From Paracoccus fistulariae (GTDB taxonomy: Bacteria > Pseudomonadota > Alphaproteobacteria > Rhodobacterales > Rhodobacteraceae), in contig NZ_CP067136.1 in the NCBI RefSeq assembly GCF_028553785.1, positions 1,701,001-1,765,000 of the forward strand: a stretch of DNA of 64,000 bases. The letters run 5' to 3'. Positions 1 to 64,000 of the stretch are shown piece after piece. Position numbers and translations under genes: made by a program. Numbering within the stretch: the first letter of the stretch is position 1; each line of letters starts with the position of its first letter. The notes under the pieces were generated by a model, which did not search any database, had not been told where the DNA came from, and was given only the letters and a program-made list of their open reading frames with translations.

Positions 1-2
1 CG

Positions 3-50
3 GTCAACAAGCGCCCGCGGCTGGCGATCCGGCTGCACAGCTCGAACTGA
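3..50 (+). CDS. 3' end of a phage structural gene (partial)
   Basis: An open frame enters from the window edge and stops at the TGA at 48-50, which overlaps the ATG of the next gene. In prophage 2 a DUF2190 capsid-decoration gene occupies this place with the same TGATG junction, so this is probably its counterpart. Only 15 codons are visible and they do not resemble that protein's end closely. Confidence 0.35.
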   Translation, partial: VNKRPRLAIRLHSSN

Positions 51-364
51 TGAACGCCTTCAGCGCCGCCATGAACCGCATCTTTGGCCATCCCGATATG
101 TCGGTATCAGCCGTCTGGATCGCCGCCGACACATCGGAGGAACGCCCGATCCGCCTCATCCGCCGCGCGCCGGACCGGATCACCGAATTCGGATCGGCGC
201 GGATCCTGTCCGAGACGCTGACCGTCGATATCCGGATCAGCGAACTCACCGATCCCCGGGAGGGCGATCTGATCGTCATCGGCGCCGACAGCTTCGCCAT
301 TCAGGGCGAGCCGATCCGTGACCGCGACCGGCTGATCTGGACGGTAGAACTGATACCTGCATGA
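50..364 (+). CDS. Phage head-tail joining protein (lambda FII-like)
   Basis: A 104-residue protein, collinear with the 104-residue protein at 43800-44114 and clearly related to it: both have the pattern IRLIRxAPD, SETL and IQGEP/VQGEP followed by a DRxRLIWT ending. Size and position just before DUF6441 and the tail terminator fit a head-tail connector of the Phage_attach/FII type, which completes the head so the tail can join. It overlaps its downstream neighbour by 4 bp. The family call is by context and is moderate. Confidence 0.6.
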   Translation: MNAFSAAMNRIFGHPDMSVSAVWIAADTSEERPIRLIRRAPDRITEFGSARILSETLTVDIRISELTDPREGDLIVIGADSFAIQGEPIRDRDRLIWTVELIPA

Positions 365-990
365 GACTGAAGCTCGATATCGATCCAGATCTCGTCGCCA
401 TGATGCAAGCTGAGATCGAGGCAGGCGAGAAAGCCGTGACCGGTGCCATGCGCGAGGCAGGCGTGGGCCTGAAGACGGCATGGCGCGGCCAGATCACCGG
501 GGCGGGCCTTGGGCGCAGACTGGCGAATTCGATCCGCAACGCCACCTATCCGAAGGCGGGCGACAGTCTGAATGCCACCGCGCTGGTCTGGTCGAAGGCG
601 CCGGTCATCGTCGGCGCGCATAATGCCGGTCCGCTGATCCGCTCCCGCGATGGCTTCTGGCTGGTCATCCCGACCGAAGCCGCCGGAAAATCCCTGCGCG
701 GCGGGCGCATCACGCCCGGCGAATGGGAGCGTCGCACCGGGCTGCGGCTGCGCTTCGTTTATCGCAAGCGCGGGCCAAGCCTGCTGGTTGCCGAGGGGCG
801 GTTGAACACCAAGGGCCGGGCGGTGGCATCCAGATCCAAAACCGGGCGCGGACGCACCACCGTACCAGTCTTCCTGCTGGTGCCGCAGGTCAGGCTGCCG
901 AAGCGGCTGGATCTGGCACGGGAGGCGGAGCGGGCGGCGGATGGCGTGCCGGGGAGGATCGTCGGGAAGTGGGTGGAAGGAAAGCGGTGA
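361..990 (+). CDS. DUF6441 family phage protein (connector region)
   Basis: A 209-residue protein strongly related to the product of 44111-44734. Both share the block TEAAGKSLRGGRITPGEWE followed by RRTGLRLRF, and an ending with FLLVPQVRL and KRLDL. The family is common in Rhodobacteraceae phages between the head-tail joining and tail terminator genes; a neck or tail-completion role is inferred from order only. After its stop a 9-codon remnant frame begins at 990, then the inserted gene at 1092 breaks the operon. Confidence 0.6.
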   Translation: MRLKLDIDPDLVAMMQAEIEAGEKAVTGAMREAGVGLKTAWRGQITGAGLGRRLANSIRNATYPKAGDSLNATALVWSKAPVIVGAHNAGPLIRSRDGFWLVIPTEAAGKSLRGGRITPGEWERRTGLRLRFVYRKRGPSLLVAEGRLNTKGRAVASRSKTGRGRTTVPVFLLVPQVRLPKRLDLAREAERAADGVPGRIVGKWVEGKR

Positions 991-1091
991 TGAAGAAAAC
1001 AAAATTGTCCATGCAATAACGTCGCTTGCCTTCGCGCAGCTTGCAGTGCTTGCTGACCAAACTGGCAGTCATAAACACGGGACTATAACCT

Positions 1092-1643
1092 ATGAGAACA
1101 GTTCATAACCAGGCAGGTATCGAGGAGATTGAGCAGGAGCGAGCGCTTGTCGGCACTTATATCGACCGTGTGTACAATCCAGAAAAGATCGGCTGGGTTC
1201 TCGAGGCCAGAGAGGGCTTTGACGAACATGCGAGGGGCGCGTGGCATCTGCTAATCCCCGTCAAAGAGGGCTATGGTGTGGACAGCTGGATTCAACCAAA
1301 ACGATATGGCGTGGCGCTGGCTGCCGGCATGATCGATAAGTTAGAGATAGCCTTTCCGGATCTGCCGTGCGTCGTATTTCGAGCAAGTGGCGACGAATTC
1401 TTCTTCTTGAAGCTTGGAGGGAAGTCAAAGGATCAGTTTTTTGAAGAAATCGGGCGAATCGCAGATCTAGCCAGAAAGTGTCAGCGCGAAAGTAAGGCCG
1501 ATGGAGCGGCATTTCGTTACTACGTGAATATGCAGGTGGCGAACCATCTTAGGCGTAGAAAGCTACTTAGCGCTACAAAAAGCGCGCTTCCCGCACTGTC
1601 AGCGCTATTAGGCGGAATAGTTGATCTCAGAGATCTGGTCTAA
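1092..1643 (+). CDS. Unknown 183-aa protein inserted in tail operon
   Basis: I do not recognise this protein. It is mixed alpha/beta, with acidic and lysine-rich segments, no signal peptide and no clear membrane segment except a weakly hydrophobic C-terminal stretch (about residues 160-178). Its base composition is clearly more AT-rich than the phage genes on either side. In prophage 2 the DUF6441 and DUF3168 genes overlap by 4 bp with nothing between them, so this is an added gene (a moron). About 100 bp upstream are non-coding and could carry its own promoter. Confidence 0.7.
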   Translation: MRTVHNQAGIEEIEQERALVGTYIDRVYNPEKIGWVLEAREGFDEHARGAWHLLIPVKEGYGVDSWIQPKRYGVALAAGMIDKLEIAFPDLPCVVFRASGDEFFFLKLGGKSKDQFFEEIGRIADLARKCQRESKADGAAFRYYVNMQVANHLRRRKLLSATKSALPALSALLGGIVDLRDLV

Positions 1644-1659
1644 CGGCAATCGCAGCTCT

Positions 1660-2079
1660 ATGCCCACCACCCGCGAGACCATCCTGACCGCGCTGCACGC
1701 GCGGCTCTCAGCGCTGTCCGCCAACGCCCTCCGCAGCGACGTCCTACCCGAACGCGTGCCGCCCGACGGCCTGCTGATCTTCCGCGATGGCGAACCGGGC
1801 GAGCCCGAGGTGACGCTGTCGCCGCTACGCTACCACTACCAGCACCGCGCCGAAATTGAGGCGGTAGTACAGGGTGCCGACCGTGACGCTGCCTTCGACG
1901 CCCTCTGCACCAGCATTGGCACGGCAATCGCCGCAGACCGGACGCTGGGCGGGCTGTGCGACTGGATCGAAGCCGAGTCGCCGCGCTCGGTCGATCTGCC
2001 TGTCGAGGGCGCGCCCAGCCTGAAGGCGGCGGTGATTCCGGTCATCCTGCACTACACCACGACCGACCCACTGGCATGA
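1660..2079 (+). CDS. DUF3168-type tail terminator protein
   Basis: A 139-residue protein starting MPTTRETIL, closely related to the product of 44731-45156 (shared LRxxVLPERxP, EVTLSPLR, DRTLGG, CDWIEAE and LHYTT blocks). DUF3168 proteins in phages sit between neck and tail-tube genes and are generally taken to end the tail tube at its proximal end. The ATG at 1660 was chosen because the prophage 2 copy begins at the same place. It now lies after an inserted gene, so it may depend on transcription through that gene. Confidence 0.65.
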   Translation: MPTTRETILTALHARLSALSANALRSDVLPERVPPDGLLIFRDGEPGEPEVTLSPLRYHYQHRAEIEAVVQGADRDAAFDALCTSIGTAIAADRTLGGLCDWIEAESPRSVDLPVEGAPSLKAAVIPVILHYTTTDPLA

Positions 2080-2086
2080 CGGCCGA

Positions 2087-2548
2087 TCAGCAGGTGCCGT
2101 AATAATTGCCCGAGAACCGGCAATATTCGCGCGCGGTGCCGCTGGCGATCATCGTCGCCGCGATGTCGCGACCGTCCGGCAACCAGCATTGCCCGACGAT
2201 GCGCCCGTAGCGGTCGACATCGCGCATCCGGCACTGAACAGACCGCCCGGAGACGAGGCCCGCCAGTTGCGCCGTCGCGGTCGACCCGCCCGCCCGGCCG
2301 ATCTCCGGTGCGTCGAGCCCCCAGACCCGGATGCGGGTGCGTTGCCCGTTGATCCAGAAGGTGTCGCCATCGACAACCCGGGTCACCTGCCCGGCAAAAT
2401 CGAACCGTGATGGCGTCGCGGGTGCCGCAACCTCGGACGGCACACATCCCGTCAGAACCATGGCCACTATGACCGCGAGGGGCGCCCGCTTTCCAAACAA
2501 CCAACCTGCGCCTCGAAGCAATCCCAACACCACCATCGCACCTCTCAC
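2087..2548 (-). CDS. Thermonuclease-family lipoprotein
   Basis: A 153-residue SNase-like protein encoded against the tail genes. The N-terminus has a basic, hydrophobic signal ending in a lipobox (VLTGC, Cys near residue 35), so it is probably an outer-membrane or periplasmic lipoprotein. The nuclease fold follows with VVDGDTF, RIRVWGLDAPE, DRYGRIVG and a C-terminal Cys-rich SGNYYGTC. SNase enzymes cut DNA and RNA with calcium; the Asp of VVDGDT and the Arg of RIRVWG fit the active site. Prophage 2 has nothing here, so this is a second cargo gene; degrading incoming DNA or scavenging nucleotides are possible roles. Confidence 0.75.
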   Translation of the reverse strand: MRGAMVVLGLLRGAGWLFGKRAPLAVIVAMVLTGCVPSEVAAPATPSRFDFAGQVTRVVDGDTFWINGQRTRIRVWGLDAPEIGRAGGSTATAQLAGLVSGRSVQCRMRDVDRYGRIVGQCWLPDGRDIAATMIASGTAREYCRFSGNYYGTC

Positions 2549-2649
2549 AAACCGTATCCCACCACCGGCCCATTCTGCGGCGCAGCGCCCGGACTCGCAA
2601 CCGCGCGCCGCAAATCACCTTAACCTGACACCGACCGAAAGGACATTTC

Positions 2650-3588
2650 ATGGCACGAGCCCAGGGGGCGCGGGCGCAGATGGCGCTTGCGTTCGAGACC
2701 GTCTATGGCACGCCGCCGATTGGCGGCTTTACCAAAATGCCGTTTGCCAGCACCACGCTCGGCGCGGAGCAACCGCTGCTGAATTCCGAACTGCTGGGCT
2801 ATGACCGCGATCCGCTGCCGCCGATCAAGGATGCGGTGACGGCCGACGGCGATGTCTTCCTGCCGATCGATGCCGAAGCGTTCGGCTTCTGGCTGAAGGC
2901 GGCGTTTGGAGACCCGGTCACCACCGGCACCGGGCCCTGGACGCATGAGTTCCGCTCGGGCGCCTGGACGCTTCCCAGCCTTACCATCGAGACCGGCATG
3001 CCCGAGGTGCCGCGCTATGCGATCTATTCGGGCTGCGTGCTGGACCAGCTTAGCTGGCAGATGCAGCGCTCCGGTCTTCTGACCGCGACCACGCGCCTGG
3101 TCGCGCAGGGCGAGACGGTCGGGACCGTCAGCAATGCCGGAACCCCTACCCCCATCGACCTGAAGCGCTTCGGCCATTTCAACGGCGCGATCACCCGCAA
3201 CGGCGCGGCATTGGGCAATGTTGTCTCGGCCCAGATCAGCTATGCCAACAATCTCGACCGGATCGAGACCATCCGCGCCGATGGCCGCATCGATGGTGCC
3301 GATCCGTCCATTGCGGCCCTGACCGGCTCGATTGAGGTCCGGTTCTCGGACAGCACGCTGGTGAGCCAAGCCATCAATGGCGAACCCTGCGAGTTGGATT
3401 TCTCCTATGCCCTGCCCTCGGGAGAGAGCTTCAGCTTCACCGTGCATGCTGTCTATCTGCCCCGCCCCCGGATCGAGATTTCCGGTCCGCAGGGCGTGCA
3501 GGCAACCTTCGACTGGCAGGCCGCGCGCGACAGTGCGCTGGGCCGCATGTGCACCGCCACCCTGATCAACGACCGCGAGGAATACTGA
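2650..3588 (+). CDS. Major tail tube protein
   Basis: A 312-residue protein beginning MARAQGAR, highly similar along its length to the product of 45190-46128. Its place directly after the tail terminator and before the frameshifted chaperone and tape measure is that of the siphophage major tail (tube) protein. The shared C-terminal YLPRPRIEISGP motif is conserved in both copies. A good ribosome binding sequence (GAAAGGA) lies just upstream of the ATG at 2650. Its stop overlaps the next start (TGATG). Confidence 0.75.
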   Translation: MARAQGARAQMALAFETVYGTPPIGGFTKMPFASTTLGAEQPLLNSELLGYDRDPLPPIKDAVTADGDVFLPIDAEAFGFWLKAAFGDPVTTGTGPWTHEFRSGAWTLPSLTIETGMPEVPRYAIYSGCVLDQLSWQMQRSGLLTATTRLVAQGETVGTVSNAGTPTPIDLKRFGHFNGAITRNGAALGNVVSAQISYANNLDRIETIRADGRIDGADPSIAALTGSIEVRFSDSTLVSQAINGEPCELDFSYALPSGESFSFTVHAVYLPRPRIEISGPQGVQATFDWQAARDSALGRMCTATLINDREEY

Positions 3589-4025
3589 TGCTGACACTCG
3601 ACCTGACCAACGAACCGCGCTGGCACGCGCTGGCGCCCGGCGTCCGCGTGCAGCTGCGCCCGCTGACCACCGCGCTGATGGTCGCCACCCGTAGCGATCC
3701 GGATGTCGAAGCAGTGCCGGACGGGACCATCGACGAGACCCGCGCCCTGATCTTCGCCAAGGCGCTGGCCCGGCGCGCGGTGCTGGACTGGGAGGGTGTC
3801 GGCGACGCCGAGGGGAATGCCATTGCCCCCAGCCCGGATGCCATCGACGCGCTTCTGGATATCTGGCCGATCTTCGAGGCTTTCCAGCTGGTCTATGTCT
3901 CGAAGGGTCTGCTGCTGGAACAGGAAAAAAACGTCTCCGCGCCCTCGCCGAATGGTCTTTCGGCGGGGGCGACAGCTACTGCGCGGCCTGCACGCAAAGC
4001 TGCGAAGACTGCCCGTCGCGGCTGA
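3588..4025 (+). CDS. Tail assembly chaperone, unshifted form (lambda G-like)
   Basis: A 145-residue protein starting at the ATG that overlaps the tail-tube stop. The C-terminus after the poly-A tract is basic and Ala-rich, unlike the folded N-terminal part. The gene lies between tail tube and tape measure, as does lambda G, and carries a canonical -1 slippery heptamer near residue 114. Chaperones of this kind coat the tape measure during tail assembly and are absent from the virion. The prophage 2 copy has the same design. Confidence 0.7.
   Translation: MLTLDLTNEPRWHALAPGVRVQLRPLTTALMVATRSDPDVEAVPDGTIDETRALIFAKALARRAVLDWEGVGDAEGNAIAPSPDAIDALLDIWPIFEAFQLVYVSKGLLLEQEKNVSAPSPNGLSAGATATARPARKAAKTARRG
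3926..3932 (+). other. Programmed -1 frameshift site (A AAA AAC)
   Basis: The heptamer A AAA AAC is in register with the zero-frame codons GAA AAA AAC of the chaperone gene. Slipping back one base opens a frame that runs without a stop to the TGA at 4241-4243. The identical heptamer in the identical frame occurs at 46470-46476 in prophage 2. Confidence 0.75.
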
Positions 4026-4243
4026 ACCAGCCGCTGACCTTCGAGGGCTGGCAGATCTGGGATCTGGTCGGGCGGCTTGGCGGTCAGCTGCGGGTGCTGC
4101 CGGGCGCAGTGGTCGGCTGGGATCTGAACGCGGCGCTGGGGCTGGCAGCGGCGCTGGGCATTCCAGCCCCGGCAGCCGCCGAACTGCTGCCCATCATCGA
4201 GGCGGTGATGGTGCGCAAGATGAACGAACAGATGGAACGATGA
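3932..4243 (+). CDS. Frameshift extension of tail chaperone (GT-like)
   Basis: The -1 frame adds about 103 residues to the first 115 residues of the chaperone. The extension begins RLRALAEW, has four cysteines spaced like a zinc knuckle (YCAAC then CEDC), then a helical segment, and ends one base before the tape-measure start. There is no good independent start codon at its beginning, and its protein sequence is conserved with the 46476-46805 extension, so translation by frameshifting is the best explanation. It corresponds to the T part of lambda G/GT. Confidence 0.7.
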   Translation, partial: RLRALAEWSFGGGDSYCAACTQSCEDCPSRLNQPLTFEGWQIWDLVGRLGGQLRVLPGAVVGWDLNAALGLAAALGIPAPAAAELLPIIEAVMVRKMNEQMER

Positions 4244-4244
4244 G

Positions 4245-6428
4245 ATGGCAGAAAAACGCGTCAGCGTCCGCCTTGCGGCAGTGGGCGGACGACAGGTGCG
4301 CGCCGAGCTGGAAGGTGTCGGCGAGGCCGGATCGCGCGGCTTCGGGCGGCTCTCACGCGATATGGAGGCGGCGAATGCCCGTATGGCCGGGTTCACCCGC
4401 AAAGTCGGTGTGGCAGCAGCCGCTGCGGTCGCCGCCGCCACTGCGGCCGGGATCGCCATGGTCCGGGCCGGACTCCAGACGGTGGATGCGCAGGCCAAGC
4501 TCGCGCAATCCCTCCGCACCACAGTCGCCTCGATCCAGACGCTGGAGCGGGCAGGAGAACTGGCAGGTGTGTCGATGTCCGGGATCGAACAGGCAACCAA
4601 GGATCTGACCCGGCGGCTGAGCCAGGCGGCAGCGGGCGGAGGTCCGGCGGCGGACGCGCTGGCGCGGCTGGGTCTGACGGGCGCTGACCTGCTGGCCCTT
4701 CCGCTGGATCAGCGCGTCGGCGCGATCAATGCCGCCATTGCCGAGTTCGTGCCGGTCGCGCAACGTGCAGCCGTGGCGGGGCAGTTGTTTGGCGAAGAAG
4801 GCTCCATCGCCATGTCGCGCATTGACACCGCCAGTTTGCGGCAGGCGACTGAGGATGTCCGGGCTTTCGGGGTCGTGGTTTCCGAGCAGGATGCCGACCG
4901 GATCGAGCGCACGAATGACGCCATCTCGCGGCTGGGCCTGGTCTGGCGCGGGTTGTCGAACCAGCTGGCGGTGGCCGCCGCACCTGCGTTGGAAGCCGTC
5001 GCCGACGCAATGGCGGCGCTGGCCAGCCGCACCGGCCCGCTCGGCATGGCGATCTCCGGGATCTTCGACCAGATCGGACGTCTGTCCACCTATGCGGCCA
5101 GCTTCGCGGGTTTCATGGCCGGCCGCTGGGTCGCAGGGCTGGCGGCAGCGGCACTCTCCGTCCGGGGCCTCGCCACAGCACTGGTGGTGCTGCGCGGGGC
5201 GCTGATCCGCACCGGCATCGGCGCATTGATCGTCGGCGCCGGGGAACTGGTCTATCAGTTCACGAAGCTGGTCAACGGCGCGGGCGGCTTTGGCAATGCC
5301 ATGGCGCTGATGGCCGATGTGGCCAAGGCCGTCTGGGAGGGGATCAAGGTCACGGTCATGTCCTTCGCCGATGATTTCCGGGCCATGCAATCCGAGATCG
5401 AAGCGATCTGGACCCGGCTGATGGCCTTCCTCGCCGGGAAATGGGCGGATTTTCTGGGGATGATCGCGCCCACCTTCAACAAGGTGGCCGAAGAAATCGG
5501 CTCCGATACCCGCATCGACGTGTTCGAGGCGCTAGGCCGTGCCTCGATGCTGGAACATGCGGCCAGCAATTCGGCGCATATGGCGGGGCGCTATCGCGAC
5601 CGTGCCAGTTCCAGCCGAGCCTCGGCCTTCGATGGCGTCGGTCGGGCGATGGATGCGCTGCGTGCCGCGATGTCGGGCGGCGAGGATGATGCCGGTGGCG
5701 CGGCGCTGGACGTGGCGACGGAAGCCGCCGGGCATTACGAGGATGCGCTGGGCGGGGTCGAAACGGCTGCCAGCGGCGCGGGCGCAGCGGCAAAGGATGC
5801 CGGGGCCGCTGGCAAGGAAGCGGCGGAAGAGGCCAAGCCCGCGACCGAGGCCACGGCGACCGGCTGGAAGGCCGTGACAGAGGCGCTGTCGGACTACGCG
5901 AAGAAGGCAAAGGATATCGGCGCCGATATCGGACAGGCGCTGGTGGGCGCATTCCAGAGCGCCGAGAACGCCGTTGGGGAATTCGTGAAGACCGGCGAAC
6001 TCGATTTCCGCGATCTGGTGACCTCGCTGCTGGCCGATCTCTCGAAGCTGGCCGCGCGGCGTTTCCTGCTCGGGCCGATTGCCAATGCGCTTTCGAGTGC
6101 GCTGGGCGGCGCGGGCGGGATTTTCGCCAGCATCATGCATACGGGCGGAATGGTCGGTGCCACAGGTGCTGGCCGCATGGTTCCGGCACTCGCCTTTGCG
6201 GGCGCGCCACGCATGCATGCTGGCGGCATGGTCGGGCTGCGCCATGACGAGGTGCCCGCGATCCTCCAGCGCGGCGAGCGTGTGCTCTCGCGCCGCGAGG
6301 CGCAGGATCACGGCAAGGGCGTCACAGTCAACATCCATGCGCGCGACGCCGAGAGCTTCCGGCAGTCCCGCACCCAGATCGCCGCCGATATCGCCCGTGC
6401 CGTCTCGCTCGGCCGGCGCGGATTGTAA
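4245..6428 (+). CDS. Tail tape measure protein
   Basis: A 727-residue, Ala/Gly-rich, largely helical protein with hydrophobic segments (about residues 55-75 and 285-340), a typical tape measure. The C-terminal part has the repeated MHAGGMVG/MHTGGMVG pattern and DEVPAILQRGERVLSRREA, shared with the 803-residue copy in prophage 2. It sets tail length and is ejected ahead of the DNA. N-terminal (VSVRLAAVGGRQVRAEL) and C-terminal ends match the prophage 2 protein while the middle differs, which would give tails of somewhat different length. Confidence 0.85.
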   Translation: MAEKRVSVRLAAVGGRQVRAELEGVGEAGSRGFGRLSRDMEAANARMAGFTRKVGVAAAAAVAAATAAGIAMVRAGLQTVDAQAKLAQSLRTTVASIQTLERAGELAGVSMSGIEQATKDLTRRLSQAAAGGGPAADALARLGLTGADLLALPLDQRVGAINAAIAEFVPVAQRAAVAGQLFGEEGSIAMSRIDTASLRQATEDVRAFGVVVSEQDADRIERTNDAISRLGLVWRGLSNQLAVAAAPALEAVADAMAALASRTGPLGMAISGIFDQIGRLSTYAASFAGFMAGRWVAGLAAAALSVRGLATALVVLRGALIRTGIGALIVGAGELVYQFTKLVNGAGGFGNAMALMADVAKAVWEGIKVTVMSFADDFRAMQSEIEAIWTRLMAFLAGKWADFLGMIAPTFNKVAEEIGSDTRIDVFEALGRASMLEHAASNSAHMAGRYRDRASSSRASAFDGVGRAMDALRAAMSGGEDDAGGAALDVATEAAGHYEDALGGVETAASGAGAAAKDAGAAGKEAAEEAKPATEATATGWKAVTEALSDYAKKAKDIGADIGQALVGAFQSAENAVGEFVKTGELDFRDLVTSLLADLSKLAARRFLLGPIANALSSALGGAGGIFASIMHTGGMVGATGAGRMVPALAFAGAPRMHAGGMVGLRHDEVPAILQRGERVLSRREAQDHGKGVTVNIHARDAESFRQSRTQIAADIARAVSLGRRGL

Positions 6429-6443
6429 GAAAGAGATCAGAAC

Positions 6444-7070
6444 ATGGCATTCCACGAAGTCCGGTTTCCGGACACGATCAGCCGCGGCGCGCGGGGCGGA
6501 CCGGAACGGCGCACCCAGATCGTCGAACTGGCAAGCGGCGACGAGGAGCGCAATGCCAGCTGGGCCAATTCGCGCCGCCGCTACGATGTCAGCTACGGCA
6601 TCCGCCGCGCCGACGATCTGGCGGTGGTGGTGGCCTTTTTCGAGGCGCGGAACGGCAGGCTTTACGGCTTCCGGTTCAAGGACTGGGCGGATCATCGGTC
6701 CTGCCTGCCGTCGCAGACTCCGTCGCCGATGGATCAGCAGATCGGCACCGGCGATGGCGTCGCGACCGCGTTCCAGCTGGCAAAGCGCTACGCCTCTGGC
6801 GGCCAGTCCTGGACGCGAACGATCAGCAAGCCGGTCGCGGGCACCGTCCAGATCGCCGTGAATGGCGTGCCACAAGCTGGCGGCTGGTCGGTCGATCACA
6901 AGACAGGCCTGATCAGCTTCGAGACCGCGCCCGCCACCGGCATCGCCATCACCGCCGGGTTCGAATTCGACGTGCTGGTCCGCTTCGACAGCGACGTGCT
7001 GGACGTCACGCTGGATATCGAGCGGCTGGGATCGATCACCTCCATTCCGCTGCTGGAGATCCGGCGATGA
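6444..7070 (+). CDS. DUF2460 distal tail protein (GTA gp12-like)
   Basis: A 208-residue protein beginning MAFHEVRFPD and containing ISRGARGGPERRT, characteristic of DUF2460 proteins. In the Rhodobacter gene transfer agent the homologue gp12 is the distal tail protein at the tail tip. The prophage 2 copy (49212-49835) is highly similar. Its stop overlaps the start of the next gene by 4 bp, as in other operons of this family. Confidence 0.8.
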   Translation: MAFHEVRFPDTISRGARGGPERRTQIVELASGDEERNASWANSRRRYDVSYGIRRADDLAVVVAFFEARNGRLYGFRFKDWADHRSCLPSQTPSPMDQQIGTGDGVATAFQLAKRYASGGQSWTRTISKPVAGTVQIAVNGVPQAGGWSVDHKTGLISFETAPATGIAITAGFEFDVLVRFDSDVLDVTLDIERLGSITSIPLLEIRR

Positions 7071-7951
7071 AGAACATCCTGCCCGCATTGCAGACCCATC
7101 TCGACAGCGGCACCACGACACTGGCCTGGTGCTGGCGCATCACCCGCGCCGATGGCACAGCTTTCGGCTTCACCGATCACGACCGGGTGCTGATGTTCGA
7201 CGGCACGGAGTTCGAACCGGAAAGCGGGCTGACGGCCAGCGAGATCAGGTCGGGCGCGGACCTTTCGGTCGATGCGCAGGATGCGGCAGGCGCGTTGCGC
7301 TCGGACCGGATCACCGAGGCCGATATTCTGGACGGGCGCTGGGACAATGCCGAAGTGGAACTCTGGCGGGTCAACTGGCAGGCGCCATCGGAAAGGGTGC
7401 TGATGCGGCGCGGCGCCATCGGCCAGATAAGGCGCGGGCGCCATGCCTTTGTGGCCGAGGTCCGGTCGATGTCGCAACTCCTCGGCCAAACCGTCGGGCG
7501 GACCTTTCAGGCCAGCTGCGACGCCGCGCTGGGCGATGCGCGCTGCTGTCTCGATCTGGAGGATCCGGCTTTTCGCGGCGCGGGGACCGTCATCGACAGC
7601 CTGCGCGACCGGGCGTTCACCGCCTCCGGACTCGGTGGGTTCGCACCCGGCTGGTTCCGCTTCGGCACGCTCACATGGACATCCGGGCCCAATGCCGGTC
7701 GCCGCGCGGAGGTGCTGGCCCATGACCGCAGCGATGGGATTGCGGTGCTAACATTGCTGGAAGCGCCGATCCGCCCCATCGGCGCGGGGGACGGCTTCAC
7801 GATCCGGGCGGGCTGCGACAAGCGCATCGCCACTTGCGGCCAGAAGTTCGGGAATGTGGCGAACTTCCGGGGCTTCCCGCATATTCCCGGTCAGGACACC
7901 ATTCTGCGCTATGCCTCATCGGACGGTCGCCACGATGGCGGTGTGCTGTGA
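7067..7951 (+). CDS. DUF2163 tail tip protein (GTA gp13-like)
   Basis: A 294-residue protein with the family pattern TTLAWCW near the start, FTDHDRVL, and a Cys-rich C-terminal part (GCDKRIATCGQKFGNVANFRGFPHIPGQD). The gene-transfer-agent homologue gp13 sits in the baseplate and binds an iron-sulfur cluster; the conserved cysteines here would allow the same. Overlaps both neighbours. Nearly collinear with 49832-50716. Confidence 0.8.
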   Translation: MKNILPALQTHLDSGTTTLAWCWRITRADGTAFGFTDHDRVLMFDGTEFEPESGLTASEIRSGADLSVDAQDAAGALRSDRITEADILDGRWDNAEVELWRVNWQAPSERVLMRRGAIGQIRRGRHAFVAEVRSMSQLLGQTVGRTFQASCDAALGDARCCLDLEDPAFRGAGTVIDSLRDRAFTASGLGGFAPGWFRFGTLTWTSGPNAGRRAEVLAHDRSDGIAVLTLLEAPIRPIGAGDGFTIRAGCDKRIATCGQKFGNVANFRGFPHIPGQDTILRYASSDGRHDGGVL

Positions 7952-8394
7952 CCCGGTCGCAAACCGATGGGGCTCCGGACCGCATCATCGCCACCGCGCG
8001 CGGCTGGCTTGGAACGCCCTATCACGATCAGGCGAGCCTCCGGGGCGTCGGATGCGATTGCCTCGGGCTGGCGCGCGGCGTCTGGCGCGAGGTCGTGGGC
8101 GACGAGCCTTTTCCGATCCCGCCCTATAGCCGCGATTGGGGCGAGACGGGCACCCGCGAAGTCTTGGCCGAGGGCGCGCGGCGGATGATGATCGAGTTAT
8201 CCGTCGCGGATGCCGGGCAGGGTGCACTGGTCCTCTTCCGCATGAGAACGGATGCCATCGCCAAGCACGTCGGAATTCTCACCGCGCCCGACCGTTTCAT
8301 CCACGCCTATGAGCGGCTTGGTGTGATCGAAGAACCTCTGACGCCTTCTTGGCGCCGCCGCATCGCTTTTGCCTTCCTCTTCCCCAGCATTTGA
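7948..8394 (+). CDS. NlpC/P60 tail-associated peptidase (GTA gp14-like)
   Basis: A 148-residue protein starting at a GTG that overlaps the previous stop (GTGA), the same junction as in prophage 2. The NlpC/P60 core is visible: GTPYHDQAS, GCDCLGL with the catalytic Cys near residue 38, and IAKHVGIL with the catalytic His near 106. Such tail peptidases cleave peptidoglycan peptides locally during DNA entry. It lies between the DUF2163 and hub genes, as in the gene transfer agent cluster. Confidence 0.8.
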   Translation: MTRSQTDGAPDRIIATARGWLGTPYHDQASLRGVGCDCLGLARGVWREVVGDEPFPIPPYSRDWGETGTREVLAEGARRMMIELSVADAGQGALVLFRMRTDAIAKHVGILTAPDRFIHAYERLGVIEEPLTPSWRRRIAFAFLFPSI

Positions 8395-8403
8395 GACTTT
8401 TTC

Positions 8404-11400
8404 ATGGCAACATTGGTATTGGCCTCGGTCGGCGCTACGATTGGCGGCGGCTTCGGCGGCGCGATCCTCGGATTTTCCGGTGCTGCCATCGGCGGCATGA
8501 TCGGCTCCACCATAGGCGCGGCCGTGGACAGCTGGATCGTCTCCTCGCTGGCCCCGGCCCAACGAATCGAAGGCGCGCGGCTCGACAATCTGCGCATCAC
8601 CGCCTCGACCGAGGGCGCAGTGATCCCGCGCATCTTCGGCCGCATGCGCATGGGCGGGAATATCGTCTGGGCCACGGATTTCCGCGAGGAGACCCGCACC
8701 AGCCGTCAGGGCGGCGGCAAGGGTGGCGGACCGAAGGTCGAGACCACGGAATATCTCTATTATGCATCCTTCGCGGTCGCCTTATGTGAAGGCGAGATTA
8801 CCGGCATCGGGCGGATCTGGGCCGATGGCAAGCCGCTCGACACCTCGGGACTTACCTGGCGCTGGTACCCAGGCAGCGAGACGCAACAGCCCGATCCATT
8901 CATCGCCGCCACGATGGGCCCAGAGGCCACGCCCGCATATCGCGGCACCGCCTATGTCGTCTTCGAAGATCTGCCGCTGAACGATTACGGCAACCGCCTG
9001 CCGCAGCTGAGCTTCGAGGTCTTCCGGCCGCTGGCCGATCCGGATACCGCCGAGGGGCTGACCCGTGCCGTGACGCTGATCCCGGCCTCGGGCGAGTTCA
9101 CCTATGCCACCGAGCCGGTGCGCAAGACCACGGGCGCCAAAACCAATGTCTTCGGCCACAGTACCGGCGGCACGACCTCTACCGAGAACCTGAACGCCAT
9201 GCCCGGCAGCCCGGACATGATCGTGGCGCTGGACCGGCTGCAGGCCATGGCGCCGAAGGTCGAAAGCGTCAGTCTGGTCGTGGCCTGGTTCGGCGATGAT
9301 CTGCGCTGCAGCCATTGCGCCATCCGGCCCGGCGTCGAGGTCGCCGAGAAGTTGAGCAGCCCCTGGACATGGTCCGTGAATGGCGTCAGCCGGGCCGATG
9401 CCCATCTCGTCAGCCGCGATGGTCAGGATCGTCCCGTCTATGGCGGCACGCCGGCGGATTTCGCGGTGGTGCAGGCAATTCGGGAGATGAAGGCGCGCGG
9501 GCTGCGGGTGACCTTCTATCCCTTCATCCTGATGGATATCCCGCCGGGCAACACTCTGCCGGACCCCTATTCGGACAACGCCGCCGGGACGGGTCAGCCC
9601 GCATTCCCCTGGCGTGGACGGATCACCTGTTCGCCCGCCGCCGGTCAGGCAGGCAGCGCCGACAAGACGGCGACGGCCGGAGATCAGGTTGATGCCTTCT
9701 TCGGCAGTGCCAGCGCGGGCGACTTTACCATTACCGGTGATGATGTCCGATGGACAGGCGACCCGAGCGACCATGGTCTGCGGCGCATGGTGCTGCATTA
9801 CGCCCATCTCTGCGCGGTGGCGGGCGGGGTCGATGCCTTCCTGATCGGTTCAGAGATGCGTGGACTGACCACGATCCGTTCGGAATTGAACAGCTATCCG
9901 GCCGTCGCTGCCTTCCAGGCGCTGGCCGCTGATGTCTGCGCCATCCTCGGGCCGGGCCCGAAGATCAGCTACGCCGCCGATTGGTCGGAATATTTCGGGC
10001 ATCAGCCGGGCGACGGCAGCGGGGATGTCCATTTCCATCTGGACCCGCTCTGGGCCGACCAGAACGTCGATTTCATCGGCATCGACAATTACCTGCCGCT
10101 CTCCGACTGGCGCGACGGCTTCGATCATCTGGACGCCCAAGCTGGCTGGCCTGCCATTCATGACCGGACCTATCTGCAGTCCAATATCGCGGGCGGCGAA
10201 GGGTTCGATTGGTTCTATGCCTCCGAGGCCGACCGCGCGGCGCAGGTCCGCACCCCGATCACCGATGGTGCCCACGGAAAGCCATGGGTCTTCCGGCCCA
10301 AAGATCTGCGCTCATGGTGGTCGAACCGGCATTTCGACCGGCCGGGCGGCGTCGAGGCCGCGACACCGACGCCGTGGGTGCCGCAGTCAAAGCCGATCCG
10401 CTTCACCGAACTCGGCTGCCCGGCCATCGACCGCGGCACCAACCAGCCGAATGTCTTCTACGATCCGAAGTCGTCGGAGAGCTTCGCGCCCTATTTCTCG
10501 CGCGGCTGGCGCGACGATGCCATCCAGCGCGCCTATCTGGAGGCGTCCTATCTCCATTGGGGCAAACCAGCGAACAACCCGGTCTCCGCGATCACCGGCC
10601 AGCGCATGGTCGAGGTCTCGGAATGCGCGGCATGGACCTGGGATGCCCGCCCCTATCCCTTCTTTCCGGCCCTCAGCGACGTCTGGACCGATGGCGCCAA
10701 TTGGCGGCTAGGGCACTGGCTGACCGGGCGGCTGGGCGCGGTCTCGCTCGCGGCCCTCGTCCGCCATCTCTGCGGGCGCGCCGGACTGCCGGAAAGCCGC
10801 ATCGATGTCTCCGGCCTCTGGGGCGCGGCCGAGGGCTACGCCATCACAGCCCTCGAAAGCCCCCGCGCCTCTATCACCACGCTGGCGCGGCACTTCGGGT
10901 TTGACGCGGTCGAGAGCGAGGGCGTCATCCGATTTGTGATGCGCGGCCGGGCACCGGTTGCCACCATCGCCCATGACGATCTGGCCGCGGGTAATTCGGA
11001 CGGCGAACCCATCGAGCTAACTCGCGCCCAAGAGACGGAGCTGCCACAGGCGCTGAAGTGGCAGGTGGCCCGGGCCGACGAGGATTACGATGCCGCATTG
11101 GTGGAAGCCGCGCGCATCACCGTGGACACCAGCCGCATCGCCTCGGAGAGTTTTCCGATGGCCGTGCCGCCGGAAGAGGCCGAACGCCGCTGCCGCCGGG
11201 CATTGCAGGAGGCTTGGGCAGGCCGCGAAAGCGCGGTGTTTCGCCTGCCGCCCTCACGGCTGGCGCTGGATCCGGCGGATATCATCGCGCTGGACCATGA
11301 CGGGCGCCAGCAGCAGTTCCGCCTGACCGCGATTGCCGATGCCGAAGCGCGCGGCATCGAGGCGGTGCGGCAGGACCGCGAGGCCTATGACCTGCCGCCC

Positions 11401-12402
11401 GGCGCCGAGCGCCCTGCCACCCTGCCCCGCGCGGTGACCTTCGGTCCGCCGGAAGTCATCCTGCTCGACCTACCTCAGCTCCGAGATGATGTTCCGGCCC
11501 ATCAGCCGCTGATCGCCGCCACCGCAAAACCCTGGCCCGGCGCGCTGGCCGTGTATCGCAGCCCCGGCGAAGACGGGTTCGATCTGGTGACGACGGTGCG
11601 CCGTCGGGCCAATCTCGGACGCCTTGCGTCGGACCTCTGGCCTGGGCCCACGTCGCGGGTCGATCTCGGCAATGTCCTGATCCTCGATCTGATGAGCGGC
11701 CAGCTGGACAGCGTCAGCGATCTGGCCCTCTTTGGCGGTGCTAATGCGCTGGCTGTGGAAGCCGCGCCGGGACGCTGGGAAATCGTCCAGGCGGGCCATG
11801 CCGAGCTGATCGCGCTGGGGCGCTATCGCCTGACCCGGCTGCTGCGCGGCCAGCGCGGCACCGAACAGGCCATAGGCAATCCCACCCCGGCCGGAGCGCG
11901 GGTCGTGCTGCTGAACGAAGCGCTGACTCCGCTGCCGATCCCGGAAGCCGATCTCGGCATCCCCTTCAACTGGCGCATCGGTCCGGCCCGCCACCCGGTC
12001 AGCAGCGACACCTTCGCTGCCATCAGTTTCACGGCCGAGGGCGCTGGGCTGCGGCCGTTCTCGCCGGTTCAGGTTGCCCAGCCATGGCGGCGCCCACATG
12101 TGCCAGGCGATCTGACGCTCCGCTGGACGCGCCGGTGTCGTGATCTCGCCGCCGACAGCTGGCAGGGCATGGAGGTGCCGATGGCCGAAGAACAGCAAAG
12201 CTACGAGGTCCGGATCATGGACGGTGCGGCCGTGAAGCGGATCCTGACCAGCAATGCGCCGTCGGTCGTCTACAGCGCCGCGCAACAGACCGCCGATTGG
12301 GGCGCGTTGCTGACACCGGGTGGCAGTCTGACGATCCGCATCTGTCAGCTCTCGACCCGCATCGGGCGCGGCACCGTCCGAACGACCACCCTTTATCTCT
12401 GA
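8404..12402 (+). CDS. Tail hub / host specificity megaprotein (GTA gp15-like)
   Basis: A 1332-residue protein. The first ~45 residues are Gly/Ala-rich and hydrophobic (GGGFGGAILGFSGAAIGGMIG), followed by long domains with blocks typical of the GTA TIM-barrel-like and phage-tail-3 families: ADWSEYFGHQPGDGSGDV, FIGIDNYLPLSDWRDG, TELGCPAIDRGTNQPN, and SECAAWTWDARPYPFF. It forms the baseplate hub that meets the host surface and may have glycosidase-like domains. Prophage 2 has a homologue of 1316 residues. Confidence 0.85.
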   Translation: MATLVLASVGATIGGGFGGAILGFSGAAIGGMIGSTIGAAVDSWIVSSLAPAQRIEGARLDNLRITASTEGAVIPRIFGRMRMGGNIVWATDFREETRTSRQGGGKGGGPKVETTEYLYYASFAVALCEGEITGIGRIWADGKPLDTSGLTWRWYPGSETQQPDPFIAATMGPEATPAYRGTAYVVFEDLPLNDYGNRLPQLSFEVFRPLADPDTAEGLTRAVTLIPASGEFTYATEPVRKTTGAKTNVFGHSTGGTTSTENLNAMPGSPDMIVALDRLQAMAPKVESVSLVVAWFGDDLRCSHCAIRPGVEVAEKLSSPWTWSVNGVSRADAHLVSRDGQDRPVYGGTPADFAVVQAIREMKARGLRVTFYPFILMDIPPGNTLPDPYSDNAAGTGQPAFPWRGRITCSPAAGQAGSADKTATAGDQVDAFFGSASAGDFTITGDDVRWTGDPSDHGLRRMVLHYAHLCAVAGGVDAFLIGSEMRGLTTIRSELNSYPAVAAFQALAADVCAILGPGPKISYAADWSEYFGHQPGDGSGDVHFHLDPLWADQNVDFIGIDNYLPLSDWRDGFDHLDAQAGWPAIHDRTYLQSNIAGGEGFDWFYASEADRAAQVRTPITDGAHGKPWVFRPKDLRSWWSNRHFDRPGGVEAATPTPWVPQSKPIRFTELGCPAIDRGTNQPNVFYDPKSSESFAPYFSRGWRDDAIQRAYLEASYLHWGKPANNPVSAITGQRMVEVSECAAWTWDARPYPFFPALSDVWTDGANWRLGHWLTGRLGAVSLAALVRHLCGRAGLPESRIDVSGLWGAAEGYAITALESPRASITTLARHFGFDAVESEGVIRFVMRGRAPVATIAHDDLAAGNSDGEPIELTRAQETELPQALKWQVARADEDYDAALVEAARITVDTSRIASESFPMAVPPEEAERRCRRALQEAWAGRESAVFRLPPSRLALDPADIIALDHDGRQQQFRLTAIADAEARGIEAVRQDREAYDLPPGAERPATLPRAVTFGPPEVILLDLPQLRDDVPAHQPLIAATAKPWPGALAVYRSPGEDGFDLVTTVRRRANLGRLASDLWPGPTSRVDLGNVLILDLMSGQLDSVSDLALFGGANALAVEAAPGRWEIVQAGHAELIALGRYRLTRLLRGQRGTEQAIGNPTPAGARVVLLNEALTPLPIPEADLGIPFNWRIGPARHPVSSDTFAAISFTAEGAGLRPFSPVQVAQPWRRPHVPGDLTLRWTRRCRDLAADSWQGMEVPMAEEQQSYEVRIMDGAAVKRILTSNAPSVVYSAAQQTADWGALLTPGGSLTIRICQLSTRIGRGTVRTTTLYL

Positions 12403-12420
12403 AGACCGGGAATCCAAAAA

Positions 12421-13497
12421 ATGTCCGACAGCACGACAAACCTGCTGCTGCCATATCTGATGGCGGCGCAGGCGCAGAAACACGTCACCCATAACGAGGC
12501 CCTGCGCCTGCTCGACGGGCTGGTGCAGCTCTCGGTCAAAAGCCAGGGTCTGACCGCGCCACCGGCAAGCCCCGCCGATGGCGACCGTTATATCGTCGCC
12601 TCGGGCGCGACCGGCGGCTGGGCGGGCTGGGATCTGAACGTGGCCCTCTGGACCGAGGGTGCCTGGCTGCGCCTGCCGCCGCGCGCGGGCTGGCGGGCAT
12701 GGGTCGAGGATGAGGCGGTCCTGCTGGTCCGGCATGGCGCGGGCTGGCAGCCGATGGTCCCGACCGCCTTCGACGATCTGACACGGCTTGGTATTGGCAT
12801 GGAAGCCAGCGCGGGTTCCCCCTTTTCGGCCAAGCTGAACAGCGCCCTCTGGACAGCCCTCTATGCGGCCGATGGCGGCAGCGGCGATCTGACCCAGACC
12901 CTGAACCGGGAAACGGGTACGGACGATGCCGGGCTGATCCTGCAGACCGGGTTTTCCACCCGGGCGCTGATCGGGATGTTCGGATCGGACAAGCTGCGCA
13001 TCGCGGTTTCGCCCGACGGGTCCAGTTTCCGCGATGCGCTGGGCGTCGATCCGGCGACGGGCATTGCCGACCAGCCGAACCTGCCGCGCTTCAAGGCTTA
13101 TACGAATTACGACAATTACGTCGGCACCGATACCTGGACCACCCTCGGCATCAATGTCGCCGAATACAATGATCAGGGCTGCTTTGACGCGGGCACCAAC
13201 CGCTTCGTGGCGCCGGTCGCGGGAACCTATCTCCTCGGCGCCTCGCTGTTCTTCAAGATCAATGCCAGCGGCAACGCCCGGATGCGCGGGCGGCTGGTCC
13301 TGAACGGATCCACGGAAATCCGGGGCTCGTTCGGCGAGGTTTCCGGTGCGCATGTATCCGAGGCGACCGCCCTCTGGCTGCAGACCATGGTCGCGCTGGA
13401 CGCGGGCGATACCGTGACGCTGCAGGGCAGCTTTCGCGCGGCGGATGGGTATTTCGCCGCCAATCACACCACTTTCTGGGGAGCGAAGATCGGATGA
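12421..13497 (+). CDS. DUF2793 tail tip protein with C1q-like C-terminus
   Basis: A 358-residue protein. The N-terminal ~120 residues (LLLPYLMAAQAQKHVTHNE, then WxGWDxNVA) are the DUF2793 domain and match the prophage 2 protein. The C-terminal ~140 residues have a jelly-roll pattern of C1q/TNF type (FVAPVAGTYLLGASLFFK, then LWLQTMVALDAGDTVTLQG). This part is absent from the prophage 2 protein, which has another C-terminus. The arrangement suggests a conserved attachment domain carrying an exchangeable receptor-binding domain. Confidence 0.75.
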   Translation: MSDSTTNLLLPYLMAAQAQKHVTHNEALRLLDGLVQLSVKSQGLTAPPASPADGDRYIVASGATGGWAGWDLNVALWTEGAWLRLPPRAGWRAWVEDEAVLLVRHGAGWQPMVPTAFDDLTRLGIGMEASAGSPFSAKLNSALWTALYAADGGSGDLTQTLNRETGTDDAGLILQTGFSTRALIGMFGSDKLRIAVSPDGSSFRDALGVDPATGIADQPNLPRFKAYTNYDNYVGTDTWTTLGINVAEYNDQGCFDAGTNRFVAPVAGTYLLGASLFFKINASGNARMRGRLVLNGSTEIRGSFGEVSGAHVSEATALWLQTMVALDAGDTVTLQGSFRAADGYFAANHTTFWGAKIG

Positions 13498-13781
13498 CAC
13501 CCAAACGTCTCGATGACATGCTGCAGATGAGCGAGAGCGAATTCGAGGAGCTGCTGGCCCGGGCGGCGCAGGAAGGCGCAAGACGCGCCCTTGTCGATGT
13601 CGGGCTCGATGGCAGGGAAGCCGCCCTCGATATCCGCGACCTGCGCGCACTGCTGGAGGGCATCCGCCTGATGCGCCGCACCGCTGCCCAGACCGTCATT
13701 CGCATACTGACGGCAGGGCTGATCCTGACACTGCTGGCCGGACTCGCCCTGAAGCTCAAGCTCTTCGGCGAGGGCGGCTGA
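13494..13781 (+). CDS. DUF6127-like small membrane protein (lysis region)
   Basis: A 95-residue protein with an acidic helical N-terminus (MSESEFEELLARAAQEGARRAL) and one C-terminal membrane segment (about residues 66-87). It overlaps the tip gene by 4 bp and lies just before a terminator and the endolysin-like gene. It resembles the DUF6127 family seen beside lysis genes in alphaproteobacterial phages; a holin-related role is only an inference. Prophage 2 has two unrelated membrane proteins in this slot. Confidence 0.55.
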   Translation: MTPKRLDDMLQMSESEFEELLARAAQEGARRALVDVGLDGREAALDIRDLRALLEGIRLMRRTAAQTVIRILTAGLILTLLAGLALKLKLFGEGG

Positions 13782-13832
13782 GCCGCTGGACGGGAATCGC
13801 CGCCGCACCCCCCACAACCCCATTCACCCCAT

Positions 13833-13858
13833 GGCCCGCCATCCCGGCGGGCCCTTTT
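13833..13858 (+). terminator. Rho-independent terminator after tail operon
   Basis: A perfect 8-bp stem (GGCCCGCC/GGCGGGCC) with a 5-base loop is followed by CTTTT. It separates the tail genes from the lysis genes; prophage 2 has a weaker hairpin at the equivalent place. Confidence 0.75.
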
Positions 13859-13876
13859 CATATCCGGAGGATCCTC

Positions 13877-14551
13877 ATGACCACCCGCTTCTATCGCCAT
13901 TGGCGCGACGTGCCGAAAGACAGCTGGCGCTGGCCGAACTTCTCGCCCGCCGAGATTGCCTGTCGCGGCACCGGAGCGATCCTGATCCATGAGGCGGCCC
14001 TCGACCGGCTGCAGGCGCTGCGCAGCCGTCTCGGCAAGCCGCTGATCGTGAACTCGGCCTATCGCAGCCCCGAGCACAATGCCCGGGTGCGAGGCGCCAA
14101 ACGCTCCAAGCACCTTGAGGGCACGGCCTTCGACATCTCCATGGCCAATCACGATCCGGCGGTCTTCGAGAAGGCCGCGCGAACCGAGAACTTTCTCGGC
14201 TTTGGCACCTATCCCCGATCCGGCTTCATGCATATCGATCTCGGCCCGGCCCGGCGCTGGGGCGAGCCGTTTCCCACCCGCGTCATCCCCTTTGCAGAGG
14301 ACCAGCCACCCGCGCGGGAACATCTGGCGGACAGCCGCACGATGAAGGGCAGCGGGGCGGCAGGACTGGCAACCGTCGGCGCAGCGGGCATCGAACTCGC
14401 GCAGGACACGCTCAGCGATGCGCAATCGGCGATACAGCCGCTGATCCCCTATCTCGACACCCTGCGCTGGGCCTTCATCGCCCTGGCACTGGCCGGGATC
14501 GGCCTGACCGTCTGGGCCCGGCTCGACGACTGGAACCGAGGGCGGCGGTGA
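13877..14551 (+). CDS. M15-type peptidase, endolysin candidate, C-terminal membrane anchor
   Basis: A 224-residue protein with a Peptidase_M15_3 domain in residues ~1-135: IVNSAYRSPEHNARV, SKHLEGTAFDIS (zinc His and Asp) and GFMHIDLGP (His-x-Asp). Such enzymes cleave D-Ala-containing peptide bonds in peptidoglycan. A C-terminal membrane segment (about residues 195-215) ends in a short basic tail. It is followed directly by the spanin pair, so it is the best endolysin candidate of prophage 1. A ribosome binding site (GGAGGA) precedes the ATG. Confidence 0.75.
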   Translation: MTTRFYRHWRDVPKDSWRWPNFSPAEIACRGTGAILIHEAALDRLQALRSRLGKPLIVNSAYRSPEHNARVRGAKRSKHLEGTAFDISMANHDPAVFEKAARTENFLGFGTYPRSGFMHIDLGPARRWGEPFPTRVIPFAEDQPPAREHLADSRTMKGSGAAGLATVGAAGIELAQDTLSDAQSAIQPLIPYLDTLRWAFIALALAGIGLTVWARLDDWNRGRR

Positions 14552-14802
14552 TGTGCGCCCTTGCCGCGCTGATGGCGTCGCGCTGGGCGCGGCGGCTGTT
14601 CGTCTGGGCCGCGCTGATCGGCGCGGTCCTGCTTTTCCTCCTCAACCTGCGGCGGGCTGGTGAAACCGCAGGTCGTCACGCCGAACGCCTGAAACAGATG
14701 GAGCGCCAGAATGACATCCAACGCCGCATGCTGGAGGCATCCAGCAACCGCCCTCGTGATCGCGACGATCTTGCTGACCGCCTGCGCGACGGGCGGTTCT
14801 GA
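14548..14802 (+). CDS. Inner-membrane spanin (Rz-like)
   Basis: An 84-residue protein starting at a GTG that overlaps the endolysin stop. It has one N-terminal membrane segment (about residues 14-33) and a charged, helical periplasmic part ending in RDRDDLADRLRDGRF. The outer-membrane partner starts inside this gene in the +1 frame, the classic overlapping Rz/Rz1 design. Spanins fuse inner and outer membranes at the end of lysis. Confidence 0.7.
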   Translation: MMCALAALMASRWARRLFVWAALIGAVLLFLLNLRRAGETAGRHAERLKQMERQNDIQRRMLEASSNRPRDRDDLADRLRDGRF

Positions 14803-14962
14803 TCCAGGCAGCGCGGTCTGCCCGCCGGTCGTCGCTTACGATCAGGCGCTGCGCGACAAGGCGGCGGCAGAATTGGAGGCGCTGCCCGAGGATGCCGCGC
14901 TGGTCGGGATGATGGCGGACTATGCGGTTGTGCGGACGCAGGCGCGGGCCTGCGCTGGCTGA
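14711..14962 (+). CDS. Outer-membrane spanin lipoprotein (Rz1-like)
   Basis: An 83-residue protein with a short signal ending in lipobox LLTAC (Cys at residue 25). The first 92 bases lie inside the Rz gene in another frame. The mature part contains CPPVVAYDQAL and a conserved ending with YAVVRTQARACAG. The prophage 2 copy is clearly homologous (CPPVVQYPAAL, YYVLRQQALACGG). Confidence 0.7.
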   Translation: MTSNAACWRHPATALVIATILLTACATGGSDPGSAVCPPVVAYDQALRDKAAAELEALPEDAALVGMMADYAVVRTQARACAG

Positions 14963-14971
14963 CCGCCGATG

Positions 14972-15946
14972 TCAGGACGCCTCAGAAGGGGCATCGACCA
15001 GCGCCAATGCGCCATCCGGCAGCGGGCGTTGCAGCTTGCTGGCGATTTCGATCGGTGCCGAAAGCCAGGTCTCCCAATCCCGGGGATCGGTCAGGATGAC
15101 CGGCATGGCTTTCGGATGCACCGATTCCACCTCGGCATTGGGCGCGCAGGTCAGAAATGCGTAGAGATCGTCGGTGGTTTCGCCATCCTTCACCTTCCGA
15201 ACCGAAGTCCAGCCCCGGACCTCGATCCCGGCGAAGAACATCGGCGTCTCTGCATCGGCCGGGGCAAACCACTGATTGCCGCCCTTGATCGGTTCGGCGA
15301 AGGCCGTGACCGGCACCAGGCAGCGATGCGCCGGGCCCAACCACCGCCGCCAATGCGGCGACGTCAGGTTGCGGACATTGGTGACGCCCGGATCCCGTTG
15401 GGTCTTCAAAACCGAGGGCGGCGATGGCATCCCCCACCGCGCCTTCACCAATTCCAGCGAAGCGCCATCATGGCGGATGATCGGAGCCAGCTGATCCGGA
15501 TAGACCTTGCCCGGTGCGACATTGCCCGCGCGGTCGGTCATGGTCAGACCCTTGAAAAGCTGGCGCATCGCCTCCTGCGTGGTGGTCTGATTGTAAAGGT
15601 TGCACACGGTATCGTCGTCCTCGGAACGGCCAAAGGGCAGATAGGGTGAACTGTAGCTCGGCAGGCATGTTCTGTCAGCCAGTTCCAGATCCGGAAAGGC
15701 GGTCAGGCAGGCGCTGGCCGCATCCGGCTCACGGAAGTAAAGCGCGATCCGGTCCCGCGTGCCGCCGCGCCCACCGCCATGCCAGGCATAGTTGCCTCGG
15801 CCGATCCGCGTCGCCAGCCACTCATGCAGCGCGTCGGACCGTCGGCCAAAGCCCATCTCCGGCACGCAAATCAGCACCCGGACCGGGAAGGCCGAATCGT
15901 CTATCTTGGCTTGAGGTGTGCTGCGGCGCGTCATGGACAAGAACAA
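14972..15946 (-). CDS. SRAP (HMCES/YedK-like) protein with long N-terminal extension, copy 1
   Basis: The 324-residue frame contains a SRAP domain, which in YedK/HMCES binds abasic sites in single-stranded DNA and crosslinks to them through the Cys that follows the start Met. Here the VCNLYNQTT block begins at residue 114, and its V codon is GTG (15607-15605) with GAGGA about 10 bases upstream. An internal start at that GTG would give a normal 211-residue SRAP with Cys2 exposed. The 113-residue extension is conserved in copy 2, so it may be a real second product. The SRAP active-site Glu/His region (RCLVPVTAFAEP) is present. Confidence 0.8.
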   Translation of the reverse strand: MFLSMTRRSTPQAKIDDSAFPVRVLICVPEMGFGRRSDALHEWLATRIGRGNYAWHGGGRGGTRDRIALYFREPDAASACLTAFPDLELADRTCLPSYSSPYLPFGRSEDDDTVCNLYNQTTTQEAMRQLFKGLTMTDRAGNVAPGKVYPDQLAPIIRHDGASLELVKARWGMPSPPSVLKTQRDPGVTNVRNLTSPHWRRWLGPAHRCLVPVTAFAEPIKGGNQWFAPADAETPMFFAGIEVRGWTSVRKVKDGETTDDLYAFLTCAPNAEVESVHPKAMPVILTDPRDWETWLSAPIEIASKLQRPLPDGALALVDAPSEAS

Positions 15947-15960
15947 ATGCAGAACATATA
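14972..15960. repeat. Direct repeat copy 1 (SRAP gene and flank)
   Basis: This segment and 27060-28048 are near-identical direct repeats about 12 kb apart. The encoded 324-residue proteins differ at roughly two dozen positions by eye count. Similarity extends a little past the start codons (acaaatgcagaac in both flanks). Confidence 0.8.
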
Positions 15961-16046
15961 GTCTGTTTCAAGGTCTGATCAGTACTGAGCCAACAAAAGA
16001 CCGCATGCACTGCCTGCGATCGGCGCTGGCGACGAGGGGGTGACAA

Positions 16047-18149
16047 ATGCGATTTTCTTCGCAAACTGCGTCTCAGACCGAAATTAAGAGTGCTTCTGTG
16101 CCAAAGCTGATTCCGAATATTGAAAATCGCGTCCGCAAGCTCCCCAAGCCCGCCACATACTCCCAAGCACTGCAGCCGTTGTTCGAGGCGGTCAGCAATG
16201 CGCTTTACGCTATCGAGGATCGTTCGGCGCTCGGCGCGACCATGGCTGGTGATGTCCGGATCAGCATCACGAACCTCACCGACGCCGGCAAATTCCGTGT
16301 TGAGATCGCCGACAACGGGATTGGGCTCGATGCTGACCGGTATGAAGCATTCCAGACGATTGATACCGATTTCAAGCGCGCACGAGGGGGCAAGGGAGTA
16401 GGTCGGCTGTTCTGGCTCGATGCGTTTGAACGAATCCACGTCGAAAGCTTATTCAACGAGGAAGGCGGCATAAAGCGGCGCTGCTTCGCATTCACGCTGC
16501 GAAATGATGAACAAATTGTCGAAGAAGATCTTCCGAATGGCTACGTCGGCAGGCAAGAAGTTGGCACGACGATCATATGCGAAGGTCTGCGCGGCACGAG
16601 CTACCAGAAGGCATTCCCAAAACAAAAGGCCACCTTCCTTCGATACTTCAGTGCCCATTTTATCGCTGATTTCTTGGTCGGTAATGGTGCGAGCGTCGAG
16701 GTAAATCTCGACGGTGAGCCGACAAAGTATCCTGAGGCGGTAGCTGACCTTGTGATCGGTCGAGACCTAGAGACCGGCGATTTCGACATTAGCGATTACG
16801 GAACATTTTCGGTGAAAGGCTTTGCGTGCGATAAAGAAGCAAGCACTGGTCTTGATGGCAACCACCAGCTCCATTTGCTTGCCAACGGAAGAACCGTGGA
16901 GTCTCGAAAAGTCGATGGGCTCATTGGACTGTCGACGATTGCGGCCGGAGAACGCGACGACCTTTATTTTCATGGATGCGTTTCAAGCGAGTATTTAGAT
17001 GAAAGGGTCAACGAAGGCAGGACCGCGTTCAATCTGCCGGAAGACATTCTAAAGGAAATTTCACGCAAATGCGTAGAGCAGGTCCGAGAGACCGCCCTTG
17101 CCGACCAGATGGTGAGCTACAATGCAACGCGTCGAAGCAACTATGATGAGTTCGTTTCTCGGCATCCGATTTACGGCTTCGACGATCCCGACGTCCAGTT
17201 GTCACGTGTGCCTTTTAGCGCCCAGACGCCCGAAGAGTTTGCAACGGGTCTCGTCAAATATCAGATACGCCGCGATGAAGAACGCCAATCGACGATGGAG
17301 AACGTGATCGAGCTTCTGGCCAAGGGCGATTCTGTTCCGGAAAGCTTCGCCGAACGGCTGCAGACCGCAGTTCGGGAAGTCCAATCGTCAGAGCAGCTTG
17401 CGCTTGCGCAACATGTTGTCCGTAGGAAATTGGTTCTCGATCTGATGGGGAAGCTTCTGACGCGGGTCCGTGAAAGGGCAGACAAGCAGGATGATTTCCA
17501 TTTGGAGCAAACACTCCATTCATTTATCGTCCCAATGCACGTTGCGGGCCATGACGCGGCGGAGAAGCGTTCGCGCGCACATGATCTCTGGATCCTGGAT
17601 GAGCGGTTGGCATTCACGCGGGCCTTCTCTTCAGACAAACGCTTCGACGCGCTATTAAAAGATTCTGAAAATGCAGAACGCTCGGATTTGATCGTCTGGG
17701 ATTTCGCGAGTGGCTTGGGCGTGGTTGACCCTCTGCGAGACGGCGAAAGAGTGGATACAAGTAAACCACTCGAGAAGGTCATGATCGTCGAGTTCAAAAA
17801 ACCCGGGCGCAAGCACTATGGTCCTGAAGATCAAATTCACTTTCAGATCACCAAATATATCGATGAGCTGCGGGGCGGCGAAATCGAGGGCTTTGAGCGG
17901 CAGAGAATTCGGATCGCACAAGACTGTGTTTTTTACTGTTATGTCGTCGCCGACATCGAAGGTGATTTAAAACGGCAACTATCAACTTGGTCGAAGTCCG
18001 CAAATGGCCAAGGCCGGTTCATGCCGCTTCAAGGTGACGTAAACGGATCAATCGAGGTAATTCAATGGCAAGACTTGGTGAACGACGCATGGGCGAGAAA
18101 CGAAGCAACCCTTTACGCGGCAAAGCTTCAAAGGGGGCGCCCGGGCTAA
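16047..18149 (+). CDS. GHKL ATPase with C-terminal nuclease-like region
   Basis: A 700-residue protein. Residues ~45-120 show the GHKL (Hsp90/MutL/histidine-kinase) ATP fold: LFEAVSNALYAIED (N box), ADNGIGL (G1) and RGGKGVGRLFW (G2). Around residue 582 the sequence MIVEFKKPGR, in a strand-like setting after LIVWDF, resembles the E-x-K part of a PD-(D/E)xK nuclease core. The middle is helical. No kinase H box or response-regulator partner is present. It heads a three-gene group, is more AT-rich than the phage genes and sits next to an attachment site; an anti-phage role is an inference. GTG at 16099 is an alternative start. Confidence 0.65.
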   Translation: MRFSSQTASQTEIKSASVPKLIPNIENRVRKLPKPATYSQALQPLFEAVSNALYAIEDRSALGATMAGDVRISITNLTDAGKFRVEIADNGIGLDADRYEAFQTIDTDFKRARGGKGVGRLFWLDAFERIHVESLFNEEGGIKRRCFAFTLRNDEQIVEEDLPNGYVGRQEVGTTIICEGLRGTSYQKAFPKQKATFLRYFSAHFIADFLVGNGASVEVNLDGEPTKYPEAVADLVIGRDLETGDFDISDYGTFSVKGFACDKEASTGLDGNHQLHLLANGRTVESRKVDGLIGLSTIAAGERDDLYFHGCVSSEYLDERVNEGRTAFNLPEDILKEISRKCVEQVRETALADQMVSYNATRRSNYDEFVSRHPIYGFDDPDVQLSRVPFSAQTPEEFATGLVKYQIRRDEERQSTMENVIELLAKGDSVPESFAERLQTAVREVQSSEQLALAQHVVRRKLVLDLMGKLLTRVRERADKQDDFHLEQTLHSFIVPMHVAGHDAAEKRSRAHDLWILDERLAFTRAFSSDKRFDALLKDSENAERSDLIVWDFASGLGVVDPLRDGERVDTSKPLEKVMIVEFKKPGRKHYGPEDQIHFQITKYIDELRGGEIEGFERQRIRIAQDCVFYCYVVADIEGDLKRQLSTWSKSANGQGRFMPLQGDVNGSIEVIQWQDLVNDAWARNEATLYAAKLQRGRPG

Positions 18150-18214
18150 ATACCTGGGACATCTCGTGTTCACAAAAAAGCCATACTCATCCAAAAACGT
18201 GAGGGAATGCTGTA

Positions 18215-19081
18215 TTGGTCAAATCCACAAATCAGCCTACCGAATTTACGGACAACACACATCGAAGCCTAAAGCGTCTCGTCGTAGTTGACGCTTGGTT
18301 CCGGCGTTCGCGCGACAATCCAAGCCGCTACACGCTGCACGCGGACATAAGTTTTAATATTGAGCGCCTCAGCGGTGGAAGTGCTTCAGCCGTGACATTC
18401 AAAGTCGCCGTTAAGCAGTGCGAGGTTGTTTTTATCCGCCCTCTTGATGGGTTCTCCGTGGATCGCTCTAGTGTTCGCCGCCAAAAGCCGATGGGTCGAC
18501 AGAATATTGAGCAGAAAAAGCAGAAGAAGGCTTCAGCCGGCTTTCACAGTAAACTCGGCCTGTCGCGCCGTCCGACTTTAGAGGCCGGAGCTGAGGCCGA
18601 TGTCGGCGTGAGTTCGGAGCATTCCGTCGACTCTAAGCAATCCAAAAGCTTCTACAACGAGCAGTTTACTCGCTCACGCGAAGGCCATGATGCCTGGACC
18701 GTCAATGGAGAAGAGCTTGGAGGCCACCTCACAGGACCTGTCTTTGATGTCGAAGCAGAGCCGAGGCTGACGTTGATAGATATACGGGAAGAGGCGCGGC
18801 GCCAACGCGATGAAGCCCACCAGTTGACGCCCGTCACGCGCATTGAGATTAGATGTCTGCGCGAGGACATCGATATTCATGATGTTAAGTTGAAGGATGA
18901 AGCACGGGCAGAGAGCTTTTTCACGAAGCCAGGAAGCAAGGAGCGAATGCAGATTGCGCGAGGTGTTTTGCGCGAAGCACTCATAGCGGAAGGCCTCTCT
19001 GTTGGCCAACTTCTCGATGACCCTTACGCCGAAATGACGATATGCGATGCGACAATCCCCATCCTTGATCAAAGCTCTTGA
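18215..19081 (+). CDS. Unknown 288-aa protein of GHKL-linked trio
   Basis: I do not recognise this protein. It starts at a TTG with a GAGGG ribosome binding sequence 9 bases upstream. The first ~85 residues look beta-rich (VVDAWFRR, YTLHADISFNIERL, VTFKVAVKQCEVVFI); the middle is Lys/Ser-rich and probably disordered; the end is helical and acidic. It overlaps the next gene by 35 bp, which suggests coupled translation and joint function with the GHKL protein upstream and the helical protein downstream. Confidence 0.55.
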   Translation: MVKSTNQPTEFTDNTHRSLKRLVVVDAWFRRSRDNPSRYTLHADISFNIERLSGGSASAVTFKVAVKQCEVVFIRPLDGFSVDRSSVRRQKPMGRQNIEQKKQKKASAGFHSKLGLSRRPTLEAGAEADVGVSSEHSVDSKQSKSFYNEQFTRSREGHDAWTVNGEELGGHLTGPVFDVEAEPRLTLIDIREEARRQRDEAHQLTPVTRIEIRCLREDIDIHDVKLKDEARAESFFTKPGSKERMQIARGVLREALIAEGLSVGQLLDDPYAEMTICDATIPILDQSS

Positions 19082-20315
19082 AGCAGCCGCAGAGGCCCTA
19101 AATTCGCAGAGCAACGACTTGAAGGAGCTTGCAGACAGGGCGGCTGCCACATCCGGCATTCCAGCGGACAGAATCCTCATGAACATAGATCTGACCGGAA
19201 TAAACCTTACTGGAAAGCCCATTGACTATCTTACGGATAGGGGTGCACTTTATCTGGCCGCGACGCTGACTGACGAACAGCGCGCCAAATTTCACAAAGG
19301 CGAGCGCGAAGGTAGAGCACGTCAAACGCGCAAACAGATCCGTTCGATCCGTGTCCAGATGATTTCAGACTTTGTCGATACCTTTGAGGAGCACTCCGTT
19401 CCTCCCTTGGACGAAAAGCACGAGCGCCTCCTCGATGCCACACTGTTGCGGCATATCCTACTTGACCCTATTGGCTCAGACTACCCTTCTGACAAACCGC
19501 TTGATGAGCACTATACTCAACGTGTCCTCGTAAGACTTGTCCCATTCGCACAGAAAAGAAATCTTGATTTCTTCAGAGAGCTTTTTCGGCTTCTTGGTGA
19601 TCTCCACTGCAAAGTTGGAGAGACTGTGGTCGGTTTGGTTTTCGACGACTATTTCGCACGCTTTCAAGATGCCGTTGTAGATCTGATCAGACAGCTTCAG
19701 CCGAATGGTTTGCTCGACGCCAAATGGATCACAAGAGAGGGTCGCGACCGACATTGGCTGAACGTAGGAAAAGGAAAGTATAACGACCCCCAAATTTTGC
19801 CTATCGTATTCACCAAGCGTGCCCAGGAAATAAATGATTTCAGAACTGTCCACCCAGCGGCAATCGAATTCGCCCTAGACCAGATCCAAAATCCCCTCCA
19901 GCGCTTGAGCTTTCTAGAAGAAGTCGCTTTTGAGTGCTCAGGCGATGAGGCTGAGCGCATCGCCCTTCGAATAGTCAACGCTGACTGGCCTGCATCTCAA
20001 ACTCGAAAAGTCCTGGAGGCTGATGTGCCTCCTAGGGTCCGAGGCGCTCTGTTTCGTCAGATATTGAAGCAGGGAAATGTGGAGCGCACCCTAGAGATGC
20101 TCAGATGGCTAGACAACAATCGCGGAGCCGTTGGGGCGCTCTCACTCGATGATGCCCTCGCTACGATTAATAGCTTTGTCGCCCTCTTCGACTTCGCATC
20201 GGACGTGCACATGGAGCTAAGGACAAATCAAAAAGAGGTTCTGCGCCGGGCTCTCGACCGTACCGCGACATCTAGCGCTCAAAGAGAAAAGGTTCGAAGA
20301 TTGCTACCCAACTAA
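19047..20315 (+). CDS. Unknown 422-aa helical protein of GHKL-linked trio
   Basis: I do not recognise this protein. It is mostly helical, with an N-terminal stretch resembling pentapeptide-like residues (MNIDLTGINLTGKPIDYL) followed by charged helices, and a C-terminal half that could be an array of short helical repeats. No catalytic motif or membrane segment stands out. The ATG lies inside the 3' end of the preceding gene. It is the last gene before the tRNA fragment at 20439, so the trio fills the slot at the right end of prophage 1. Confidence 0.55.
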   Translation: MRQSPSLIKALEAAAEALNSQSNDLKELADRAAATSGIPADRILMNIDLTGINLTGKPIDYLTDRGALYLAATLTDEQRAKFHKGEREGRARQTRKQIRSIRVQMISDFVDTFEEHSVPPLDEKHERLLDATLLRHILLDPIGSDYPSDKPLDEHYTQRVLVRLVPFAQKRNLDFFRELFRLLGDLHCKVGETVVGLVFDDYFARFQDAVVDLIRQLQPNGLLDAKWITREGRDRHWLNVGKGKYNDPQILPIVFTKRAQEINDFRTVHPAAIEFALDQIQNPLQRLSFLEEVAFECSGDEAERIALRIVNADWPASQTRKVLEADVPPRVRGALFRQILKQGNVERTLEMLRWLDNNRGAVGALSLDDALATINSFVALFDFASDVHMELRTNQKEVLRRALDRTATSSAQREKVRRLLPN

Positions 20316-20353
20316 GCTGAGCTACCCGCCACCCGCCACCCGTCTCCTCAAAC

Positions 20354-20371
20354 GTTGATGTGGCGTTGATG
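20354..20371. repeat. Paired integrase arm-like repeat, junction left side
   Basis: GTTGATG occurs twice with 11-bp spacing (20354 and 20365), 85 bp from the 3' end of the tRNA fragment. The same design with GTTGAGT lies 86 bp from the intact tRNA-fMet at the other end. These fit arm-type binding sites of a tyrosine recombinase. Confidence 0.5.
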
Positions 20372-20438
20372 TAAAGTCGCGCTTGTGATGCCTGACTGTT
20401 TCGGTCGGAATCCAAGCGTTTGATTTATTTATAGATTT

Positions 20439-20483
20439 TGGTTGCGGGGACAGGATTTGAACCTGTGACCTTCAGGTTATGAG
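20439..20483 (-). repeat. tRNA-fMet 3' fragment; attachment site between prophages
   Basis: Read on the minus strand, this is the 3' part of an initiator tRNA: the anticodon loop with CAT, a T arm with GGTTCAAATCC, an acceptor strand CCCCGCA and CCA. The 5' half is missing. It shares TGGTTGCGGGG and a 17-bp core (20467-20483) with the intact tRNA-fMet at 62141-62217, in the same orientation, but its T stem differs. This is the expected left attachment site of prophage 2 and right end of prophage 1. Confidence 0.75.
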
Positions 20484-20625
20484 GCTATAGACCCGACCGA
20501 TACCAGATATAACGAAATCAATGCCTTACCCGACATGCCTTTGATATGTTTGGCTATAGTCCCCACATCCACCGCCGCCCATCAGCATTCGCCGCGTCTC
20601 AAGGTCACTCGAAGGGCGTTCACCT

Positions 20626-20643
20626 GTTGAGTAGGCGTTGAGT
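20626..20643. repeat. Paired integrase arm-like repeat, left end of prophage 2
   Basis: GTTGAGT occurs twice with 11-bp spacing (20626 and 20637), separated by AGGC. The pair at 62055-62072 is the same apart from one base (AGGT). This one lies about 143 bp inside the left attachment core. The rest of 20316-20792 has no gene I can support. Confidence 0.5.
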
Positions 20644-20792
20644 CAATTCCTGCGCCCCTGCGCACCAGCACCCGGTCCAAACCCATAGCTGACTGTATTC
20701 TGACGAGGCGCATCTACCAAACCACTGGAATTGCATTTCCCCTAGCTGGCGGCCAATATCTGCGGGAAATTGCAGTCCAATGGAATTCCGAA

Positions 20793-23543
20793 GTGCCGCA
20801 CGATCTGAACCAGAACCCCGAGCAGGTCGCCCGCGATCGGATAGATGAGCGCCTGAATGCTGCGGGGTGGATCGTCCAGGACAAAGCCAAGCTGGATTTC
20901 AACGCCGGTCCCGGAATCGCCGTGAGAGAATATCAAACAGATGTTGGCCCCGCTGACTATGTTCTGTTCGCAGACCGACAGGCGGTTGGGGTCGTCGAGG
21001 CGAAGCCAGATAACTGGGGGGTCCACCTCACGACGGTCGAGGAGCAATCGGCAGGGTACGCCAGCGCGAAGCTGAAATGGGTTTCAAATGCAGAGCCGCT
21101 GCCTTTTCTCTACGAAAGTACGGGCAAGATCACCCGTTTCACCAATGCGCGAGACCCCTCGCCACGATCCCGCGAGGTGTTCACGTTTCATCGGCCGGAG
21201 ACCTTGAAGGCTTGGGCGCAGTCACCGAAATCCCTACGGGCCGGCATTGCCGCCCTACCCGCACTCGACCCCGACGGGCTGCGTGACTGCCAGATCACTG
21301 CAATTACGAAGCTCGAGGAATCACTGAAAGCTGACAGGCCCCGCGCGCTGGTGCAGATGGCCACAGGTTCGGGTAAGACCTTCACTGCAATTACACAGGT
21401 TTACCGTCTTCTGAAACATGCAGGCGCGCGCCGCATCCTGTTCCTCGTCGACACCAAGAACCTGGGCGAACAGGCTGAACAGGAATTTATGGCCTTCGTC
21501 CCCAATGACGACAATCGCAAGTTCACCGAACTCTACAACGTCCAGCGCCTGACGTCGCCATCGATGGCGAATGACACGCAGGTGGTGATTTCTACCATCC
21601 AGCGCATGTACGCGACGCTGAAGGGAGAACCGCTGGACGAAGCCGCTGAAGAAGAGAACCCGGCCGAGCAGACCTTTCGTCGCAAAGATCCCCTGCCTGT
21701 CGTCTATAACCCCAAACTGCCGCCCGAATACTTCGATGTCGTCGTCATCGATGAATGCCACCGTTCGATCTACAATCTGTGGCGGCAGGTCATCGAGTAT
21801 TTCGATGCCTATCTGATCGGGCTGACCGCGACGCCGGACAACCGGACCTTCGGCTTCTTCCAGAAGAACGTCGTCAGCGAGTACACCCATGAAAAGGCCG
21901 TTGCCGACAAGGTGAACGTCGGCAACGAGGTATATCTGATCGAAACGGAAATCATGCAGAAGGGCCAGACGCTGAAACCCAAGCAGCTGGTCCAGAAGCG
22001 TGAACGTGATACCCGGGCCAAGCGCTGGGCAGTTCAGGATGACGAGGAAGCATATGCCGCTACGCAACTGGATCGCTCGGTCGTCAATCCCGACCAGATC
22101 CGCACCGTAATCCGTGCCTTCCGCGACAACTGGCCCGATATCTTTCCAGGCCGAAAGGAACTGCCTAAAACACTGATCTTTGCCAAGACAGACAGCCATG
22201 CGGACGACATCATCCAGACCGTCCGGCAGGAGTTCGGCGAGGGCAATGACTTCTGTCGCAAGATCACCAACGGCGCCAAGAACCCGAAATCGTCGCTGAC
22301 AGCCTTTCGCAACGAATACTATCCGCGCATCGCGGTAACCGTAGACATGATCGCCACCGGCACCGATGTGAAACCGTTGGAATGCCTGATCTTCATGCGC
22401 GACGTGAAATCGAAGAACTATTTCGAGCAGATGAAGGGCCGCGGCACCCGGGTTGTCAAACCGGACGATCTGAAGAAGGTCTCGCCCTCGGCGCAGGCCA
22501 AAACGCATTATGTCATCGTCGATGCCGTCGGTGTCACCAAGTCTTTGAAGACCGCTAGCCGCCCGCTCGACAGCAAGCCATCGATCCCATTCAAGGATCT
22601 GGCGATGGGCCTGATGATGGGCGACCGGTCAGAGGAAACGGTCAGCTCTCTCGCATCGCGCCTTTCGCGGCTGGACAACATGCTGGGCGATACTGATCAA
22701 GCCAAGATCGCGGAACAGGCGGGCAAGCCGCTCTCTGCCATCGTTCGTGACCTTTTCGACGCCATCGATGCTGACAAGGTCGAGGCAGATGCGAAGGCCG
22801 CAGGTCATCCAGAGCCTGACGATGCCGCGATGCAAGCAGCGCGCGAGGAGCGGATCAAAAACGCCGCAAATGTCTTCACCGGCCCGCTGATCAACATGAT
22901 CGACACCATCCGGCGCGACAATGAACAGACGATTGACCACGACAACCTCGACACGCTGACCCGTGCCGAGTGGGCGGGCGATGTCGAGGAAAACGCCAAG
23001 AAGATCGCGCAGGAGTTCGAGGTTTACCTGAACGAGAACCGCGATGAGATCGAGGCGCTGTCGATCTATTTCAACACACCCGCCCGCCGGTCCGAGGTCA
23101 CCTTTGCCATGGTCAAGGATGTGCTGAGACGGCTGACGGCCGATCAGCCCCGCCTTGCGCCGCTGACCGTCTGGCGCGCCTATGCGCATTTGGATAACTA
23201 CAAGGGCGAAAGCCCGGCTGGCGATCTGACGGCGCTGGTGGCGTTGATCCGGCGGGTCTGCGGGCTGGATGCGACCTTGACGCGCCACTCCGAACGGGTG
23301 CGCCGAAACTTTCAGAACTGGATCCTGAAGCGCCATTCGGGCGCGGGCGAGAAGTTCACCGAGGCGCAGATGGAATGGCTGCGCATGATCCGCGACCACC
23401 TTGCGACTTCGTTCATCATCGAACGCGACGATCTGGACATGTCGCCCTTTGACGGCAAGGGCGGATTGGGGCAGATGTACGCGCTGTTCGGAGATAATAC
23501 GGAGAACATCATGACCGAGATGAACGAGGCCCTTTCGGCATGA
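20793..23543 (+). CDS. hsdR: Type I restriction enzyme, R subunit
   Basis: A 916-residue protein. The N-terminal nuclease core shows Asp in GPADYVLF (~55) and VVEAKP (Glu ~69, Lys ~71). The translocase follows with Walker A MATGSGKTF (~190-197), DECH box (~320-323), LTATPD, and a second helicase lobe with TLIFAKT and QMKGRGTRV. It cuts unmodified DNA after ATP-driven translocation when in complex with the M and S subunits encoded downstream. The frame begins at a GTG without a strong ribosome binding site. It overlaps hsdS by 4 bp. Confidence 0.9.
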   Translation: MPHDLNQNPEQVARDRIDERLNAAGWIVQDKAKLDFNAGPGIAVREYQTDVGPADYVLFADRQAVGVVEAKPDNWGVHLTTVEEQSAGYASAKLKWVSNAEPLPFLYESTGKITRFTNARDPSPRSREVFTFHRPETLKAWAQSPKSLRAGIAALPALDPDGLRDCQITAITKLEESLKADRPRALVQMATGSGKTFTAITQVYRLLKHAGARRILFLVDTKNLGEQAEQEFMAFVPNDDNRKFTELYNVQRLTSPSMANDTQVVISTIQRMYATLKGEPLDEAAEEENPAEQTFRRKDPLPVVYNPKLPPEYFDVVVIDECHRSIYNLWRQVIEYFDAYLIGLTATPDNRTFGFFQKNVVSEYTHEKAVADKVNVGNEVYLIETEIMQKGQTLKPKQLVQKRERDTRAKRWAVQDDEEAYAATQLDRSVVNPDQIRTVIRAFRDNWPDIFPGRKELPKTLIFAKTDSHADDIIQTVRQEFGEGNDFCRKITNGAKNPKSSLTAFRNEYYPRIAVTVDMIATGTDVKPLECLIFMRDVKSKNYFEQMKGRGTRVVKPDDLKKVSPSAQAKTHYVIVDAVGVTKSLKTASRPLDSKPSIPFKDLAMGLMMGDRSEETVSSLASRLSRLDNMLGDTDQAKIAEQAGKPLSAIVRDLFDAIDADKVEADAKAAGHPEPDDAAMQAAREERIKNAANVFTGPLINMIDTIRRDNEQTIDHDNLDTLTRAEWAGDVEENAKKIAQEFEVYLNENRDEIEALSIYFNTPARRSEVTFAMVKDVLRRLTADQPRLAPLTVWRAYAHLDNYKGESPAGDLTALVALIRRVCGLDATLTRHSERVRRNFQNWILKRHSGAGEKFTEAQMEWLRMIRDHLATSFIIERDDLDMSPFDGKGGLGQMYALFGDNTENIMTEMNEALSA

Positions 23544-25108
23544 CGGATCTTCCGCCCGGTTGGGCTGCGACCAAAATTACTGAAGTGGTCGAACTTCAAG
23601 CAAACGGGAATCCTTTTCAGCAAGGGTGGAGTCCGCAGTGCGAAAGCCGACCGGCAGCCGAAGGTGAATGGGGCGTGTTAAAAACAACGGCCATTCAGCA
23701 TGGCGAGTTTTGGGCCCACGAGAACAAGGCACTACCGAGCAAGCTATCCCCTAGGCCTCAGATTGAAGTTAGGCAGGGTGACGTTTTGATGACGTGCGCC
23801 GGCCCGCGCAATCGCTGCGGGGTCGCTTGTTTGGTACAGTCAACACGTACCAAGCTTATGATGTCCGGAAAAATGTATCGCTTCCGCCCCCACTCCGAGG
23901 CACTGGATGCGAAATTTCTTTCAAGTTTTATACGACTCCACGAAACCCAGCTTCGCATCGACGCTATGAAGAGCGGCATCAGCGATAGTGGCTTGAATTT
24001 AACGCACGGCCGCTTTGGCGAGCTACCGATTGTGATACCGCCATTAAATGAACAACGGCGCATCGTGGAGAAGATCGAGGCGCTGTTTGACGAGATCGAC
24101 AAGGGGGTCGAGAGCCTTACGGCGGCGAAGGCCGCGCTTGGGCTCTATCGCCAATCCCTGCTGAAAGCGGCCTTCGACGGCCGCCTCACCGCCGACTGGC
24201 GCGCCCAGAACCCCGACAAACTGGAAGACCCCCAAACCCTCCTCGCCCGCATCCGCAAGGAACGCGAGGCGCGTTATAAAGCTGATCTTGCTGGATGGCG
24301 AGAAGCCGTGGTCAATTGGAGAGAGGGTGGCGAGAAAGGCAAGAAACCCCCGAAGCCTAAACCGCAAACTGAATTTAAGTACCAAGCGACAGAAAGCTCA
24401 TCGCCGTGGCCGGTGACAAGCGTAGGAGCGATCCTAAGCGCGCCATTGATTAACGGTCGCTCCGTCAAGGACAAGTCCGGTGGCTTTCCAGTGCTGCGCC
24501 TCACAGCTTTGAAAAATGGAAAAATAGTCCTCTCGGAGCAAAAAGAAGGCAACTGGACACGGGATGAAGCCTTTCCGTTCCTCGTTGAGTACGACGATAT
24601 CTTCGTTGCTCGCGGCAATGGAAGTAAGAAACTGGTCGGGATTGGCGGGCGAGTGTTGGATCAACCAATGCCCGTGGCTTTCCCTGATACGATGATCCGT
24701 GTGCGCCTTGATGCTTCCGTGGTTCGACCCGACTTTTTTTTGCTCTGCTGGAACTCATGGTCGGTTCGCCGCCAAATTGAGGACGCCGCGCGTACGACGG
24801 CCGGTATTTACAAGATCAATCAAGATCATGTCTCTGGCTTCACGTTGCCCTTACCCTGCCTGACCGAGCAGGCCGAAATCGTTCGCATCCTCGACACACG
24901 CCTCGACGCGGCTGATCGTCTCGCGACCGAGATCGACGCCGCCCTCTCCCGCGCCGACGCCCTGCGCCAGTCCATCCTGAAACGCGCCTTCTCCGGCCAG
25001 CTTGTCCCGCAGGATCCGACCGACGAACCGGCCTCGGCCCTGCTGGCACGCATCCAGCAGGAACGCGCGGCAACCTCTAAGAAGGGCAAGCGCAAGGTGT
25101 CGGCGTGA
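23540..25108 (+). CDS. hsdS: Type I restriction-modification specificity subunit
   Basis: A 522-residue protein with two target-recognition domains, each followed by a conserved helical spacer. The first spacer is visible as IPPLNEQRRIVEKIEALFDEID then SLLKAAFDGRLTADWR (~residues 165-220), the second as CLTEQAEIVRILDTRLDAAD then SILKRAFSGQLVPQDP near the end. The two recognition domains are more AT-rich than the spacers, the usual sign of domain exchange. Target site cannot be read from sequence. Confidence 0.9.
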   Translation: MTDLPPGWAATKITEVVELQANGNPFQQGWSPQCESRPAAEGEWGVLKTTAIQHGEFWAHENKALPSKLSPRPQIEVRQGDVLMTCAGPRNRCGVACLVQSTRTKLMMSGKMYRFRPHSEALDAKFLSSFIRLHETQLRIDAMKSGISDSGLNLTHGRFGELPIVIPPLNEQRRIVEKIEALFDEIDKGVESLTAAKAALGLYRQSLLKAAFDGRLTADWRAQNPDKLEDPQTLLARIRKEREARYKADLAGWREAVVNWREGGEKGKKPPKPKPQTEFKYQATESSSPWPVTSVGAILSAPLINGRSVKDKSGGFPVLRLTALKNGKIVLSEQKEGNWTRDEAFPFLVEYDDIFVARGNGSKKLVGIGGRVLDQPMPVAFPDTMIRVRLDASVVRPDFFLLCWNSWSVRRQIEDAARTTAGIYKINQDHVSGFTLPLPCLTEQAEIVRILDTRLDAADRLATEIDAALSRADALRQSILKRAFSGQLVPQDPTDEPASALLARIQQERAATSKKGKRKVSA

Positions 25109-25557
25109 ACAATTTCCAGCGAACCGGCGCGATCAGCAACGCCCATGTCGGCCGCGATTTCGAAGCTCGGGCACGGGCCATTCTTAAGTCGCGGGGCATC
25201 TCTCTTGAACTGAACCACAAGGTGCCCTGCGGCCTTGGCAATCTGCGCAAGAACCACGCCTTCGATCTCGGATCGGACGATCCGCCCGTGATCGTGGAGT
25301 GCAAGTGCCAGACCTGGACTGTTGGTGGCAACATCCCCAGCGCCAAGATGAAGAACTGGGCCGAAGCCATGTTCTATTTCCACATGGCGCCCCCGAATTA
25401 TCGCAAGATCTTCTTTGCCGAGCGCAGCTTGCGCAGCGGGCGCGATGAATCCTTGCTGGCCTATTTTCGTCGCACACAAGCACATATGATCCCTGCCGAT
25501 GTCGAGTTTTGGGAACTGGACCGCGACAGCGACGCCCTCATCATTCACGAGGACTAA
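25105..25557 (+). CDS. Small PD-(D/E)xK nuclease-like protein in hsd operon
   Basis: A 150-residue protein starting at a GTG that overlaps the hsdS stop. It shows an N-terminal helix with VGRDFEARARAILKSRG and a core with FDLGSDDPPVIVECKCQTW, which fits the D...E-x-K pattern of PD-(D/E)xK nucleases. It ends one base before hsdM, so the order is R, S, this gene, M. It is not one of the standard type I subunits. It could be an accessory nuclease or a structural relative without activity. Confidence 0.6.
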   Translation: MNNFQRTGAISNAHVGRDFEARARAILKSRGISLELNHKVPCGLGNLRKNHAFDLGSDDPPVIVECKCQTWTVGGNIPSAKMKNWAEAMFYFHMAPPNYRKIFFAERSLRSGRDESLLAYFRRTQAHMIPADVEFWELDRDSDALIIHED

Positions 25558-25558
25558 G

Positions 25559-27034
25559 ATGAACACCGCTTCCATCGTCTCCAAAGTCTGGAGCTTCTGC
25601 ACCACGCTGCGCGACGACGGCGTCGGCTACGGCGACTATCTGGAACAGCTGACCTATCTGATCTTCCTGAAGATGGCGGATGAATACGGCAAGCCGCCCT
25701 ATAACCGCGATGTCGGCATCCCTGCTGGCTTTGACTGGACCAGCCTGACCACGCGCAAAGGCGCCGAGCTCGAGTCCCATTACATCGCCCTGCTGCGCAA
25801 GCTGGGCGAACAAAAGGGCATGCTGGGCCAGATTTTCACCAAGGCGCAGAACAAGATCACCGACCCGGCCAAGCTGTTCCGCCTGATTGACATGGTCGAT
25901 GGCGAAAAGTGGGTGATGCTGGGCGCCGATGTGAAAGGCGACATCTATGAGGGGCTTCTTGAACGCAACGCAGAGGACACCAAGTCCGGAGCGGGCCAGT
26001 ATTTCACCCCGCGCGCGCTGATTCGGACGATGGTGGAATGCGTGCGGCCCGAGCCCGGCAAGACCATCGCCGATCCGGCCTGCGGCACGGGTGGGTTCTT
26101 TCTGGCTGCCCATGATTTCCTGACAAACCCTGAGAACTACTCCTTGGATAAGGACCAGAAGGAGTTTCTGAAACACTCGACCTTTCACGGCAACGAGATC
26201 GTCGCTGGCACGCGTCGTCTGTGCCTGATGAACATGTACTTGCATGGCATCGGCGAAATGACGGGTGATACGCTGGTGTCCCCGGCTGACGCCCTGGTCG
26301 CACCGCCGTCGGACACCTTCGATTATGTGTTGGCCAACCCTCCTTTCGGCAAGAAAAGCTCGATGAGCTTCACCAATGCCGAGGGCGAGCAGGAAACCGA
26401 CGACCTGACATATAACCGACAGGATTTCTGGGCGACGACCTCGAACAAACAGCTGAATTTTGTGCAGCATATTCGCGCAATGCTGAAAACCACAGGGCGG
26501 GCGGCGGTCGTCGTCCCGGATAATGTGCTGTTCGAAGGCGGCGCGGGCGAGACCATCCGCAGAAAGCTGCTGCAGAACACCGATCTGCACACGATCCTAC
26601 GCCTGCCTACCGGTATCTTCTATGCGCAAGGGGTCAAGGCTAACGTCATCTTCTTTGATAACCGAGCGGCCAGCCCCGACCCGCAGACATCAAAGGTCTG
26701 GTTCTACGACTACCGAACCAACGTGCATCATACCTTGAAACAGAAGCCGCTGACCCACGCGCATCTGTCCGACTTCGTGAAATGCTACAATGCCGACAAT
26801 CGTCACCAGCGTGTGCCCACATGGGGTGACGACAATCCCGACGGCCGCTGGCGCGCCTACACGCGCGAAGAGCTGTTACAGCGCGACAAGGCGAGCCTGG
26901 ACCTGTTCTGGTTGCGCGATGCGTCGATGACCGATTTGGACAATCTGCCCGAGCCGGACGTGCTTGCCGCCGAGATCATGGATCAACTTGGTGCGGCAAT
27001 GGCGAGCTTCGAGGCGGTGACCGAAAAGATCTGA
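25559..27034 (+). CDS. hsdM: Type I restriction-modification methyltransferase subunit
   Basis: A 491-residue N6-adenine methyltransferase. After the helical HsdM N-terminal domain it has GQYFTPR, motif I ADPACGTGGFF (~171-181) and the catalytic NPPFG (~260-264). It methylates the adenine in the site chosen by HsdS and protects host DNA. I chose the ATG at 25559, right after the previous stop, because MNTASIVSKVWSFCTTLRDDG matches the family start; an earlier in-frame start would overlap the small nuclease gene. Confidence 0.9.
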   Translation: MNTASIVSKVWSFCTTLRDDGVGYGDYLEQLTYLIFLKMADEYGKPPYNRDVGIPAGFDWTSLTTRKGAELESHYIALLRKLGEQKGMLGQIFTKAQNKITDPAKLFRLIDMVDGEKWVMLGADVKGDIYEGLLERNAEDTKSGAGQYFTPRALIRTMVECVRPEPGKTIADPACGTGGFFLAAHDFLTNPENYSLDKDQKEFLKHSTFHGNEIVAGTRRLCLMNMYLHGIGEMTGDTLVSPADALVAPPSDTFDYVLANPPFGKKSSMSFTNAEGEQETDDLTYNRQDFWATTSNKQLNFVQHIRAMLKTTGRAAVVVPDNVLFEGGAGETIRRKLLQNTDLHTILRLPTGIFYAQGVKANVIFFDNRAASPDPQTSKVWFYDYRTNVHHTLKQKPLTHAHLSDFVKCYNADNRHQRVPTWGDDNPDGRWRAYTREELLQRDKASLDLFWLRDASMTDLDNLPEPDVLAAEIMDQLGAAMASFEAVTEKI

Positions 27035-27059
27035 TAGTGCTGGCCGATAGCTTCAGCCT

Positions 27060-28034
27060 TCATGACACCTCGGCCGGGGACTCCACCAGCGCCAAGGCGC
27101 CATCCGGCAGCGGGCTTTGCAGCTTACTGGCGATTTCGATCGGTGCCGAAAGCCAGGTTTCCCAATCCCTGGGATCCGTCAGGATGACCGGCATGGCTTT
27201 CGGATGCACCGATTTCACCTCGGCATTGGGCGCGCAGGTCAGAAAGGCATAGAGATCGTCGGTGGTTTCGCCATCCTTCACCTTCCGAACCGAAGTCCAG
27301 CCCCGAACCTCGATCCCGGCGAAGAACATCGGCGTCTGTGATCCCGTTGGGGCAAACCACTGACTGCCGCCCTTGATCGGCTCGGCAAAGGCTGTGACCG
27401 GCACCAGGCAGCGATGTGCGGGCCCGAGCCAGCGCCGCCAATGCGGCGAGGTCAGGTTACGGACATTGGTAATACCCGGATCCCGCTGGGTCTTCAGGAC
27501 CGATGGTGGCGATGGCATCCCCCACCGTGCCTTCACCAATTCCAGCGCACCGCCATCATGGCGGATGATCGGTGCCAGTTGATCCGGATAGACATTGCCC
27601 GCCGCGACATTGCCCGCGCGGTCGGTCATGCTCATGCCCTTGAAAAGCTGGCGCATCGCCTCCTGCGTGGTGGTCTGATTATAAAGATTACACACGGTAT
27701 CATCGTCCTCGGTACGGCCAAAGGGCAGATAGGGTGAACTGTAGCCCGGCAGGCAGGTTCCGTCAGCCAGTTCCAGATCCGGAAAGGCCGTCAGGCAGGC
27801 GCTGGCCGCATCCGGCTCACGGAAATAAAGCGCGATCCGGTCCCGCGTGCCACCACGCCCGCCGCCATGCCAGGCATAGTTGCCGCGGCCGATACGCGTC
27901 GCCAGCCACTCGTGCAGCGCGTCGGACCTGCGGCCAAAACCCATTCCCGGCACGTAAATTAGCACCCGGACCGGGAAGGCCGAATCGTCGATCTTGGCTT
28001 GAGGTGTGCTGCGGCGTGTCATGGACACGAACAA
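27060..28034 (-). CDS. SRAP (HMCES/YedK-like) protein with long N-terminal extension, copy 2
   Basis: A second 324-residue SRAP frame, nearly the same as copy 1 at 14972-15946. The SRAP domain again begins at an in-frame GTG (27695-27693) that would place Cys directly after the start Met. The gene converges on hsdM and lies between the restriction operon and the integrase. SRAP genes are often carried by phages and beside restriction or SOS genes; a role in repairing or capping abasic sites in phage DNA is inferred from the family. Confidence 0.8.
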   Translation of the reverse strand: MFVSMTRRSTPQAKIDDSAFPVRVLIYVPGMGFGRRSDALHEWLATRIGRGNYAWHGGGRGGTRDRIALYFREPDAASACLTAFPDLELADGTCLPGYSSPYLPFGRTEDDDTVCNLYNQTTTQEAMRQLFKGMSMTDRAGNVAAGNVYPDQLAPIIRHDGGALELVKARWGMPSPPSVLKTQRDPGITNVRNLTSPHWRRWLGPAHRCLVPVTAFAEPIKGGSQWFAPTGSQTPMFFAGIEVRGWTSVRKVKDGETTDDLYAFLTCAPNAEVKSVHPKAMPVILTDPRDWETWLSAPIEIASKLQSPLPDGALALVESPAEVS

Positions 28035-28048
28035 ATGCAGAACTTGAT
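27060..28048. repeat. Direct repeat copy 2 (SRAP gene and flank)
   Basis: Partner of the repeat at 14972-15960, same orientation. Recombination between the two would remove about 12 kb including the GHKL trio, the tRNA fragment and the restriction operon. Confidence 0.8.
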
Positions 28049-28150
28049 GCGCTCTGCAAGGTTCGACCGCTTATCATGCTGACAAAGTGAACTTGGCCTG
28101 AAGAAGATAGCGGCAGGCCCGTGACGGTGCATTCCTCGCCGTTCGTCCGA

Positions 28151-28201
28151 ACCGGCGCCCCTGCCCGGCTTCCCGTTCCGGTCCGTTCCTGTATTCCGGT
28201 C
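28151..28201. promoter_or_regulatory. Operator-like repeat upstream of integrase
   Basis: About 50 bp shared with 32216-32268, which precedes the excisionase-like gene. Both have ACCGGCGC, then TTCCCGTTCCGGTCC, then TTCC, then a second TTCCGGT 18-19 bp after the first. Here it lies about 40-90 bp upstream of the integrase start. A common regulator binding both is a reasonable inference. Confidence 0.5.
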
Positions 28202-28240
28202 CGCGAATGATCTCGTTGATAAGCCTGCGATTCTACGCAT

Positions 28241-29578
28241 GTGTCGATGGCAAAGACGGGAGATTCATCCTTGCGGAACAGAGAAAAGCTTAACGAGAAA
28301 CTGGTCCGGGCCTCTGAAACCCGACCCCGGCCATGGCAGATTTTCGACACCGAGGTGTTGGGCCTGTCGATCTGCATCTACCCCTCCGGCAGCCGGTCCT
28401 TCATGTTCGACTACCGGGTCGCCGGGCGCCAGCGCCGCTTCACCATCGGTCGCTGGCCGGAATGGAGCGTCACCGCCGCCCGCGACCGCGCCAAGGTCCT
28501 GCGCCGCGACGTGGACAGCGGACAGGATCCGATGGCCGAACGCGAGGATGCCCGCGAGGCACCGCGCTTTCCGGATCTGGTCGAACGCTATCTGCGTGAA
28601 CATGCCACGCATCTGGCGCCGCGGAACGCCGCCGATCAGGAATCCATGCTGCGCAAGCTGATCGAGCCGCATTGGAAGCACCGGCTGGTCAGCGAGATCG
28701 AACCCGTCGATGTCGAGCGTGTGCTCAACCTGATCGCGCAGGGCCGGTCGCGTCCGGCGAAGAAAAAGACCAAAGCCAAGCGTAGCAAGCCGTTGGCGCC
28801 TCCGAAGCCCACACCGATCCGGGCCAACCGTGCAGGGGAAATGTTGCGCAAAGTCTTTAACCTCGCCATCGCATGGAAGATGCGGCCGGATAACCCGGCG
28901 CTGGGCTTCCGTCGCCGAATGGAGGTAGAACGCGAACGGTTCCTGTCCATGGACGAGATCGCCCGGCTTGGCGATGCGCTGGCCGCAGCCGAGGACCAGC
29001 GCGCAGCCGCCATCATCCGCATGTGTATGTTGACCGGCGCTCGGGTTGGCGAGGTACGGACCGCCCGTTTCGAGCATTTCGATCTGGAACGCGCCATCTG
29101 GACCAAGCCCGCCGCCAATACCAAGCAGCGCCGCATCCACCGGGTGCCTGTCTCGCTGGACACGGTGGCGCTGGTCCGCAACCGCATGGGCGCCGTGCCA
29201 ACCGGTTGCGACTGGCTGTTTCCGGGCGATGTCGAGGGCAAGGACCAGCCGGTGCAGGAACTCCGACGGTTCTGGATCGGCATTCAGAAACAGGCCGACC
29301 TGCTCGATGTCCGCATTCACGACCTGCGCCACACCTTCGCCTCGCTGCTGGTCAGCGGCGGCGCCTCGCTGGAAATGATCGGCAAATTGCTCGGGCATTC
29401 GCAGTCGCGCACCACCCAGCGCTATGCCCATCTAATGGATTCGCCGCTGCGTGCCGGTGTCGATGCTGTTGCCGATCTGGTGCGGGCGAGGCCCCGGCTG
29501 GTTCACTCTGCCTCGCCCGCCGAAATTTGCGAACCTATGCCGGAACCGGCGCGCGCAGCTGGTGCCAGATCGCGCTGA
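28241..29578 (+). CDS. int: Tyrosine recombinase integrase (P4-like)
   Basis: A 445-residue integrase. The N-terminus has the arm-binding DUF4102-type domain (LGLSICIYPSGSRSFMFDYR, FTIGRWPEWS), then a core-binding domain, a Lys/Pro-rich insert (~170-192), and the catalytic domain: Arg in TGARVGE (~268), HDLRHTFA (His ~360, Arg ~363), LGHSQSRTTQRYAH (His ~386, nucleophile Tyr ~395). P4-like integrases usually use tRNA genes, which fits the tRNA-fMet sites. It starts at GTG 28241 or ATG 28247. It is 7.8 kb from the attachment core, unusually far. Confidence 0.9.
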   Translation: MSMAKTGDSSLRNREKLNEKLVRASETRPRPWQIFDTEVLGLSICIYPSGSRSFMFDYRVAGRQRRFTIGRWPEWSVTAARDRAKVLRRDVDSGQDPMAEREDAREAPRFPDLVERYLREHATHLAPRNAADQESMLRKLIEPHWKHRLVSEIEPVDVERVLNLIAQGRSRPAKKKTKAKRSKPLAPPKPTPIRANRAGEMLRKVFNLAIAWKMRPDNPALGFRRRMEVERERFLSMDEIARLGDALAAAEDQRAAAIIRMCMLTGARVGEVRTARFEHFDLERAIWTKPAANTKQRRIHRVPVSLDTVALVRNRMGAVPTGCDWLFPGDVEGKDQPVQELRRFWIGIQKQADLLDVRIHDLRHTFASLLVSGGASLEMIGKLLGHSQSRTTQRYAHLMDSPLRAGVDAVADLVRARPRLVHSASPAEICEPMPEPARAAGARSR

Positions 29579-30131
29579 TCCGCTTGCGGATGGTGCTTTC
29601 GTCCGGGGCATCGCCATCCGCGCTGTTCTGGATGAACCATTCCTGCATCTCTGCAACCAGTTCGGTCAGACTTTCTGGCAACCCATGTTCATGAATACGG
29701 ATCATCATCGCCAGATAGGCTGCCTCCCAATCGTATTTCCTGACCGGACCCGTATTGCTTCGCCGACAGACTCTGTGACGCTCCTCGAATTTTGCCAACG
29801 TGTCGGCCGTGATCATCAGATCATGCAGATCAATCAGCAGCCCCTCCTCGGGCGAATGCGCGACTGACCAGTTTTCTGTCCCCGGGCCACGGACCCGAAG
29901 GATCAGTATCTCATCATGCGCCACCCCGAAACGCCGGCACATCCGCAGCACATCGCTCGGCGCGACGGCGACAAGATCGGAGAACAACTCCCCGCCGAAC
30001 CGGGTAGGCGGAATGGCAACGAGAATCTCCAGATGCCCCGCAAAGGCCCATTCGACAATATCGGCAATCGTGCAGCCCCAGCGAGCAGAAACTTCGATCA
30101 GCGAGTAAAGGGCGCGGGGCGGCAAAGACAT
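29535..30131 (-). CDS. Unknown 198-aa protein, possible regulator
   Basis: I do not recognise the family. The N-terminus (LYSLIEVSARWGCTIADIVEWAFAGHLEI) looks like a MerR/excisionase-type helix-turn-helix that reads promoter DNA. The C-terminus (DESTIRKRISAIWHQLR) resembles short helix-turn-helix ends seen in phage proteins. It converges on the integrase and overlaps its 3' end by 44 bp, so antisense effects are possible. It is divergent from the subtilase gene, with about 250 bp between them for promoters. Confidence 0.55.
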   Translation of the reverse strand: MSLPPRALYSLIEVSARWGCTIADIVEWAFAGHLEILVAIPPTRFGGELFSDLVAVAPSDVLRMCRRFGVAHDEILILRVRGPGTENWSVAHSPEEGLLIDLHDLMITADTLAKFEERHRVCRRSNTGPVRKYDWEAAYLAMMIRIHEHGLPESLTELVAEMQEWFIQNSADGDAPDESTIRKRISAIWHQLRAPVPA

Positions 30132-30382
30132 GGTGTATCTCCTCGTTCGTCTTCATGCCTGAAAGGGTGGTCCTTTCAGCGCGAAGGACTTGGCACGAAT
30201 GCAGCCTGAGGTTGATAGGTGCCGTCGGGAACATGCTGTCGGAATTCAGCTTCGAGCCCGCTTGAAAGCAAACATTCAGGCTCTATCCAGCGCCAGAAAA
30301 TACGCGATTTACCAACGTCTAAAATCAACAGGCTGTTCGTGGTATTATTTATTCTGAAGCACCCCCTATGCTCGGAGAGTAA

Positions 30383-31984
30383 GTGATGCAGGATTACGAC
30401 GACCGCGATCATAGTCCGCGGGACACGCGCGATGACTGGGCAGAGTTGGAACTGGTCTATGCGGAGCCCCGCAGCGAAGACACCGTACAGGCGTTGGTTA
30501 CCGAGGTTCTCGGCGAAGGGCTGCCCGTTGCAGCAGTGTTCGACCCACAATCCGACCATCATTTCTTTCTTACGCTGGTCGGACTGCTGCGCATGAGTGA
30601 GGAAGAAGCCGTCTTTGCGCTGGCACGCGAGTATCGGCCAGTCCTGCAAGCCGATGAAATAAACCCGGCGCTTATCGGCGGCCTCTATTTCCAACGTGCA
30701 GGGGTAGCGCCCGGCCTGCTGGCCAATCTGTGCTCAACGCCCGAGGTGCCATTGTCACCAACGGGGTGGCCGCATCAGATGGTCGGCACCAAGGGCGGTT
30801 GGAACACGCAAAAAGCTCCTAAAGGCCGGGGCGGCATTGTTGCGGTGATCGACACAGGCCATTCGAGCCATGACGAGTTAACCGGCTCGATCCTGACACA
30901 TGGTCAGTTGAATCTGGTGGAAGGCGGAACGGATGCGCGCGACCGATTCAACGCGGGCATAGGCAAAAATGCGGGTCATGGAACACTCGTTTGTTCGGTT
31001 CTAGCAAGTCGCGGTGATATCGATTCTGGCTTCAACATGACAGCGCCGGGGAAAATTACCGGTGTCGCCCCTGCGGCCGATGTCCTTCCCATTCGCGCAT
31101 TTCGGTCGGTCATGAACCTGTCGCAACGAACAATCCCACGCGCGATCAGCCATGCAACCCGCCATGACGCACGAGTCATCACAATGGCCATGGGTGCGCC
31201 GTACAGGATATCGGCCACCGAAAAGGCAATGCGCCAGGCCGTTGACGAGGGGGTTCTGCTTGTTTGCGCCGCCGGTAACTGCTGGCCTTGGACCGTGTTT
31301 CCGGCGGCCTATGCACCATTAAATCTCTGCAGCGCTGCGGGGGCAGTGCGGCAAGACAAAAGCGCTTGGCCCAATAGTTCAAGAGGGCCTGAAACGACCA
31401 TTTCCGCCCCCGGGGAAAATGTCTGGGGTGCGACTAAGCCTGCCGCGAGCAGCCCCGACGATGCCGTGAAACCCGCACAAGGCACTACGTTGGCCACTGC
31501 GATGACCTCTGGCGCGGCGATATTGTGGTCGACGGCCATCGGCAGTCGCGACGACCTAAAGAATCTGGCGAAGAAAAATGGCATGACTGGCCAGCAATTG
31601 TTCAATCGCATCCTTCAGCAAACGGCCGAGCGTCCAGCAAACTGGCCACCAAATTATGGCCTGGGAGCCGGCATCCTGCGCATTGACCGTATGTTTCAAG
31701 CGGTCACATCAGGCGGCAATGTTGCGCGCACGGATGCCGGTGATCCCGGCCCTGATATCGATCTAGCGCTTGCGCCGTGGGGTACGGTTCGAACAATCGA
31801 CATCGTTCGGATGCTGTTTCGTGCCCGCGCACCTGAGATTGAGGCAGAGCTAGGGGAAGAGATGGCCGACTATGCGCCCGAGATCCTCTGGCGTGCACAG
31901 ATCCGTGGCAGCGGCAGGTCGATCGACGGAGTTCCCCCATGGCTCAGGGATCGCCCATTGTTGCGCTCATACCTGACACAGTGA
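30383..31984 (+). CDS. Subtilisin-like (S8) protein with Thr at the catalytic Ser position
   Basis: A 533-residue protein with a ~140-residue N-terminal part, then an S8 domain: VAVIDTGHSS (Asp ~157), NAGHGTLVCS (His ~199), VCAAGN (oxyanion Asn ~299). At the Ser motif, where the family has GTSxAxP, it reads GTTLATA, so the nucleophile is Thr (~369, codon ACG at 31487-31489) and the Pro is Ala. There is no signal peptide, so it acts inside the cell. It may be inactive, Thr-dependent, or a binding protein. A ribosome binding sequence GGAGAG precedes the GTG-ATG start. Confidence 0.75.
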   Translation: MMQDYDDRDHSPRDTRDDWAELELVYAEPRSEDTVQALVTEVLGEGLPVAAVFDPQSDHHFFLTLVGLLRMSEEEAVFALAREYRPVLQADEINPALIGGLYFQRAGVAPGLLANLCSTPEVPLSPTGWPHQMVGTKGGWNTQKAPKGRGGIVAVIDTGHSSHDELTGSILTHGQLNLVEGGTDARDRFNAGIGKNAGHGTLVCSVLASRGDIDSGFNMTAPGKITGVAPAADVLPIRAFRSVMNLSQRTIPRAISHATRHDARVITMAMGAPYRISATEKAMRQAVDEGVLLVCAAGNCWPWTVFPAAYAPLNLCSAAGAVRQDKSAWPNSSRGPETTISAPGENVWGATKPAASSPDDAVKPAQGTTLATAMTSGAAILWSTAIGSRDDLKNLAKKNGMTGQQLFNRILQQTAERPANWPPNYGLGAGILRIDRMFQAVTSGGNVARTDAGDPGPDIDLALAPWGTVRTIDIVRMLFRARAPEIEAELGEEMADYAPEILWRAQIRGSGRSIDGVPPWLRDRPLLRSYLTQ

Positions 31985-32215
31985 ACACCCACACCGCCCA
32001 AGGCGGCAAGAAGCGCGGTCGCAAAATCGTCCGGCCGACCTGTCAGGGGTGCTTAGCGTTGGTCCGGATTTTCGACCCGAAGTCCGGTCAGTCGTCGGGA
32101 AATTTGCAAAAAATAACGGGGGGTCGCGATAGCTTGATGGCGAGGAATGTACCGGTGCGGCAACAGCATTCCTGCCCCGCCACTTCCTGAACCCAAAAGC
32201 CCCGATGAATCAAGG
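31985..32215. other. Intergenic region without supported gene
   Basis: No convincing coding frame or RNA. A frame that begins inside the subtilase gene runs through it but has no ribosome binding site and no protein-like pattern. It leads into the operator-like repeat that follows. Confidence 0.5.
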
Positions 32216-32268
32216 ACCGGCGCACCTCTCGCCATTCCCGTTCCGGTCCATTCCGCGCTTTCCGGTGC
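32216..32268. promoter_or_regulatory. Operator-like repeat upstream of excisionase-like gene
   Basis: Partner of 28151-28201. TTCCCGTTCCGGTCC is at 32235-32249 and the second TTCCGGT at 32260-32266. It lies about 50-100 bp before the excisionase-like gene and the replication operon. Confidence 0.5.
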
Positions 32269-32314
32269 GCCGTCATGCACCCGTTGATCCCGCAATCACG
32301 GAAGGATCGGGATC

Positions 32315-32551
32315 ATGACGGAAGAAGCTATCAGCGCCCCTGAGGGGCTGCTGGATGAGTGGATGCCGCGGCGGGAGCTGGCGGGAATCATCGGGGTCAG
32401 CAGCGATACGCTGAAGCGCTGGGAGACCCGGCGGATCGGGCCACCCTGCATCCGGATCGGCCGTAAGGTGCTTTACCGGCGCGGAGCGGTGAAGGACTGG
32501 CTCCTGGAGCAGGAAAGCCGGAAGACCGGCGGACGCAGGATGGCACGATGA
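32315..32551 (+). CDS. Excisionase/AlpA-like helix-turn-helix protein
   Basis: A 78-residue protein with the typical winged-helix pattern WMPRRELAGIIGVSSDTLKRWE followed by GPPCIRIGRKVLYRRGAVKDWLLEQE. Such proteins act as recombination directionality factors or as small regulators. It starts an operon: the next gene overlaps its stop by 4 bp. The shared repeat upstream of this gene and of the integrase suggests joint control of excision and integration. Confidence 0.75.
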   Translation: MTEEAISAPEGLLDEWMPRRELAGIIGVSSDTLKRWETRRIGPPCIRIGRKVLYRRGAVKDWLLEQESRKTGGRRMAR

Positions 32552-32712
32552 GGCTGGGTGTCGTGATCGCCGCCCTCGCCATCGTCGTTGCCCTTGCAAC
32601 CCTCGCCCTGCCCTTTCCAGCCATCGACCGCGATGCAATCCTGCGCTTCATCGCGCCCACAGCCTTCGAGATCCGCTCGATCGAGGAAATCCTCGAAGGA
32701 GGCGGGCCATGA
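32548..32712 (+). CDS. Small membrane protein (54 aa)
   Basis: An ATG overlapping the previous stop opens a 54-codon frame with one N-terminal membrane segment (VVIAALAIVVALATLAL) and an acidic C-terminal helix (IRSIEEILEGGG). It ends in ATGA overlap with the initiator-like gene. The double overlap supports translation. Function unknown; such small proteins are common in phage early operons. Confidence 0.6.
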   Translation: MRLGVVIAALAIVVALATLALPFPAIDRDAILRFIAPTAFEIRSIEEILEGGGP

Positions 32713-33578
32713 GCAATCTGATCGCGGCCTCGGTGCAAAGGCGGGTGGTCGGATCGGCAACCCGCAAAGCCGTGCTGCTCTACATGGCCGACAAGGCCGC
32801 CGATGACGGTTCCGGCATCTGGACCTCCAAGGCCAACATCGCCCGCGATCTGGAACTGTCGCGCCGCGCGGTGCAGATCGCCATCGCCGAACTGATCCGT
32901 GACGGGCTGGTTTCCGAGGCCGGTCAGCGCGACTGCAAACACGGCTACACGGTCGAATATGCGATCCTGCCCGAAGCTGTGGATAAGCTGGTTTCGACCC
33001 GTGAACAGGGTTCACCCCGTGAATCTCATTCACGGGTAACCCGTGAACCACGTTCGCATGACCCCGTGAACCAGATTCACCCGAACCATCCTTATAACCT
33101 TACTACTACGCCGGAGGGCGAGAGCGAGCCTGTGGATAACTCCGATCCCCAGACCCGCTGTCTCGCCGCCGGAGGCCCCGGCCTCTGCCCGGCGTCACGG
33201 GCGGCAATCACCGGCACGGCGGATGTCATCGATGGCTGGCTGCGCGAGGGGATCGACCTCGAGGCGGACATCCTGCCGACCATCGCCAAACGAACCACGC
33301 AGATCAGGATCAGCCCGATCCGGACCTGGGGTTATTTCACCGACGCCGTGCGGGCGGCCAGGCAAGCGAGATTGCGCAGAGAAGCCGATCCCCGCATCAC
33401 CGCCCAGCACCGGTTCTTCGCCGACTGGATCAACTCCGACCGCTACCTGCCGCCGACCGCGGTGACCAATACCATGGCCCGCACCCTGCTGCGCCTCTCA
33501 CTGGTGACGGTGGACCGGCTGACGGGGCGCGGCGTGCCCATTCCGCACAGAAAGGCTGGTGAAGATGACGCCGCGTGA
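32709..33578 (+). CDS. Replication initiator-like winged-helix protein
   Basis: A 289-residue protein. Residues ~15-80 form a winged helix (GIWTSKANIARDLELSRRAVQIAIAELIRDGLV), as in phage replication initiators of the lambda O type. A low-complexity linker of about 55 residues follows, and a helical C-terminal domain (~160-280). The DNA encoding the linker carries an array of inverted and direct GTGAAC repeats between two consensus DnaA boxes, so the origin probably lies in this gene. No helicase loader was recognised downstream. Confidence 0.65.
   Translation: MSNLIAASVQRRVVGSATRKAVLLYMADKAADDGSGIWTSKANIARDLELSRRAVQIAIAELIRDGLVSEAGQRDCKHGYTVEYAILPEAVDKLVSTREQGSPRESHSRVTREPRSHDPVNQIHPNHPYNLTTTPEGESEPVDNSDPQTRCLAAGGPGLCPASRAAITGTADVIDGWLREGIDLEADILPTIAKRTTQIRISPIRTWGYFTDAVRAARQARLRREADPRITAQHRFFADWINSDRYLPPTAVTNTMARTLLRLSLVTVDRLTGRGVPIPHRKAGEDDAA
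32978..33139. other. Candidate phage replication origin (iterons and DnaA boxes)
   Basis: Two perfect DnaA boxes (TGTGGATAA, complement TTATCCACA) at 32978-32986 and 33131-33139 bracket an array of GTGAA/TTCAC elements: GTGAA at 33001, 33019, 33043, 33066 and TTCAC at 33011, 33030, 33076. Positions 33030-33047 form a perfect inverted repeat (TTCACGGG/CCCGTGAA). An AT-rich stretch (33088-33110) follows. Confidence 0.65.
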
Positions 33579-34050
33579 GATCGAGGACCGCTTCGAGGAA
33601 GCCGCATTGACGCTGAAGCGCCTGCCGAACCCGCCCTCTTCAGGGGCACGCGGTTACGGTCGGTCCTGGCCGGAATATGTCCATGAGGCAAAGCATGCCT
33701 ATGGCTATGAACCGGCCCGGATGCGGGTGATTCCCAATGCCCGCGAGATCCAGCGCATGGAAGAGGCGCTGAGCTGGCTGGCCCTGATCGGCGGCGAGAC
33801 CGAGCAGTTGGCCGCCGACAATCGGCGCATCGTCTGGATGCGGGCCGAGGGTCACCGCTGGCAGACCATCTGCCGCCATGTCGGCTGCGTGCGCTCCACC
33901 GCTTGGCGGCGCTGGACGGCGAGCCTGCTGACCATCTCCAAGGCCCTGAAGAAGCTTGAGAAAAAGCCCGCGCAAACGGTCGGCGCAAAATCGACCGGTG
34001 CAGAACAGGGCGCCAAACCGCGCGGCGGGGGCGCCAGCGGGGCGCCGTGA
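33565..34050 (+). CDS. DUF6362-like helix-turn-helix protein
   Basis: A 161-residue protein overlapping the initiator gene. It contains TLKRLPNPP, GYGRSWPEYVHEAKHAYGYE and a helix-turn-helix region WLALIGGE to HRWQTICRHVGCVRSTAWRRW, a pattern seen in DUF6362 proteins of alphaproteobacterial phages just before terminase or methyltransferase genes. A late-gene regulator or DNA-packaging helper is possible. ATG 33565 is preferred for its spacing from AAAGG; GTG 33559 is the alternative. Confidence 0.6.
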   Translation: MTPREIEDRFEEAALTLKRLPNPPSSGARGYGRSWPEYVHEAKHAYGYEPARMRVIPNAREIQRMEEALSWLALIGGETEQLAADNRRIVWMRAEGHRWQTICRHVGCVRSTAWRRWTASLLTISKALKKLEKKPAQTVGAKSTGAEQGAKPRGGGASGAP

Positions 34051-34230
34051 GGGCGCGAATGGGTCGAACTTAGGGCGCGACATTATCAGCGGTTTCGGCC
34101 CATATTCGACCTACGATCAGGCGAGGTGAGGCCGGGCCAAGCGCCCGTCCCCGGCTCTGGTTCCTCCGCCGGATCGATCCTATGCGGGGGGCAGAGGCTC
34201 GCTAACCCTCCAGCGACAGAGAAAAATTCT

Positions 34231-34273
34231 GGGTTCGCGCCCGGGTTCGCACCTTTGGGTTCGCAGGGTTCGC
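34231..34273. repeat. Four direct GGGTTCGC repeats
   Basis: GGGTTCGC occurs at 34231, 34243, 34257 and 34266 in a gap of about 300 bp between the DUF6362 gene and the methyltransferase. The rest of the gap (34051-34353) has no supported gene. The array could bind a regulator or the small terminase. Confidence 0.6.
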
Positions 34274-34292
34274 GGCCGCAACAAGACCACCC

Positions 34293-34319
34293 GCCGGGCG
34301 TCCCATCGCCCGGCTTTTT
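34293..34319 (+). terminator. Rho-independent terminator before methyltransferase
   Basis: A perfect 8-bp stem (GCCGGGCG/CGCCCGGC), a 6-base loop and five T. It ends the early operon and implies a separate start for the methyltransferase, or attenuation. Confidence 0.75.
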
Positions 34320-34353
34320 CATGACCCGCCACGGCGGCAACGGAGAACGTGCC

Positions 34354-35559
34354 TTGCAGATCGAGATGATGGCGGCCGCAAAGCTGGTTCCCTATGCCCG
34401 CAACGCCCGCACCCATTCCGAGGATCAGGTCGCCCAAATTGCGGCCTCCATCGCCGAGTTCGGCTTCACCAACCCGATCCTGATCGGCGGGGACGATGTG
34501 ATCATCGCCGGTCACGGCCGGTTGATGGCCGCGCAGAAGCTGGGGCTGGCCGTGGTGCCGGTGATCGTGCTGGACCATCTGACCGAGGCGCAGCGCCGGG
34601 CGCTGGTCGTCGCCGACAACAGAATCGCCGAGAATGCCGGTTGGGACGAGGAACTGCTGCGCGCGGAACTGGAAAGCCTGCGCGACATAGATTTCGATCT
34701 CGACCTGATCGGCTTTTCCGAAGCCGAGCTGGACGCGCTGCTGGGCGATCTGGACGGCAGCGAGGACGGCACGGTCGATGGCGAGGACGAGGTGCCCGAA
34801 CCGCCGGCCGATCCGGTCTCGCGACCGGGTGATCTCTGGATCATGGGCGGCCACCGCCTGCTCTGCGGCGACTCCACTGTCGCCAGTGACGTAGAACAGC
34901 TGCTGGGCGGGGTGAGGCCGCTGCTGATGGTGACCGACCCACCCTATGGGGTCGAATACGACCCGGCATGGCGCAATGCGACCGGCGCGGCAAAGACCAA
35001 ACGCACCGGCAAGGTGCTGAACGACGACCGCGCGGACTGGCGCGAGGCCTGGGCACTGTTTCCGGGCGACGTCGCCTATGTCTGGCACGGCGCGCTGCAT
35101 GCCACGACCGTCGCCGACAGCTTGATCGCCTGCGGCTTCAACATCCGCTCGCAGATCGTCTGGGCCAAGGATCGGCTGGTCCTCAGCCGGGGCGATTACC
35201 ATTGGCAGCACGAACCCTGCTGGTATGCCGTCAAGAAGACCGGCAAGGGCCACTGGGCCGGGGGTCGCAAGCAGACAACGCTCTGGCAGATCGCCAACAA
35301 GGATCAGGACGCGGAAACGGTCCACGGCACACAGAAGCCGGTCGAATGCATGCGCCGCCCGATCCTGAACAATTCCAGCCCCGGGCAAGCCATCTACGAG
35401 CCGTTCATGGGCTCCGGCACCACCCTGATCGCGGCCGAGACGACGGGTCGGGTTTGCTACGGAATCGAGCTGAACCCCGCCTATGTCGATGTCGCCGTGG
35501 CAAGGTGGCAGAACCTGACCGGAGGGACGGCGGTCCTCGACGACAACCCCCAATCCTAA
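34354..35559 (+). CDS. ParB-domain DNA methyltransferase
   Basis: A 401-residue protein. Residues ~1-90 are a ParB/sulfiredoxin-like domain (NARTHSEDQVAQIAASI, IIAGHGRLMAA); residues ~155-390 are a DNA methyltransferase with DPPYG (~195-199) before FMGSGTT (~351-357), the beta-class order. Fusions of this type are common beside phage terminase genes and probably protect phage DNA from host restriction. I chose TTG 34354 because GGAGAA lies 6 bases upstream and the protein then begins MQIEM, as relatives do. Confidence 0.8.
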   Translation: MQIEMMAAAKLVPYARNARTHSEDQVAQIAASIAEFGFTNPILIGGDDVIIAGHGRLMAAQKLGLAVVPVIVLDHLTEAQRRALVVADNRIAENAGWDEELLRAELESLRDIDFDLDLIGFSEAELDALLGDLDGSEDGTVDGEDEVPEPPADPVSRPGDLWIMGGHRLLCGDSTVASDVEQLLGGVRPLLMVTDPPYGVEYDPAWRNATGAAKTKRTGKVLNDDRADWREAWALFPGDVAYVWHGALHATTVADSLIACGFNIRSQIVWAKDRLVLSRGDYHWQHEPCWYAVKKTGKGHWAGGRKQTTLWQIANKDQDAETVHGTQKPVECMRRPILNNSSPGQAIYEPFMGSGTTLIAAETTGRVCYGIELNPAYVDVAVARWQNLTGGTAVLDDNPQS

Positions 35560-35667
35560 TTTTACGACGCTGAAGACAATGAAACTCGAACCTTCAAGGT
35601 TTAAGTTTGCAAGTAGAAGTCGTGCTGAATAGTCTCCGATACAGAGCATGCATACGGAGAGACAGCA

Positions 35668-36765
35668 ATGTGGCCCTGGAAGAGAAAACAGCAAGCTGAT
35701 ACGGAGGCTGACCTTCCGTCCAACGAGGAGGCTGTTGTACCGGAGCTACCGATGGTTTCGATTAGCGAAATTGGCGATGCCATCATCACTCTGCGAGGTG
35801 ACGGCTTTCACTTCGCGATGAGCTACGCACAAATGGGCGGATATGACGCGGCGCTTCTAATCCCGGACAGATTTTCAGAAATAATTCAGATAATCGAAGA
35901 AGAGCCAAATTTCTCAGATGAAGGAATAAAATTTGCTGCCGCGCATCAAATATCGGAACTTTCGTCAATAGCGAAAACGGACAACGCATACCTATTTGGC
36001 GCAAAAGATAACTTTGCTACTCGGGAAGAGAAAGAAAAAGCGCGCGAAGTTATTGGTCTTGTATCAGAGATCGGAAAGGGAAACCTCAAGAAAGGTTTTG
36101 AGGAAGTTGGCTTTGATTTCGAACAGTTTCTCGTCTCAACAGCAACAAAAAGACGTCGAGCAGATATAGATCAAATTTTAAATCTTGCTGTCGAAAAGAA
36201 AACCGTTCTGCGGCCACTATTTGTTAGAGCGCTTTCGGCAGGCCGAGATAGATACGGAGACGTTCAGTACGATAAGTTATCCAAAGAAGTTGAAGATTTC
36301 ATCGAAAATTTCTTCCCAGAAGGCTCATTCAAGTTTTTCCATATGTACAGACCCTTCCGTGCAATGTTCCGACTTGCGTGTGCTTGGGCGGAAGAAAGCC
36401 TCGAAGAGCACGAGTTTCCGACGACAGGCCTCGACTTCGAGCACTGGTGCGCCGCCCAGATTGAATCACAGGGGTGGAATGTCACGGTAAGCAAGGCCTC
36501 CGGAGATCAAGGGGTTGACCTTATAGCCATGCGAGAGAGCTTGATCGTTGCAGTTCAGTGCAAGCTATACAGCACTCCTATAGGAAACAAAGCAGTCCAA
36601 GAAGCCTATGCAGGAACGAAGCACTATTGCGCAGATATGGCAGTAGTAATTGGGACCGGCGGATTTACGCGGTCGGCAATAGAGCTAGCTCAAACCACCG
36701 ACGTCGTATTGGTCGACGCTGAGGCGATACGTGACTTTACCCAGTTTGTCATGGCCAGGATATAG
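35668..36765 (+). CDS. Mrr-type restriction endonuclease-like protein
   Basis: A 365-residue protein. The N-terminal ~240 residues are not recognised. The C-terminal ~110 form an Mrr_cat domain: GLDFEHWCAAQIESQGWNV, SGDQGVDLIA (Asp ~284), VAVQCKLY (Gln ~297, Lys ~299), then GFTRSAIELA. Mrr-type nucleases cut foreign or methylated DNA. The gene is markedly AT-rich beside its neighbours and stands alone between methyltransferase and terminase, so it is likely an acquired defence gene. Confidence 0.75.
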   Translation: MWPWKRKQQADTEADLPSNEEAVVPELPMVSISEIGDAIITLRGDGFHFAMSYAQMGGYDAALLIPDRFSEIIQIIEEEPNFSDEGIKFAAAHQISELSSIAKTDNAYLFGAKDNFATREEKEKAREVIGLVSEIGKGNLKKGFEEVGFDFEQFLVSTATKRRRADIDQILNLAVEKKTVLRPLFVRALSAGRDRYGDVQYDKLSKEVEDFIENFFPEGSFKFFHMYRPFRAMFRLACAWAEESLEEHEFPTTGLDFEHWCAAQIESQGWNVTVSKASGDQGVDLIAMRESLIVAVQCKLYSTPIGNKAVQEAYAGTKHYCADMAVVIGTGGFTRSAIELAQTTDVVLVDAEAIRDFTQFVMARI

Positions 36766-36849
36766 TTTAGAGGCAGTACTCAATAACTTTGGATGCAGTT
36801 TGATATGATCTGCTCGTTCACTCGCAATCTATCTTAAGGGTTCTCAGCC

Positions 36850-37452
36850 ATGGGCGTCTCGCGCCGCAGATATGCGTCGATGCGCGGCGTGAGCGACATG
36901 GCGGTTCGCAAGGCGATTGCCAGCGGCCGGATTTCTGTCGAGGCGGATGGGACGATCGACCCTGCGAAGGCCGATGCGGAATGGGAACGCCAGACCGACC
37001 CGGCGAAGCAGCGCGGGGTGCATGCGCAGGCGCTGGGCACAAGGACGGCCGCCGGTACCGCCCGTGCGGCAGCGACAAAGCCGGTGCCGAAAGCGGCGAT
37101 CGACGCGGTGAATGCAACGCTGGGCGATGCGGGCCGCGATACCACTTCCGGCGCGGGCGGCGAGGTGTCCTTTCTGCGCGCCAGGATGGCCAATGAGGTG
37201 CTGAAGGCGCAGACGGCGCGGGTGCGGCTGGAGAAGATGAAGGGCGAGCTGATCAACCGAGCGCGGGCGACGAACTCGGTTTTCGATCTGGCGCGGCGGG
37301 AGCGCGATGCCTGGCTGAACTGGCCGCCGCGGGTGGCGGCGAACATGGCGGCCGAACTCGGCGTCGAGGCCCATGCGCTGGAACAGGTTCTGGACCGCTA
37401 TCTGCGGGCGCATCTGGCGGACATGGCCGAGGTGAAGATTGACCTTCGCTGA
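36850..37452 (+). CDS. Terminase small subunit (Nu1-like)
   Basis: A 200-residue protein with an N-terminal winged helix (RRRYASMRGVSDMAVRKAIASGRI) and a coiled-coil C-terminal half (LRARMANEVLKAQTARVRLEKMKGEL; RATNSVFDLARRERDAWLNWP). This layout is that of lambda Nu1-like proteins, which bind the packaging site and bring in the large subunit. It overlaps the large-subunit gene by 14 bp. Confidence 0.8.
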   Translation: MGVSRRRYASMRGVSDMAVRKAIASGRISVEADGTIDPAKADAEWERQTDPAKQRGVHAQALGTRTAAGTARAAATKPVPKAAIDAVNATLGDAGRDTTSGAGGEVSFLRARMANEVLKAQTARVRLEKMKGELINRARATNSVFDLARRERDAWLNWPPRVAANMAAELGVEAHALEQVLDRYLRAHLADMAEVKIDLR

Positions 37453-39427
37453 CTATGACGGCGCCGAAGACATCCGACGGGCATGGCTGGACGGTCTCGC
37501 CCCCGACCCGAGCCAGACCGTGAGCCAGTGGTCGGACCGGCACCGGATTCTGTCCTCGCGTGCGGCCTCGGAGGCCGGGCCATACCGGACCGACCGGACG
37601 CCCTATATGCGCGGGATCATGGATGCGCTCTCGCCCGCCAATCCGGCGCAGCGGGTCATATTCATGAAGGCCGCGCAGGTCGGCGCGACCGAGGCTGGGA
37701 ATAACTGGATCGGCTTCTGCATCCACCGCGCGCCGGGGCCGTTTCTGGCGGTGCAGCCGACGGTGGACCTCGCCAAGCGCCTGTCGCAGCAGCGGATCGA
37801 CCCGCTGATCGAGGAAAGCCCGGATCTGCGGACGCTGGTGATGCCGTCGCGGTCGAAGGACAGTGGCAATACCATTCTGGGGAAGCGCTTCCCGGGCGGG
37901 CAGCTGATCCTGACCGGGGCGAACAGCGCGGTCGGGCTGCGGTCGATGCCAGCGCGCTGGGTGTTTCTGGACGAGGTCGATGCCTATCCGGGCGATATCG
38001 ATGGCGAAGGCGATCCGATTGCGCTGGCCGAGGCCCGCACGATCAGCTTCGGGCATCGCAGCAAGGCGTTTCTGGCCTCGACGCCGACGGTAAAAGGCCT
38101 GTCGCGGATCGAACGGGAATACGAACTGTCTGATCAACAACGCTATCACCTCCCCTGCCCGCATTGCGGCGCGCTGCAATGGCTGAAGTTCGACCGCCTG
38201 CGCTGGCAACCGGGCCAGCCGGAAACGGCGGCATATCATTGCGAGCATTGCGACGAGCCCATCGCAGAACGACACAAGACCGAGATGATGGATGAGGCCA
38301 ACGGGGCCAGATGGCTGCCGACGGCCGATGCCGAGACAAGGCGCCGGGCCGAAGCCGCGGGCATCACCGGTTTCCATATCAGCGGGCTTTATTCGCCGCT
38401 GGGCTGGCTCTCCTGGGCCGAGATCGCCCGGGGCTGGGAGGCCGCGCAGGGCAATGACGCGGCGCTGAAGACGCTGAAGAACACGGTGCTGGGTGAGACA
38501 TGGCAGGAACGCGGCGAGGCGCCGGACTGGCAGCGTCTTTATGAGCGGCGCGAGGATTTTACGCTGGGACAGGTGCCGGAAGGCGCGCTGATGCTGACGG
38601 CAGGGGCCGATGTGCAGCGCGACCGGATCGAGATCGATGTCTGGGGCTGGGGCCGCAATCTGGAAAGCTGGCTCGTCGATCACCTGGTTCTCGAAGGCGA
38701 TACCGCCCGGGAAGAGGTCTGGGTCGATCTGACGGATTTTCTGGGCGAGACATGGGAACATGCGGGCGGCGCGCGCATGGCATTGGCGCGGCTGGCCATC
38801 GATACCGGCGACGGGGCCACGACAGACGCGGTCTATGGCTGGTGCAGGCGGATGGGCCATGGGCAGGTGATCGCCGTGAAGGGCGTCGGCGGTTTTGATC
38901 GCGCAACGCCCGTGGACGGGCCGACCTATGTCGATGTGACCGAGGCCGGACGACGGATCCGGCGCGGCGTGCGGCTCTGGAAAGTGGCTGGCGCTGTGTT
39001 CAAATCCGAGACCTACCGGTTTCTGCGGCTCGCGGCACCGACTGACGAGGAACGGGTGGAGGGCAGCGGCCATCCGGCCGGTTTCGTGCATATCCCGCGC
39101 GGCACCACCGCCGAATGGACGAAGCAGCTGACGGCCGAGCAGCTGATGACGGTGAAGACCCGGCAGGGATTCCAGCGGCTGGAATGGCAGCAGACCCGGG
39201 ATCGCAACGAAGCGCTGGACTGCCGGGTCTATGCCCGGGCCGCCGCCTGGCTGATCGGCATGGACCGTTGGAATGAGGACCGCTGGGAACAGCTGGAAGA
39301 GCAGCTGTTGCCCGGCAAGACCGAGACAACACTGCCCGCGGGTCAGCCGCAGCGGCAGAATATCACAGCGCCCCGGCCCCGGAATTCCGGCTGGCTGGGT
39401 GAACGCAATAGAGGAAACTGGTTCTGA
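37439..39427 (+). CDS. Terminase large subunit (lambda gpA family)
   Basis: A 662-residue packaging motor protein. ATPase: Walker A-like KAAQVGATE (~77-85) and Walker B WVFLDEVDAYP (~174-184). A zinc-like cluster CPHC and CEHC (Cys ~240, 243, 268, 271) follows, and the nuclease half contains TAGADVQRDRIEI and TGDGATTDAV. gpA-type terminases cut cohesive ends, so a cos site is expected nearby. It starts at a TTG overlapping the small-subunit gene. Confidence 0.9.
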   Translation: MTFADYDGAEDIRRAWLDGLAPDPSQTVSQWSDRHRILSSRAASEAGPYRTDRTPYMRGIMDALSPANPAQRVIFMKAAQVGATEAGNNWIGFCIHRAPGPFLAVQPTVDLAKRLSQQRIDPLIEESPDLRTLVMPSRSKDSGNTILGKRFPGGQLILTGANSAVGLRSMPARWVFLDEVDAYPGDIDGEGDPIALAEARTISFGHRSKAFLASTPTVKGLSRIEREYELSDQQRYHLPCPHCGALQWLKFDRLRWQPGQPETAAYHCEHCDEPIAERHKTEMMDEANGARWLPTADAETRRRAEAAGITGFHISGLYSPLGWLSWAEIARGWEAAQGNDAALKTLKNTVLGETWQERGEAPDWQRLYERREDFTLGQVPEGALMLTAGADVQRDRIEIDVWGWGRNLESWLVDHLVLEGDTAREEVWVDLTDFLGETWEHAGGARMALARLAIDTGDGATTDAVYGWCRRMGHGQVIAVKGVGGFDRATPVDGPTYVDVTEAGRRIRRGVRLWKVAGAVFKSETYRFLRLAAPTDEERVEGSGHPAGFVHIPRGTTAEWTKQLTAEQLMTVKTRQGFQRLEWQQTRDRNEALDCRVYARAAAWLIGMDRWNEDRWEQLEEQLLPGKTETTLPAGQPQRQNITAPRPRNSGWLGERNRGNWF

Positions 39428-39630
39428 TGGCTTGGACAGAGACGGAACTCGACGCCCTGCGCCGGGCCTATGCGGCGGGCACGACCCGCGTCGCCTATGA
39501 CGGCAAATCGGTGGACTACGGCAGTGCCAATGATCTTTTGGGCCGCATCCGCCTGATCGAGCGCGAGATGGGGGGTGCTGCCGGTCGTCCCCGCCCCGTC
39601 GCCGGGTTCGCAGGCTTCCGCAGGAGCTGA
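39427..39630 (+). CDS. gpW-like head-tail joining protein
   Basis: A 67-residue protein beginning MAWTETELDALRRAYAAG and containing YGSANDLLGRIRLIEREM, the pattern of lambda gpW-like proteins. gpW closes the portal after packaging. It overlaps the terminase stop and the portal start. Confidence 0.8.
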   Translation: MAWTETELDALRRAYAAGTTRVAYDGKSVDYGSANDLLGRIRLIEREMGGAAGRPRPVAGFAGFRRS

Positions 39631-41168
39631 TGATGCCCGATATCCGCGATCACACGGCCCCGCGCGTGCGCTGGGGACTGATCGATGCTGCCCTCTCGGC
39701 CGTCGCACCGCGGAGTGCGGCCCGACGCTATGCCGCAAGGGTGGCGATCAGCAATCTGCGCCGGGACTACGATGCCGCCGGACGCGGGCGCGGAACCTCG
39801 GGCTGGTCATCGCGCGGCACGGCCGCCGATGCCGAGATCGCCGCCGACGGGCCGCTGCTCAGGCACCGCATGCGTGATCTGGTGCGCAACAACCCGATGG
39901 CCGCGCAGGCCGTGCAGGTGCTGGTCAATAATATCGTCGGCACCGGCATCCGCCCGCGGGCTGCAACCGGCGATGCGGCGCTGAACAGACAGGTCGATGC
40001 GCTGTGGAAACGCTGGGCGGAAGGCTGCGATCAGCACGGGCACACGGACTTCCACGGCATCCTCGGGCTGGCGGTGCGGGAGATGATCGAGGGCGGTGAT
40101 GTCTTCGCCATCCGACGGAATGTGCGGGCAACCGGCTCGCGTGATGTTCCCCTGCGGATCGAGTTGCGCGAGGCCGACCATCTCGACGCCGCCCGTTTCG
40201 ACAGCCGCAGCGACGGATCCCGCATCAGCCAGGGTATCGAATATGACCGGAGCGGGCGCCGGGTTGCGTATTGGATGTTTTCGGATCATCCGGGCGATAC
40301 CGCGCCGGTCTTTTCCCGACGGCTGGAATCTTCGCGCCTGCCCGCGGATCGCGTCGCCCATCTCTTCGAACGCCAGCGGGTGCAGTCGCGCGGCGTGCCC
40401 TGGGGCACCCCGGCGATGCGGGCGATCCGCGATGTCGATGACTGGCAGCAGGCGGAACTCGTGCGCAAGCGCACCGAAGCCTGTCTGGTCGGCATTGTTT
40501 TCGGGGCCGACGAGGATCAGCAGTCGATCGCCCCGGTGGTCGAGGATGCTTCCGGCAACCGGATCGAACAGTTCGAACCGGGCCTCATCGCCTATGCGCG
40601 TGGCGGCAAGGATATCAAATTCAACCAGCCCGCCTCGACGGCCGGGGTCTACGAATGGCACCGGGTGCAGCTGCACATCATCGCCGCCGGTTTCCGCGTC
40701 CCCTATGCGCTGATGACCGGCGATCTCAGCCAGACCAGTTTCTCTTCCAGCCGCGTGGGCCTCAACGAATTCCGCCGCATGGTCGAGCAGCTGCAATGGC
40801 AGACCGTCATCCCGATGTTCTGCGCACCGATCTGGCGCTGGTTCGTCGATGCCGCCGTGATGGTTGGCCTTCTGCCCGAGGGCGTGGAGATCCCCGTCGA
40901 ATGGGGGCCGCCCAAGTTCGAAAGCGTGAACCCGCTGCAGGATGCCCAGGCCGATCTGCTGGAGGTCCGGGCGGGATTTTCCACCCTGCCGCAGCAGATC
41001 GCCCGGCGCGGCTATGACCCGGACGAGGTGCTCGCCGAATGGGCCGGGTTTGCCAAAAAATCCGATGCCGCCGGTCTCATTTTCGACAGCGATCCGCGCC
41101 GCGTCACCAAGGGCGGCCTGGTGCAGACAACTGACCCGACATCGCCGCCTGCGTGCGAGGATAAGTAA
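39630..41168 (+). CDS. Phage portal protein (lambda family)
   Basis: A 512-residue portal. Visible family blocks: MRDLVRNNPMAAQAVQVLVNNIVG, WKRWAEGCDQHG, EGGDVFAIRR, GVPWGTPAMRAIRDVDDWQ and GDLSQTSFSSSRVGLNEFRR. Portal rings form the DNA gate of the head. The gene follows gpW and precedes the protease-capsid gene. Confidence 0.9.
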   Translation: MMPDIRDHTAPRVRWGLIDAALSAVAPRSAARRYAARVAISNLRRDYDAAGRGRGTSGWSSRGTAADAEIAADGPLLRHRMRDLVRNNPMAAQAVQVLVNNIVGTGIRPRAATGDAALNRQVDALWKRWAEGCDQHGHTDFHGILGLAVREMIEGGDVFAIRRNVRATGSRDVPLRIELREADHLDAARFDSRSDGSRISQGIEYDRSGRRVAYWMFSDHPGDTAPVFSRRLESSRLPADRVAHLFERQRVQSRGVPWGTPAMRAIRDVDDWQQAELVRKRTEACLVGIVFGADEDQQSIAPVVEDASGNRIEQFEPGLIAYARGGKDIKFNQPASTAGVYEWHRVQLHIIAAGFRVPYALMTGDLSQTSFSSSRVGLNEFRRMVEQLQWQTVIPMFCAPIWRWFVDAAVMVGLLPEGVEIPVEWGPPKFESVNPLQDAQADLLEVRAGFSTLPQQIARRGYDPDEVLAEWAGFAKKSDAAGLIFDSDPRRVTKGGLVQTTDPTSPPACEDK

Positions 41169-41179
41169 GGAACCGAAGA

Positions 41180-43201
41180 ATGCCCAACGATCAGATTATC
41201 GACCTGCCCGTGATCGGGCGGGCCGGTTCGCTGCAGGCTGTCGATGAGACGGCCCGGACATTCGAGGTCCTCTGGACGACCGGCGCGCAGGTCCGCCGCT
41301 ATTCCTGGGCACGCGACGAGGAGTTCGACGAGGAACTGGTGGTCACGCCCAATGCCATGCGTCTCGAGCGGCTGAATGGCGGCGCGCCGTTTCTGAACAG
41401 CCATGCGTCTTACAGCCTGCGCAGCATTCTGGGCGTGGTCGAAGAGGGCTCGATCCGGATCGAGAATGGCCGCGCCTTTGCCCGCATCCGTTTGTCCGAA
41501 CGCGGCGAGGTCGAGGATATCTGGCGCGATATCCGCGCCGGCATCATCCGCAATGTCTCGGTCGGCTACCGCGTCCACCGTTTCGAACGCGTGGCAAAAG
41601 CGGATCGCAGCGACGGCGGCGCCCGGGCGCTTTACCGCGCCGTCGATTGGGAACCGCTGGAGATTTCCGCGGTCGCCATCGGCGCCGATGCCAGCGCCGG
41701 CATCCGCGCGGAGCCCGGCGACCACATCACCCGCCTGCATCCCTGCACCATCACCATGAGAGGAATGACCATGCCCCAGAATAGCCCGGCCGAGGCCGAT
41801 GACGCCTGTGACGACCTTACAACCCGCAGCGCCGATCCTGCGCCGCAGGCACCTGCCGCACCTGCCCCGGCCAACCCGACGCCGACCGCGCCCGATGCGG
41901 AGGCGATCCGTGCCGAGGAACGCCGCCGCAGCGCCGATATCATGGCCCTGTGTCGCCGCGCCGGTTTCGCTGACATGGCCGATGATCTGATCGGCCGCGG
42001 CGTTTCGATCGATGAGGCCCGCGCCGCGGTGCTGGACAAGCTGGTCGAGAGCGACCCGGCCGGGCGAACGGTGGAACCCGCCCCGGCGCAGGCCAGCGGC
42101 GATGGCGCTGCCGAAACGGCCTATCGTGATGCGGTCACGAATGCGATGCTGCACCGTCACAATCCCGGCGCCCATGCGCTTGAAGCCACCGCACGGGAAT
42201 TCCGCGGCCTGACCCTTCTGGAAATGGCCCGCCATGCCATCGAGCGCCGGGGCGGCAGCACGCGCGGGATGTCCAAGATGGAGGTGGCCCGCGCAGCCTT
42301 CGAGCAGCGCGCCACAGGCTATCACGCCACCAGCGATTTCCCGGCGATCCTTGCCAATGTCGCCAATGCCACCCTGCGCCAGGCCTATGCGTCGACGCCG
42401 CGGACCTTCGGCGCCTGGGCGCGCCGCGCGACCATCACCGATTTCAAACCCGTGCAGCGGACGCAGCTCGGTGGCGCGCCCGATCTGCAGAAGGTGCTGG
42501 AATCGGGCGAGTTTCAATATGGCACCATCGGTGAGGGCCGCGAGGTCTATGCGCTCGCCACCTATGGGCGCATTGTTGCCATCACCCGGCAGGTGCTGAT
42601 CAATGATGACCTCGACGCTTTCACCCGCCTGCCCGCCTCCTTCGGCGCCTCGGCGGCCGATCTCGAATCCGACATCGTCTACTCGATCCTGATGCAGAAC
42701 CCCGCCATGGGCGACGGCAAGACCCTCTTCCATGCCGATCACGGTAATAGCGGGACCGCCTCGACGATCTCGGAATCAGCACTGGCCTCGGCCTATCGCG
42801 CCTTCGGCCAGCAGAAGGGCCTCGAGGACCGGCTGATCTCGATCCTGCCGCGCTGGATCCTGACGCCGCCCGGCCCGCGCGCGGTCGAGGCCCGCAAGCA
42901 GGTCACGGCGACCACACCCGGCAGCACCGCCGAGGTCAACACCTTCTCGGGACGGCTGGAAGTCATCGAGGAACCGCGCCTGATCCCGGCCAGCGGTCAG
43001 GATCCGTGGTTTCTCGCCGCCGATCCGGCCCGCATCGACACCGTGGAATATGCCTATCTCGACGGCCAGGAGGGCGTCTTCACCGAGACCCGCACCGGCT
43101 TCGAGGTCGACGGGCTCGAGATCAAGGCGCGGCACGATTTCGCCGCCAAGGCCATCGACTGGCGCGGGCTCTATCGCAACCCGGGTGCGGCGCCGTCCTG
43201 A
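41180..43201 (+). CDS. Prohead protease-major capsid fusion protein
   Basis: A 673-residue protein. Residues ~1-190 form an HK97-type prohead protease (LNSHASYSLRSILG with His ~75; IIRNVSVGYRV with Ser ~126). A Pro/Ala-rich linker (~200-240) is followed by a helical scaffold-like part and a capsid domain (~330-670; FGAWARRATITDFKPVQRTQLG, AITRQVLINDDL). The protease is expected to release the capsid and remove the scaffold. Fused forms are known in phages of this group. Confidence 0.8.
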   Translation: MPNDQIIDLPVIGRAGSLQAVDETARTFEVLWTTGAQVRRYSWARDEEFDEELVVTPNAMRLERLNGGAPFLNSHASYSLRSILGVVEEGSIRIENGRAFARIRLSERGEVEDIWRDIRAGIIRNVSVGYRVHRFERVAKADRSDGGARALYRAVDWEPLEISAVAIGADASAGIRAEPGDHITRLHPCTITMRGMTMPQNSPAEADDACDDLTTRSADPAPQAPAAPAPANPTPTAPDAEAIRAEERRRSADIMALCRRAGFADMADDLIGRGVSIDEARAAVLDKLVESDPAGRTVEPAPAQASGDGAAETAYRDAVTNAMLHRHNPGAHALEATAREFRGLTLLEMARHAIERRGGSTRGMSKMEVARAAFEQRATGYHATSDFPAILANVANATLRQAYASTPRTFGAWARRATITDFKPVQRTQLGGAPDLQKVLESGEFQYGTIGEGREVYALATYGRIVAITRQVLINDDLDAFTRLPASFGASAADLESDIVYSILMQNPAMGDGKTLFHADHGNSGTASTISESALASAYRAFGQQKGLEDRLISILPRWILTPPGPRAVEARKQVTATTPGSTAEVNTFSGRLEVIEEPRLIPASGQDPWFLAADPARIDTVEYAYLDGQEGVFTETRTGFEVDGLEIKARHDFAAKAIDWRGLYRNPGAAPS

Positions 43202-43356
43202 TCATGGTTACGGCGGGCTTCTGCCTTGATATCGGCCATGGTTGTGCCGGACGCGGCAGGCCCGCTCGCCAGACCTTCGTCCCACAATCGACCGATCAGC
43301 TGGCACTGCTCTTCCTGCGCGGCATTGCCGCCATCGTCTCCGGGTTTTTCACCCAT
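43171..43356 (-). CDS. Possible small antisense protein, ParD-like C-terminus
   Basis: A 61-residue frame against the head genes, with GGAG 7 bases before the ATG. Its centre, CQLIGRLWDEGLASGPAASG then MADIKAEARR, resembles the C-terminal toxin-binding tail of ParD-type antitoxins. No toxin partner lies beside it. It occupies the 228-bp gap between the capsid and decoration genes and overlaps the capsid 3' end by 31 bp. It could be a decayed antitoxin or a chance frame; nothing else is seen in this gap. Confidence 0.35.
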   Translation of the reverse strand: MGEKPGDDGGNAAQEEQCQLIGRLWDEGLASGPAASGTTMADIKAEARRNHDQDGAAPGLR

Positions 43357-43428
43357 GCCACAGCTCCATCCCGACCGTAGGGCCACCGCGCCCTTCGGCG
43401 CAACACACAATCCCGAAAGGATGCTCCC

Positions 43429-43800
43429 ATGAAGAACTTTGTTGCCCAGAGCAATGTCATCACCGTCCCGACCGAGGCCCTCCTCCTCGGCGACAGCGTC
43501 ATCGGCGGCAAAGGCTATCTCCTCTCCGGTGGCCTCTTCGGCGTCGCCTGTGCCACCGTCGAGGTCACCGATATCGGTCAGGGCAAGGACTGCAGCATTG
43601 CCGTGACCGGCATTTTCGACCTGCCGAAACAGCCCTCGCAGGCCTGGTCCGTCGGCACAAAAGTCTATTGGGACGCTGCGAACGAACGGGCCACAACCAC
43701 GGCCACTGGCAACACCCTGATCGGCATTGCCATGCAGGCAACCGGCGGCACGGCGGGCGAGACCATCGGCCGGGTGCGGCTGAACGGGGTGGCGGTCTGA
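43429..43800 (+). CDS. DUF2190 capsid decoration protein
   Basis: A 123-residue beta-rich protein: MKNFVAQSNVITVP, VGTKVYWDAANERATTT, IGIAMQAT and GRVRLNGVAV. DUF2190 proteins sit after the capsid gene and are thought to strengthen the head. It has a clear AAGGA ribosome binding sequence and its stop overlaps the next start. Confidence 0.75.
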   Translation: MKNFVAQSNVITVPTEALLLGDSVIGGKGYLLSGGLFGVACATVEVTDIGQGKDCSIAVTGIFDLPKQPSQAWSVGTKVYWDAANERATTTATGNTLIGIAMQATGGTAGETIGRVRLNGVAV

Positions 43801-44114
43801 TGCTGGCTTTCGAGACCGCGCTGGCCCGGGTCTTTGCCGATCCGAACATGGCCGTGGACGCGCAATGGCTTGCGGGCGGCGTCGAACCGGCCCTGCCGAT
43901 CCGGCTGATCCGCAAAGCGCCGGACGAGGTGACCGGTTTCGGCGGCACCCGGGTCTGGTCCGAGACCCTGCGGGCCGATGTCATGATCGCGCAGGTCCCC
44001 GAACCCGGACCGGGCGACCGGGTGACGATCAACGACGAGACCTTCGAGGTGCAGGGCGAGCCCCTCCGCGATCGCGAACGGCTGATCTGGACCCTCGATC
44101 TGCGGCCTCTATGA
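43800..44114 (+). CDS. Phage head-tail joining protein (lambda FII-like)
   Basis: A 104-residue protein, the prophage 2 counterpart of 50-364, with IRLIRKAPDEVTG, WSETLRADV and VQGEPLRDRERLIWTLDL. Start ATG overlaps the DUF2190 stop. A head-completion role is inferred from order and size. Confidence 0.6.
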   Translation: MLAFETALARVFADPNMAVDAQWLAGGVEPALPIRLIRKAPDEVTGFGGTRVWSETLRADVMIAQVPEPGPGDRVTINDETFEVQGEPLRDRERLIWTLDLRPL

Positions 44115-44734
44115 AGCTCTCGGCCTCCATCACCGATCTTGCAGAACTGATGCGGGGCGAGATTGCGGCCGGCGAGAAGGCAGTGACGGCTGCGGTCAAA
44201 CATGCCGGCAACGGGTTGCGCGACGACTGGCGCGGTCAGATCACCCGTGCCGGTCTTGGGCATCGTGTCGCCCGGACCATCAGATCCGAGACCTATCCCA
44301 AGACCCGCGACAGTCTGAATGCCGCCGCCATGGTCTGGAGCCGGGCTCCGGTGATCCTTGAGGCCCATGATACCGGCCCGCTGATCCGCTCGGCCGACGG
44401 GTTCTGGCTGGCCATCCCGACAGAAGCCGCCGGGAAAAGCCTGCGCGGCGGGCGCATCACGCCCGGCGAATGGGAGCGGCGCACCGGTCTGCGCCTGCGC
44501 TTCATCTATCGCCGCAGCGGCCCCAGCCTGCTTATCGCCGAGGCCCGGCTGAGCAAAAAGTGCCGTGCCGTCCGCTCGCGGTCAAAGACCGGGCGCGGGC
44601 TGACCTCGGTGCCGATCTTCCTGCTGGTGCCGCAGGTCCGGCTCAGCAAGCGGCTGGATCTGGAACGGCCGGCGGAGGCGGCACTCGCCGCCCTGCCCGC
44701 CGCGATTGCCCGGCGCTGGAGCGGGATCACATGA
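44111..44734 (+). CDS. DUF6441 family phage protein (connector region)
   Basis: A 207-residue protein, counterpart of 361-990. Its 4-bp overlap with DUF3168 downstream shows the ancestral arrangement that was broken in prophage 1 by the inserted gene. The C-terminus is basic (SKTGRG; KKCRAVRSRSK). Neck or tail-completion role by context. Confidence 0.6.
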   Translation: MKLSASITDLAELMRGEIAAGEKAVTAAVKHAGNGLRDDWRGQITRAGLGHRVARTIRSETYPKTRDSLNAAAMVWSRAPVILEAHDTGPLIRSADGFWLAIPTEAAGKSLRGGRITPGEWERRTGLRLRFIYRRSGPSLLIAEARLSKKCRAVRSRSKTGRGLTSVPIFLLVPQVRLSKRLDLERPAEAALAALPAAIARRWSGIT

Positions 44735-45156
44735 TCACCCGCCGCGAGACCGTGCTGAAGGCGCTGCATGAAGCGCTGCTGGGAATGCCGGGCGGCGCGA
44801 CCGTGATGCGCAATGCCGTGCTGCCGGAACGCATCCCGGATGCGGGCCTCGTGATCCTGCGCGACGGCACGCCGGGCACACCTGAAGTGACCCTGTCGCC
44901 GCTCCGCTGGCACTGGCAGCACCGCGCGGAACTGGAAGTGTTTCTGCGCGGCGGCGATCTCGATGAGAGATTCGATGCCCTGACCGCCGCCATCGGTGCC
45001 CTGCTGGCCGGCGACAGAACGCTTGGCGGCATCTGCGACTGGATAGAGGCCGAGGCCCCGGAACCGGCCGATCTGCCCGTCGAGGGCGCCACGACCATCC
45101 GCGCCGCCGCGCTGGGCATCACCCTCCATTACACCACCGCAGATGCACTGGCCTGA
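44731..45156 (+). CDS. DUF3168-type tail terminator protein
   Basis: A 141-residue protein, counterpart of 1660-2079, beginning MITRRETVLKALHEALL. The start ATG at 44731 is fixed by the ATGA overlap with the previous gene. Expected to close the tail tube at its head-proximal end. Confidence 0.65.
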   Translation: MITRRETVLKALHEALLGMPGGATVMRNAVLPERIPDAGLVILRDGTPGTPEVTLSPLRWHWQHRAELEVFLRGGDLDERFDALTAAIGALLAGDRTLGGICDWIEAEAPEPADLPVEGATTIRAAALGITLHYTTADALA

Positions 45157-45189
45157 CAGGCCACCTCACAACCACTGAAAGGATTTTCC

Positions 45190-46128
45190 ATGGCCCGAGC
45201 CCAGGGGGCGCGATCGCAGCTGGCGGTCGCGTTCGAAAGCACCTATGGCACACCGCCCGCGGGCAGTTTCACCCGCCTGCCCTTCGCAAGCTCCACCCTC
45301 AGCGCCGAACAGCCGCTCCTGTCTTCCGAACTGCTGGGCTACGGCCGCGATCCGCTGGCCCCGATCAAGGATGCGATCACCGCCGATGGCGATCTGAGCG
45401 TGCCGATCGATGCCGAAGCTTTCGGTTTCTGGCTGAAGGCAGCGTTCGGCGCGCCCGTGACCACCGGCACCGGGCCTTATGTCCACGAATTCCGCAGCGG
45501 CAACTGGTCCCTGCCCTCGATAGCGATCGAGACCGGTATGCCGGAAGTCCCGCGCTATGCCATGTATTCCGGCGTGATGCTGAACCAGCTCTCCTGGACG
45601 CTGCAGCGATCCGGTCTGCTGACGGCCACCGTAAGGCTGATCGCGCAGGGCGAGACGGTGACGACCACATCGCAGGCCGGCACGCTTGCGGACTTCGAGC
45701 TGATCCGCTTCGGGCATTTCAACGGATCCGTGGAACGAAACGGCGCAGCCCTCGGCAATGTTGTCTCGGCGCAGCTGACATACTCCAACAATCTCGACCG
45801 GATCGAGACCATCCGCGCCGATGGCATGATCGACGGGGCCGATCCGACCATCGCGGCGCTGACCGGTCAGATCGAAGTGCGATTTGCCGACAGCACGCTG
45901 GTGCAGCAGGCGATCAGCGGCACGCCCTGCGCGCTGCAGTTCTCCTATGAGCTGCCCGCAGGCCAGAGCCTGACGCTGACCGCCCATGCCGTCTATCTGC
46001 CGCGCCCGAGGATCGAGATCAGCGGCCCGGCCGGGGTGCAGGCCAGCTTCGACTGGCAGGCGGCGCGCGATCCCGTCACCGGCCGCATGGCCACCATCAC
46101 CCTCACCAATGACATCGAAGGCTACTGA
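45190..46128 (+). CDS. Major tail tube protein
   Basis: A 312-residue protein, same length as the prophage 1 copy and highly similar throughout. GAAAGGA precedes the ATG. The stop is 4 bases before the chaperone start. It forms the tail tube through which DNA passes. Confidence 0.75.
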   Translation: MARAQGARSQLAVAFESTYGTPPAGSFTRLPFASSTLSAEQPLLSSELLGYGRDPLAPIKDAITADGDLSVPIDAEAFGFWLKAAFGAPVTTGTGPYVHEFRSGNWSLPSIAIETGMPEVPRYAMYSGVMLNQLSWTLQRSGLLTATVRLIAQGETVTTTSQAGTLADFELIRFGHFNGSVERNGAALGNVVSAQLTYSNNLDRIETIRADGMIDGADPTIAALTGQIEVRFADSTLVQQAISGTPCALQFSYELPAGQSLTLTAHAVYLPRPRIEISGPAGVQASFDWQAARDPVTGRMATITLTNDIEGY

Positions 46129-46131
46129 TCC

Positions 46132-46569
46132 ATGATCCGTCTGAACCTCACCGCCGAGCCCCGTTGGCTCGATCTCGGCGCCGGGTTGCGCCTGCATGTG
46201 GCGCCGGTCACCACCGCTATCATGGCCGCCGCCCGCAGCGATATCGCCGCCTCGGACATGAGCGAGGATCTGCCGCAGGAGGCACTGGCCGTCACCATGG
46301 CCAAGGCGGTCGCCCGCCGGGTCATTCTCGACTGGCAGGGTGTCGGCGATGCGGCGGGGAACCCGCTGCCGGTCACCTCTGAGGGGATCGACGCATTACT
46401 GGATATCTGGCCGATCTTCGAGGCGTTTCAGCGCGACTGCCTCGCACCGCATCTGATGCTGGATCAGGAAAAAAACGCCTCCGCGCCCTCGCCGACTGGC
46501 AGTTCGGTGGGGGCGACCGCTACTGCCAAGCGTGCCCGGGCCTCTGCGAAGACTGCCCGGCGCGGCTGA
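46132..46569 (+). CDS. Tail assembly chaperone, unshifted form (lambda G-like)
   Basis: A 145-residue protein, the same length as in prophage 1. The last ~30 residues (after QEKNASAPSP) are low-complexity and basic, as expected for the untranslated-frame tail beyond a frameshift site. Residues 1-110 are conserved with the prophage 1 protein (IDALLDIWPIFEAFQ). Confidence 0.7.
   Translation: MIRLNLTAEPRWLDLGAGLRLHVAPVTTAIMAAARSDIAASDMSEDLPQEALAVTMAKAVARRVILDWQGVGDAAGNPLPVTSEGIDALLDIWPIFEAFQRDCLAPHLMLDQEKNASAPSPTGSSVGATATAKRARASAKTARRG
46470..46476 (+). other. Programmed -1 frameshift site (A AAA AAC)
   Basis: The heptamer lies in the frame GAA AAA AAC, exactly as at 3926-3932. The -1 frame stays open to the TGA at 46803-46805. 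Confidence 0.75.
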
Positions 46570-46805
46570 ATGCACCGCAGACCGAGGAAGGCTGGGCGGT
46601 CTGGGATCTGGCCGGGCGGCTGTCGGGCCAGATCCGGGCCATTCCCGGCGCCGTGCTGGGCTGGGACATGACGGCCGCGCTTGCGCTGGGGCGCGCGCTT
46701 GGGATTCCGGCCGTAGCCATCGCCGAGCTGCTGCCGGTGATCGAGGCGGAGATGATCCGCCGCACGAAGGAACAGATCGGGAAGGACCGGGACAATCATG
46801 GCTGA
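46476..46805 (+). CDS. Frameshift extension of tail chaperone (GT-like)
   Basis: About 109 residues in the -1 frame: RLRALADWQFGGGDRY, then the four-Cys knuckle YCQAC and CEDC, then helices (GWAVWDLAGRLSGQIR; PAVAIAELLPVIEAEM). It is conserved with the prophage 1 extension although the two DNA copies have diverged. It overlaps the tape-measure start by 8 bp. The fusion product would bind the tape measure during assembly. Confidence 0.7.
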   Translation, partial: RLRALADWQFGGGDRYCQACPGLCEDCPARLNAPQTEEGWAVWDLAGRLSGQIRAIPGAVLGWDMTAALALGRALGIPAVAIAELLPVIEAEMIRRTKEQIGKDRDNHG

Positions 46806-49209
46806 GAAGAAGGTGTCCGTCCGGCTGGTGGCCGAGAACGGGCGGCAGGTCCGTGCGGAACTGCAGGGCGTCGGCGATGCCGGGGCAAAAAGCTTCCGGC
46901 GCATGTCGGCCGAGGTGGGCCGTGCCGGGATCATGCTGAAGCGTCTCGCCGGCATTGCCGCCGGCGCCTTCAGCCTGCGGCAGGTGCAGGGCTATGCGGA
47001 TCAGTGGACCGATCTGCGCTCGCGCGTCGATCTGGCCACCGGATCACAGGCAAAGGGCGCGCTGGTCATGGAGCGGCTGGCCGCCATGGCGCGTCGCACC
47101 TATTCGGAACTGGGCCAGACGACGGAATCCTGGCTCGCAAATGCCACCGCCCTGCGGGAACTGGGCCTGTCGACGGCCGAGAGCCTCGATTTCACGGAGG
47201 CGCTGAACAATGCCATGGTGGTGTCCGGCGCCCGGGCCGAACGCGCGGCATCCGTCCAGAACGCGCTCTCCAAAGCCATGGCGCTGGGCGTGCTGGCGGG
47301 TGACGATCTGAACACCATTATCCAGAGCGGCGGGCGGCTGGCAGAACTGCTGGCCGAGGAACTCGGCAGCACGGTCTCGGGCCTGCGCCAGCTCGGCTCG
47401 GATGGTCGGATCACCGGAGATGTCATCCGCAGTGCCCTGCTGGGCAATCTGACCCGCCTGCGCGAAGAGGCCGACAGCATGCCCGCGACCATCGGCGATG
47501 CCTTCACGCTGATCGGCAATACCGCCCTGCGCATGGTCGGGACATGGGACCGGATGATGGGCACCTCCTCGGCCGTCGCCGATGTCCTGATCATGGTGGC
47601 CGATAATCTCGAACGGCTGGCATCGATCGGGATTGCCTTTGCCGGTTTCATGGCCGGGCGCTGGGTTGCGGCCTTCGTTGCGGCCCGGATCGCGACCTTC
47701 AGCCTCGCCACCGCGCTGACCGCCCTGCGGGTGGCGCTGATCCGCACCGGCATCGGCGCCCTGATCGTTGCGGCGGGCGAGCTGATCCATCAGTTCACCC
47801 GGCTGGTGGAGAAGGTGGGCGGTCTCGGTGAAGCCTTCCGCCTATTGGGAAGCCTCGCCATGGAAATCGGGCAACGTATCAGCATGGCGTTTCAGGGGGC
47901 TTTCGCGCTGATGGGGGCAGGCTGGGAGAGCTATCGGGCCGTTGTCTTCACCGTGCTGGACGGAATCCTCAGCGGCACCGTCACCGCCGTCGACCGCACG
48001 GTCGCCGTCTGGTCCGGGGGTTTCGATGCGGTGGCGGCGATCTGGGGACGGTTGCCCGGCACCATCGGCGATTTCGCGTTTCAGGCGGCGAACGGGCTGA
48101 TCTCGGGCATCGAGGCCATGCTGAACGGCGTCGTCACCCGCATCAACAGTTTTATCGCTGCGATCAACGGCGCGCTGGCCCTGCTGCCGGACTGGGCCGT
48201 CGGTGAGGGAGGGGCCGAGATCGGCAGGCTCGATCCGTTGGACCTCGGCCGCATCGACAATCCCTTCGAGGGCGCGGCGGCCGATGCAGGGACCGCAGCC
48301 GCGGATGCTTTTGCCCACGCCTTCGCCCGCAGCTATGTCGAAGCACCCGATCTCTTCGGCGATCTCGCGGGCGAGGCTGCATCCCGCGCGGCAGACTATC
48401 TCGAACAGGCAGGCGCTTTCGGGGAGGCGGCGACAGCACCGCTGGAAAGCTGGCAGGCGCTGCAGGAGGCGATGTCGGCCGGCGGAACCGAGGGGGCGGA
48501 GGCGCTGAACGATGCTGCAGCGTCAGCAGGCGGTCTCGATCAGGCACTGGAGAAGGCCGGTGGTGCCGCTCGGCGCGCGGGCGCGGCCGGAAAGCAGGCC
48601 GGACGCGAGGTGAAAGAGGGCGCGGAAGAAGCGAAACGGGGCTGGGAGGCGGTCGCGGAATCGCTGTCGGATTATGCCGAGAGTGCCCGCGACATGGGCA
48701 GCGGCATCGGCGCGGCGCTGACCGGGGCATTTCAGAGCGCCGAGAATGCCATCGGCGATTTCGTCAGGACCGGCAAGGCCTCGATCCGGGATCTGGTCAC
48801 CTCGATCATCGCCGATTTCGCAAAGATCGGCGCAAGGCGCTTTCTGCTCGGACCGCTGGCAGGCGCGCTGAGCGGCTGGGCAGGGTCATTGGGCAGCGCC
48901 GGGGTGATGGCCAATGTCATGCATGCTGGCGGCATAGTCGGATCGGGCGGGACGGCACGCATGGTCCCGGCAAGCATCTTTGCCAATGCCCCGCGCATGC
49001 ATTCCGGCGGCTGGGCCGGGCTGCGCTCGGACGAGGTCCCGGCAATCCTGCAGCGCGGCGAGCGGGTACTGTCGCGCCGCGAGGCCGCAGGCCATGGCGG
49101 CGTCACCGTCAATATCCAGACCCGCGATGCCGAGAGTTTTCGGCAGTCGCGGGCGCAGGTCTCGGCCGATATCGCCCGCGCCGTCGCCATGGGCCGGAGA
49201 GGAATGTAG
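46798..49209 (+). CDS. Tail tape measure protein
   Basis: An 803-residue Ala-rich helical protein. The N-terminus (VSVRLVAENGRQVRAELQG) and C-terminus (DEVPAILQRGERVLSRREA, MGRRGM) match prophage 1, but residues ~50-250 differ: here a segment with YADQWTDLRSRVDLATG is typical of another tape-measure class. The middle holds hydrophobic stretches that may cross membranes on ejection. Confidence 0.85.
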   Translation: MAEKKVSVRLVAENGRQVRAELQGVGDAGAKSFRRMSAEVGRAGIMLKRLAGIAAGAFSLRQVQGYADQWTDLRSRVDLATGSQAKGALVMERLAAMARRTYSELGQTTESWLANATALRELGLSTAESLDFTEALNNAMVVSGARAERAASVQNALSKAMALGVLAGDDLNTIIQSGGRLAELLAEELGSTVSGLRQLGSDGRITGDVIRSALLGNLTRLREEADSMPATIGDAFTLIGNTALRMVGTWDRMMGTSSAVADVLIMVADNLERLASIGIAFAGFMAGRWVAAFVAARIATFSLATALTALRVALIRTGIGALIVAAGELIHQFTRLVEKVGGLGEAFRLLGSLAMEIGQRISMAFQGAFALMGAGWESYRAVVFTVLDGILSGTVTAVDRTVAVWSGGFDAVAAIWGRLPGTIGDFAFQAANGLISGIEAMLNGVVTRINSFIAAINGALALLPDWAVGEGGAEIGRLDPLDLGRIDNPFEGAAADAGTAAADAFAHAFARSYVEAPDLFGDLAGEAASRAADYLEQAGAFGEAATAPLESWQALQEAMSAGGTEGAEALNDAAASAGGLDQALEKAGGAARRAGAAGKQAGREVKEGAEEAKRGWEAVAESLSDYAESARDMGSGIGAALTGAFQSAENAIGDFVRTGKASIRDLVTSIIADFAKIGARRFLLGPLAGALSGWAGSLGSAGVMANVMHAGGIVGSGGTARMVPASIFANAPRMHSGGWAGLRSDEVPAILQRGERVLSRREAAGHGGVTVNIQTRDAESFRQSRAQVSADIARAVAMGRRGM

Positions 49210-49211
49210 CC

Positions 49212-49835
49212 ATGTTTCACGAGATCCGCTTTCCCGACGATATTTCGCGCGGCGCCCGCGGCGGGCCGGAACGGCGCACCACCATCGTCGAACTGGCCTC
49301 CGGCGATGAGGAGCGCAATGCGGCATGGGCCAGTTCGCGCCGCCGCTATGATGTCAGCTATGGCATCCGCCGCGCCGACGATCTGGCGAAAGTCGTCGCT
49401 TTCTTCGAGGCCCGCAACGCAAGGCTGCACGGCTTCCGCTTCAAGGACTGGTCGGATTATCGCTCCTGCCCGCCCTCGCAGATCCCGGCTGCCACCGATC
49501 AGGTCATCGGCACCGGCGATGGTGTGACGACCACGTTCCAGCTGGTGAAGCGCTATGCCTCGGGCGCGCAGGTCTGGACGCGGGCCATCACAAAACCGGT
49601 CGCGGGCACCGTCACCATTGCCCTGAACAGCGCACCGCAGGCCAGCGGCTGGAGCGTGGATGCGGCAACCGGCGTGGTCAGCTTCGCCGCCGCGCCCGGC
49701 GACGGGATCGCCATCACCGCCGGCTTCGAATTCGACGTGCCGGTGCGCTTCGACAGCGACGCGCTGGACGTGACCCTCGATATCGAGCGCCTCGGCTCGA
49801 TCACCTCCATCCCGCTTCTGGAGATCAGACGATGA
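49212..49835 (+). CDS. DUF2460 distal tail protein (GTA gp12-like)
   Basis: A 207-residue protein beginning MFHEIRFPDDISRGARGGPERRT, counterpart of 6444-7070. Starts two bases after the tape measure stop and overlaps the DUF2163 gene by 4 bp. Confidence 0.8.
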   Translation: MFHEIRFPDDISRGARGGPERRTTIVELASGDEERNAAWASSRRRYDVSYGIRRADDLAKVVAFFEARNARLHGFRFKDWSDYRSCPPSQIPAATDQVIGTGDGVTTTFQLVKRYASGAQVWTRAITKPVAGTVTIALNSAPQASGWSVDAATGVVSFAAAPGDGIAITAGFEFDVPVRFDSDALDVTLDIERLGSITSIPLLEIRR

Positions 49836-50716
49836 AAGACCTTTCTCCTGCCCTGCAGGCACATCTCGCCAGCGGCACCACCACACTGGCCTGGTGCTGG
49901 AAGATCACTCGCACCGATGGCGTGGTGATGGGTTTTACCGATCACGACCGGGTGCTCGGGTTTGGCGGCACCAGTTTCGAACCGGAGAGCGGCTTTGCCG
50001 CCGCCGAGATCAGGTCGGGCTCTGATCTTTCGGTCGATGCACAGGATGCCGAGGGCGCGCTGTCGTCGGACCGGATCACCGAGAGTGATATTCTGGACGG
50101 GCGCTGGGACAATGCGCTGGTGGAACTCTGGCGGGTGAACTGGCAGGAGCCCGGCCAGCGGGTGCTGATGCGCCGCGGCGCCATCGGCGAGCTGCGCCGG
50201 GGCCAGTCCAGTTTCGTGGCCGAGATCCGCAGCCTCTCGCATCTGCTCGGCCAGACCGTGGGCCGGGTGTTTCAGGGCAGCTGCGATGCCGCTCTCGGGG
50301 ATGGGCGATGCCGGGTGAATCTCGATGACCCCGCCTATACCGGCCGCGGCCATGTCGCAGACATCCTCCGCGACCGCGCCTTCATCGCCACCGGGCTCTC
50401 GGGCTTTGCCAACGGCTGGTTCGACTTCGGATCGCTGACATGGACCAGCGGCGCCGATGCCGGGCGCGCGGCCGAGATCGCGCTGCATGAAGCGGGCGGC
50501 GGCGCGGTCACCCTGACCCTGCTGGAAGCCCCGGTGCGCGGGATCGGGATGGGCGACGCCTTCACCATCCGCGCGGGCTGCGACAAGCGGCTGGAAACCT
50601 GCCGGGCAAAATTCGGCAATGCTGTCAATTTTCGCGGCTTTCCCCACATACCGGGGCAGGACGCCATCACGCGCTATGCGAAGCCCGGCAGCGCCAATGA
50701 CGGGGGCGTGCTGTGA
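49832..50716 (+). CDS. DUF2163 tail tip protein (GTA gp13-like)
   Basis: A 294-residue protein, the same length as in prophage 1, with TTLAWCW, FTDHDRVLG and the C-terminal Cys pattern GCDKRLETCRAKFGNAVNFRG that could hold a metal cluster as in gp13 of the gene transfer agent. Confidence 0.8.
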   Translation: MKDLSPALQAHLASGTTTLAWCWKITRTDGVVMGFTDHDRVLGFGGTSFEPESGFAAAEIRSGSDLSVDAQDAEGALSSDRITESDILDGRWDNALVELWRVNWQEPGQRVLMRRGAIGELRRGQSSFVAEIRSLSHLLGQTVGRVFQGSCDAALGDGRCRVNLDDPAYTGRGHVADILRDRAFIATGLSGFANGWFDFGSLTWTSGADAGRAAEIALHEAGGGAVTLTLLEAPVRGIGMGDAFTIRAGCDKRLETCRAKFGNAVNFRGFPHIPGQDAITRYAKPGSANDGGVL

Positions 50717-51159
50717 TGCCCGCCGATCCGCAGCGGGTGGTCGCCATCGCGAGACGCTGGCTTGGCACACCCTATCACGATCAGGCCAGCCGGCGCGGGG
50801 CGGGCTGCGACTGCCTCGGCCTCATTCGCGGTGTCTGGCGGGAGCTGCTGGGACCGGAAACGCTCTCGGTGCCCGCCTATTCGCGCGATTGGGGCGAAAC
50901 GGGGTGCGAAGAGGTGCTGGCCGAGGCGGCAAAGCATGTTCTGATCCGTATCGACGCGACTGGAGCCGGAACCGGGGCGGTCGTCCTGTTCCGGATGCGC
51001 TCCGGCGCCATCGTCAAGCATTGCGGCATTCTGACAGCGCCGGACCGCTTCATCCACGCCTATGAACGCCTCGGCGTTATCGAGGAAGCGCTGACCACTG
51101 CCTGGCGGCGGCGCATCGCCTTCGCTTTTCTTTTTCCCGCAGCCGCGACGGAGAGCTGA
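50713..51159 (+). CDS. NlpC/P60 tail-associated peptidase (GTA gp14-like)
   Basis: A 148-residue protein with GTPYHDQAS, GCDCLGL (catalytic Cys) and IVKHCGIL (catalytic His). It starts at the GTG overlapping the previous stop; ATG 50716 is the alternative. Local peptidoglycan cleavage at infection is the likely role. Confidence 0.8.
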   Translation: MMPADPQRVVAIARRWLGTPYHDQASRRGAGCDCLGLIRGVWRELLGPETLSVPAYSRDWGETGCEEVLAEAAKHVLIRIDATGAGTGAVVLFRMRSGAIVKHCGILTAPDRFIHAYERLGVIEEALTTAWRRRIAFAFLFPAAATES

Positions 51160-51162
51160 TCC

Positions 51163-54100
51163 ATGGCCACGATCATTCTGGGCGCCGTCGGCACCGCCAT
51201 CGGCAGCGGCTTTGGCGGGGCGGTCATAGGGTTTTCGGGTGCGGCCATCGGCGGCATGATCGGATCGACCATCGGCAGCATGGTCGACAGCTGGATCGTT
51301 TCCTCGCTGATGCCCGGCCAGCGGATCGAAGGGCAGCGCCTCGACAGCCTGCGCCTGACCTCAGCCAGCGAGGGTGTCGTCATCCCGCGCCTCTATGGCC
51401 GGATGCGCATCGGCGGCAATATCATCTGGGCCACGGATTTCCGCGAAGAGGTGAACCGCAGGAAACAGGGCGGCGGCAAGGGCGGTGGTCCCAAGGTCGA
51501 GACCACCGAATATCTCTACTATGCCTCCTTTGCTGTCGCACTCTGCGAGGGCGCCGTCACCGGCATCGGCCGGATCTGGGCCGATGGTGATATCGTCGAT
51601 CTGAAGGATGTCACATGGCGCTGGTATCCGGGCGATGAAGATCAGGCGCCAGACCCGTTCATCGCCGCGAAGATGGGCGCTGATGCCACGCCTGCCTATC
51701 GCGGCACCGCCTATGTCGTCTTCGAGGATCTGCCGCTGGCCCCCTTCGGCAATCGCTTGCCGCAGCTTTCCTTCGAGGTGTTCCGGCCACTGGCCGATCC
51801 CGACACGGCGGAGGGGCTGGTCCCGGCGGTGACGATGATCCCGGCCTCCGGCGAATTCGCCTATGCTACATCCGTGGTCCGCAAAGCCGAGGGCGGCGCC
51901 GAGAACGTCAATGCCATGGCTGGCATCTCCGATCTGGAAGTCTCGCTCGACCGCCTGGAAGCCATGGTCCCGGCGGTCCGGTCCGTCTCGCTGGTCGTGT
52001 CATGGTTCGGCGACGATCTCCGCGCCGGTCATTGCCAGATCCGACCGAAGGTCGAGATCCCGCAGAAAACCACAACACCGGCATGGTCGGTGAACGGCGT
52101 CACCCGCGATGCGGCACAAGTGGTCAGCCCCGACGATCAGGGACGCCCGGTCTATGGCGGCACCCCGGCGGATTTCTCGGTGATCGAGGCGATCCGGGCC
52201 ATCAGGGCGCGGGGACACAGGGTCACCTTCTATCCCTTTCTGATGATGGATATCCCGGCCGGCAATACCCTGCCCGACCCGTATTCCGATCATGCCGACA
52301 CCCTCGGCCAGCCGGTGCTGCCATGGCGCGGGCGGATCACCTGCGCACCAGTCGCGGGCTTTGCCGGATCGGTCGACCGAACCGCAGCGGCGGCAAATCA
52401 GGTCGAGGCGTTTTTCGGCAGCGCTCAGCCTTCGGATTTCGCGATCTCCGGCGAGACGGTGACATGGGCCGGACCGGAGGAAGACTGGGGTCTCCGGCGG
52501 ATGATCCTGCACAATGCCCATCTCTGCGCCCTGGCCGGAGGTGTCGATGCCTTCCTGATCGGCTCGGAACTGCGCGGGCTGACGCAGATCAGGTCCTCGG
52601 CCTCCGTCTATCCGGCCGTGGCACAACTGCGGTCTCTCGCTGCGGCCGTGCGAACGATCCTCGGGCCAGTGACAAAAATCAGCTATGCCGCCGACTGGTC
52701 GGAATATTTCGGGCATCATCCCCAGGACGGCAGCGGGGACGTTTTCTTTCATCTCGACCCGCTCTGGGGCGACCAGAACGTCGATTTCATCGGCATCGAC
52801 AATTACATGCCGCTCTCGGACTGGCGCGATGGCTGGGATCATCTCGACGCAAAGGCAGGATGGCCGTCTATCCATGACCGCGCCTATCTGCAGTCCAACA
52901 TCGCGGGCGGCGAAGGCTATGACTGGTTCTATGGATCAGTTGCGGATCGGGCGGCACAGATCCGCACTCCGATCAGCGATGGCGCGCATACCAAGCCATG
53001 GGTCTTCCGATATAAAGACCTGCGCGCATGGTGGTCGAACCGCCATTACGACCGGCCGGGCGGCGTGGAATCCGCTACCCCGACCGCATGGCTGCCGCGG
53101 TCAAAGCCGATCCGCTTCACCGAACTCGGCTGCCCCGCCATAGACCGCGGCACCAACCAGCCGAATGTGTTTTATGATCCGAAGTCGTCCGAAAGCTTCG
53201 TGCCGTATTTTTCGCGCGGCTGGCGGGACGATGCCATTCAGCGGGCATATCTCGAGGCGACCTATACTTTCTGGAACAAGGCATCGAACAACCCAGCCTC
53301 GACAGAATATGCGGGTCGCATGGTCGAGGTTTCGGAATGCGCGGCATGGACATGGGATGCCCGGCCCTATCCTTTCTTTCCCGAACTGCCGGATGTCTGG
53401 TCGGACGGCGCCAACTGGCGGCTCGGCCACTGGCTGACCGGGCGGTTGGGGGCAGTTTCGCTTGCCGCCCTCATCCGCCATCTCTGCCGGCGCGCCGGGC
53501 TGCCCGAGGCATGGATCGATGTCTCCGGCCTGACCGGCGCCTGCGACGGGTGTGTCATCTCGGCGCTGGAAAGCCCCCGCACCTCGATCACCATGCTGGC
53601 CCGGCAGTTCGGCTTTGACGCCACTGAGAGCGAAGGTGTGATCCGCTTTGTCATGCGCGGTCAGTCAGCGGTGGCGACCATTTCGCCCGATGACATGGTC
53701 GCCAATAGTAAGGGCGAGGTGATGGATCTGACCCGGGGACAGGAAACCGAACTGCCGCAGGCCCTCAAATGGCAGGTGGCCCGCTCCGACGAGGATTACG
53801 ACGGGCTGACCGTCGAGGCGAACCGCATCACCGTCGACGCAAGCCGCGTCGCCTCGGACAGTTTTGCCGTGGCCGTCCCGCCCGAAGAGGCTGAGCGGCG
53901 CTGCCGCCGGGCTCTGATGGAGGCCTGGACCGGACGCGAGACCGGCGCCTTCCGCCTGCCACCCTCCCGGCTGGCCATCGATCCGGGCGATGTGATTCAT
54001 CTCGACCATGACGGGCGGCTGGTGGAGATGCGGATCCTGTCGGTGGCCGATGCCGAGTCCCGCGCCATCGAGGCGATCCGGCAGGACCGCGACAATTACG

Positions 54101-55113
54101 ACCTGCCGCCCGGCAGCCCGCGACCGGCAAGCCTCGCCCGTCCGGTCACCTTCAACCCGCCGACCCTGGCCTTTCTCGATCTGCCGCAGCTTCGCGAGGA
54201 TCAGGCCCCGCATCAGCCGCTGATCGCTGCCCATGCAAAACCATGGCCCGGGCAGATGGCGGTCTTCCGCAGCTTTGAAAGTTCGGGCTTCGATCTGATG
54301 ACGACGTTTTCGCGGCGGGCGCGGATGGGCGTGCTGGTGGCGCCGCTTCATGCCGGGCCACACTCGCGCTTCGATCACGGCAATCAGATCTATCTCGATC
54401 TTCCGGACGGCACGCTGGAAAGCGTCAGTGATATCCGGCTCTTCGCGGGCGAGAACGCCATGGCTGTGGAACAGCCGAACGGGCGTTGGGAGGTGCTGCA
54501 GTTTTCCCGGGCCGAGCTGATTGCGCCGGGTCTTTATCGCCTCTCAAAGCTGCTGCGCGGGCAGCGCGGCACCGAGATGGACATGGCGCCGGTCGTGGCC
54601 TCCGGTGCCCGCATCGTCATGCTGGACGAGCAGCTGGTGCCCCTGCCGATCCCCGAGGCCGATCTCGGCCTGCCCGCCATGTGGCGCATCGGCGCGGCAT
54701 CGCAGCCGGTCAGCGATTCCAGCTATGCAGCCCAGAGCTTCACACCCGAGGGGATCGGGCTCCGTCCCTTCGCGCCGGTCCATGTCCGCCAGCCCTGGCA
54801 GCATGGGCGCGAACCGGGAGATCTGGAGATCCGCTGGATCCGTCGCGACCGGGCGCTCGCCGCGGACAGCTGGAACGCCGCCGCCATCCCGATGAGCGAG
54901 GCCAGTGAAGACTGGCAGGCGGAGATTCTCGACGGCGCGGAGGTCACCCGCACCCTGACCGCATCGACCACCCATGTCATCTATTCCGCCGCACAGCAGC
55001 TGGCGGATTGGGGCGCGCTGCTGGGACCGGGCGACAGCCTCCGTGTCCGCATCGCCCAGATCGGCCAAGCATATGGCCCGGGCGCCGCCCCCATCACCAC
55101 ACTCTGGTTCTGA
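51163..55113 (+). CDS. Tail hub / host specificity megaprotein (GTA gp15-like)
   Basis: A 1316-residue protein, homologous along its whole length to the 1332-residue prophage 1 protein, with the same Gly-rich hydrophobic start and the blocks ADWSEYFGHHPQDGSGDV, FIGIDNYMPLSDWRDG and TELGCPAIDRGTNQPN. A short segment near residue 240 present in prophage 1 (GAKTNVFGHSTGGTTSTEN) is absent here. Baseplate hub and host contact. Confidence 0.85.
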   Translation: MATIILGAVGTAIGSGFGGAVIGFSGAAIGGMIGSTIGSMVDSWIVSSLMPGQRIEGQRLDSLRLTSASEGVVIPRLYGRMRIGGNIIWATDFREEVNRRKQGGGKGGGPKVETTEYLYYASFAVALCEGAVTGIGRIWADGDIVDLKDVTWRWYPGDEDQAPDPFIAAKMGADATPAYRGTAYVVFEDLPLAPFGNRLPQLSFEVFRPLADPDTAEGLVPAVTMIPASGEFAYATSVVRKAEGGAENVNAMAGISDLEVSLDRLEAMVPAVRSVSLVVSWFGDDLRAGHCQIRPKVEIPQKTTTPAWSVNGVTRDAAQVVSPDDQGRPVYGGTPADFSVIEAIRAIRARGHRVTFYPFLMMDIPAGNTLPDPYSDHADTLGQPVLPWRGRITCAPVAGFAGSVDRTAAAANQVEAFFGSAQPSDFAISGETVTWAGPEEDWGLRRMILHNAHLCALAGGVDAFLIGSELRGLTQIRSSASVYPAVAQLRSLAAAVRTILGPVTKISYAADWSEYFGHHPQDGSGDVFFHLDPLWGDQNVDFIGIDNYMPLSDWRDGWDHLDAKAGWPSIHDRAYLQSNIAGGEGYDWFYGSVADRAAQIRTPISDGAHTKPWVFRYKDLRAWWSNRHYDRPGGVESATPTAWLPRSKPIRFTELGCPAIDRGTNQPNVFYDPKSSESFVPYFSRGWRDDAIQRAYLEATYTFWNKASNNPASTEYAGRMVEVSECAAWTWDARPYPFFPELPDVWSDGANWRLGHWLTGRLGAVSLAALIRHLCRRAGLPEAWIDVSGLTGACDGCVISALESPRTSITMLARQFGFDATESEGVIRFVMRGQSAVATISPDDMVANSKGEVMDLTRGQETELPQALKWQVARSDEDYDGLTVEANRITVDASRVASDSFAVAVPPEEAERRCRRALMEAWTGRETGAFRLPPSRLAIDPGDVIHLDHDGRLVEMRILSVADAESRAIEAIRQDRDNYDLPPGSPRPASLARPVTFNPPTLAFLDLPQLREDQAPHQPLIAAHAKPWPGQMAVFRSFESSGFDLMTTFSRRARMGVLVAPLHAGPHSRFDHGNQIYLDLPDGTLESVSDIRLFAGENAMAVEQPNGRWEVLQFSRAELIAPGLYRLSKLLRGQRGTEMDMAPVVASGARIVMLDEQLVPLPIPEADLGLPAMWRIGAASQPVSDSSYAAQSFTPEGIGLRPFAPVHVRQPWQHGREPGDLEIRWIRRDRALAADSWNAAAIPMSEASEDWQAEILDGAEVTRTLTASTTHVIYSAAQQLADWGALLGPGDSLRVRIAQIGQAYGPGAAPITTLWF

Positions 55114-55132
55114 ACAGCAGGAGAACAAGACA

Positions 55133-55876
55133 ATGTCCGAGACCACAGCGCATCTGGCGCTGCCTTTCCTCATGGCCGCACAGGCACAGAAACACGTCAC
55201 CCATAACGAGGCGCTGCGCATGCTCGATGCCATGGTGCAGCTGTCCATCGTGACCCGGGCTCTGGCGGCACCGCCCGCCAGCCCGGCCGAGGGCGCGCGT
55301 TACATTGTCGCGCCCAGTGCGACGGGCGTCTGGTCCGGCTGGGACGGGAATGTCGCCTGCTGGCTGGACGGGGCATGGATGCGGTTCCCGTCACAGCCCG
55401 GCTGGCTGGCATGGGTCGAGGACGAAGCGCAGGTGCTGGTCTGGACCGGCGCCGCATGGCTGCCGCTGGTCGATGCCATGGGGTTCATCGCGCAGGGACC
55501 ATCGGTCGCTGTGGCAAAGGGCGCAAATGGTGCCAGTACCGGCATGGCGGTCATCGAGGAAACCTTGTCCAGCCTGTCGGGGACCAGCCGCGACAGCACC
55601 GTCACCATTCCCGACCGCGCCATCGTGCTGGGCGTATCGTCGCGCACAGTGACGGCAGTCACCGGCGCCACATCCTATGACTGCGGCATTGTCGGCGAGG
55701 CGTCAAAATTCGGCGGCTCGTTGGGGATTGCCGCTGGCAGCACCAATCGCGGCGTCGTCGGCCCGCAGGCTTTTTATGCCGACACCCCGATCCGGCTGAC
55801 GGCACGCGGCGGGAATTTCACCGGCGGCGCGGTGCGCATCGCCATCCATCTCCTGACCGTGGGGCTGCCCTCGTGA
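55133..55876 (+). CDS. DUF2793 tail tip protein
   Basis: A 247-residue protein. Residues 1-120 (LALPFLMAAQAQKHVTHNE, WSGWDGNVACW) match the prophage 1 protein; the remainder (IEETLSSLSGTSRDSTVTI, then VLGVSSRTVTAVTGATSYDCG) is a different, beta-rich domain without the C1q pattern. The start is ATG 55133 with GGAGAA upstream. Confidence 0.75.
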   Translation: MSETTAHLALPFLMAAQAQKHVTHNEALRMLDAMVQLSIVTRALAAPPASPAEGARYIVAPSATGVWSGWDGNVACWLDGAWMRFPSQPGWLAWVEDEAQVLVWTGAAWLPLVDAMGFIAQGPSVAVAKGANGASTGMAVIEETLSSLSGTSRDSTVTIPDRAIVLGVSSRTVTAVTGATSYDCGIVGEASKFGGSLGIAAGSTNRGVVGPQAFYADTPIRLTARGGNFTGGAVRIAIHLLTVGLPS

Positions 55877-56310
55877 GGTTTTCCGACGTGTTTCTGCATC
55901 ACGGCCGTGGGCTGGAATGGATGACATCTGCCTTGCTGCTGGTTTTTGCCATTACCGTTGCCCTGCCCGGCGATACGCTGGCGGAGAATCCGGGCTTTGC
56001 CGGTTTCCTGAGCGCGGGTCTGAACGAGGCGGCGCTGGCCATGCCGCTCTCATGGATCGCCCTTCTGCGCATGGCCGGGCTGGTGGTCAATGGCGCATGG
56101 CGGCGCTCGCCGCTGCTGCGGATGATCGGCGCGGTGCTGGGCGCCGGGATCTTCGCCTTTCTGGCGATGATCTTTGCCCTGCCCTGGTGCCTCGGCCAGC
56201 AGCCCGCCCTCGGCATCGGTGCGGGCACCTGTGCCGTGGCCTGCCTCTTCGATCTTCTCGCGGCCTACAGGACCGGTGCCGATGCTGGACATTCTGAACG
56301 GGCTCGATGA
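55873..56310 (+). CDS. Multi-spanning membrane protein (lysis region)
   Basis: A 145-residue protein with about four hydrophobic segments (residues ~17-32, 52-75, 84-105 and 110-132). It overlaps the tip gene by 4 bp and the next small gene by 29 bp. It takes the slot that holds the DUF6127-like protein in prophage 1. Position suggests a holin-related role; unproven. Confidence 0.5.
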   Translation: MRFSDVFLHHGRGLEWMTSALLLVFAITVALPGDTLAENPGFAGFLSAGLNEAALAMPLSWIALLRMAGLVVNGAWRRSPLLRMIGAVLGAGIFAFLAMIFALPWCLGQQPALGIGAGTCAVACLFDLLAAYRTGADAGHSERAR

Positions 56311-56578
56311 ACCGGCATGGGCCGGGCTGACCGCTTTGGCACTGGCCATTATTGGCGCCATCGGTGCTGTGGTGAAAGGCCTGCGCCGACAGAAGGATGG
56401 TCCCGGACAGCCGATCAACGATCCCATCACCGGCCTCGCGGCCGAGATCCGCACCCTCGCCGTCCGGCAGAACGAAGCAAATGCCGAAGCCGACCGCCGT
56501 TTCGATCGCATCGACCGCGATCTGGCCCGGATCCACACCGACACACAGGTCATCCGCGAGCGCCTGCCGCCGCGCTGA
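56282..56578 (+). CDS. Small membrane protein, holin candidate
   Basis: A 98-residue protein with one membrane segment (ALALAIIGAIGAVVKGL, residues ~18-35) and a charged coiled C-terminus (EIRTLAVRQNEANAEADRRFDRIDRD). One-membrane-segment proteins with such tails are common holins or lysis regulators in phages. It starts inside the preceding gene and precedes a terminator and the endolysin candidate. Confidence 0.5.
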   Translation: MLDILNGLDEPAWAGLTALALAIIGAIGAVVKGLRRQKDGPGQPINDPITGLAAEIRTLAVRQNEANAEADRRFDRIDRDLARIHTDTQVIRERLPPR

Positions 56579-56621
56579 TCGCCCCAGCTGATCGCCCCAA
56601 TCGAAACCCACCGCAACCGGT

Positions 56622-56648
56622 CGTCCCCAATTCCGGGGGCGGTTTTTT
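56622..56648 (+). terminator. Rho-independent terminator before endolysin gene
   Basis: A 7-bp stem CGTCCCC/GGGGGCG (one G-T pair), loop AATTCC, then GTTTTTT. It occupies the same place as the hairpin at 13833-13858. Confidence 0.6.
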
Positions 56649-56664
56649 CACATGGAGAACCGAC

Positions 56665-57333
56665 ATGAGTTTCTATCAGCACTGGCGCAATGTCCCCGCC
56701 ACCGCATGGCGCTGGCCGGATTTTTCCCCGGCCGAAATCGCCTGTCGCGGCACCGGCAGGTTGCTTGTCAACGAGCAGGCCCTTGACCGGCTGCAGGCCC
56801 TGCGCCGCGCCCTCGACCGGCCGATGATCGTGAACTCGGCCTATCGCAGCCCCGAGCACAATGCCCGGGTCGGCGGCGCGACGAAATCTCTGCACCTGTC
56901 CGGCGCGGGTTTCGACATCTCCATGGCGAACCACGATCCGGAAGGTTTCATTGCCGCCGCGCGCGAGGCCGGCTTCACCGGCATCGGCACCTATCCACGG
57001 TCGAACTTCATCCATATCGATACCGGACCGGCCCGGGTCTGGGGCGAGCCGTTTCCGGACAGGGTATCGCGCTTTGCACCCGACCGGCCACCGGCACGCG
57101 AAAAGCTGGCGGACAGCCGCACCTTGAAAGGCGGTGGCACGGCCGGCATCGCGACCGTCGGCGCTGCCGGTATCGAAGTTCTGCAGGACGGCATCGCCGA
57201 GACGCAGGGCGCCGTGCAGGCGCTGGTGCCCTGGCTTGATACCTTCCGCTGGGTCTTCATCGCGCTGGCACTGGCCGGAATCGCCGTCACCATCTACGCC
57301 CGGCTGGACGACTGGAAGCGGGGGCGGCGATGA
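56665..57333 (+). CDS. M15-type peptidase, endolysin candidate, C-terminal membrane anchor
   Basis: A 222-residue counterpart of 13877-14551 with SAYRSPEHNARV, LHLSGAGFDIS and NFIHIDTGP (zinc ligands) and a C-terminal membrane segment (VFIALALAGIAVTIYA). GGAGAA precedes the ATG. It is followed by overlapping spanin genes. Confidence 0.75.
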   Translation: MSFYQHWRNVPATAWRWPDFSPAEIACRGTGRLLVNEQALDRLQALRRALDRPMIVNSAYRSPEHNARVGGATKSLHLSGAGFDISMANHDPEGFIAAAREAGFTGIGTYPRSNFIHIDTGPARVWGEPFPDRVSRFAPDRPPAREKLADSRTLKGGGTAGIATVGAAGIEVLQDGIAETQGAVQALVPWLDTFRWVFIALALAGIAVTIYARLDDWKRGRR

Positions 57334-57569
57334 TCGCCGCCCTCACAACCCTCTGGCGGCGGGCGCTGCCCTGGCTGGCCCTCGCCGCAGCCATTCTTCT
57401 CTTCACCCTCGGCGCAAGGCGATCCGGCGAAACCGCCGGGCGCGCCGCCGAGCGCCTGCAACACATGGAAAGGACCAATGATGCGCTGCGACACATGCTG
57501 GAAGCCGGGGCGGATCGGCCCCGTGATCGCGATGACCTTGCTCAGCGCCTGCGGGACGGAAAGTTCTGA
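57330..57569 (+). CDS. Inner-membrane spanin (Rz-like)
   Basis: A 79-residue protein with an N-terminal membrane segment (LPWLALAAAILLFTLGA) and a charged helix ending RDRDDLAQRLRDGKF. It overlaps the endolysin stop (ATGA) and contains the start of the lipoprotein spanin. Confidence 0.7.
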   Translation: MIAALTTLWRRALPWLALAAAILLFTLGARRSGETAGRAAERLQHMERTNDALRHMLEAGADRPRDRDDLAQRLRDGKF

Positions 57570-57741
57570 TCATGGCGCCTGCCCGCCGGTGGTCCAGTAT
57601 CCGGCAGCGCTGCAGGAAGCGGCGGCGGCGGAGATCGAAGCGATGCCAAGGGAATCCGTCGTCGTGGGGATGATGACGGATTACTATGTCCTGCGGCAGC
57701 AAGCGCTGGCTTGTGGGGGTGCATCTGATCACAATGGCTGA
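57478..57741 (+). CDS. Outer-membrane spanin lipoprotein (Rz1-like)
   Basis: An 87-residue protein with lipobox LLSAC (Cys near residue 25), then CPPVVQYPAAL and YYVLRQQALACGG. It begins inside the Rz gene in another frame. A further partial copy of this region is found at 59724-59875. Confidence 0.7.
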   Translation: MMRCDTCWKPGRIGPVIAMTLLSACGTESSDHGACPPVVQYPAALQEAAAAEIEAMPRESVVVGMMTDYYVLRQQALACGGASDHNG

Positions 57742-57825
57742 AAATTGGTCAGGAAATTAGGGATCTATAGTTCTGCAACGTCCTGATAGAATCAGACGAG
57801 ATGTCCACACAACACTGCGCACCTC

Positions 57826-58266
57826 CTAGCCCGGTCGGACGTCGAACCCCTTCTGTCGCATGCAAGCATCTATTCTAACTATATCACGTTCATGAGTTAC
57901 CGGCAGCTTGTTGGCGCCATATTCCCGTCCACCGCAGGTGAGATAGGCGGCGCGCACCTGTTCAAGGCTTTTGCCGTCACCGTAATATGTAAGTTGCAGG
58001 ACCGGATTGATTTCGTAGCCCTTGCTACGCATGCATTCATCAATCTCTACGAGATCCTCTTGCCGAGAGGTAAGCTGGGTCGGCCCGCCCATGCTAGGGC
58101 GCATCCCGCATGCCAGCGAGTCGGCACGATTTTCCTGATCGCTCATAGACGATTGGACATAGTCGAACACGATGAGGTTGCTGCGGTCGCCCGAGGACTG
58201 CTCATTCGTTGAGCAGCCAGCAAGCCAAGCCGTGATCAGGATGATGAGAGATTTATCAAAGGTCAT
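57826..58266 (-). CDS. Lipoprotein with repeated Cys motif, unknown
   Basis: A 146-residue protein with a short signal and lipobox LAGC (Cys near residue 18). It contains a duplicated motif, VEIDECMRSKGYEI and VRIDACMRQKGFDV, plus further cysteines that could form disulfides in the periplasm. It is the second gene of a minus-strand pair, overlapping the end of the membrane-protein gene by 11 bp. The family is unknown to me. A surface lipoprotein that blocks superinfection is one possibility. Confidence 0.65.
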   Translation of the reverse strand: MTFDKSLIILITAWLAGCSTNEQSSGDRSNLIVFDYVQSSMSDQENRADSLACGMRPSMGGPTQLTSRQEDLVEIDECMRSKGYEINPVLQLTYYGDGKSLEQVRAAYLTCGGREYGANKLPVTHERDIVRIDACMRQKGFDVRPG

Positions 58267-59512
58267 CGCAAGCCGGGTTAATATTTGGGACTATATTGCC
58301 GCAGGGATCGACCACGCAAGTCAGTCCGCGCCTTCTAATGACGCGATTTTGTCCGTCGCACAATTGCGGGGCAACTTGTCTAGTGCTGCGCGGCGTTGAC
58401 GCGGTCTGATTCGGCGCGATCGACATCTGGCTGGGGACTGTTTGGGATTTTTGTGGGTCTGTTGGCCGTTCTGGTGGTCTACTGCTTACATTAAGTGCCG
58501 GGGCGACGGGCGGTGCCGCTAGCTCTGATGGGGTATCTCTTGCCGTCCCAGCGTCTGGCCGCTGGGCAGCCGTCGGTTCGCTCGGTGCTGGCGCAGACGG
58601 TTCCGCCTTCAGGGTTTCGGGCGCAGGCCCCAAGACTGGCGTGGCGGCTTGTGCGGGAGGTATCGCGGCGAGGCCGGGTTGGCCAAGATTTTGCGGCTCC
58701 GCCGTGGCTGCAGCCGTACTTTCTGGCGTTTGCGACAGCCATGGCTCCAATTCGTGATCCCGGCTTGCTGGCTGCACCGAATTGACCGAGGAATCTGACG
58801 CGATCGGCACGTGAGGGCCAAGTTCAGATGTGGTACGTCGCGCGGTAGCGTTGCTGACATCAGGTAAATCAGGTGTGGCGACGCCCCAGACTGCAGTGTC
58901 GATAGCACTGCAGACCGCAGCCAGCCGCGCCGAAGAGCACAGCAACTCGTTACGCAAACCACTGATATTGATGAATGCAATAACCATGAGAACCGCGGCG
59001 ACGATGCGCGAAAATAACAACGAAACTTTCTTGAGAAGGCGCGCTAGGGCGGAATCTGTTGCTTCATCCAAGCTAGCTTCCCGATCCCTAATTTCAGCGA
59101 CAATGACAGCTATCGTGAAAACCGAGAAGCACAGAATGATGAATATCGCCCAAAACGGCCAGTTCCGTGCTGCATTGCTCAACGCCGGCACCTCGAGCGC
59201 AGGAAACGCGTAGCGCAGCACCAGCAATATTGGCCCGAAACTGGCGACCGCTGCAGTGCTCGTGATCAAAACGACGTAGCGGATGGCCAGTGCCAGCCAG
59301 TCGTTCATCCTGAACAGTGAATTGCCAATCCCTTTCAAAACTCGTAAAAGAAACCGACCGAGGGACTTGAGACCGTTCCAGATCGACGTGACGACCTCGG
59401 CGACTAGATCCATCGTCGCCTCCAGTATTGCAACCGCTCGGCGCATCATGCGCTGGGCGATGACAATGGGATCGGAGCGGAAAAGACGACCAATCGACTT
59501 TGTTACTCGCAT
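58256..59512 (-). CDS. Membrane protein with Pro-rich tail, unknown
   Basis: A 418-residue protein. Three hydrophobic segments lie near residues 62-90, 100-122 and 150-172, followed by a long Pro/Ala/Ser-rich region (~230-385) and a Cys-rich end (CDGQNRVIRRR, CVVDPCGNIVPNINPACDD). The tail may cross the periplasm to the lipoprotein encoded next. The pair runs opposite to the late genes, as lysogenic conversion genes often do. No homologous family recognised. Confidence 0.65.
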   Translation of the reverse strand: MRVTKSIGRLFRSDPIVIAQRMMRRAVAILEATMDLVAEVVTSIWNGLKSLGRFLLRVLKGIGNSLFRMNDWLALAIRYVVLITSTAAVASFGPILLVLRYAFPALEVPALSNAARNWPFWAIFIILCFSVFTIAVIVAEIRDREASLDEATDSALARLLKKVSLLFSRIVAAVLMVIAFINISGLRNELLCSSARLAAVCSAIDTAVWGVATPDLPDVSNATARRTTSELGPHVPIASDSSVNSVQPASRDHELEPWLSQTPESTAAATAEPQNLGQPGLAAIPPAQAATPVLGPAPETLKAEPSAPAPSEPTAAQRPDAGTARDTPSELAAPPVAPALNVSSRPPERPTDPQKSQTVPSQMSIAPNQTASTPRSTRQVAPQLCDGQNRVIRRRGLTCVVDPCGNIVPNINPACDDL

Positions 59513-59723
59513 AGTCCTCCGTACGGCTTCATGTAGGCGTTACTGGCTCCCTGCCAGCTTAGCACTGCAGACCACCAAAGTCTGCAAGGTAGTGGTATCA
59601 ATCCTATTTTCGAACGCCCGGCCGAGGCTATGAGATGCCTGTAACATGGATCTGGACAAAAATTCTTGACGCTTTCCGGTAAACGCGAACCGATCAGTCT
59701 CTCGGGCATCACACTAGCATTGT

Positions 59724-59875
59724 GTGCGACACATGCTGGAGGCAGGGGCGGATCGGCCCCGTGATCGCGATGACCTTGCTGACAGGCTGCGGGACGGACG
59801 GTTCTGATCATTCAGCCTGCCCGCCGGTGGCTGAGTATCCGGCGGCCGTGCAGGAACGGGCGGAGGCAGAAAAAT
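59724..59875 (+). pseudogene. Fragment of a spanin gene pair
   Basis: This stretch repeats the overlap of the Rz and Rz1 genes at 57487-57635. In one frame it encodes the Rz end (RDRDDLADRLRDGRF, stop), in the other an Rz1 lipobox (LLTGC) and CPPVAEYPAAVQE, after which similarity is lost and the Rz1 frame runs into unrelated sequence to 59946. It lacks the membrane segment of Rz. It flanks the membrane protein/lipoprotein pair, which suggests insertion or replacement by recombination at the spanin locus. The 59513-59723 gap has no supported gene. Confidence 0.7.
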
Positions 59876-59964
59876 TCGGCGTCCGCAAGGTTGACAGGGT
59901 GCTGCACCGGCGCGCAGTATTCAACTATCGGCCAACCAGCTCATAATATTATATCGGGTTTTAT

Positions 59965-61128
59965 ATGTTAAGGCGCGAATTCTTAAAATCCTCTTGCTCG
60001 ATTGGCGTTCTTGCCGCAGCGCCAGCTATTTTCGCTCCTGCTCCGGCCAGGGCGGGATGGGTGGCGATTGCCAGCGCAGCATTCAGTGTAGCATCGTCTT
60101 TGACCGGGTACCTTTCGCGCGGGGCAAATCCCACGGTTCCTTTGCTGATTTCACTGCATCAAGCAGTTGAGGCAATGGGACTTCAGATCGAAGCAATTGA
60201 CATGAAACTCGAGCTGATTCTAAGCGAATTGGCCGAACTCAGGCAAGATGTTCTAAATATCCCCGAAAACGTCCAATTGTCGGATGCTTACTATAAGATG
60301 AGGGAGCCATATACCGCGTTCTTGGAGCTTGATCCTGATGCGCACAAGGATGAACCAAGTGATGGCTATCTGCGTGCGTTGCCAAGTATATTTGACCGTC
60401 TTCAGATCGCGCGAAGGATATTCGTAGACGTATCAATGAGCGGAAATCGTTTGATCGCTGATGGTGCGCCGCATCTCGCTCTCGCTCAGGACGCAGAGAT
60501 TCTGATTGGCGCAGACATGCTGCGCGTGGAGATGATGGAGCGTGGACTCCAGATCGACCCGCAGGCCTTGTTAGGTGCGCTCGGCGAGTATGAGGCATTT
60601 TTCCGGGCCACGCTTGATCCTGATGTTCCCGCTTCTTTTACCGCAATTAAGATCTCGCTCATGTCACAGATTCAAGAAATTGTCGCGCGATCTTGGATAT
60701 CAGATGACCTCATTGAGCTTCGTGAGACAGTGATGTGCTGGTCAACACATACATCTTGTCTCGTTGCGGACCCCATCAGCGGTCATTGTTATGAACCCGG
60801 TCCCGGCATTAGAATGGAACACCAGTCTTTTTCCTACTCCAAGACGGGAATTTCGGATTCCCCAACGGTTTTTCCCGATGAAATTGCTCACCCTTTTATA
60901 TACGAGGTGATCAACAACAATGACTGCCCACTAGCACTGTCAAGCATCATGGAGGCTAGTATTGATCGGCAGTATACAAGCACTGTGCAGCAGGTTGAGG
61001 CACTAAATGCGCTTATTATCAGCGCTTATAAAGCGCAGTATTTCGAGGCGCTTTGCCGGAGGGCGCTAGATATCAACCTGCGCCATCAGAGCAATATAAT
61101 GGCGGCTTTAGGGGTGTCTGAACCATGA
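59965..61128 (+). CDS. Tat-exported protein of unknown function
   Basis: A 387-residue protein with a twin-arginine signal (LRREFLKSS, hydrophobic part to about residue 25, APARA cleavage site), so it is probably folded before export. After a weakly hydrophobic stretch (GWVAIASAAFSVASSLTGYL) comes a long amphipathic helix (VEAMGLQIEAIDMKLELILSELAEL), helical segments, and a C-terminal part with three nearby cysteines (~residues 261-275). No enzyme motif seen. It overlaps the next gene by 4 bp and has AT-rich DNA. A pore-forming or binding protein is conceivable but unproven. Confidence 0.65.
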   Translation: MLRREFLKSSCSIGVLAAAPAIFAPAPARAGWVAIASAAFSVASSLTGYLSRGANPTVPLLISLHQAVEAMGLQIEAIDMKLELILSELAELRQDVLNIPENVQLSDAYYKMREPYTAFLELDPDAHKDEPSDGYLRALPSIFDRLQIARRIFVDVSMSGNRLIADGAPHLALAQDAEILIGADMLRVEMMERGLQIDPQALLGALGEYEAFFRATLDPDVPASFTAIKISLMSQIQEIVARSWISDDLIELRETVMCWSTHTSCLVADPISGHCYEPGPGIRMEHQSFSYSKTGISDSPTVFPDEIAHPFIYEVINNNDCPLALSSIMEASIDRQYTSTVQQVEALNALIISAYKAQYFEALCRRALDINLRHQSNIMAALGVSEP

Positions 61129-62042
61129 GTGGGCTATTAGCCGGGGGAACAAAGGTAGCTGTGGGTGCAGCTGGTGAGGCATTGCTAGAGCGTGCAATAG
61201 ATGATGGCTTGTCCTATGGCGCGACCTTTCTGACTGAATACTATGATCGCTCCCAAGTTGTTGACGGCTATGGCGGTGCACTAATAAATTTGCCGCAAGG
61301 ACAGGGCATGCTCTTTGCAGTGACCGTGCTGAACAATCCAGACGGCAGCACTTTCGCGTACCCGCCTATTTCGCTGGGGACGGGAAGGCGTCCCGTGGAT
61401 CCGTTGGTCAATATCAACATTTCAAAGGCAGCGCTGGCTCATCTCGGACTGGAGACTGCGCAGAGCCTAGATGCGGGCCGCTCATTTACTTACAAGGAAA
61501 TGCGGTTTTATTGGGCCGCAAGGCTCCCGGATGGCGATGTAGAGATCTTTAGGGCCGATAGTGCCAGCCTGCATGCGCAGCAGACTGCTGAGATCATCAG
61601 AACGTCAATCCTTGCCACTTCGGCATCCGATAGCGACAGTTTGCGTAAACTGGCTGCTCAAGCCGATTTATTCGATACTTTAGAAGATAGGATGCGTGAT
61701 GAACTGCGAGAAAAGGGGCTTGAAGGGCAACTTACGTCCGCACGAGCGAAGATGCGTGATGCTCGGCAGCTGTACGAGCGCGCTGCTGCTGATCGAGATC
61801 GCGCCTTAAAGGAAGCATCGGATTTGGAAGGACTTCAGGAATTGTCTTCTCTGTTTGGTCTGGCAGCTAATTTTGGTTCCCTAATTGGAGCTGCAAACGC
61901 CAAATCGGAATACGCAAAGACTGAAATGCAAAACGGAGCGAATCAATACAACTTAAATATCCAGACGACGATCAGCATTTATCAGCAGACGACACTATCG
62001 CCCAATCTCCTGCCGGAAGCTCCAGAACTCATCCTCCCATAG
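61125..62042 (+). CDS. Helical partner of the Tat-exported protein, unknown
   Basis: A 305-residue protein with no signal peptide I can see. Residues ~1-110 include beta-like strands (YGGALINLPQGQGMLFAVTVLN; FAYPPISLGTGRR); residues ~165-250 are a long charged helix or coiled coil (LFDTLEDRMRDELREKGLEGQ; RQLYERAAADRDRALKEASDLEG), followed by a short hydrophobic stretch (LSSLFGLAANFGSLIGAA). The ATGA overlap with the previous gene indicates a two-gene unit. Not recognised. Confidence 0.6.
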   Translation: MSGLLAGGTKVAVGAAGEALLERAIDDGLSYGATFLTEYYDRSQVVDGYGGALINLPQGQGMLFAVTVLNNPDGSTFAYPPISLGTGRRPVDPLVNINISKAALAHLGLETAQSLDAGRSFTYKEMRFYWAARLPDGDVEIFRADSASLHAQQTAEIIRTSILATSASDSDSLRKLAAQADLFDTLEDRMRDELREKGLEGQLTSARAKMRDARQLYERAAADRDRALKEASDLEGLQELSSLFGLAANFGSLIGAANAKSEYAKTEMQNGANQYNLNIQTTISIYQQTTLSPNLLPEAPELILP

Positions 62043-62054
62043 GATCGCGTTTTT

Positions 62055-62072
62055 GTTGAGTAGGTGTTGAGT
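62055..62072. repeat. Paired integrase arm-like repeat, right end of prophage 2
   Basis: GTTGAGT at 62055 and 62066 (11-bp spacing), 86 bp from the tRNA-fMet 3' end. The same pair, with one base changed between the two units, is at 20626-20643. Confidence 0.5.
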
Positions 62073-62140
62073 CGCCGGCTTGGTATTATGATACCACACA
62101 GCCAAGTGTGGCGTAACGCGCTGTTATATCGGGAGATTTT

Positions 62141-62217
<77 letters not shown>

Positions 62218-62287
62218 CCGATTGCGCTGATCTTTGTTTTGATTGCGCGTATTTTCATCGTATCAGAGATTTCGCTTCTTTCCAGGT

Positions 62288-62402
62288 CTGGCGGTGACCT
62301 ACTCTCCCACGTCTTAAGACGCAGTACCATCGGCGCAGCGGCACTTAACGGCCGAGTTCGGGATGGGATCGGGTGTTTTGCTCGCGCTAGGGCCACCAGA
62401 CC
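62288..62402 (-). rRNA. rrf: 5S ribosomal RNA
   Basis: On the minus strand the sequence begins with TCTGGTGGCC and contains ACACCCGATCCCATCCCGAA and GGGAGAGTAGGTC, as 5S rRNA does. Ends are approximate to a few bases. Confidence 0.9.
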
Positions 62403-62482
62403 AGGAAAGAAGCGATCAGCGTTGCTGCATGTGCAGTTTGTTGTCCAAGGATGCTTTTGGAAGCGACAGTCTGTCTTCTTCC

Positions 62483-64000
<1,518 letters not shown>

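Follow-up and report, generated by a model that had tools for sequence, protein, structure and literature searches.

A predicted GHKL ATPase-nuclease of a known type and a rare gene pair lie side by side in a variable prophage slot of Paracoccus fistulariae

Three adjoining genes of Paracoccus fistulariae raise the question of whether they form a single undescribed defence system, as the first-pass annotation had proposed, or separate modules that share one site. The window, the whole stretch of DNA analysed here, comprises 64,000 nucleotides of contig NZ_CP067136.1 (positions 1,701,001 to 1,765,000, forward strand). ORF A (16047..18149, 700 aa, ATG start), ORF B (18215..19081, 288 aa, TTG start) and ORF C (19047..20315, 422 aa, ATG start) are open frames on its plus strand, and the families of ORFs B and C are rare. 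The gap from ORF A to ORF B is 65 bp, and the end of ORF B shares 35 bp with the beginning of ORF C, so the three frames, the TTG start and the overlap were as first described. The trio had also been called AT-rich, and this was confirmed by a GC content of 0.51-0.54 over 16-20 kb (ORFs A-C) versus 0.63-0.70 between 2 and 16 kb; values of 0.58-0.59 were recorded across the restriction genes (21-27 kb). A promoter and terminator scan gave results no better than shuffles.

The three genes occupy a cargo slot, variable in content, within a prophage that has integrated at tRNA-Met. Its inner edge is marked by an SRAP (SOS response-associated peptidase) gene (14972..15946, minus strand), of which a 92% copy lies at 27060-28034. 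The outer edge is marked by an integrase-arm-like repeat, GTTGATGTGGCGTTGATGT (20354..20372, plus strand); a second copy of its first 16 bases lies beyond the window, at coordinate -34127 in window numbering. An attachment-site copy consisting of the 3' half of tRNA-Met follows (20438..20485, minus strand), and together with the arm-like repeats it substantiated the earlier placement of the slot beside a prophage attachment site. The target of the tandem insertions is the complete tRNA-Met gene (62141..62217, minus strand), and a further arm-like repeat, GTTGAGTAGGCGTTGAGT (20626..20643, plus strand; partner at 62055), was assigned to the second prophage. Allowing up to 16 mismatches in 48 positions, a scripted search for the tRNA-Met half returned only 20438 and 62140. 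Where the first element ends on the far left is uncertain; a pattern search for tRNA-Met at that end returned none, and a 22-base exact repeat and a tRNA-Met-like stretch were seen there by eye.

The slot content differed in all four related prophage copies that were read. Three prophage copies of the same genus, 88-96% identical to the window in the tail protein and 95-97% identical in SRAP, carried other genes between the SRAP gene and the tRNA-Met half, some of them restriction- or nuclease-like. The slot cargo of these relatives, which matched solved OLD-family, thymidylate-synthase-like and restriction-methylase proteins, includes an OLD-like ATPase, a restriction-methylase-like protein and a CMP-hydroxymethylase-like protein. 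The interval from the SRAP gene to the tRNA-Met half is thus a place to seek further defence genes.

ORF A is organised as a GHKL ATPase, an S5/transducer-like middle domain, a helical linker and a predicted PD-(D/E)xK-type nuclease domain. Pfam HATPase_c matched residues 45-119 (16179..16403, plus strand) above its cut-off, with an E of 1.4e-6. In an alignment of 19 family proteins, with identity down to 21%, the GHKL residues E47, N51, D89-x-G91-x-G93 and G114/G117/G119 were invariant in every protein. These results indicated that the GHKL ATP site had been recognised correctly. The model of the ATPase and middle region (residues 20-369; 16104..17153, plus strand) superposed on the ATPase and middle domains of Hsp90, TRAP1, MORC2, SMCHD1 and topoisomerase VI; the structure-search matches were confined to these residues, and a sequence search returned no persuasive solved structure for ORF A.

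In the predicted nuclease domain (residues 480-695; 17484..18131, plus strand), E487, D547, E582, K584 and D636 were invariant in 19/19 proteins, and Q600 and Y604 were nearly invariant. The C-terminal EFKKP motif (residues 582-586) had been likened to that of PD-(D/E)xK nucleases, and the invariance of E582, K584 and P586 in the alignment argues for that reading. The model of the nuclease core is of low quality (pLDDT <50 at 494-569), so that the fold is seen only in part. Weak matches to the restriction-nuclease family HSDR_N came from two of the 19 proteins, at E 0.0018 for the better one. An Mrr- or HsdR-type nuclease was considered and rejected, as the ORF A profile reached only 0.1 and 0.0 against single sequences, which are weak controls for that reason.

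This architecture has been described before. The paraMORC3 family of Iyer, Abhiman and Aravind (2008, PMC2292703) joins GHKL and S5 domains to a C-terminal restriction-endonuclease-fold domain with E-D-ExK; it includes a stand-alone subset found mainly in proteobacteria and bacteroidetes, and the available part of that article presents it without a functional test. ORF A shares the GHKL domain with intact ATP-binding motifs, the S5/transducer-like middle and the C-terminal E-D-ExK, and its family shares the stand-alone trait, with neither B nor C at the 30 places counted. ORF A fits the stand-alone paraMORC3 family. It also resembles VcSduA (Shedu type I-D), a single gene of Vibrio cholerae VSP-II whose anti-phage activity was shown in 2025 and whose E27A and K557A mutants were inactive, according to the available text (PMC12137116): both join an N-terminal GHKL ATPase and a C-terminal PD-(D/E)xK-type nuclease in one gene. 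The Vibrio fluvialis homologue of ORF A carries E27 and K556, equivalent to E47 and K584 of ORF A; the Glu-Lys spacing is 530 residues in VcSduA, 529 in the homologue and 537 in ORF A, the register of VcSduA being taken from published residue numbers. ORF A is, however, only 27% identical to the Vibrio fluvialis homologue. In addition, the authors of VcSduA reported DUF4263 in it (PMC12137116), whereas ORF A falls below the Pfam SduA_C (DUF4263) model, which matched none of the 19 family proteins at E <= 1 and nothing in the genome of ORF A itself. Collectively, the sequence comparisons suggested that ORF A probably works like VcSduA. The description of ORF A as part of something undescribed could not be upheld, given paraMORC3 in 2008 and VcSduA in 2025; ORF A is a further member of an already known GHKL-nuclease type, and the part of the locus with no known counterpart is B-C.

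The possible kinship with Shedu nucleases was quantified with hhalign. The ORF A nuclease scored 97.6 against five SduA_C-related nucleases (P 1.5e-11; the highest of 40 column shuffles reached 0.1), 54.9 against three accepted Shedu proteins (P 1.8e-5; the highest of 20 shuffles reached 0.3), and 11.3 against two accepted Shedu proteins. The five-template set includes two GHKL-fused proteins with partial SduA_C matches below the Pfam cut-off (L069 and L070), and these two together gave 92.3; shuffles reached at most 0.7 throughout, and single template sequences gave 0.2 to 48. On these profiles the link appears strong with the five templates and moderate with accepted Shedu proteins alone, and is thus template-dependent. 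The GHKL part of the SduA_C-fused L070 matched that of ORF A (94), but that of L069 did not (0.4). The nuclease domain of classical Shedu (SduA) seems similar to that of ORF A by profile comparison, although a direct Pfam SduA_C match is absent from ORF A. Classical Shedu proteins are not known to carry a GHKL ATPase. A single search with ORF A returned 451 matches at E <= 1e-3, ORF A itself included, and none of the 19 diverse members fit the Pfam Shedu model, which points to a wider spread of such GHKL-nucleases than that model picks up.

We consider it likely that the tRNA-Met prophage slot holds two independent modules, and that ORF A, a GHKL-nuclease of paraMORC3 type encoded by one gene, works like VcSduA. 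We infer that ATP binding would bring its ATPase and middle domain together as a clamping dimer, as in Hsp90, MutL and MORC proteins, and that ORF A may sense a feature of invading phage DNA or of its replication. Such sensing would license the PD-(D/E)xK domain (E487, D547, E582, K584) to cut phage DNA, and the phage would be restricted directly by this cutting. ORFs B and C would form a separate, translationally coupled pair of a beta-domain protein and a partner, probably helical, whose place is taken by other proteins elsewhere in the family. The would-be new system is thereby recast as a known type (A) and an unknown pair (B-C), which points bench work to the right genes.

The ORF A family keeps no fixed partner. 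Matches were found in 55 plasmid records, and the named neighbours varied among the 12 annotated plasmid stretches that were read, near-identical copies excepted. In Vibrio fluvialis, a classical Shedu gene lies directly upstream of the ORF A-family gene. PADLOC gave no convincing model for ORF A (best PbeC, E 0.0097), and its TmtA, MzaB, DUF3644, PDC-M02B and PtuB models were set aside as weak matches to one or two of the 19 members (best E 0.0028). As prophage cargo, ORF A could instead serve the prophage itself, in DNA repair, packaging or superinfection exclusion, and not general host defence; a distant relative adjoins the integrase of phage vB_RanS_PJN03, and superinfection exclusion is also a form of defence. 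This explanation is improbable in view of the plasmid-borne family members and of the other genes that fill the slot in related prophages, which indicate that prophages of this type can do without ORF A.

The possibility that A, B and C constitute one undescribed three-gene defence system, with A as effector and B and C as sensor and regulator, has in its favour their common strand, close spacing, B/C overlap and shared low GC. The co-occurrence of the three genes was the check put forward for it, and within the reach of the search the trio was not found together elsewhere. Neither B nor C occurred at any of 30 other ORF A-family places (intact frames outside this genome, with flanks of about 1 to 10 kb), and only one of seven B places had A, namely the window itself. 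The 30 places include near-identical copies (L011, L044, L054, L055, L066) and short contigs or flanks (L011, L052, L058, L059). Broken, split or partial A places (L007/L050, L014, L016, L017/L060, L018, L022, L038/L061, L051) were left out of the count and likewise had no B or C; L102, equal in score to L101, was scanned outside the count. One of the other B genomes (G262) had no A match anywhere. By eye, no contig was apparently common to the B or C matches and the 119 listed of 450 non-self A matches, whereas B and C matches apparently share five contigs, judged from the longest contig per cluster only. A and B-C are two independent accessory modules side by side, and a single three-gene system is very unlikely. 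Least probable of all is an auxiliary role of ORF A for the type I restriction system next to it, after the manner of MORC-like ATPases in some restriction operons: the restriction genes start nearby at 20793, one family member adjoins type I genes in Vibrio fluvialis (L045) and another lies near an N-6 methylase (L043), and paraMORCs were found within restriction operons (available text of PMC2292703), but the attachment-site copy and arm repeats between A-B-C and the restriction genes point to different inserted elements, and 10 of the 12 plasmid stretches had no restriction-modification gene by name.

The ORF B search returned 19 matches, ORF B itself included, and the ORF C search 13, one of them a 98% near-copy. 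Searches of Pfam, PADLOC, NCBIfam and PHROGs returned nothing for ORF B at E <= 1 (best E among its 19 family members in PHROGs 0.18), and ORF C had only sub-cut-off matches in the same four libraries (NCBIfam NF004799, E 0.0043; Pfam DUF6003, E 0.12). Pfam matches of the ORF C family to DUF4054 (E 0.00065, 3/13) and TRIP4_3rd (E 0.011, 4/13) were not taken as kinship. Sequence searches returned no solved structure for ORF B and none persuasive for ORF C; two viral-contig scans contained no relative of either, and plasmids contained none of ORF C. The predicted model of ORF B (mean pLDDT 66) appears beta-rich and ill-ordered at 91-144 (pLDDT <50), in agreement with the beta-rich protein with a disordered linker described at first. 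The pentapeptide-like segment attributed to ORF C was present as DLTGINLTG, but no member of its family matched a Pfam pentapeptide model. In Foldseek, ORF B weakly resembled pore-forming toxins of staphylococci, with leukocidins as the top matches, but a pore-forming toxin was rejected, as the best E was 1e-3 and TM 0.20-0.30, with an rmsd mostly around 20 for a query model of pLDDT 66. A viral structure library returned nothing for ORF B (best E 0.14).

B was followed by an overlapping partner gene at all seven B places. The partners were of the C type, a 636-aa pentapeptide-plus-helical protein or a TPR protein. Four other genomes that encode a C relative had the B-C pair but no A beside it, two of them covered for only 3.1 and 1.2 kb upstream, and B overlapped a different partner in two further genomes. 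Aligned with the 636-aa protein that partners a distant B, the N-terminus of ORF C scored 11.9, versus 8.6 for the best of 100 shuffles, with a probability of only 1.0; its C-terminus did not match that partner. Defence is the likeliest task of B-C because of the cargo slot, a judgement made from position only, and how the pair might work is likewise inferred. B may tentatively be placed at the centre of a two-gene defence system of Rhodobacterales that has not been described before, in which a beta-domain protein with a disordered linker would act as sensor or adaptor and be combined with a swappable partner in prophage and island cargo slots; we rate this reading as possible, with the odds against it. 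The neighbours at the other B places were mixed, comprising a DUF2726 gene (L033), T5orf172 and HNH genes (L035), a phage-like end seen by eye (L036) and metabolic genes (L083).

Three open frames, A (16047-18149, 700 aa), B (18215-19081, 288 aa, TTG start) and C (19047-20315, 422 aa), lie consecutively on the plus strand, with a 35-bp overlap between the last two. The region is AT-rich (GC 0.51-0.54). The genes agree with the first-pass annotation. Its proposal that the trio forms one defence system was not borne out. Profiles built for each of the three proteins were run over 84 loci and then over 30 more, and we considered the 30 intact A-family places outside the own genome (24 from the first 84 loci, and L109-L114). 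B and C were absent at all 30 of these places within flanks of about 1 to 10 kb, and A stood beside B at one of the seven B places, two of which are covered upstream for no more than 3.1 kb (L033) and 1.2 kb (L034).

A is thus solitary, and its named neighbours vary from place to place. In Vibrio fluvialis these were type I restriction genes and a classical Shedu gene; elsewhere an Abi-family gene (including L055, by Pfam), a TIR gene and an N-6 methylase were found. Integrases adjoined several A-family genes, one having a phage integrase. The distribution within the genus is patchy: 8 of 61 genomes, own included, encoded an A relative (E <= 1e-20), with 30-45% identity outside the own genome. 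Within the family, 78 of 394 genomes reached E <= 1e-3, in most cases over a short GHKL stretch, whereas in 10, own included, the alignment was nearly full-length (E <= 1e-40); within the class, 3/385 matched at E <= 1e-30, again counting the own genome. Remnants at L050 8179-8787 (C-terminal 202 aa, 61% identity) and L051 7754-7987 (57 residues, 82%), in two other genomes, are signs of gain and loss of the A family.

The trio had also been put forward as a candidate undescribed system, but A's half of it is of a known kind. Iyer and colleagues defined paraMORC3 by GHKL, S5 and, at the C-terminus, an endonuclease-fold domain bearing E-D-ExK; some members stand alone (PMC2292703). A shares the GHKL, the S5 and the stand-alone gene, and for the endonuclease-fold domain it agrees by the E-D-ExK motif only. 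VcSduA, which joins GHKL with PD-(D/E)xK, has been assigned to Shedu type I-D, compared to paraMORC3 and shown to protect both E. coli and V. cholerae; its activity is abolished by E27A and by K557A, and protection at all tested MOIs was read as direct restriction (PMC12137116). The Vibrio fluvialis A-family member L045, 27% identical to A, has the N-box glutamate at 27 and the ExK lysine at 556, compared with E27 and K557 in the published VcSduA numbering.

The Pfam Shedu domain SduA_C was matched by none of 19 A-family proteins at E <= 1. A profile comparison used a template of five SduA_C-related sequences: L067 and L068 (above the Pfam cut-off), L045 (annotated Shedu), and L069 and L070 (partial, below the cut-off). 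The profile of the A nuclease region matched it with a probability of 97.6 (P 1.5e-11), compared with 0.1 for the best of 40 column shuffles, 0.0 for the reversed template and <= 0.2 for B, C, Mrr, HsdR, HsdM and the integrase. It was observed that the score varies with the choice of template sequences: four-sequence sets gave 93.8 and 96.7, the two GHKL-fused sub-cut-off templates alone 92.3, the three accepted templates alone 54.9 (P 1.8e-5) and two of these three 11.3, with shuffles across the reduced comparisons at <= 0.7. Because of this dependence, homology of the A and Shedu nuclease domains is likely rather than certain, and we do not claim Shedu membership for A. We class A with the paraMORC3-type GHKL-nucleases, and it probably works like VcSduA. 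VcSduA and GHKL mechanics suggest, by analogy, that ATP would make a dimeric clamp close on DNA, or on a target bound to it, after which the C-terminal domain would cut; we consider it fairly likely that A acts against phage as a nuclease of this clamp-and-cut type. Two same-family genomes encode, at L069 1222-3264 and L070 1285-3036, proteins that are GHKL-like by eye with partial sub-cut-off SduA_C matches; these may form another GHKL-Shedu lineage, separate from that of A.

B and C are an uncharacterised pair that merits its own test. Database matches numbered 19 for B, itself included, and 13 for C, one a 98% near-copy. C occurred in 2 of 394 same-family genomes (own and G262), and the B profile matched in 4/390 genomes of the order. 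A genome-contig scan found C in Leisingera, Pseudooceanicola, Sagittula (the G262 locus, same sequence) and Fuscibacter, in all four with B upstream and overlapping by 35 to 47 bp by listed starts. Distant B relatives (L083, 29% identical; L084, 25%) are followed by different overlapping genes, not C: one partner, of 636 aa and overlapping by 7 bp, has a pentapeptide match that is short and below the cut-off, and the other is a TPR protein (4-bp overlap). B thus overlaps a downstream gene in 7/7 places (window, L033-L036, L083, L084). In the structure model of B (pLDDT 66) an ill-ordered stretch separates two beta regions, and structure searches with the model gave no credible match. B-C may be a separate defence unit, though this is less likely than not; otherwise the pair would serve an accessory prophage or island function.

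The contig measures 3.62 Mb of a 3.72-Mb assembly. Left of A-B-C lie prophage tail genes (within 2650-13497), a phage peptidase (13877) and, on the opposite strand, an SOS response-associated peptidase (SRAP) gene (14972-15946); to the right are a type I restriction system (20793-27034), a second SRAP gene (27060-28034, 92% identical to the first in DNA), and the integrase (28241) and terminase, portal and capsid genes (from 37439) of a second prophage. Each of the two tandem prophages has one of these SRAP copies at its cargo slot. A 150-aa frame between the hsdS-like and hsdM-like genes (25105-25557) matches nothing but phrog_7353 of PHROGs, and that weakly (E 2.7e-4). The second prophage also carries an Mrr-type restriction endonuclease gene (35668-36765) adjoining a ParB/N6-N4 methylase gene (34126-35559), and its matching right-end slot, ahead of its attachment site, holds 418-, 387- and 305-aa genes (58256-62042), none with a Pfam match at E <= 0.01.

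The position next to a prophage attachment site was confirmed by a tRNA-Met 3' half at 20438-20485, between C and the restriction genes. It differs from the complete tRNA-Met gene (62141-62217) at 7 of 48 bases, six of them in the T stem and read by eye as paired changes. Two kinds of integrase-arm-like double repeat flank the tRNA-Met copies: GTTGATGTGGCGTTGA at 20354 and again at -34127, left of the window, and GTTGAGTAGG(C/T)GTTGAGT at 20626 and 62055. The former lies within a 22-base exact repeat, the longest between the two flanks (next longest, 14 bases). A degenerate tRNA-Met-like stretch seen by eye adjoins the far-left copy; a scripted search tolerating 16/48 mismatches did not recover it. 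These features are best read as elements inserted in tandem at a single tRNA gene: A-B-C would be outer cargo of the first element, and the restriction system would belong to the second as its cargo. Support is good for the right-hand borders but not for the far-left one.

An SRAP relative at E <= 1e-100 was present in 18 of the 61 same-genus genomes, own included. Two of these genomes have matching prophage copies, at two places in G915 and one in G916, with SRAP 95-97% and tail protein 88-96% identical to those of the window. All three places show an arm-like repeat and a tRNA-Met half, and the interval from SRAP to that half holds different, AT-richer genes at each place, named here from matches to sequences of solved structures only. 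One (L106 219-6612) encodes an OLD-like ATPase of 605 aa, residues 9-75 of which match an OLD-family endonuclease (E 5.8e-7). Another (L107 6140-10180) encodes a CMP 5-hydroxymethylase/thymidylate-synthase-like protein (E 4e-42) and a neighbour with no match among solved structures. In the third (L108 3403-10095), a 1018-aa protein matches, from end to end, an adenine-specific methyltransferase (E 4e-286; 7lo5, the type IIG/IIL enzyme DrdV) and, over residues 188-1012, the restriction enzymes LlaBIII and LlaGI; it is accompanied by a 594-aa protein, without a match among solved structures, and a 319-aa protein. Counting the window, the four related prophage copies hold four different sets of slot contents.
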